Shown piece after piece: positions 1-21,208 of a DNA stretch of 21,208 nucleotides (positions are counted from its first letter, which is position 1; each line of letters begins with the position of its first letter). Under the pieces are notes generated by a model. The model saw nothing but the letters and a program-made list of their open reading frames with translations. It searched no databases and was not told where the DNA came from. This stretch comes from a virus. The position numbers were made by a program, and so were the translations under genes. The stretch lies in IMG/VR virus record IMGVR_UViG_3300013123_000046, positions 1 through 21,208 of that record; one strand, written 5' to 3'.

Positions 1-100
1 AATGAAGAACGATCAAATCAATAGGAGAGCGCTGTGTACCAAAACGCCCAACTGCTGTCTCAAACTCTATGTTTGGAATAGTTGTTTCTTCTCTTTTCAT
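1..100 (-). CDS. N-terminus of probable N-acetylmuramoyl-L-alanine amidase (endolysin), cut by window edge
   Basis: An ATG at 98-100 overlaps the stop of the preceding LamG gene (ATGA arrangement) and opens a frame of 33 codons that leaves the window at base 1. The visible end reads RSPIDLIVLH. A hydrophobic strand ending in His is how the first zinc-ligand strand of Amidase_2/T7-lysozyme-type amidases usually looks, and it lies near the N-terminus as it does in those enzymes. Such an enzyme would cleave the amide bond between N-acetylmuramic acid and L-alanine in host peptidoglycan during lysis. Placement after the tail genes fits a lysin. With only 33 residues and one putative ligand visible, the family call is an inference. 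The remaining catalytic residues lie outside the window. Confidence 0.5.
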   Translation of the reverse strand, partial: MKREETTIPNIEFETAVGRFGTQRSPIDLIVLH

Positions 101-837
101 ATAAAGTTGATAATTTTAGAACCAATACTTGTAATAATTGGGTATTCCATTGTAGGAGGGGTAAAATTACTTGTCCATCGTGCTATGCCTTTTGAGAAGC
201 GGAATTCGTCTATCCAACCGTTGAAATAAAATCCGTCATAATTTCCATATCTTCCTATTGTAAGTTTATCTTGTGCTTGATATGGTCCAGCAAAGGTTAA
301 ATCATTTGTGCTTATTGCTACTGTAGTTGTAAGAGTTTGAGAGACACCATCAATAAAAATATAGAAATTACTTCCATTTCTCACAAAGGCAAGATGATAC
401 CAGACACCAGTTGAGGGAGTCCACGAACAATAATATCTTCCCTTCTCTGTGTCATTAACAATACTATCAAAATGAAGTGTATTATCGGTATTCCAAAAAA
501 TACCAAAAAAATCTTTTTGATTACCAGAACCATCTGCGTTTTCAGCCGTTCTTCTTGCCCATTGAGATTGAGTTGATGCTATTGAATTAAAACGAATCCA
601 ATGGTCAACCGTAAAATCTCCTGCCGCAGGTTCATGGTCTGCCGTATCGGGAGTATCTATATAATCTCCCGTACCATCAAGCAATCCTGATGCAGTACCA
701 AACTTTTTTTGAGCTGTGTCAAGTTGGGCATTTCCACCAGCAGTCCATGTCTTACCACTTTCATCAGTAAAGGTAGTAGAAGCATCATCACCATTAAAAT
801 GAAGAAGGCTTTTTGTATAGGAATCATCTACTGCCAT
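97..837 (-). CDS. LamG/concanavalin-like jelly-roll virion protein (tail fibre or decoration)
   Basis: The protein has 246 residues. Most of it (about 10-220) has the pattern of a laminin-G-like (LamG_3) jelly roll: a start of the type LLHFNGDDAS, a central GDFTVDHWIRF strand, FYIFIDGVSQ, LTIGRYGN and the very typical closing stretch GWIDEFRFSKGIARW followed by FTPPT. In phages these domains sit on tail fibres, spikes or appendages and are thought to bind glycans at the cell surface. No signal peptide or membrane segment is seen. The ATG lies four bases after the stop of the upstream fibre-like gene, so the two are probably co-translated, and its stop overlaps the next start. The exact ligand is unknown. 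Confidence 0.8.
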   Translation of the reverse strand: MAVDDSYTKSLLHFNGDDASTTFTDESGKTWTAGGNAQLDTAQKKFGTASGLLDGTGDYIDTPDTADHEPAAGDFTVDHWIRFNSIASTQSQWARRTAENADGSGNQKDFFGIFWNTDNTLHFDSIVNDTEKGRYYCSWTPSTGVWYHLAFVRNGSNFYIFIDGVSQTLTTTVAISTNDLTFAGPYQAQDKLTIGRYGNYDGFYFNGWIDEFRFSKGIARWTSNFTPPTMEYPIITSIGSKIINFI

Positions 838-840
838 ATC

Positions 841-1836
841 TTATGGAAGCGCAAAGCGCAATCTAACTACTAACCCTTTAGCTGCTGTTGTCGCAACGGC
901 ATCACAATCAATACGAAGTAAATCATTAGTTGCAACATCATCTTTTGTGGTATCAATTACCGCAGGTGTTGCCGCTGTGTCTGAACCTGTTTCCCCTGAG
1001 TCAATAGTGAGTTTGGTTGAAAGCATATCTACTGAGTCGGTTACGTTTGCAATCTGAATATCTGTTGTTCCTGTTGTTCCTGCTGTTACTACCCGTGCAT
1101 GAACTCCGACCAAATTCATTCCATTCAATTCTTCAGGAATAGTAAAGTAAGCCTTTCCATCTCCTGTTGCTGTATCCGTTGCTCCGTCAACTACTTGAAT
1201 ACATACAGTAGTTGGCTTAGCTGTAATACATGTTTCAGTTCCAGCACTTGTAAGCCTATAGGCATTATCATCACTCTTAAAATATAGTTTGTTATATCCG
1301 CTTGAAGGATTACTGGGAGTTGCCACTTGAGCATGAGTCGTTGCAACAGAAAACGTTTTTGCAAGATTACTATCAGCAATCGCTTTTGGCGTCACGATCT
1401 TTAGATCACTGGTTCCCGTATTTACATCTGATCCGCTTGCTTTAAGGGTTGTCACAAGCGCACTCTTGTGTGTTCCATCTTGATTATGTTCTGTTAACCC
1501 CCAGTCAACCATATCGTTCCAATCTTGAGCATTCCACACCATCTCGATAACGGCTCCTCCTGAATGAGCTTGTTCAGTTGTTGAGTCTTTACCACGCACA
1601 TAAGAAGCTATGTTCCCACCCGATACCACTCCTGTAATACGTTCTATTTTAGAGCCTAAAGACGTTCCACCACTATCTACACGGTCAAATGTAAGCGTAA
1701 TTCCTGTATCAGTTGGAAGCCCAGTAACAGTAGCAGGGGTAATTGTATCTCCCGTTCCTGTACCAATTCCTGTTGTTAAAGTTGTTGAAAAAAGACTTTT
1801 ATATTTTTTTAGCAAGTCTGATGCTGATGCAGCCAT
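841..1836 (-). CDS. Putative tail fibre / receptor-binding virion protein
   Basis: The protein has 331 residues, is rich in Thr, Ser, Ala and Gly, and looks beta-structured. The N-terminal 100 residues probably attach it to the tail. Around residues 103-125 is a Trp/Asn-rich segment (WNAQDWNDMV, then EHNQDGTHK) of a type often found in tail fibre and spike proteins between the attachment part and the shaft. Residues 130-210 contain an asparagine/serine-rich shaft-like stretch, and residues 215-331 form a probable separate C-terminal beta domain. It follows the large tail protein gene and precedes the LamG gene. The ATG has no clear Shine-Dalgarno sequence, only an AT-rich leader. The function is inferred from composition and position, and no catalytic motif is visible. 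Confidence 0.6.
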   Translation of the reverse strand: MAASASDLLKKYKSLFSTTLTTGIGTGTGDTITPATVTGLPTDTGITLTFDRVDSGGTSLGSKIERITGVVSGGNIASYVRGKDSTTEQAHSGGAVIEMVWNAQDWNDMVDWGLTEHNQDGTHKSALVTTLKASGSDVNTGTSDLKIVTPKAIADSNLAKTFSVATTHAQVATPSNPSSGYNKLYFKSDDNAYRLTSAGTETCITAKPTTVCIQVVDGATDTATGDGKAYFTIPEELNGMNLVGVHARVVTAGTTGTTDIQIANVTDSVDMLSTKLTIDSGETGSDTAATPAVIDTTKDDVATNDLLRIDCDAVATTAAKGLVVRLRFALP

Positions 1837-1866
1837 ATTAGTATAAAAATAAATAATGTTTCATAA

Positions 1867-3831
1867 TTAGTTTCCAACACGCCAACTTGACGGTGGGTTG
1901 ACTTTGATTTGATTTCCTGAGAAAATCATTGACTGTAATGTATAATCTGCGTCTGTTGATTGAGTTGTTATACGAACCTGTACATCTTTAAGTTTTTTAT
2001 TTATTTTTATATATCTCGGATCAGCAGAGTCGGAAAAAAATGTCGGAACTCCAAGTGTATCTCCCATCTGAACCTCACCCATTACATCAAACCCCATTCC
2101 TGTCATTGAGTATTGAGGAGTAATGGTTGCTGAACCCAAAGATACAAACCCCGTTGACTTTCCCGAACCTAATACTTCAAAGTTAATCTCTCCTCTTGGA
2201 GAACCAAGTTTTATGAACACCTTTTTTAGTTTCAAAAAATCCTTCCAAAACTTGTTTAATGACCATCTTCCCGATGTATATGTTGTTGAAAAAGAAGCTC
2301 CTAAATCTCCCGCAATAGACGATGACATTTCAATCAGTTTTTCCCCTGATGTTGGGACATATAAAAAGTGTGTTGTTTTTGATGAGTCTGTATATTCAAG
2401 AAACTGTTTTGCACCTATTGACCAATCAACTACCCAACACATACGCTCAGTATCATAGTAGATTATTCTATTATTCGACGTACCCGTTGTCGGTACTGAA
2501 AAAAAGACCTTAGCATCATAAAAATATGCACAAACACTATCTATTGCAGATCCGACAAGCCCTCTTATATACGGTCTAATACGGGACGAAAGCTCGTTTG
2601 TACGCAAGATACCATAATAGTTTTTTTCTGGTCCAAGTGTGTACATACCACGTCTATTGAAAAACCATATATTGTTGTTATCTGATGTTACTGAAAGCTG
2701 TGAGTCAGTTCCGAATGATCCAACTACCTTTGTGGCATTTGGAATAGAAAATGAAGTATCCCCGACAGTTGCGGAAGTTATTGAGATCTGCCATACAGCA
2801 CCTTTCCCTTCAGGAGTTGAACAGAGTATGGTAGATCGGCCATCACCCTGTCCTGATTGATAATGAATAACAGCTTTAGGACGCTCACGACCTCCACGCT
2901 CTAAGGCAACCCATCCACCACCATAAAAGTCTGAAAACTTACCTATTGCTGTTCCTGTACCTGAAAAATACACAATATACGGATTACTCGGATCATTTGT
3001 CGCCCATATTCTGTTTCCCGATACAGTCATTGACTTAAACTTAGGAGCAGCAGTTGTATTTGATAAAGGAGGTTCAACATATACGTTAATCTCTTTTGTC
3101 CCGTCGTCCATATATTGATTAGCAGAGGAAGAGTCAAGCAATGCCTCATATCCTGTTGTTTCAGATATATATAATTGATATGCTGTTGCATCAGATACTG
3201 TATCCCAATTCCAAGTTATATACTCACTTGCCGCCCACTGATCACGGGGTTTGTTGATTGATACGGAAGCCTCTGTTGATCCGACAGTCTCTCCAATCTC
3301 ATTTACTGCAGTAACCTGTGCATACATAGTAAACGTCCCCGATGCTAACCCTGTCCGTGTACCGACTAATCCGGTTGGAGCTGAAAGGGAAGAATAGGTT
3401 GTAAGAACCGATCCATTATATCTGGCTAAGTTATCAGTTCCGTTTGCTATATATAAATATCCTGATATCTGCATAAAAAAACACTGAGTACCCGCTGTGA
3501 ACGTAGCACCTGTAACCTCCGTCCACGTCCCACCATTGGTTGAACTATATGCTTTTCCATTTGAAATAGCGATAAGCTCGGTAGTTCCGTCATTATTTAC
3601 ATACTCAGCAGCCCCATCAATCGTTGATGGGAGGGTTGATCCATAGTAGTCAGTTCCCCATCTCGGCTTCCACTTTCCATCATCAACCAACATAAGATTA
3701 GTCGCTTCTTTTGCCTCATTAAAGGCAAGTGAAGCCTCCTGAAGAAGCCGATTGACTCCGCCTCGATAGTCTTTTATCTCAAACTCCGTCTTGTTTTGAG
3801 AGGTAGTTCCCCCTCTAAAATCAAATTTCAT
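1867..3831 (-). CDS. Large beta-rich tail protein (tail hub / stabilisation-protein-like)
   Basis: The protein has 654 residues. The start opens with a conserved-looking segment around DYRGGVNRLLQEASL and NLMLVDDGKWKPRWGT, followed by repeated beta units rich in Ser, Thr, Gly and Tyr that could form a propeller-like fold. A fibronectin-III-like segment lies near residues 140-240 (start APTGL, later TAVNEIGET). Short-tailed phages carry a protein of this size and make-up just after the tail adaptor, such as the P22 gp10-like stabilisation or T7 gp12-like nozzle proteins, and position supports the same role here. Its ATG overlaps the adaptor stop (ATGA), with GGAG close upstream, so translation is probably coupled. 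The family assignment rests on context and composition and not on a diagnostic motif. Confidence 0.6.
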   Translation of the reverse strand: MKFDFRGGTTSQNKTEFEIKDYRGGVNRLLQEASLAFNEAKEATNLMLVDDGKWKPRWGTDYYGSTLPSTIDGAAEYVNNDGTTELIAISNGKAYSSTNGGTWTEVTGATFTAGTQCFFMQISGYLYIANGTDNLARYNGSVLTTYSSLSAPTGLVGTRTGLASGTFTMYAQVTAVNEIGETVGSTEASVSINKPRDQWAASEYITWNWDTVSDATAYQLYISETTGYEALLDSSSANQYMDDGTKEINVYVEPPLSNTTAAPKFKSMTVSGNRIWATNDPSNPYIVYFSGTGTAIGKFSDFYGGGWVALERGGRERPKAVIHYQSGQGDGRSTILCSTPEGKGAVWQISITSATVGDTSFSIPNATKVVGSFGTDSQLSVTSDNNNIWFFNRRGMYTLGPEKNYYGILRTNELSSRIRPYIRGLVGSAIDSVCAYFYDAKVFFSVPTTGTSNNRIIYYDTERMCWVVDWSIGAKQFLEYTDSSKTTHFLYVPTSGEKLIEMSSSIAGDLGASFSTTYTSGRWSLNKFWKDFLKLKKVFIKLGSPRGEINFEVLGSGKSTGFVSLGSATITPQYSMTGMGFDVMGEVQMGDTLGVPTFFSDSADPRYIKINKKLKDVQVRITTQSTDADYTLQSMIFSGNQIKVNPPSSWRVGN

Positions 3832-4496
3832 AATTCTCCAAAACCAGCATCGTTAATGTCTAATTCATCACCGATAACTTCAGTATTTTCAGTTCTCATT
3901 TGATCAAGTAGGCCTTCTGCAACCTGCATTTCCTGATTTGATTCAGTTAATAAACCATCGGATTTATAAAATCTTGATAGAACATAATGAACAATAAACA
4001 TAGGATCCTTCATTTCGTTTTCTGATGTTCCCGTTGATAGATGGGTTGGCTTTTTCCAGTATCCGTAAGAAATAGTTGCCCCTGTGGTAAGATTGACATT
4101 TGAATTGACCTTCATATCAAACCCGTCTTTCTCGTTTCCGACAAAGTAAACAAAATTAGTTTCTGATTCTTTAAGTTGCGGAAGTCTTGAAATAGGCTCA
4201 ATAACATAAGTTGTTCCCCCTATGCCAACATACTCTCCTACCTGTGGAGGTATCATCATATCTGACGGACAACCGTATGAAGCGTCTCCTGCGAGGGTTG
4301 TTTTATCGCCATCTGTTGCATCTGCTAACTCTTTATATAACTCGTTCCATCTCACCCCTTCAAGTTTCGCCCATCTTTTGATTGCCATATTGGCAAGTAT
4401 CCGGGCAGTAAGATATTCTGCTGATGTAGAGTCCCATGTATCATTGTCATTCTCGTAAGCTGCGTATATCGCCTCTATAATGTCAGTTTCTTGCAT
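3828..4496 (-). CDS. Tail adaptor / head-tail connector protein
   Basis: The protein has 222 residues from the preferred ATG at 4496. The frame is open upstream to 4538, but those 14 extra residues would be encoded inside the terminator-like stem and U-tract of the RNA cassette there, and the MQETDIIEAIY start looks natural. The N-terminal half is helical and contains the stretch LTARILANMAIKRWAKLEG. The middle has beta segments with YVIEPISRLP and ISYGYWKKPTHL, and the C-terminus is helical. This resembles the SU10-type adaptor of short-tailed phages, which binds the portal and recruits the tail. It sits directly before the large tail protein. No strong ribosome binding site is visible (leader TTTTTACAACT before ATG). 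Confidence 0.6.
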   Translation of the reverse strand: MQETDIIEAIYAAYENDNDTWDSTSAEYLTARILANMAIKRWAKLEGVRWNELYKELADATDGDKTTLAGDASYGCPSDMMIPPQVGEYVGIGGTTYVIEPISRLPQLKESETNFVYFVGNEKDGFDMKVNSNVNLTTGATISYGYWKKPTHLSTGTSENEMKDPMFIVHYVLSRFYKSDGLLTESNQEMQVAEGLLDQMRTENTEVIGDELDINDAGFGEL

Positions 4497-4600
4497 AGTT
4501 GTAAAAATAATTTTAGCCACAAAAAAAGGCCGAGACACCTAACGATTTTTCGTTAAGTAACTCGGCCTTACTGCTCACTTGTGCAGCACGGGCTATACCT
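4496..4600 (-). ncRNA. RNA cassette copy 1: structured leader ending in a terminator-like hairpin
   Basis: On the minus strand the element starts near GGTATAG, which overlaps the stop codon of the 1911-residue gene. It continues with CCCGTG, a small hairpin CTGC/GCAG, and then a long hairpin with outer stem GGCCGAG/CTCGGCC (4528-4534 with 4561-4567) and inner stem TAACGA/TCGTTA on an AAAA loop. Seven U residues (4521-4527) follow, then GTGGCTAAAA, and the adaptor ATG is 24 bases on. The hairpin plus U-tract looks like an intrinsic terminator, yet it stands in front of a structural gene. Layout and flanking boxes match the copies near 12025-12109 and 18511-18602. Confidence 0.7.
4521..4567 (-). 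terminator. Terminator-like hairpin before the adaptor gene
   Basis: A 7-bp GC-rich outer stem GGCCGAG/CTCGGCC encloses a second stem of 6-8 bp with an AAAA loop and is followed by seven U residues. It would stop transcription from upstream unless it is read through or antiterminated, because the tail genes follow without another clear promoter. Confidence 0.75.
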
Positions 4601-7600
4601 TAATCCTTATAATACTCTTTTGATTATCTTTTTTCAACACTATTTTAGGCATTTTGATTTTCTTTACTTTAGCAAGTTTGGGCGCTTTAATCTTGATAGT
4701 TTTAATTTTGGGAGCTTTCAAAAGTTTAACTGATACCTTTTTAACCGCCTTAGCTTTTGCACCTGAATACTTAGATGTCATACTTTTAAGTTTTGCAATA
4801 GCTTTTTCTGCTTCATCTGCTGTCATTTTACCTGCCTCATACAAATCAAGTATGTCATTGGCTTTACTCGTGATTTGACCTTTATACTTAGATACTAACT
4901 TTTTGTCAAGCTCGGTATTTCCTGTAAGTTGAGGAGCTTTGGGTTGAAAGTTAAGGTCTATTGTTTTTGTTTTACCATCACTGGTTGGAATTACAATAAA
5001 GTTTTTATAACTTCCAACACTATTATTGTTTTTTACCTGCTCTTTAACACTTTCAAGCTGTCTATCATCATGCCTTTTTTGCAATATGGTATTGTATTCT
5101 GATACTTTATCCTGTGCGTCTATTACCTTTTGTGTCTGTTTTTCTCCAAGAACATTCGTACCTTCCCTAAAGTATTTCTGTGCTTCTTGTACGGAGTTTG
5201 GACCAAAAAGTGTCGTTTTAATTCTATTCCCTGCATTTTGAGGAATAACAAAACGTATCCTTCCAGATGGAGAAGTAGTATATCCTTGATTATATGATGT
5301 AACACCTTCAACACTCTTTTTTACCTGTCCGCCACCAAAGGGAGGAAGTAAATAAGTAAGTGGTTTTGTAAACTCTTTTCCTAAGTTTGCCTCACCCCTG
5401 ATTAAAGCTGGAACATCAGGAATGGCAGCTCCAATCGGTATTCTTCCACCAGTAAATGTTGAACTGAATGGTAACTGATCTCCTATATTTTGTACAAGGT
5501 TTTGTGTAGCCCTACCTTTCTTCATATTAGGATTTATATAATCCTCATATGCTTGTTGTGCTACTCCTACCGGATCAAATGCAGGTCTTCTACTTGTAAT
5601 CTTCTCGTATATATTGTTAAATATGTAAGAATAAAGGAATAGTTGACCGATAGCCGATGCAGCACCTATCTTACTAAAGTTTCTTGGAATATCCTTTGCC
5701 ATGAATGATAACTGATTATTCACTTCAAGCTGAAACATAGTTAATGCCCGAAGTGTCTGTGAATTAAACATTGTAGGGGTTGATCCAAGAGAGCGATCTG
5801 CCATCATCCTTGCCGCCCAGTCATCTGCACGTTTCATGGCTTGTACTGGCGATAGTCCTTTTTTAATACCCTCATTAAACTTGCTTCTAACGATTGTTTG
5901 TGCAGTAAAATTATCAATAGCCTTAAACAACCACGATGCTTTATCTCCTGCCTTTTCCCATATATTCATTGATATTCTGTCAGATCCAATACGTCTTGTT
6001 AAAAAGTCGGATCTATCAATAAATCCATCATCTTTTAACATACCCGATATGGTTTGTGCCATTCCTTTTATAAATGATGGCTTGTCTGTTGTTGCAAGTG
6101 ATTGAGTAAATGGAATATAGTTTGTAAGGGCGGATGATACATTTGCAGCAACCATATTAGCACCAACCTTTCTTTGTAATCCTGTTGCAAATGCATATAT
6201 TTTTCTGCCAAAAAAGCCTTCTGCTGATCTATCAAGCATTGATTTCTTACCCGCAAGGTTATTTATATATTCTGTTAAATCTGCAACAAAGTTAGTAAGA
6301 TGTTGTGTCCCTGCAAACTTTGCACGTATTGATTTTTCAAGCAATCGTAAGTTTTGGATATTGTCTGTATGATATATCTGTTTTGAAGCACCTTCGATAT
6401 ATTTGTCTATTCCCTGAATAGCATCAAAGTCAGTCACATCTGTTTTTCTCTGTAGTGCATTAGCAAAGAAGTTTTTACCCGGTTTAAAGTCTGCGGTAAG
6501 TCCATTAACATCCGTTGGGAGTGCAGTATCACGTACTGGAATACCAACCTGTTCAAGCAGATTTGTTACTTCCTGAAAGTGAGTAAAGTAATCTTTTCTT
6601 TTTGGTATAGGATCATAACCATTTTGTTTTAATACTCGGTTTATATCATTTAAGTAAGTATCATACTTTCCTCTAATAACATTTATTGCCCTCTCAATTT
6701 GCTGTGTTTTTACCTCACCGACCTTAGCAACTACATCACTTCTGTTTATTTTGTTTTCTCCTAATCGCTGAAGTAATTTAGACTCAACGCTTCGTGCCTT
6801 TATTCCTAGTGAGCTTATTTCTCTTCTTTCCCTATTTAGCCATCTAATACGATCTGCCTCTGCTTTTTTAACAGGAGCTATAAATCGTTCTTTCATCTCT
6901 GGAGCATCTTTGCCCATTATGTCCTCGAAATTACGCTCTATTGTTTCTCTTGAGAGCAGTGGTCTTGCTTTATCCTTCCACAATTCGGCTCTATCCATTA
7001 TATCTTTATCTAAAGCTCTACCAGCCTTATCAATAACAATGTTTCCTTTTTTATTCGATACATATTTTCCTTGTAATCCTTTTTGTGTTTGTTGTTCAAT
7101 AATCTCACCAACACTTTTAATGCCTGATTTAACCTGTTGCTTTTCGTTTGATACAGTATCCTTAAAAACCATTCTTGACCATTCCTTAAAATCAGCTTCT
7201 GCTCTTTGTTGGGGTGATTGTATTTTTAGTTTTGGTTCAGCATTATAGACAATATCTCTCATTCCCTTTGCTTGTTTTTCAAGTTCTTTTGCTTGTTTCA
7301 GTTCAATGGGAAGCGGTATAGTAGCTTTTGACTTTGAAGGTAATGATAGCGCTATGTCTAATAATTCCACATCTGTCCTATTTATATTTCCCTCATAATC
7401 ATTTGTTATTTCACGCATCCTATTTAAAACTCTATCTACAAGTTTTGCGTTCTTAGTGTATAAGGTTTCAATGTCTCCTTCTTGTCCTGCTTTGCTGTTT
7501 ACCATTTTCCGTAAAGATGAAAGGTCTTGTAAGTCATTTTTACTTAATTGTTCTATTTGTGAAAGGATTGCATCATTTGCCATTTGATCTTCATATCTTA

Positions 7601-10328
7601 TTTGATATCCTACCCTTCTTAATTCCTCAGCCTTTTTAAGTAGTGTAGTTCTTGGTTTAACTTCTGGTATCCCCTCAGCCTTAGTTTTATTTACCGTATA
7701 CATTATTCTAGGTAGTTTCTTTTTTGCCTGTATTTGTTCAGGGGTAAGGTTTGGTTTTATTTTTAATACTCCCCCTGTGGATTGGGATTTATTCCATTTA
7801 TCTATGAGTTGGGATTTGGTGGTTGCTCCGCTTTTATATGCTTCCGTTACATCTAATAATTCTCCCTTGCTATTTCGTAAAAATACTCTTGTTTTATTTA
7901 GAGGCAAGTCGTTCATGTTGGATGTTATTTTAAATCCTCCAAATCCCACCCTCCCTTCACTTGCAACATTTTCTCTTGTTGTTCCAAAAACTACTTGTAA
8001 ATCTTTGCCTTTTGGCGGTTTAACGAAAACATCTCCCTTTGAGAAATTTCCCCGACCCCAGCCACTTTTAATATATCCACTTTTTAAAACTTCATCTGGC
8101 TTATTAGTAGCATGAAAATATGTATCGGGTAACTCCTCTGCACTCTTATACTTCCTTGCTTCTTGGATAAGGGGGTCTACTCCTTTAGTGGATTGTGCTT
8201 TATTCCATATATCGGTGAGTTGTTTTACTTGATTCTGTTCAGGGCTTCTAGGAAGATTTTTCCCGTAGATTTTTTGGAGTTCTTGATATTCTGGGACTTG
8301 TTCTGTTGAGATTTTACCTTCTGTGATTGCTTGATTTGTGATTTCATATAATTGTCTCCTAATCTCACCCTTATTATAACTTATATTATTAAGAAAATCA
8401 ATAGGAACGATCTTTGCTTGTCTTTTAGGTCCACTATTGTCAATTATGGTGATATTTATATCACTGCCAAACTTTTCATTTAATTTCTTAATTGTTTCTT
8501 TGCTTGAATTATGTAGTTGGATATGCACATCTAAGGGAACATGCCTTTCACCCCTTGCACTTCTTACCATTACTCCTTCTCCCCATGCTTTTAACGGATC
8601 TCGATAAACATAAACTATTGAAGGCTTATACCCTTTTTGTAACGCCTGATTTATTTTTTTTACTGCACTTTCATAATTTGATAAATTAGAATCATAAATT
8701 ATTGAGAAATCATTTATTTCTCCGTCTAATATTTCTTTAATTGCCGATGTTTTCCCTACTCCAGAACCACCCGCCGTAAATAGAATCTCATTATTACCAG
8801 TTCCTTTTCTTGTTTCTAGTAATTGAGTGTATACTTTTTTGGCAAGTTGAGAAGAAGGCTCATGAACCTCTTTTGCGTTTGTATAGTTGTATCCAATTGG
8901 TTTAAATAAATCCTTGGCCATATCAGGATTTACAACATTTCCATTACGCTTGATATACTCATTAACGAGATTCTCTTTATTAGCGTTATAATAATCAAGT
9001 GCTTTCGCTTCTATCCCTTTTCCCTCCTCCCCTTTTATCTTAATGGTGGGCTGTGCTTTATTCCATATATCAGTGAGTTGGGATTTGGTTTTGATTTGGA
9101 CTGGTTTTATTCCTCCAATATCAGTATTATTTCCTTTTAAGTGTAATTCGCCACGATAGATATCGTCAAATTTTACTTTTTTGGGGTCAACATTAAAAGC
9201 CAATACAACATCTTTATCTTTTCCAATACCGCCATATCCTTTTTTGTTGGTTGTGAAGTAAATATCTCCACCTTCCGTTTTTGAACCAAATATGCCAGAT
9301 TGCTTTATTTTTTCTGCACTTTCTTTTGTTGTGGAGTGATAAAGAGTTATTGTTCCGTCCGAATTTGTAGGCAAGTATTCGGCGGTATAGGGGTCTTGTA
9401 GTTTTAATCCGCTTTTATCTCTAACTTCTATTTTTTGTGTTCCGTGTGCCTTCACAAACTCCTCTAGATTGTTTTTACCTTCTTCTCTTGCGTTTTTTGT
9501 TGCAAGACCATAAGTAAACTCACCGAGTCCTGGACCTCTATCTGCCTGTTGCATTATTAGATCCAAAGCATTTTTAAGCTGTTTGTTGGTTAGATTTGAT
9601 GCTTCTTTTCCAAACACGGCTTCACCAAGTGATTGGATATATTCACCCAATTCCCCCAAATTCTTACGGTTAGCATTTGGATTATCTTCAACTATTTGTG
9701 CAAATTTACCGACAAGATTTCTCACTTCAGGACTAAAACCTTTTCTTACTGTTTCTATTTGTTCCTTTGTAAAACTGTTCCCCGAAGGTCGGCCTCCCAT
9801 TGTAATTCCTCCTACTAAATAATTCATTGAGGTTCTATATGCGTCTGCAAGTGCAGGATTTTTTTTATATATCGGTGTATTTTGGATGTATTTTTCTGTA
9901 TTTTGTTGATTTTGTTCATTCACGCCACCGATAAACTTCCAGTCTCTTGCAAAATTTATAGCTTTAGGAACCATTGACACTATTCCTTTTCCTGTATTTA
10001 AAGCAGAGTTAAAACCTGGAGAACCTGCTCCTAAAAATTGTCCTAATGTACGCATTGGATGTTGTTCATACTGATATGGTTGAGATGCAGGAGCCTGATT
10101 AAATCCTGTTACAAATTCTGAAACTGCGGTTTTAATTCCCTGTTTATTCTGCTGTATCTGTTGAGGAGTGGAATATTGTGGAGCAAAAGGAATATATGGT
10201 GATACTTTTTGATATGTGTTTGAATAGGACTGATATCCTTGTTTAACCGCATTACCGATATCACTCAAAAACTTAGGCTGTTGGCCACCGCCAAGCAACC
10301 TTTTAACTTTATCTAAAAGGTTGTCCAT
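4593..10328 (-). CDS. Giant polyvalent virion/ejection protein with ART-like, zeta-kinase-like and ART-like modules
   Basis: The protein has 1911 residues. Seen in order: a Gln-rich N-terminus; an ADP-ribosyltransferase-like module at about 320-395 (LYHSTT, then GGDIYFTT, then RGEL); a linker with SQLTDIWNKAQ; a P-loop kinase module at about 450-660 with Walker A GGSGVGKTS near 518-526, resembling zeta toxin/UDP-GlcNAc kinases; a second linker copy; a second ART-like module at about 736-835 (YFHATN, GDVFV); a third linker copy near 837; a long helical, Lys/Glu-rich section; a helical domain at about 1390-1580 like those common to large phage polyvalent proteins (starts GANMVAANVSSALTNY); and a very basic tail from about 1847. 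Proteins of this size placed between head and tail genes are often ejected with the genome, and toxin-like domains would then act in the host early. Activities are inferred and were not tested against structures. The stop is TAG. Confidence 0.75.
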   Translation of the reverse strand: MDNLLDKVKRLLGGGQQPKFLSDIGNAVKQGYQSYSNTYQKVSPYIPFAPQYSTPQQIQQNKQGIKTAVSEFVTGFNQAPASQPYQYEQHPMRTLGQFLGAGSPGFNSALNTGKGIVSMVPKAINFARDWKFIGGVNEQNQQNTEKYIQNTPIYKKNPALADAYRTSMNYLVGGITMGGRPSGNSFTKEQIETVRKGFSPEVRNLVGKFAQIVEDNPNANRKNLGELGEYIQSLGEAVFGKEASNLTNKQLKNALDLIMQQADRGPGLGEFTYGLATKNAREEGKNNLEEFVKAHGTQKIEVRDKSGLKLQDPYTAEYLPTNSDGTITLYHSTTKESAEKIKQSGIFGSKTEGGDIYFTTNKKGYGGIGKDKDVVLAFNVDPKKVKFDDIYRGELHLKGNNTDIGGIKPVQIKTKSQLTDIWNKAQPTIKIKGEEGKGIEAKALDYYNANKENLVNEYIKRNGNVVNPDMAKDLFKPIGYNYTNAKEVHEPSSQLAKKVYTQLLETRKGTGNNEILFTAGGSGVGKTSAIKEILDGEINDFSIIYDSNLSNYESAVKKINQALQKGYKPSIVYVYRDPLKAWGEGVMVRSARGERHVPLDVHIQLHNSSKETIKKLNEKFGSDINITIIDNSGPKRQAKIVPIDFLNNISYNKGEIRRQLYEITNQAITEGKISTEQVPEYQELQKIYGKNLPRSPEQNQVKQLTDIWNKAQSTKGVDPLIQEARKYKSAEELPDTYFHATNKPDEVLKSGYIKSGWGRGNFSKGDVFVKPPKGKDLQVVFGTTRENVASEGRVGFGGFKITSNMNDLPLNKTRVFLRNSKGELLDVTEAYKSGATTKSQLIDKWNKSQSTGGVLKIKPNLTPEQIQAKKKLPRIMYTVNKTKAEGIPEVKPRTTLLKKAEELRRVGYQIRYEDQMANDAILSQIEQLSKNDLQDLSSLRKMVNSKAGQEGDIETLYTKNAKLVDRVLNRMREITNDYEGNINRTDVELLDIALSLPSKSKATIPLPIELKQAKELEKQAKGMRDIVYNAEPKLKIQSPQQRAEADFKEWSRMVFKDTVSNEKQQVKSGIKSVGEIIEQQTQKGLQGKYVSNKKGNIVIDKAGRALDKDIMDRAELWKDKARPLLSRETIERNFEDIMGKDAPEMKERFIAPVKKAEADRIRWLNRERREISSLGIKARSVESKLLQRLGENKINRSDVVAKVGEVKTQQIERAINVIRGKYDTYLNDINRVLKQNGYDPIPKRKDYFTHFQEVTNLLEQVGIPVRDTALPTDVNGLTADFKPGKNFFANALQRKTDVTDFDAIQGIDKYIEGASKQIYHTDNIQNLRLLEKSIRAKFAGTQHLTNFVADLTEYINNLAGKKSMLDRSAEGFFGRKIYAFATGLQRKVGANMVAANVSSALTNYIPFTQSLATTDKPSFIKGMAQTISGMLKDDGFIDRSDFLTRRIGSDRISMNIWEKAGDKASWLFKAIDNFTAQTIVRSKFNEGIKKGLSPVQAMKRADDWAARMMADRSLGSTPTMFNSQTLRALTMFQLEVNNQLSFMAKDIPRNFSKIGAASAIGQLFLYSYIFNNIYEKITSRRPAFDPVGVAQQAYEDYINPNMKKGRATQNLVQNIGDQLPFSSTFTGGRIPIGAAIPDVPALIRGEANLGKEFTKPLTYLLPPFGGGQVKKSVEGVTSYNQGYTTSPSGRIRFVIPQNAGNRIKTTLFGPNSVQEAQKYFREGTNVLGEKQTQKVIDAQDKVSEYNTILQKRHDDRQLESVKEQVKNNNSVGSYKNFIVIPTSDGKTKTIDLNFQPKAPQLTGNTELDKKLVSKYKGQITSKANDILDLYEAGKMTADEAEKAIAKLKSMTSKYSGAKAKAVKKVSVKLLKAPKIKTIKIKAPKLAKVKKIKMPKIVLKKDNQKSIIRIKV
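4609..4637 (-). promoter_or_regulatory. Sigma70-like promoter for RNA cassette copy 1
   Basis: A TTGAAA at 4632-4637 and a TATTAT at 4609-4614 are 17 bp apart, within the 3' end of the 1911-residue gene. The predicted start lies near GGTA at 4599, the same relative place as in the other two cassettes. The region is AT-rich, which raises the chance of a false match. The repeated arrangement at three sites is the main support. Confidence 0.5.
7775..7820 (-). repeat. Linker repeat copy 3 (KSQLIDKWNKSQST)
   Basis: This is the third copy of a roughly 35-45 bp repeat inside the 1911-residue gene. It encodes a segment ending in WNKSQST and shares both DNA and protein with the copies at 8188-8231 and 9052-9090. 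It closes the second ART-like module. Confidence 0.75.
8188..8231 (-). repeat. Linker repeat copy 2 (QLTDIWNKAQST)
   Basis: This second copy sits between the zeta-kinase-like module and the second ART-like module. Its DNA shares tttattccatatatc with copy 1 and the gtggatt stretch with copy 3, so nucleotide identity and not only protein similarity is retained. Confidence 0.8.
9052..9090 (-). repeat. Linker repeat copy 1 (KSQLTDIWNKAQ)
   Basis: This first copy lies between the first ART-like module and the zeta-kinase-like module. It carries the same WNKAQ core as the other two copies. Confidence 0.8.
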
Positions 10329-10338
10329 AAGTGGTTAT

Positions 10339-11616
10339 TTAACCTATATAATTTGATAATTGAGATAGATACTTAGGTTTTTGTTCTTCTTTAGTTGTTC
10401 CGTAACCTATTCCTGGATAAAATGGCGCACTCATGTTTCCTTGAGCGTCAAATGTCGGTATTCCATTTATCTGTCTAGGAGTTACATTTGCTGCTGTATA
10501 GTTTGATACCTCAGCTAGGTTACTTCTTAATGTTTGAATATCTTTTGCATTGTTCATAGCCCATTGTTCAAGCATTGACCGTCTATTTGATACCTCAGCT
10601 TTAGCCTGCATAAGAGCCTGTGTTGCCTGTTGTAATAACTGCGTTGATAGATTGGCTAAAGATTGCCCTTTTTGTAGCTGTCCCTGTGCCTTAGCCTGTC
10701 TTATTGCGTTTTGCTGTTCTCCAAGCCATTGAGTTATACCAAGAACAGCATTATCATAGTTTGTTTTAAGTTTACCCATTTCTTGTGTAACTACATTGTT
10801 TAGCTTTGATACTCTATCTTGTATATCATTTTCTATTGATCTTGTTTGCTCAAGTACTCCTGCACGCTGTTTACTTCCCATTTTGGTTAAAGCATAAGAG
10901 TACATATTGGCAGCACTTGAGTCTCCAGCGCCTCGTGTACCAAGTGTTACCTGACCTGTACGCATAAGATTGCCTATATTTTCGGCAATATCACGCAGTC
11001 CCTTAACCTGTTGTTCGGTATTCTTTCGACTTTGGGTATTAAGATCGCCCAGTGAGGATTGTTTTTGTAATCCTATGTCTGATACTCCTTGATTGTATGA
11101 ATTGGTAGTAATTCCTTTTTGAGCTTCAGCTTGTCCGGGTAATTCTCCCATCATATTGTCTAGTTCTCTAAAGTAGTTATCATATCCTGAGTTGATTTCA
11201 TTACGGGCTTGAGCTGAATAGTCTACTCCACCTCCACCGCTACCGACTGGGTTGCCCCATTGGTCTAATTCTCCATCTTTAATTGCATCTGCAAGTTTTT
11301 TACCATTTATATATGTGGTATATGGGTTTGGGGGTTGGCCTCCATTATTTGAGCTTGTATTTGGGCTTGTATTTGGTGAGCCCCATGATCCTCCACCACC
11401 GCCACCAGACGAAGGGCTTGTTGATGTAGGATTTTGTGATGTTCCACTTGAAAACCCACTTGAAAAACCAGAAGAAGATAATCCCTTATCATAATTAACC
11501 TGTGGATTATATAATGGTAAACCACCAACTGATTGACCGGGAGAAAATACTTTCTCCGACAAACCATAATCTGGTATATTAACTCCAAAGATGTTCCATT
11601 GACCTTTACTTGCCAT
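10339..11616 (-). CDS. Ser/Gly-rich coiled-coil virion (probable ejection) protein
   Basis: The protein has 425 residues. Residues 40-110 are low-complexity Ser, Gly, Pro and Asn, including a run of six Gly, and probably disordered. Residues 130-375 are strongly helical and Gln/Ala/Lys-rich, with long heptad-like stretches around QLQKGQSLANLSTQLLQQ and MQAKAEVSNRRSMLEQW. The C-terminus is short and Pro/Tyr-rich. This make-up, with its place directly before the giant protein (10 bases between genes), fits an internal virion or pilot protein that helps DNA leave the capsid. The ATG at 11616 has no Shine-Dalgarno sequence nearby. The nearest AAGGAGG is 31 bases upstream, behind a long structured leader. 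No family was recognised. Confidence 0.55.
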   Translation of the reverse strand: MASKGQWNIFGVNIPDYGLSEKVFSPGQSVGGLPLYNPQVNYDKGLSSSGFSSGFSSGTSQNPTSTSPSSGGGGGGSWGSPNTSPNTSSNNGGQPPNPYTTYINGKKLADAIKDGELDQWGNPVGSGGGGVDYSAQARNEINSGYDNYFRELDNMMGELPGQAEAQKGITTNSYNQGVSDIGLQKQSSLGDLNTQSRKNTEQQVKGLRDIAENIGNLMRTGQVTLGTRGAGDSSAANMYSYALTKMGSKQRAGVLEQTRSIENDIQDRVSKLNNVVTQEMGKLKTNYDNAVLGITQWLGEQQNAIRQAKAQGQLQKGQSLANLSTQLLQQATQALMQAKAEVSNRRSMLEQWAMNNAKDIQTLRSNLAEVSNYTAANVTPRQINGIPTFDAQGNMSAPFYPGIGYGTTKEEQKPKYLSQLSNYIG

Positions 11617-12024
11617 ATTATTGAAATAAAACTAATAAAAAGAGCTACCTCCTTATAAGCCCTCCGGGCTATGGGGGTGAATATACTACCTACCCTCCCT
11701 CTACTTCAATCTATTCTCCGCATTCATGTCTTGCCCTCCCTCCTGAAGTTGTTCCCTATCAGGTAGGTGGAGTTCGTCATGCGTTTGAATGAGTTGTCGT
11801 TTTGGGGCTCTTGTGGAAATTCCTTTTAGTTGGCGAACCTCTTGCGAGGAAAGATTGAGACGAGCACTCTGCCTCCCGACTTATTAAGCTCACGCTTCTT
11901 AGTCAGTAGCTGAAGGTATAAGGGTAGGGTAGCGGCCGCTACTTTAATATCTTCACCACCGAGAGTTAAGGAAAATAACCCTCAGCTACCGAACAAGAAA
12001 CCTGTTAAAGAGCTTTTAACCTAC
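11617..12024 (-). ncRNA. About 400 nt non-coding, strongly structured leader or RNA
   Basis: This is the only long gap between genes. In the minus-strand RNA several helices are visible. GTAGCTGA/TCAGCTAC (11982-11989 with 11906-11913) encloses a perfect 14-bp palindrome at 11929-11942. Two small hairpins have GNRA loops: AAGC-GTGA-GCTT (11886-11897) and CCTC-GCAA-GAGG (11838-11849). Further stems are CCTGA/TCAGG (11742-11763), ACCTACC/GGTAGGT (11762-11768 with 11688-11694, sharing bases 11762-11763 with the previous stem, so the two are partly exclusive) and AGCCC-GGA-GGGCT (11658-11670). It lies between RNA cassette copy 3 and the 425-residue gene. It could be a separate RNA, a regulatory leader, or remains of a gene (see the ORF at 11701-11880). 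I recognise no known RNA class. Confidence 0.5.
11701..11880 (-). other. 59-codon open frame without a normal start codon (possible broken small gene)
   Basis: Within the structured gap one minus frame is open from just after a TAA to a TAG at 11701-11703. Its translation is protein-like and polar, for example LNLSSQEVRQLKG and later QTHDELHLPDREQ. It has no ATG, GTG or TTG near its beginning. A GTG in a neighbouring frame at about 11893 would join it through a +1 shift. The only good initiation signal is internal: an ATG at 11727 preceded by AGGAGGGAGG, giving just MNAENRLK and a stop. It may be a frameshifted gene, a leader peptide, or chance within an RNA. Confidence 0.25.
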
Positions 12025-12076
12025 AAAAAATCCGCCTCTTGTTACTTCTGTTATTCACAAAAATAACTAAAGGCGG
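12025..12076 (-). terminator. Terminator-like hairpin after the glycosyltransferase gene
   Basis: The stem CCGCCT/AGGCGG with an internal GTTATT/AATAAC hairpin is followed by six U residues. It could end the head-gene transcript as well as the short RNA started by the promoter at 12113-12140. Confidence 0.65.
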
Positions 12077-12109
12077 TTTACTACCACGTATCTTGTAGCA
12101 AGACCTACC
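12025..12109 (-). ncRNA. RNA cassette copy 3: structured RNA starting at a near-consensus promoter
   Basis: On the minus strand the RNA would begin at about 12109 with GGTAGG. It then has GTCTTG, a small hairpin CTAC/GTAG (12095-12098 with 12081-12084) that could instead form TCTTG/CAAGA, and a longer hairpin with outer stem CCGCCT/AGGCGG (12032-12037 with 12071-12076) around an inner GTTATT/AATAAC. Six U residues (12025-12030) follow, then GTAGGTTAAAA. Its form matches copies 1 and 2, while its stem bases differ. Unlike those, it is followed by the 400-nt structured region and not directly by a gene. Confidence 0.7.
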
Positions 12110-12112
12110 CCC

Positions 12113-12140
12113 ATTATACTATGTAAAACTATGTTGTCAA
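12113..12140 (-). promoter_or_regulatory. Consensus sigma70 promoter
   Basis: A perfect TTGACA (12135-12140) and a perfect TATAAT (12113-12118) are separated by 16 bp, directly after the glycosyltransferase stop. The start would fall in the G-run leading into GGTAGG, the first bases of RNA cassette copy 3. This is the best promoter in the window. Confidence 0.85.
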
Positions 12141-12153
12141 GAGGAAAAAATGT

Positions 12154-13248
12154 CTAATCTTTCATATTTTTAACTATGTTTTCAAACAATTCTTTATATT
12201 TTATCCAATTTTTAGAGATATTTCGTTTATTTTTGACATAGTTATAGTTATTTTCTCCTATTTTCTTACGTTTTTGCTCATTTTCTACTAAATCTTTAAG
12301 ATTTTTATACCATTCTTCTTCATTTTGAGCAAAAATAATGTCAGAATTGCGTTCTCTTCTATATGGATAGACATTTGAGGTAATTGTTGGTAGTTTTGCA
12401 GCAGAATACTCAAGAAACTTTAAAGATGACTTAGATTTTGAGAAATTAGACGTATGAAGGGGAGCAACCGCTATATCAGCCATTGATATTTCCTTCTTCC
12501 AGAGCTTAATATACTCCATAAAGTCAGAGTGTCCTGGAATATATCTATATCTTTCTCCATAATTGGCAAATATATTCGTCATCATACCAATAGCCCAGAA
12601 GTGTACGTTTTTATACTCATTCAGTATTCTGTGCATGGCTTTTACAAACGGGGGGAAGTTGATATCGAGAAAATGGGTATGTGAACCTGAATAGACTATT
12701 ACAATCTTGTCATCTTCTACGTGAGGATCAGGATTATATAAATCAAGATCAATACTATTTCCTATCGAGTGAGTCATCGAACCAATACGTTTTGTGTAGT
12801 GTACTATCCTGTCTAAAAGAAAAGGTTGTGTGCAGATCAAGTGGGGAACGTCTTTAAGTATCGCCTCAACCCTGTCATGGTCTTTAGTTCCGGGATGAAG
12901 CCGCTCATACACAGGATTACTTTCGTCAATCTCCCATATATTATCATCCAAATCAAGTACAAGATTGCAATTATTTCGCATTCCGTGTACCCGTATGCTT
13001 ATATATGCCGCCTCCTTTGCTATATTATATCCTGAAAAGATAATATCAAACTTATTAGTTATATCCTTCCAGTTCTTGTCCCCATTTATAAAGGGATCAC
13101 GTCTTATCTCGATATTCCAGTCTGTATTCTTTTTTAAGTATAAAAGCGGCTGTACAACTCGAAAGTAATCAACGGCCGATGTCCTTTCGTGAAGCTGTCC
13201 TTTATCATCCCGATAATTATAGTTAAGCTCAAATCCGACTACATTCAT
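12154..13248 (-). CDS. GT-B glycosyltransferase (family 4/1-like)
   Basis: The protein has 364 residues from ATG 13248, which has GGGGAG 10 bases upstream. A TTG six codons earlier is a poorer start. The N-terminal half is Rossmann-like and includes LVLDLDDNIWE near residue 97. The C-terminal half has IVYSGSHTHFLD near 185 and ADIAVAPL followed by KSSLKFLEYSAAKLP near 280, the usual nucleotide-sugar-binding pattern of GT4-type enzymes. The last 60 residues are Lys/Asn-rich helix. It would transfer a sugar from an activated donor; donor and acceptor are unknown. Its place inside the virion gene block suggests it acts on a capsid or tail protein, or on the host surface. It may be a cargo gene gained by transfer, as it is flanked by a 96-bp gap upstream and a fresh promoter downstream. 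Confidence 0.8.
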   Translation of the reverse strand: MNVVGFELNYNYRDDKGQLHERTSAVDYFRVVQPLLYLKKNTDWNIEIRRDPFINGDKNWKDITNKFDIIFSGYNIAKEAAYISIRVHGMRNNCNLVLDLDDNIWEIDESNPVYERLHPGTKDHDRVEAILKDVPHLICTQPFLLDRIVHYTKRIGSMTHSIGNSIDLDLYNPDPHVEDDKIVIVYSGSHTHFLDINFPPFVKAMHRILNEYKNVHFWAIGMMTNIFANYGERYRYIPGHSDFMEYIKLWKKEISMADIAVAPLHTSNFSKSKSSLKFLEYSAAKLPTITSNVYPYRRERNSDIIFAQNEEEWYKNLKDLVENEQKRKKIGENNYNYVKNKRNISKNWIKYKELFENIVKNMKD

Positions 13249-13344
13249 AATGGCTGATCTCCCCAACTTCCTTTATAACGGTCTATATACTCATTTCTCC
13301 ATCAACCACCACAAACCTATCTTCATTTAATTTAATTATTATAA

Positions 13345-13653
13345 TTAGACTGTTACCCAAGCGGAAACTGATACTACATCTCCACCAGCGTTATAAGATA
13401 TGGTTTTTTCGTAACTATCCGAGCCGATAGTTTTGGTAAGGACTGTAGTTGAGGCGACTACGGTGTCTGTATTGGAAATGGTGAGGGAAGCGTTGCCCTG
13501 AATACCTGAAACACGTTCTAATGTATTAGTTACCGGATTATAAGTAAGCTGTTCTATCGCCGATACTTGAAATTCCTCATCAAACGACTTATTTTGTATA
13601 TTTTGCTCACTTCTTGCTGTATCAGGCTTTGCTTGTCTGTTTGGATTAGCCAT
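13345..13653 (-). CDS. Small beta-rich virion-associated protein of unknown function
   Basis: The protein has 102 residues. A polar N-terminus (about 1-25, Asn/Gln/Lys-rich) is followed by beta segments, including TYNPVTNTLERVSG and TISYNAGGDVVSVSAWV. Small proteins with this make-up commonly follow capsid genes in phages and may decorate the head or the neck. It overlaps the end of the 141-codon gene by eight bases, so the two are probably translated together. No enzymatic motif is visible. Downstream, a short in-frame-less stretch of 96 bases precedes the glycosyltransferase. Confidence 0.6.
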   Translation of the reverse strand: MANPNRQAKPDTARSEQNIQNKSFDEEFQVSAIEQLTYNPVTNTLERVSGIQGNASLTISNTDTVVASTTVLTKTIGSDSYEKTISYNAGGDVVSVSAWVTV

Positions 13654-14071
13654 ATTTTGCGTTCTCTAAATTGATATTGTCTGTTTTCCGTAAAAAATCT
13701 ATATAAGCCGCTACTTTTGCCAATCGAACTATGGATCGCTCTGACTTATCACAACCTATTATCTTTTCAATATGCTTAATCTTGTCCCTAACCATATCTA
13801 TGTCATCTACCATCTGTCCCCGTTTTACTCTGTTTCTAAAATATTCATCAATTTTCTCTATTTCCTCGTTAAACAAAGCACCTGGTTCATGGTAAATATC
13901 CTTTAATCCAAAATACTCAGCCGTATAGGGTACAGTATTCTCACTTTCATAGCTTGAAAAAGGCAACTTAACCGATACATTACCCGTTGTAACCTTTTCA
14001 GGTGCTTTCTCGGGTGCTACAGATGCCACTTTCTCAGGCACAACTTCACTTCTGAAGGTTACACTAGCCAT
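13646..14071 (-). CDS. Hypothetical head-region protein
   Basis: The protein has 141 residues. The first 35 are Val/Ala/Pro/Glu/Lys-rich and probably flexible, with repeated PEKV/PEKA units. Residues 40-75 contain TVPYTAEYFGLKDIY. The C-terminal half is helical and charged (IEKIDEYFRNRVKRG, then DKIKHIEKIIGCDKS). The ATG overlaps the end of the 83-codon gene by eight bases and the gene's end overlaps the next start, giving a tight run of three. Position directly after the capsid gene suggests head completion or a virion component. I do not recognise the family. Confidence 0.6.
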   Translation of the reverse strand: MASVTFRSEVVPEKVASVAPEKAPEKVTTGNVSVKLPFSSYESENTVPYTAEYFGLKDIYHEPGALFNEEIEKIDEYFRNRVKRGQMVDDIDMVRDKIKHIEKIIGCDKSERSIVRLAKVAAYIDFLRKTDNINLENAKYG

Positions 14072-14315
14072 GTTTCTCGTAATTTGAATGTTGATAACCG
14101 CTATGTGAAAAAGCCCAATCTTCTATGTCTTTGATTTCGCCGAGATCCTGATTTTTTTTTGCTCTAATAAGTGCTTCTCGCATGTCCCTTATCTTTGCGC
14201 TTGGTCTTGATATATTTTTTGCAACAAACTCCAACTTTCGTCTTAGTGAAGGAGAAGCGTGTTGCTCCATTTCTCCTATCAGTCTTAATGTTTCTCTTGC
14301 ATCTGGATCTAACAT
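14064..14315 (-). CDS. Small helical protein of unknown function
   Basis: The protein has 83 residues, almost wholly helical and charged (TLRLIGEMEQHASPSLRRKL and IRDMREALIRAKKN). It contains no membrane segment or catalytic motif. The gene starts 45 bases after the capsid stop, just behind a GNRA-capped hairpin. Codons for residues around 52-55 contain a run of nine A bases (14152-14160 on the plus strand as T), a possible slippage site. It overlaps the following gene by eight bases. A head-assembly role is inferred from position only. Confidence 0.55.
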   Translation of the reverse strand: MLDPDARETLRLIGEMEQHASPSLRRKLEFVAKNISRPSAKIRDMREALIRAKKNQDLGEIKDIEDWAFSHSGYQHSNYEKHG

Positions 14316-14322
14316 AATCTTT

Positions 14323-14348
14323 CTGAGGGCAAGTTGCCTTGCCCCCAG
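14323..14348 (-). promoter_or_regulatory. GNRA-capped 11-bp hairpin after the capsid gene
   Basis: CTGGGGGCAAG pairs with CTTGCCCTCAG (one G-U pair) around a GCAA loop. There is no U-tract, so it is not a classical terminator. It lies between the capsid stop and the next ATG, where it could protect the capsid mRNA 3' end after processing or reduce translation of the next gene. Confidence 0.65.
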
Positions 14349-14360
14349 AGTAGCTTATGT

Positions 14361-15269
14361 TTAAGCAGTTGCACCAAACTTAGCAACGTAAAACCAAGCT
14401 GACACAAGCCCTTTCACTACATACGAACCCGCCCATGAGGCAAGGCTAAATCTACCGGTAGCGTTTCCACTATCGATTTGAGTGTGAGGGACTATGTATA
14501 ACTTTGGAGGATCACCGTCTAAGTTGTATGAACCAACCGCATCAGCACCGTGTGCATATGTGTGATATACAGTTACAGTAGAAGATGTGGTTTTTGCATT
14601 TGCTGAAAGCAGGAATCTGAATCCATACAATTCACCCATCTCTCCTCTGTAAAGGTCTTTTACATCAGAGTAGGTTTTTGCATTGATCCAAGTTGAATCT
14701 GCAACCAGGTCAGCTTTCACATAAGGGGTTACTTTCCAAACGAACATTCCATCTGCATATTTACGTGTATAGGCCGCTTCCATTGTTCGTGCCATTTTGC
14801 GGATATTTGCCGCACTTATGACATCTGAAGCTGCAAGATCTGATACTGCACCTTTTGCATTTGCTAAATATGCTGTTCCATTGTCAAGTTCGTTTCTAAC
14901 TAGAGTATCCATCGTTTCTCTCATATTCTGTCCTACGACTGCAATCTTTTCCTTGTTGTTCACATCAACTGATGTGAGGGAAAGGAATCGACTGATTTTG
15001 ACTTTAGTTCCATACTCTGAAAGAGTTGCTGATACCGTTGCAGAAGTAAGAGATACTTCTGAAGGATCTTCACTTTCGGTCAAAGGTGTCGTTGCGACGG
15101 CTAAGGGAGAATAGCGATTGAATACGATTGTTTTACCCTCATTTTGAGATCGGGATTGTTTTTGCAAACCCTCCTCATAGACCTGTTCAAATTCGTTTCT
15201 TTTCAGAAACACTTTTGAATACAGAGTCATCATCTCATTTGAGAGCGTTGTGGTCGTTTCGGCTGCCAT
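14361..15269 (-). CDS. Major capsid protein, N4-gp56 family (HK97 fold)
   Basis: The protein has 302 residues. It matches the N4-gp56-type capsid pattern: an N-terminal helix (LSNEMMTLYSKVFLKRNEFEQ), an extended arm with IVFNRYSPLA and a TPLTE segment, then SRFLSLTSVD, a helical segment with ETMDTLVRNELDNG, TPYVKADLVADSTWI at about 179-193, and LYRGEMGELYGFRF at about 203-216. The last part is VVKGLVSAWFYVAKFGA. It forms the icosahedral shell. The scaffold gene lies directly upstream, as usual. The ATG follows an A-rich leader (AAGTTAAAAAAA) with no strong Shine-Dalgarno. Length is typical for the family. No protease gene is visible nearby, so the N-terminus may not be cleaved. Confidence 0.85.
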   Translation of the reverse strand: MAAETTTTLSNEMMTLYSKVFLKRNEFEQVYEEGLQKQSRSQNEGKTIVFNRYSPLAVATTPLTESEDPSEVSLTSATVSATLSEYGTKVKISRFLSLTSVDVNNKEKIAVVGQNMRETMDTLVRNELDNGTAYLANAKGAVSDLAASDVISAANIRKMARTMEAAYTRKYADGMFVWKVTPYVKADLVADSTWINAKTYSDVKDLYRGEMGELYGFRFLLSANAKTTSSTVTVYHTYAHGADAVGSYNLDGDPPKLYIVPHTQIDSGNATGRFSLASWAGSYVVKGLVSAWFYVAKFGATA

Positions 15270-15287
15270 TTTTTTTAACTTAAATTA

Positions 15288-16040
15288 TTAACGCACCGTA
15301 CCATACTTAGCTTCAATCTCCTCGATACTCATCTCATCAACCGATTTCTCAGCCTTTGAGACAGTACCGGTCGGACGGAGTGCAGCATCAACTGCTGCCT
15401 TAGCTAATTCCTGTTGTTTTTCTCCGACTGCGGACTCAACTGACTTTAGGTACGGCTTCATGTACTTATCAGTCAGCTTCTTAACCGATTGGGTAGGATT
15501 TTGCCTTACGGCATTAAATACCGCCTCAGTTACTGCCGCATTCAGCTCAGGATCGAAACTATCGCTATTCTTATCAAGTTGTGGGTATGTTTTCAGAGCT
15601 TCTGCCGCCTCAGTATTGATTTTATTGATGGTTTTTTCCTTTTCAATTTCAAGCCGGGTACGGTTAGCAATAAGAGATTCAAGCTCCTGAGAAGTCATGC
15701 TTCGTTCCTCACCTGTGTTATTCACATCAGATTGGTAATTAGGCATAACCGCCTGTGGCTGAGGCTCTTCATAAGAAACAGCCTCTGTATATTGTCCGAG
15801 CATTCCTTTCAGGTCTTGGACCTCTCTACTCAAGCGCTTTTTTTCATCCACTAACTCGTGAATGCGCTTAGTTGCGCCCATCGCTTTACCTTCTGTCTTA
15901 ACTTCATCTCCTTTACCCTCGCTGATCGGCTTGGATTCAGGAGCTTCCGTCTTGACTTCCGGTGCTGTCTTTTCTACTGTTGGCGACTCAGTAACGCTTT
16001 CAGCTTCAGCGTCTTTTACCGCCTGTTGTTCATTAACCAT
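15288..16040 (-). CDS. Probable capsid scaffolding protein
   Basis: The protein has 250 residues from MVNEQQ. A start eight codons earlier (16064) is also possible, and neither has a good ribosome binding site. The first 70 residues are Glu/Ser/Thr/Pro/Lys-rich and disordered. Residues about 75-100 form a coiled coil (RIHELVDEKKRLSREVQDL), the middle contains a further helix with SQELESLIANRTRLEIEKE, and the end is short and acidic (MSIEEIEAKYGTVR). A long acidic coiled-coil protein directly before the capsid gene is the standard position and form of a scaffold, which guides shell assembly and then leaves. The identification rests on these properties. Confidence 0.7.
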   Translation of the reverse strand: MVNEQQAVKDAEAESVTESPTVEKTAPEVKTEAPESKPISEGKGDEVKTEGKAMGATKRIHELVDEKKRLSREVQDLKGMLGQYTEAVSYEEPQPQAVMPNYQSDVNNTGEERSMTSQELESLIANRTRLEIEKEKTINKINTEAAEALKTYPQLDKNSDSFDPELNAAVTEAVFNAVRQNPTQSVKKLTDKYMKPYLKSVESAVGEKQQELAKAAVDAALRPTGTVSKAEKSVDEMSIEEIEAKYGTVR

Positions 16041-16092
16041 AATGGTTTTAGAACTTATAAACATACCTTTTAACGTAGGTAAGCCATCCGTC

Positions 16093-16120
16093 AGGACTTA
16101 AACTGATCAGGTTAAATCCT
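16093..16120 (-). promoter_or_regulatory. Nine-base-pair hairpin before the scaffold gene
   Basis: In the minus RNA, AGGATTTAA pairs with TTTAAGTCCT (one G-U pair) around a loop containing the palindrome TGATCA. It overlaps the stop of the CxxC protein gene. There is no U-tract, so transcript processing or translational control of the scaffold is more likely than termination. Confidence 0.45.
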
Positions 16121-16379
16121 AACCTTTACTTAATACGTCTTTCCTATTTTTTAATATCGGTTTTCCCTCCTCGTCCTTACCGATAAGTATTCGTTCCATT
16201 CCTATATATACAGCGTGTTGAAGCTCACAGCTTACACATACCAAATATGGTCCTCGTTGCCTCCATTCGTGTTGTGAAGGTGCAATAAACTCATAATCTT
16301 TCTTTAATACTTCATACTCTTCAGCTTCCTGTTCAACTTCCTGTTCTTTATGTTTCTCATTTTCATTTTGATTCTCCAT
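16119..16379 (-). CDS. Small CxxC-containing protein of unknown function
   Basis: The protein has 86 residues from ATG 16379, which has AGGAAG seven bases upstream. A start 19 codons earlier would overlap the previous gene much further. The first 30 residues are Glu/Asn/Lys-rich. The second half contains HEWRQRGPYLVCVSCELQH, that is Cys-X2-Cys with flanking His residues, then a short beta segment ending in GKDEEGKPIL. The CxxC and the nearby His could bind zinc. It overlaps the 116-residue gene by 17 bases and precedes the scaffold. Position suggests a head-related or regulatory role, but this is not established. Confidence 0.6.
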   Translation of the reverse strand: MENQNENEKHKEQEVEQEAEEYEVLKKDYEFIAPSQHEWRQRGPYLVCVSCELQHAVYIGMERILIGKDEEGKPILKNRKDVLSKG

Positions 16380-16713
16380 GTATAGCTTCCTCGACTGATT
16401 CGTAAGAATCTTCAACTTTGTTAATAATACTGTCAAGTAAGCCCTTTCCTAGTACTAACACTACTGCCCGTTTACCTATTTCATCCTCACCCATACCCGT
16501 TTCAACCGCCCCCCTCATTTGTTCATCAAGTCCCGTTTTTAATTCTTCAATATGTTTCTTTAGTGCATTCCATCCGTTTGTATCCCGAAGATCGTGAATA
16601 AACTTCTCATCCTCATCAACTCCCGCTTTTTTTGCCTTCTCAGCGTCAGGACGTACATATAAAGAACGGATGTTATCGTAAAATGTTGGTTTAATAGCCG
16701 ACGGCTTGCTCAT
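16363..16713 (-). CDS. Small helical protein following the portal gene
   Basis: The protein has 116 residues, charged and mostly helical, with FYDNIRSLYVRPDAEKAKKAG near the start, WNALKKHIEELKTGLDEQM in the middle, and a hydrophobic helix VVLVLGKGLLDSIINKVED near the end. Its ATG overlaps the portal stop (ATGA), so translation is coupled, and its end overlaps the CxxC protein gene. No family was recognised. Coupling to the portal suggests a role in head assembly. Confidence 0.6.
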   Translation of the reverse strand: MSKPSAIKPTFYDNIRSLYVRPDAEKAKKAGVDEDEKFIHDLRDTNGWNALKKHIEELKTGLDEQMRGAVETGMGEDEIGKRAVVLVLGKGLLDSIINKVEDSYESVEEAIHGESK

Positions 16714-18506
16714 TTGGTCCTTGTTGAACTGGGTTGAACTGGTAATCCCTGTTGTGGTTGTGGTGGAATTTCCCCCATATCAGATGACATTTGCCGTACT
16801 GCCTGCAAGAACTGATTTTGATGATCCTGAAGTATTGCATCATCCTCTTGCGCTCCGGGAGAAGTAGTGTCTTGTGTTATCATAATTTTATCCCAATCGC
16901 TTATTCCCATCTTTGACACAAGACGGGTAAGAAGCTCGGTAAACCTAAACTGTGTACCCTCTTGCTGTTGCATGATTTGTAAAAGTTGCGGATACTTCAT
17001 TAAAAGCTCCAATAACATAAGAAGGTTTTGTTGTTGTTTCGACTCATCAAGCTGGTAAGAAGAACCCGACACAATTTCATAATCATAAAGTACTGATCCT
17101 GTTTTCTTTCTGTCAATCTTCAATACTCCCTTTTTCTCATCCCATTGATCTGCAAGTTCGGGATATTGGTTTATAAGTTTTGTTATTTCCTCATTAAACA
17201 TGCGCACTGCAACCTTACCCTGCTGACGGTTGCTCATAAGATTAACCATCTTTTTGAATATATCTGTTACTGCGAGTTCAATATAGAACCTGTCCCATGC
17301 ATCCCTTGCATTTTCCCTTGCGTTTTGTTGCCTTAATGCCTCAGGAGTTTTACCAAAGGTGGTATCCACATTACTTGAAACGGTTGTATCGGTTGTACCG
17401 AAATGATTAAGTAGTGATGCGTTTGCAAGGTTATACACTGCCTGTAGTGTCTGTATTCCTTGTGGAGAAAGATTTATTGCTCTTGCTGCCTGATCGACGT
17501 TTCCCCGTGCTAACCAGTTTGCTCCAGCAACTCGTTTAATCGAAGATTTGACGATAATATCTTTATTGAATACAACAGGAGGAAAGATTGACATCTTTGC
17601 ACTATCTAACCCCAAGTTCCAAGAGGAATTGATTACATACTGCATAGATTTACCCCGCTCTGCATCTCCCATTCCCATAAAGTCATCGTCTCTTGGAATA
17701 GCATATTTACACCCAATCGGGAACTCCCCATCTTTGTTTGGATTTTTTCTGTCCCTTATAAACTGAAACTCGGCAGAAGGTACTGCATCAACCCATCTAT
17801 CCCGCTCATACATGGATATAACCTCATAGGGACCAACACCCTTCTCTCCTTCTTTGTCCGGGTATTCGTTCTGTTCCCGTTTTGTTTTCTCGGTGTCATT
17901 TGTTTTATCTGAAGATTTATCTTTTAGTTTTTTTATTACAGCATCTATGTTTTCAAACCCGTCTTTTTTCTTTAATCCTTCAAACCATGACATCGGTCTG
18001 AAAGTTCTAACGATAATATAATCCGAGTCCTCAAGTGATAATGGCCCAACCTGCGGAAAGATATTCCATATATTAAGAAGGTACATATCAGGACCTACAT
18101 ATCCGTTTCGTTTTACGTCCCAGTCAACCATATAGAATGAAGTTCCATATATTTTAGAAAGTCTGTGAAGAAGTCTCAGCTTTACTAAAAAAGGAAACTG
18201 AGCATTAGCATTTGGAACGATATATTTATCAAGCATTAAATTCATAAGCTTTGCAGTTACCTCATCATTTCGTGATATTGCCTTTACTTTACCTGTTGGA
18301 ACCTGTGCCATTACCCTTGCTTCTGATTCAAGAATATAAGTAGAGATCTTATGATCAAACACCCTTGATTTTGTTGTGTTTGATAACCTATCTTCTAAAT
18401 TACCATCAAATAAATCCTCAACTTCCTCCCATAACGCTCTTTTTGTGGATAAATAGGTATCGGCTGCGTCATACCGAGTTTGTATTAGGTCTTGTAGTTT
18501 TGACAT
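16710..18506 (-). CDS. Portal protein
   Basis: The protein has 598 residues from MSKLQDLIQTRY at 18506. The frame is open to 18569, but those 21 codons would cross the terminator-like hairpin and U-tract of RNA cassette copy 2. Portal features: a helical N-terminus (YDAADTYLSTKRALWEEVEDL), a beta-rich stretch with YGTSFYMVDWD and MYLLNIWNIFPQVGPL, a wing-like region with a Lys/Glu-rich loop at about 190-220, a long helical stem with SSWNLGLDSAKMSIFPPVV and TPEALRQQNARENARDAWDRF, and a Gln/Pro-rich C-terminus of the barrel or tail type. Twelve copies usually form the DNA channel at one capsid vertex. It follows terminase, as expected. There is no strong ribosome binding site. Confidence 0.85.
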   Translation of the reverse strand: MSKLQDLIQTRYDAADTYLSTKRALWEEVEDLFDGNLEDRLSNTTKSRVFDHKISTYILESEARVMAQVPTGKVKAISRNDEVTAKLMNLMLDKYIVPNANAQFPFLVKLRLLHRLSKIYGTSFYMVDWDVKRNGYVGPDMYLLNIWNIFPQVGPLSLEDSDYIIVRTFRPMSWFEGLKKKDGFENIDAVIKKLKDKSSDKTNDTEKTKREQNEYPDKEGEKGVGPYEVISMYERDRWVDAVPSAEFQFIRDRKNPNKDGEFPIGCKYAIPRDDDFMGMGDAERGKSMQYVINSSWNLGLDSAKMSIFPPVVFNKDIIVKSSIKRVAGANWLARGNVDQAARAINLSPQGIQTLQAVYNLANASLLNHFGTTDTTVSSNVDTTFGKTPEALRQQNARENARDAWDRFYIELAVTDIFKKMVNLMSNRQQGKVAVRMFNEEITKLINQYPELADQWDEKKGVLKIDRKKTGSVLYDYEIVSGSSYQLDESKQQQNLLMLLELLMKYPQLLQIMQQQEGTQFRFTELLTRLVSKMGISDWDKIMITQDTTSPGAQEDDAILQDHQNQFLQAVRQMSSDMGEIPPQPQQGLPVQPSSTRTK

Positions 18507-18510
18507 ATAT

Positions 18511-18602
18511 ATTTTAGGCCATAAAAAAAGCCGGAGCCAATCACTAATATATGATTGATTCCGGCTCAAGTACTTATTCTGTACTCACGGCCTCAAACTA
18601 CC
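18511..18602 (-). ncRNA. RNA cassette copy 2: structured leader before the portal gene
   Basis: The minus RNA would start at GGTAG (about 18602). It continues with GGCCGTG, a small hairpin AGTAC/GTACT (18581-18585 with 18569-18573) with loop AGAATAA, then a long hairpin with outer stem GCCGGA/TCCGGC (18530-18535 with 18560-18565) and inner stem CAATCA/TGATTG. Seven U residues (18523-18529) and ATGGCCTAAAAT follow. The portal ATG is 16 bases beyond the U-tract. It shares form and end-boxes with copies 1 and 3 while its stem bases differ. Confidence 0.7.
18523..18565 (-). terminator. Terminator-like hairpin before the portal gene
   Basis: The stem GCCGGA/TCCGGC plus CAATCA/TGATTG is followed by seven U residues and lies only 16 bases before the portal start. 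It would separate terminase from head gene expression unless read through. Confidence 0.75.
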
Positions 18603-18606
18603 TATT

Positions 18607-18634
18607 ACTATAACAGATTATTTTCCATTGTCAA
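18607..18634 (-). promoter_or_regulatory. Sigma70-like promoter for RNA cassette copy 2
   Basis: A perfect TTGACA (18629-18634) is 16 bp from TATAGT (18607-18612), across the stop codon of the upstream gene. The start would fall at GGTAG near 18602. The same spacing and start motif occur at the copy 3 promoter. Confidence 0.75.
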
Positions 18635-18911
18635 TCGATTTTATATATTCATTCATTGCCTTTTTGCTTAAAAAATGCTTATTCTCCAGTCTTGTATCAT
18701 TACAAGGCTCTTTTACCGCTTCATATATATATTCAACTCTGTTATGCAGTATATATGGCTTACGTTTTGCTTCTTTATTCTTAGGATCGTTACTGTCGTA
18801 GCGTATCAAATACCCATTCTTTATCTCAATGTGTCCGGGATATAGGGTAACTCCATCATTTAATATGATACTGGTTTGGTCGCAGACAACCTGATTGTGT
18901 TTGTTTATCAT
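18618..18911 (-). CDS. Small hypothetical protein, third of a trio
   Basis: The protein has 97 residues from ATG 18911. A GTG eight codons earlier is an alternative. It has a beta-hairpin-like stretch LNDGVTLYPGHIEIKNGYLIR near residues 20-40, then a charged loop and a helical C-terminus (LSKKAMNEYIKSIDNGK). It overlaps the preceding 69-codon gene by 56 bases in another frame. The IEIKNGYLIR segment resembles the beta segments of its two upstream neighbours, which suggests a shared fold. Its function is unknown. Its 3' end carries the -35 box of the portal-side promoter. Confidence 0.55.
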   Translation of the reverse strand: MINKHNQVVCDQTSIILNDGVTLYPGHIEIKNGYLIRYDSNDPKNKEAKRKPYILHNRVEYIYEAVKEPCNDTRLENKHFLSKKAMNEYIKSIDNGK

Positions 18912-19065
18912 TGTTGTACTTAACCCGCTTAGCACGGGTAATTTTTAATGTTTCTATAACCGGCTGACCGTCTTTTATCAATACATCAAATGAAACTGAT
19001 CCAAAACTCAATGAATCAGCCTCTCTTTCCACTATGGCGTGAAAGAGCGCCTTTTGTTTTGTCAT
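18856..19065 (-). CDS. Small DUF2292/YezD-like protein, second of a trio
   Basis: The protein has 69 residues from ATG 19065, which has GGAG 10 bases upstream. Eleven more codons are open upstream, but that start would lie deep in the preceding gene. Residues 17-42 read FGSVSFDVLIKDGQPVIE and TRAKRVKY, the pattern of the small DUF2292 (YezD) family, in which a short helix is followed by a beta hairpin with an invariant-like DG. The role of that family is not known. It overlaps its neighbours by 50 and 56 bases, more than usual for this window. The family assignment is by pattern memory and is tentative. Confidence 0.55.
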   Translation of the reverse strand: MTKQKALFHAIVEREADSLSFGSVSFDVLIKDGQPVIETLKITRAKRVKYNNDKQTQSGCLRPNQYHIK

Positions 19066-19228
19066 TCCTGCGGTACTCCACATATTCTCGCATGACATAA
19101 TCTATAATTTGTCCCTTTTGAACTCTAATCTCAAAATGATATAAACCGTTTACAACTATATCAATACCCCGATCTATATCAATATGTGCCTCAATATTTG
19201 ATTCTTTAATTTTGTCTTGAAAAGTCAT
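19016..19228 (-). CDS. Small hypothetical protein, first of a trio
   Basis: The protein has 70 residues. Its ATG overlaps the large terminase stop (ATGA), so it is coupled to terminase translation. Residues 20-52 contain VVNGLYHFEIRVQKGQIIDY, a strand-turn-strand pattern like the next two genes, ending in a basic, Ser/Gly-rich tail that lies within the overlap with the next gene. No family was recognised with confidence. Confidence 0.5.
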   Translation of the reverse strand: MTFQDKIKESNIEAHIDIDRGIDIVVNGLYHFEIRVQKGQIIDYVMREYVEYRRNDKTKGALSRHSGKRG

Positions 19229-20505
19229 AAATATAAACCCGTTTTTTTATCAAATAAATCGTTCTCTGGAAAGTCATCATCCTCATCTGTCGGTCTTAAA
19301 CTCTCCATTCCATATCTTACTGCATCAACACAGTGATCCCAGCCCTCCTCTGGTTCATTAAGAGGATTACCTGTTTCTTTATCAATTTTCCATGCGTAAT
19401 TATCATATTCTTTTAATAAATGAATACTCCTTCTTGTTACGCTTATCTTTTGATCCTTAACATACTGTATCCCCTGATTAACACTTCCCGAACCTTTGTT
19501 TGATGCAACTATATTAACGCCATATAGTTTTATCTCGTCAATACTTTTCGGCTCTGCTGAATCGGCTATTACTATTGTCTGCGGTTGTTTTTGATTAAGA
19601 ATTGTATCGGCAATTAGTTTATTACTCATTCCCCGTTGATACATCTCCTCATCAAGAATATACCCTCCGTTATAGTAATATATTGCTATAAGCGTTGTAG
19701 GATCGTTTGTATAGCCAAAATCAAGCCCTCTTCTTTCAAGTCGTGCTTCGTGTGGGACAGAGTCAATAACTTGCCAATTATTAAATATCTTACCCTGTAC
19801 AATTTCAGCAACTAAACCACACACAACATTCCAATAGTGAGATGGTTTTGTAATACGGTATTCTTCATACTTTATTACACTTTGCGGAGCTATATTTACA
19901 ATGTTATCTTTATAATTTGTGTTTATAAGAGTAGTATCGGCAATTCCATCTTTTAACTGAAAGTTATAGTATCCTTTTTCTTCGCTATCTGTTAGTTTCA
20001 TCCATCTCTGTATAATCCAATGTGTTTTTGCCGGGGGATTAAGAAGAAAAATAATCTTTATATCACCTTTTATAGTACGAAGTGAGTCATCAAGTTGCAT
20101 AAAGTCCTCTTCTGGTATTTCATCAGCCTCTTCAATAATAACGTAGTTATATGACGCTAATGATTTTAGCTTTGCTTTCTGATCTCCTGACGACTTTCTA
20201 AACCCAACTGCGTTGATACTATTTGCTTTGTACTCAATCTTCATTAAGGTATCATTTATTTGTAATTGGGTTTCAACCTCATTCTCTTCTGCACGATCAA
20301 TAATCTCTCTATATATTGAATTACGGATATCTCCCAAAATATATCGCATTATGGCACATCTGAAGTAATCATCAGCCATGAGTTTTGCTAGGGCGAGTTG
20401 TGAGGCAACTGTTGACCTCCCTCCGCCTCTCCCACCCATAAGAATAAAGTATCTTGACTTATCAATAAATAAGGGTTTATATACCTCATTTACTTTCTGT
20501 TTCAT
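19225..20505 (-). CDS. terL: Terminase large subunit (ATPase and nuclease)
   Basis: The protein has 426 residues and is the motor that packages DNA through the portal and cuts the concatemer. The ATPase half has a Walker A at residues 24-32, GGRGGGRST, with Arg where Lys is usual, a Walker B with VIIEEADEIPEED near 122-134, and a coupling segment IIFLLNPPAKTHW. The nuclease half has LDFGYTNDP near 262, IVIADSAEPKS near 310 and WDHCVDAVRYG near 388, giving three Asp residues of the RNase H-like metal site. This is the Terminase_3-type arrangement and full length. The start overlaps the small terminase gene by 20 bases. No Shine-Dalgarno is visible, so coupling to the upstream gene is likely. 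Confidence 0.92.
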   Translation of the reverse strand: MKQKVNEVYKPLFIDKSRYFILMGGRGGGRSTVASQLALAKLMADDYFRCAIMRYILGDIRNSIYREIIDRAEENEVETQLQINDTLMKIEYKANSINAVGFRKSSGDQKAKLKSLASYNYVIIEEADEIPEEDFMQLDDSLRTIKGDIKIIFLLNPPAKTHWIIQRWMKLTDSEEKGYYNFQLKDGIADTTLINTNYKDNIVNIAPQSVIKYEEYRITKPSHYWNVVCGLVAEIVQGKIFNNWQVIDSVPHEARLERRGLDFGYTNDPTTLIAIYYYNGGYILDEEMYQRGMSNKLIADTILNQKQPQTIVIADSAEPKSIDEIKLYGVNIVASNKGSGSVNQGIQYVKDQKISVTRRSIHLLKEYDNYAWKIDKETGNPLNEPEEGWDHCVDAVRYGMESLRPTDEDDDFPENDLFDKKTGLYL

Positions 20506-20929
20506 GTTTGAAGTTCATAAATACTATAGTGTTTTTTTCGTTTCCTCCTACGTTTATCTGTTGCATTACCTGTGGATTTTTAGGCAATACTTTTTCCAAA
20601 ATGTCATTACTTGCTTTGTTTCGTATTTTTACGTCTTTGTGTTTTACTTCTTCAACTAGCTCTTGTGCAGCAGCGACAGACCCACCCTGCAACATTCTTA
20701 ACGCATCCGTTGGCACCCCGCCTATTACCTCTTTCCATATATCTTTAACTGTTCTATATGTCATCCAGAACTTATAATCCTTATACTTCGTGATTTTTCT
20801 CCATGTCTGAGATGCTTGTGTAGGATTCTGACTTAACGCAAGGCTTAATATACAATTCTTCTGATCTGTTGACAGTTCTCCCCAAGATACTTTGTTTTCC
20901 TTTGATATTGTTTTATATATTTCTTCCAT
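20486..20929 (-). CDS. terS: Probable terminase small subunit
   Basis: The protein has 147 residues, mostly helical. Residues 1-75 contain a helical, DNA-binding-like part (NPTQASQTWRKITKYKDYKFW), followed by a central helix LRMLQGGSVAAAQELVEEV and a C-terminal beta-like tail with NEKNTIVFMNF. Small terminases recognise the packaging site and assemble in rings. Size, helix content, the conserved-looking RTVKDIWKEV segment and the overlap with the large terminase start (20 bases) support the call, though the sequence family itself is too diverse to be certain. Its start overlaps the end of the 58-codon gene upstream. Confidence 0.7.
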   Translation of the reverse strand: MEEIYKTISKENKVSWGELSTDQKNCILSLALSQNPTQASQTWRKITKYKDYKFWMTYRTVKDIWKEVIGGVPTDALRMLQGGSVAAAQELVEEVKHKDVKIRNKASNDILEKVLPKNPQVMQQINVGGNEKNTIVFMNFKHETESK

Positions 20930-21089
20930 ATTCTACTATTACTTTAACTACTTTATCAGCCGGTAATTTTCCCAAATCCATAATTCCGCTATCATCTGTT
21001 ATTACCCTAAAAGAATAGATGTTATCAAGTTGCGGTTTGGTTTGTTTAACCTCTTTAATCTCTGCAATAAACTCTATTCTATTTCCCAT
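20913..21089 (-). CDS. 58-residue conserved-looking small phage protein
   Basis: The ATG at 21087-21089 opens a frame of 58 codons that stops with TAA at 20913-20915, inside the start of the small terminase gene (17-base overlap). The protein begins MGNRIEFIAEIKEVKQTKP and ends with LGKLPADKVVKVIVEYGRNI, in two strand-rich halves. The LPADKVVKVIVE ending is a pattern I associate with small conserved phage proteins of unknown role. It is the first gene after the leader and is probably translated together with the terminase pair. Confidence 0.7.
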   Translation of the reverse strand: MGNRIEFIAEIKEVKQTKPQLDNIYSFRVITDDSGIMDLGKLPADKVVKVIVEYGRNI

Positions 21090-21148
21090 ATAGAGAGGGT
21101 GCGCTGATGAGACTCACCCTCCTTATATAGACATCAGCGTAAATTATA
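21090..21148 (-). promoter_or_regulatory. Terminase leader: TATAAT box and two interlocking inverted repeats
   Basis: A TATAAT lies at 21143-21148, with no good -35 at normal spacing (ATTAAA or TATTAA is weak). Downstream are two inverted repeats: CGCTGATG/CATCAGCG (21132-21139 with 21102-21109) and GAGGGTG/CACCCTC (21115-21121 with 21095-21101). They interlock as in a pseudoknot or as alternative folds. An AAGGAGG (21118-21124) lies within the second repeat, 28 bases before the ATG, too far for a standard ribosome site unless folded. Confidence 0.45.
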
Positions 21149-21208
21149 TAACGCTATCATACTTTTTAATATATTTCAAGTATATATAAAAAATAGCCTT
21201 AAAAATAC

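Follow-up and report, generated by a model that had tools for sequence, protein, structure and literature searches.

The intergenic interval and its setting

The window analysed here is the IMG/VR virus record IMGVR_UViG_3300013123_000046, a stretch of 21,208 nt to which all coordinates refer unless a related locus (L number) is named. Every gene with a family match is carried by its minus strand (Table 1), among them a gene for a lectin-like protein; lectins of the Concanavalin A-like superfamily are reported from Patescibacteriota phages in PMC12911398. Family searches with the 425-aa protein returned no match, and the term "ejection protein" is only the label given to it in the original prediction. 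In several relatives no ribosome-binding site is close to the start of this gene, which follows a leader rich in A and T that resembles TTATTAGTTTA..AATATG.

Table 1. Features of the window and, where named, their counterparts in relatives
Feature	Position	Strand	Remarks
Lectin-like protein	97-837	-	family match; Concanavalin A-like lectin domain
1911-aa protein	4593-10328	-	family match; zeta-toxin-like kinase stretch at residues 541-633
425-aa gene	10339-11616	-	directly after the RNA interval
A/T-rich leader before 425-aa gene	11614-11660	-	L061 2870-2909; L013 3750-3791; L010 9530-9562
Conserved core with purine-rich tail	11694-11814	-	homologues L061 2534-2656, L028 20024-20148
Core outer helix	11796-11787/11716-11707	-	two single-base bulges
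Core second helix	11783-11779/11723-11719	-	after 3/2 internal loop
Core terminal hairpin	11763-11742	-	12-nt loop
GNRA hairpin CCUC-GCAA-GAGG	11838-11849	-	counterparts in L061 and L028
Conserved strand GGGAGGCAGAGUGCUCGUC with CCUC-GCAA-GAGG	11838-11877	-	L061 CCUAC-GAAA-GUAGG; L028 CUA-GUAA-UAG
GNRA hairpin AAGC-GUGA-GCUU	11886-11897	-	L028: AAGUAA-GAGA-UUACUU in same place; not found in L061
5' domain	11894-12002	-	~23-bp stem, two inner hairpins, the second with self-complementary GGCC loop
14-bp palindrome GTAGCGGCCGCTAC	11929-11942		second inner hairpin of 5' domain
boxA-like 20-mer TAAAAGCTCTTTAACAGGTT	11999-12018	-	just past the terminator
Short leader: hairpin CUAC..GUAG, then strong intrinsic terminator	12025-12112	-	stem from 12076, T-run to 12025; local z about -4.4
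Sigma-70-type promoter TTGACA-16-TATAAT	12113-12140	-	12/12 consensus match; upstream of short leader; same arrangement in relatives
Glycosyltransferase	12154-13266	-	family match; neighbour of RNA interval
Major head protein	14361-15269	-	family match
Head-tail adaptor-like protein	16710-18569	-	family match
Terminase large subunit	19225-20505	-	family match
CAP-domain-like proteins in the slot of relatives	L010 9051-9521; L087 3503-3949; L028 3712-4197; L057 2997-3602	reverse

The 408 nt at 11617-12024 are intergenic, since the 425-aa gene on the minus strand starts at 11616 and the T-run of the terminator ends at 12025; the longest ATG/GTG/TTG open reading frame inside them encodes 38 aa, and the interval contains no plausible gene. 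Its GC content of 0.449 (window as a whole: 0.379) exceeds that of 98.6% of 408-nt windows (1.4% are equally GC-rich). The minus strand carries two GNRA hairpins with stems of at least 4 bp, a number equalled in 31 of 1000 dinucleotide shuffles, and the window contains no perfect 14-bp palindrome other than GTAGCGGCCGCTAC, against an average of 0.03 in shuffles of the 408 nt. The minimum-energy fold of the interval contains at least six helices, and four of the proposed helices are supported by relatives. These observations bear out the original prediction, which had described a non-coding gap of 408 bases between a terminator and a gene, apparently richer in GC than its neighbours and with at least six helices, two of them closed by GNRA tetraloops and one enclosing the palindrome.

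The proposed comparison of folding with shuffled controls gave a divided result. Over its entire length the interval is only weakly special in fold energy (z -1.8 on the minus strand, with 6/100 shuffles equally good, and z -0.7 on the plus strand, with 23/100), and the signal is local: on the minus strand, 12002-11894 reaches z -4.5 (1/1000 shuffles) and the conserved rod 11798-11707 reaches z -3.3 (1/300 shuffles). The evidence points to an RNA encoded on the minus strand, the original prediction having named no strand.

The interval is preceded by a compact unit of promoter, short leader and terminator. When five such leaders were folded, the window included, each formed a hairpin ahead of a strong terminator. 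Of 45 slots, 21 contain a promoter (at least 9/12 consensus positions) with a terminator behind it, compared with 12 of 600 random windows. These 45 are the 50 slot rows described below minus L055 (contig of L009), L080 (coordinates and score of L077), L050 (cut by the contig end), L024 and L025, and 21/45 is a little low because the last two represent contigs of L011 and L010, in which the unit is visible by eye. The order of promoter, terminator and gene suggests attenuation, Q-like antitermination or a small RNA. The strong promoter often overlaps the glycosyltransferase stop codon, with the hairpin and terminator then preceding the next gene.

The 20-mer TAAAAGCTCTTTAACAGGTT, which we take to be a boxA-like site, has an exact copy in the same place at L010 9009-9028 and a copy with 3 mismatches in an intergenic gap at L013 14156-14175. 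An exact 17-mer of it has 5 matches in viral contigs, 2 within this phage group and 3 elsewhere, and a 14-mer, considered as a possible host signal, has 0 in 72 genomes.

Homologous copies and the conserved fold

Relatives were found by profile searches with two proteins, the 425-aa protein and one of 654 aa (1867-3831), the latter being the best-conserved structural protein. A search with the slot of the window against all loci identified a copy of the RNA in the same slot at L061 2473-2666, with 75% identity over ~200 nt (blastn E 3e-27, nhmmer E 4.5e-17); the 654-aa proteins of these two genomes share 45% residue identity. A further copy, L028 20005-20145, was found with a sequence profile of the window and L061 alone (E 2.3e-4), at a stage when structure had not yet entered the search, and is located in a 332-nt gap in a different part of the genome from the slot of the window and L061. 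In all three genomes the RNA is intergenic and on the sense strand.

Conserved among the window, L061 and L028 are three helices, one GNRA hairpin and a terminal loop of 12 nt. Each of the three sequences folded singly yields the same rod, and 92% of cells are paired in the three-copy alignment, a value lowered because the alignment misplaces the terminal hairpin of the window. The helices vary in sequence: the outer helix starts with CAA/UUG in the window and L061 and AGA/UCU in L028, the second helix alternates between CGCAU/AUGCG and CGGU/ACCG among the three copies, and the terminal loops UAGGGAACAACU, UAAGUAGAAACC and UAAGUAACAACC are carried by stems of differing sequence. Both sides have changed in 8 of 22 pairs across the three copies, which 1 of 500 shuffles reaches and slid controls (0 to 2) do not. 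Pairing is therefore kept through double changes in the homologues, the covariation by which the original prediction was to be checked, and the covariation from three secure sequences is good, although not overwhelming; taken alone, the core z-scores are modest (L061 -1.7, L028 -1.2).

Outside the core, a GNRA hairpin stands before it in all three copies (4, 5 and 3 bp in the window, L061 and L028, respectively) and a second one in the window and L028. The 5' domain has no sequence conservation; it is of like topology in L056, one long hairpin in L028 and absent in L061. L056 itself gives no significant profile match, but the same slot there holds a stem of comparable topology, with a GGCC loop, and also a similar tail rich in purines. 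We consider it a probable fourth copy, graded no higher because model R1 missed it in the wide search and gave 9.6 bits (E 0.023) on 701 nt with filters off. The MAFFT alignment of the window and L056 puts the stem in the wrong place. In a scan of 1.27 Mb for the GGCC loop, the window and L056 ranked first of 238 candidates, with a motif picked after both had been seen.

Protein coding and known RNA families were also considered. On the RNA strand, no reading frame is open in all three homologues, and most alignment gaps have lengths not divisible by three; the protein-like frame that would have spoken against the original prediction thus does not survive in the homologues. Coding on the opposite strand was rejected as well: the window and L061 have the start MRLNELS in common, and the window stops after 16 residues. 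Rfam 15, which includes GOLLD, ROOL, OLE, pRNA, introns, ribozymes and riboswitches, gave 0 gathering-score matches on the window, the outcome named as support in the original prediction, and low-threshold scans (E up to 10) of the window, L061, L028 and L056 gave scores far below gathering. A transposon guide RNA of the IscB/TnpB kind was discarded, as the neighbour at 12154-13266 is a glycosyltransferase and not a nuclease, and a HEARO-like Rfam match is absent.

Distribution of the RNA and the probable host

Homologues of the 425-aa protein are encoded by 51 of the 70 loci scanned (weakest L083, E 9e-5), and the 50 rows upstream of them, without L083, with the window included and with L009 and L055 representing one contig, form our slot set. 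The gaps range from 10 to 1428 nt, a few rows being measured from a small ORF instead of the glycosyltransferase. A reverse ORF of at least 80 aa occupies 9/50 rows, and CAP-family matches at E up to 0.01 were obtained with four of the seven reverse slot proteins tested, two of them exceeding the gathering score. Given the varying gaps, reverse ORFs and CAP proteins, it is evident that this is an accessory slot. Three of the four copies of the RNA, L056 counted, reside in it after the promoter-leader-terminator unit, which many relatives keep, most of them without the RNA.

Across 85 sources (1.32 Mb, some contigs included twice), model R1 matched only the window, L061 and L028, from which it was itself built; the next best match has E 3.6. 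On 50 whole records it returned L061, L028 and one match at E 0.33, and on overlapping sets of 379, 72, 373 and 380 bacterial genomes, searched with stricter filters and without a positive control, it returned none. Scanning both strands for a fuzzy version of the motif added no convincing member. With so few matches, the RNA is apparently rare and patchy.

Other routes to relatives were less productive. Among those found through the terminase (L002-L005), L004 alone reaches far enough past the terminase and has another gene set there; the major capsid protein scan gave 0 relatives and the portal scan 1, and DNA similarity to named phages gave chance matches or none. Metagenome bins contain two of the relatives, and one bin carries the label Parcubacteria; genomes grouped with both bins are ~1 Mb. 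On the strength of this label and these genome sizes the host is likely, by inference, a member of the Patescibacteria, bearing in mind that bins can hold foreign contigs. Literature searches that combined Patescibacteria with phage and with structured or noncoding RNA turned up no such RNA in phages of these probable hosts.

Possible roles of the RNA

The conserved pairing, the compensatory changes, the lack of a surviving frame and the lack of an Rfam match agree with the original view of the interval as another structured phage RNA. On balance, we favor an undescribed family of phage structured RNA, ~190 to 320 nt in length and encoded on the minus strand, which would act as an autonomous RNA; a gene-independent role in cis fits nearly as well. 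To our knowledge, few phage structured RNAs have compensatory changes and no Rfam entry. Presumably, read-through of the leader terminator places the RNA on the transcript of the tail operon, where it would fold independently and act autonomously, not as a switch for the following gene. The GNRA hairpins probably dock inside the fold, and the GGCC loop of the window and L056 could pair two RNA copies. The RNA is directly testable with model R1 and the three sequences.

As described in PMC12286853, GOLLD and ROOL are likewise phage-encoded structured RNAs of unknown function, and GOLLD combines a variable 5' part with a conserved 3' part, as does the RNA described here. In contrast to both, the present RNA is much smaller and has neither an Rfam match nor an adjoining tRNA. 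The same paper (PMC12286853) describes a palindromic GGCC kissing loop in OLE RNA, which resembles the self-complementary GGCC loop of the window and L056; however, the RNA is not OLE by Rfam, and L061 and L028 are missing this loop. It is quite doubtful, if conceivable, that copies self-assemble through the GGCC loop and GNRA docking and so form, inside an ultra-small host of the Patescibacteria, a particle made of RNA only, a smaller and independent counterpart of GOLLD/ROOL.

The main rival to an autonomous RNA, although rather unlikely in our view, is processive antitermination in cis, in the manner of HK022 put or EAR: the nascent RNA, perhaps together with the boxA-like site, would bind RNA polymerase and carry it through the long tail operon. 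The RNA is on the sense strand at the start of a long operon, behind a promoter and terminator, and the boxA-like 20-mer adjoins it; the promoter-leader-terminator unit before the slot itself points at attenuation or antitermination of the tail genes in this phage group, for which metagenomes are the only source here. Antitermination RNAs are also independent of the gene behind them, and EAR and boxA, like the RNA here, are found on the sense strand near the operon start. However, the nearest terminator is upstream of the RNA and not downstream, and the boxA-like site is missing beside the RNAs of L061 and L028 and present in L010 without the RNA. The HK022 put RNA, likewise a phage RNA on the sense strand near the operon start, is described in PMC9378689 as ~70 nt with two stem-loops. 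Compared with put, EAR and boxA, the present RNA has a larger core and another fold and lies behind a terminator.

A ribozyme or a mobile RNA or DNA element, such as a non-autonomous insertion, in the accessory slot is improbable. Patchy presence, two locations, GNRA hairpins and an RNA better conserved than the proteins would all suit such an element, but a ribozyme or intron match in Rfam is absent, the window shows no adjoining transposase or reverse transcriptase, and the RNA is intergenic in 3/3 genomes.

The original prediction had also offered a long 5' leader for the ejection proteins, and this part was not supported. Such a leader would regulate the 425-aa gene at the level of translation or transcription. 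In the window the RNA is directly upstream of that gene and an AAGGAGG lies near the end of the interval; however, this motif sits ~31 nt before the ATG, too distant for a normal ribosome site, and the RNA has a second location in L028. A gene-specific leader or riboswitch requires a common downstream gene family, whereas the sense-strand RNA is followed by three different genes in 3/3 genomes (the 425-aa structural gene in the window, and in L061 and L028 small 50-aa ORFs that differ in sequence from each other), and the RNA is missing from most relatives in which the downstream gene is that of the window. A leader is therefore unlikely, and we regard it as slightly less credible than a mobile element. 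Least probable is a relic or DNA-level element (an origin, or a recombination or binding site at the palindrome) with incidental folding, which would suit the palindrome and the GC peak, but the palindrome is missing from the L061 and L028 copies and the compensatory changes are at the RNA level.

Follow-up and report, generated by a model that had tools for sequence, protein, structure and literature searches.

How virion genes are activated in phages outside the model systems is largely obscure. The viral contig analyzed here raises this question in a concrete form: neither a phage RNA polymerase nor a known antiterminator was detected in its clade, and yet what is probably an RNA gate is repeated at the late gene blocks. 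The window, an IMG/VR viral contig of 21,208 bases, carries all of its main genes on the minus strand. From high to low coordinates, these are the terminase large subunit (TerL, 19225-20505), the 70-aa conserved protein SP1 (19016..19228), the small conserved protein SP2 with a basic tail (18856..19098), portal (16710-18506), a scaffold-like gene (15288-16064), the major head protein (MCP, 14361-15269), a glycosyltransferase (GT, 12154-13266), a 425-aa gene (g425, 10339-11616), a 1911-aa gene for a giant protein (4593-10328), tail1 (3828-4496), and tail2 (1867-3831). The names scaffold, tail1, and tail2 are positional assignments, and a relative of tail1 gave a weak match to a virion structural protein. 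No record among 50,697 phage genomes matched the window DNA or its portal protein. Shine-Dalgarno sequences were mostly absent from gene starts in the window (including the MCP start at 15269), whereas most relatives carry a strong one at MCP, e.g., GGAGGTGA; this contrast suggests that the window phage has a different host. Near one end of the window, minus strand 21143-21088 reads CGCTGATG...GAGGGTG...CATCAGCG.CACCCTC, a possible H-type pseudoknot located just upstream of a 58-aa ORF and behind a TATAAT. No obvious equivalent was seen in three genomes with a related ORF.

The original prediction placed three cassettes on the minus strand at 18511-18634, 12025-12140, and 4511-4637. Their positions and letters were confirmed, and each contains the described order of promoter, small hairpin, GC-footed hairpin, and T6-7. 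We refer to them as A (portal block), B (g425 block), and C (tail1 block). In each, an internal loop can link the small hairpin to an outer helix that uses the 5′ arm of the terminator as its 3′ strand, which makes this two-tier hairpin a candidate antiterminator. Cassette A has its promoter at 18607..18634 (TTGACA-16-TATAGT, 11/12), the candidate antiterminator at 18563..18592 (outer GGC/GCC, inner TGAGTAC/GTACTTG, loop AGAATAA), and a predicted intrinsic terminator with T7 at 18523..18565 (stem foot GCCGGA/TCCGGC); the last two elements have the final 3 nt of the antiterminator in common, and the portal ATG follows at 18506. In cassette B, the promoter lies at 12113..12140 (TTGACA-16-TATAAT, 12/12), the candidate antiterminator at 12075..12105 (outer GGT/ACC, inner TTGCTAC/GTAGTAA, loop AAGATACGTG), and the predicted terminator with T6 at 12025..12076 (CCGCCTTT/AGAGGCGG), with only the last nt of the antiterminator common to both. 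Cassette C comprises a promoter at 4609..4637 (TTGAAA-17-TATTAT, 10/12), a candidate antiterminator at 4565..4593 (outer GCC/GGC, inner TGCTGC/GCAGTA, loop ACAAGTGA), and a predicted terminator with T7 at 4521..4567 (GGCCGAG/CTCGGCC), again with the final 3 nt in common; the tail1 ATG lies beyond it at 4496. The apical loops thus vary between positions of one genome, so a single loop-reading protein is not obvious.

In a promoter scan of 20 kb, cassette B ranked best and cassette A second best, and the total of promoter-like sites in the window was no higher than in shuffles. Folding energies of the three cassette RNAs were 5.7-6.2 sd below those of dinucleotide shuffles, and the full-length RNAs all fold into the terminator (−30 to −36 kcal/mol). 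Other parts of the first description fared less well. The pieces named GGTA and YCKTG have no clade consensus. The box RTRGYYTAAAA can pair with the 5′ leader in the window copies, but it is no clade-wide element: an outer stem joining the leader to this box behind the T run, which gives a three-way-junction look in the window, was rejected for the clade, where it did no better than swapped controls (p=0.19), and the pairing is therefore taken as lineage-specific or due to chance. Rfam gave nothing above the gathering score in the window and 11 relatives, and likewise no match around cassette B at a permissive threshold. Between cassette B and g425, the minus strand at 11617-12020 has ~400 nt with no long ORF; it is G+C-rich with many possible stems, folds only 1.6 sd better than shuffles, and had no Rfam match.

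With the portal, head protein, tail1, and g425 as queries, ~220 relative loci were collected from viral contigs, many of them from the same genomes. The clade is a large, uncultured podovirus group, and the cassette arrangement recurs across it. A full cassette, defined as TTGACA and an extended −10, ~35 nt, and then an intrinsic terminator with a T run, was present in 63 of 82 deduplicated portal upstream regions (220 nt), and a terminator in 69 of 82, whereas dinucleotide shuffles of these regions gave cassettes in 0/820 and terminators in 0.5%. In those 63 regions, a predicted intrinsic terminator lies between promoter and gene, which is the layout of an attenuator. When 20 genomes were compared, cassettes stood before portal in 13/18, g425 in 7/19, and tail1 in 10/19, and once before the gene after tail2. 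These counts are lower bounds because the rule is strict (the tail1 cassettes of G002, G017, and G024 are plainly present yet were missed), and under the same rule no cassette was found before TerL, SP1, the post-portal ORF, scaffold, MCP, GT, or tail2. On the coding strands (1.9 Mb, related contigs included), 133 of 202 terminators had a promoter 15-70 nt upstream, whereas 25/202 had one in a window of the same size placed 100 nt farther upstream and 15/202 had one downstream; for terminators of the other strand, the count was 6/150. The view that the cassette splits the late genes into blocks thus extends to relatives, in which the same block starts (portal, g425, tail1) are marked. The cassette is real and conserved. 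A literature search for this arrangement in phages found none, and the cassette itself did not turn up in any library or paper searched.

Several features of the relatives concern the genomes more broadly. A conserved block of genes of ~165-363 aa lies between MCP and g425 in relatives G001-G026 (e.g., L170:14273-19995) and is present in 16-18 of 20 genomes; the window matched only its last gene, the glycosyltransferase. Relative G020 encodes a NinG-like protein (L171:16333-16728, minus; Pfam E 6e-15) on the strand opposite to its late genes, which hints at a lambda-like early region. One relative, a contig of 4.7 kb, is assigned to a Chloroflexi MAG, which does not suffice to name a host.

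The anatomy was compiled from 86 unique cassettes. At the −35, each base of TTGACA is present in 94-99% of them; the −10 is similar to TGnTAtaaT, and the spacer between the two is mostly 16-18 bp with no conserved letters apart from TG. The distance from the −10 to the terminator stem was 33-37 nt in the middle half of the cassettes, and the T run was mostly 5-8. One could ask whether such a unit does more than insulate, with the terminator ending the upstream block and a fixed readthrough setting the expression level with no regulator. The genomes are compact, the terminators would also stop transcripts of the upstream genes, and readthrough of intrinsic terminators is never zero. However, insulation does not require a distance of 33-37 nt between promoter and stem in half of the cassettes, it would waste a near-perfect promoter, and it leaves the covarying hairpin and its overlap with the terminator arm unexplained. 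We consider this explanation decidedly unlikely.

Covariation was assessed in a MAFFT alignment, unfitted to structure, of 14 tail-type copies, which have in common TCTTTACCTAC-AnGAGTG-GTAGGTTAGACG. Two-sided changes were found in 6/6 pairs of the small hairpin and 6/7 pairs of the terminator. On four of five measures, none of 500 shuffles came up to the observed value; the signal was lost when partners were slid. The stems therefore covary as had been claimed, the small hairpin as well as the terminator. Further covarying copies in related phages, which had been proposed as a check, were found in the portal upstream regions and with a covariance model. The model recovered copies outside its seed at L214:5244 (E 4e-13), L197:3012 (1e-9), L193:4777 (9e-8), L203:2113 (3e-7), and L011:11186 (4e-6). 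It also matched cassette C (model R1, 4522-4601), a copy that is itself in the seed. Most portal copies, whose loops and stems differ, were missed by this tail-type model. Counting any hairpin between promoter and terminator gave a weak difference (11.1 vs. 9.6 shuffled), because lone hairpins are easily found.

The same data bear on the suggestion of a put-like role, in which, as in HK022, two stem-loops would act directly on RNA polymerase as RNA-only antitermination. Two stem-loops do stand right after the promoter, as in putL (PMC9378689). The second of them, however, has T5-8 behind it in almost every copy and shows the covariation of a terminator, whereas put suppresses distant terminators and needs none of its own. 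A fixed contact with RNA polymerase would also be expected to conserve sequence throughout the clade, and this was not seen. With the second stem itself a terminator, this role is not favored, and we regard it as highly improbable.

The candidate antiterminator arose from the tail copies, in which the bases preceding the small hairpin can pair with the start of the terminator. An example is G017 (GTCT-TT-GCCTAC-ACGAGTG-GTAGGT-T-AGAC), and other outer helices are GGC/GCC in L095 and GGCGTC/GACGCC in L215. The nascent RNAs of cassettes A, B, and C all adopt the two-tier shape when folded, with the outer helices given above. Across cassettes, the energy drop of the nascent RNA was 3.43 kcal/mol with the native terminator arm, compared with 2.27 for swapped arms (Wilcoxon p=2e-10) and 2.36 for shuffled arms (p=4e-9 vs. 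native). A two-tier hairpin was possible in 62/87 cassettes, compared with 48.9 ± 3.4 for swapped and 50.9 ± 2.9 for shuffled arms, the permissive geometry allowing many chance pairings (~50/87 in controls); tighter loops gave 49 vs. ~34 ± 3. In the tail alignment, outer pair 13-40 was kept in 13/14 copies, with two double changes, and pair 14-39 in 14/14, while the neighboring pairs were kept in just 9, 7, and 6 of 14. The outer helix is short and, by the chosen rule, absent in 25/95 cassettes. As these tests use the same data that prompted the idea, the overlap of antiterminator and terminator is well supported but not proven.

If a protein reads the cassette, the question is whether it does so through DNA at the promoter or through the RNA. 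If antitermination were processive, as with Q, AlpA, or N, a protein of the phage would be loaded at the promoter or on a nut-like small hairpin, and the loaded RNA polymerase would ignore the cassette terminator and later ones. The outer layout is alike, with promoter, short leader, intrinsic terminator, and late genes (PMC6606751, PMC9371919). However, there appears to be no Q-type site, since the spacer has no clade-wide conserved letters and no excess of common letters among promoters of one genome. A −10-like pause motif was not in excess in the first transcribed bases (0.43 observed vs. 0.50 shuffled), and 15 contigs gave no match to the lambda Q family or PF06530. With respect to lambda nut and N, TCTTTA was found in tail-type copies only, where it adjoins the conserved hairpin in a faintly boxA-boxB-like manner, but it lies inside the candidate outer helix. 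We judge this type of antitermination unlikely, although the hairpin might still act in a nut-like way. The transcribed parts of cassettes of one genome, by contrast with their spacers, share letters above permuted sets (P 0.001-0.010), as expected of an RNA-reading factor; this likeness could also come from duplication between sites (G020, G023).

Our preferred reading, which we hold to be somewhat more probable than its negation, is that a promoter-coupled transcription attenuator gates each late block and is probably set by a phage RNA-binding factor. Each block would open with a strong host-type promoter whose transcript enters the attenuator at once. The early RNA could form the two-tier hairpin, with an inner stem of 4-7 bp and an apical loop of mostly 6-8 nt, continued by a small internal loop and an outer helix of 3-6 bp. 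The outer helix takes its 3′ strand from the 5′ arm of the terminator, and so the two structures would be mutually exclusive. By default, the far more stable terminator would win and a short RNA of ~55-85 nt would be released; termination is taken as the default because the terminator is the structure that the full-length RNA of each window cassette folds into. Where a factor holds the antiterminator, RNA polymerase would read into the block. This mechanism is a supported hypothesis: from the cassettes, their positions, hairpin covariation, and the preference of the overlap for the native arm, all of which are computed, we infer termination, readthrough, a factor, timing, and the on/off switching itself. 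Conditional attenuation is accordingly the favored one of the three roles originally offered, because the small hairpin runs into the 5′ arm of the terminator.

The third of those roles was release of short RNAs, in which the cassettes would make trans-acting RNAs of ~55-85 nt and the genes behind them would be incidental. The RNA freed by each cassette would indeed be short and end in a stable 3′ hairpin. The cassettes, however, are always at the start of the same late genes, the T run leads straight into ATG in 51 cases, and sequence conservation between copies is low. Release as a purpose accounts poorly for both position and overlap, and we find it very unlikely. In those 51 cassettes, a Shine-Dalgarno-like tetramer occurred in the last 7 nt of the terminator 3′ arm in 21, compared with 3 for the 5′ arm. 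The terminator hairpin might thus also hide the start site in transcripts from upstream, although the asymmetry could have other causes.

Under the attenuator reading, the most likely factor is an RNA-binding protein of the phage, and SP1 and SP2 would be the leading candidates. Their genes overlap (18856-19228, minus), are conserved in the clade, and lie directly upstream of cassette A; SP1 directly precedes the portal gate in 18/20 genomes and SP2 in 17/20, with 123 and 106 matches, respectively, among the relative loci. Both are predicted to fold as a helix and beta-hairpin with a confident core, and they show distant kinship (hhalign E 8e-6, probability 84%). Neither had a convincing match in Pfam, PHROG, or PDB. 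A fold search with SP2 gave a best E of 1.5, which is not meaningful, and its assignment to DUF2292 (Pfam) was rejected as too weak (3/28 members, best E 0.037). The role of SP1 and SP2 as the switch factor is a guess from their position and the basic C-terminal part of SP2. A bolder version, that across the clade each of the repeated late gates is opened by SP1/SP2 as a new family of tiny RNA-binding antiterminators with a helix-beta-hairpin core of ~50 residues, is doubtful but not far-fetched; if true, late genes would be switched in a way that differs from Q, N, put, and a phage RNA polymerase. Among 15 contigs, one of them the window, T7-type RNA polymerase (PF00940), the lambda Q family (PF03589), PF06530, and the CAT domain (PF03123) were absent, with positive controls for T7, lambda, and the CAT control genomes; these absences are not final because several of the contigs may be fragments. 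A CAT-domain RNA-binding protein could still be supplied by the host. The ANTAR protein search gave no match, but neither did its control.

If the attenuator reading is correct, late genes would be under local, block-by-block attenuators instead of one processive antiterminator, and the cassette looks like a reusable RNA on/off switch for virus-particle production. The module is small enough for in vitro work, and two tiny proteins would gain a testable function. Overall, the original prediction held in part: block division, covariation, and further copies are supported, and of its proposed roles conditional attenuation is favored and the put-like one is not.

Among known systems, HK022 put has two stem-loops with which RNA polymerase ignores distant terminators with no dedicated protein (PMC9378689). 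The cassette likewise has two stem-loops right after the promoter, but its second stem is a terminator, which places it outside put. Lambdoid Q pR′ and the AlpA system resemble the cassettes in having an intrinsic terminator behind a strong promoter and ahead of late or lysis genes (PMC6606751, PMC9371919); no spacer binding site, pause motif excess, or Q protein was found for the cassettes, however, and there are several per genome rather than one. In the RAT leaders of LicT, BglG, and SacY, a protein holds a hairpin that carries an internal loop and overlaps the 5′ side of an intrinsic terminator, so that the terminator cannot form (PMC3369936). The candidate antiterminator of the cassettes would share this hairpin, internal loop, and overlap, but no CAT-domain protein was found for them (15 contigs), and their attenuator lies ~35 nt after a dedicated promoter and is repeated before each phage virion block. 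For ANTAR regulators (EutV/NasR), the antiterminator stem also overlaps the terminator, and one regulator serves several leaders (PMC3369936); those leaders have two hairpins with A1/G4 loops, whereas the cassettes have one small hairpin with other loops. With the CAT protein, Q site, pause motif, and Q protein looked for and not found, and with a terminator as second stem, the cassette is not filed under RAT, ANTAR, Q/AlpA, or put. By analogy, it would work most like the RAT or ANTAR leaders.
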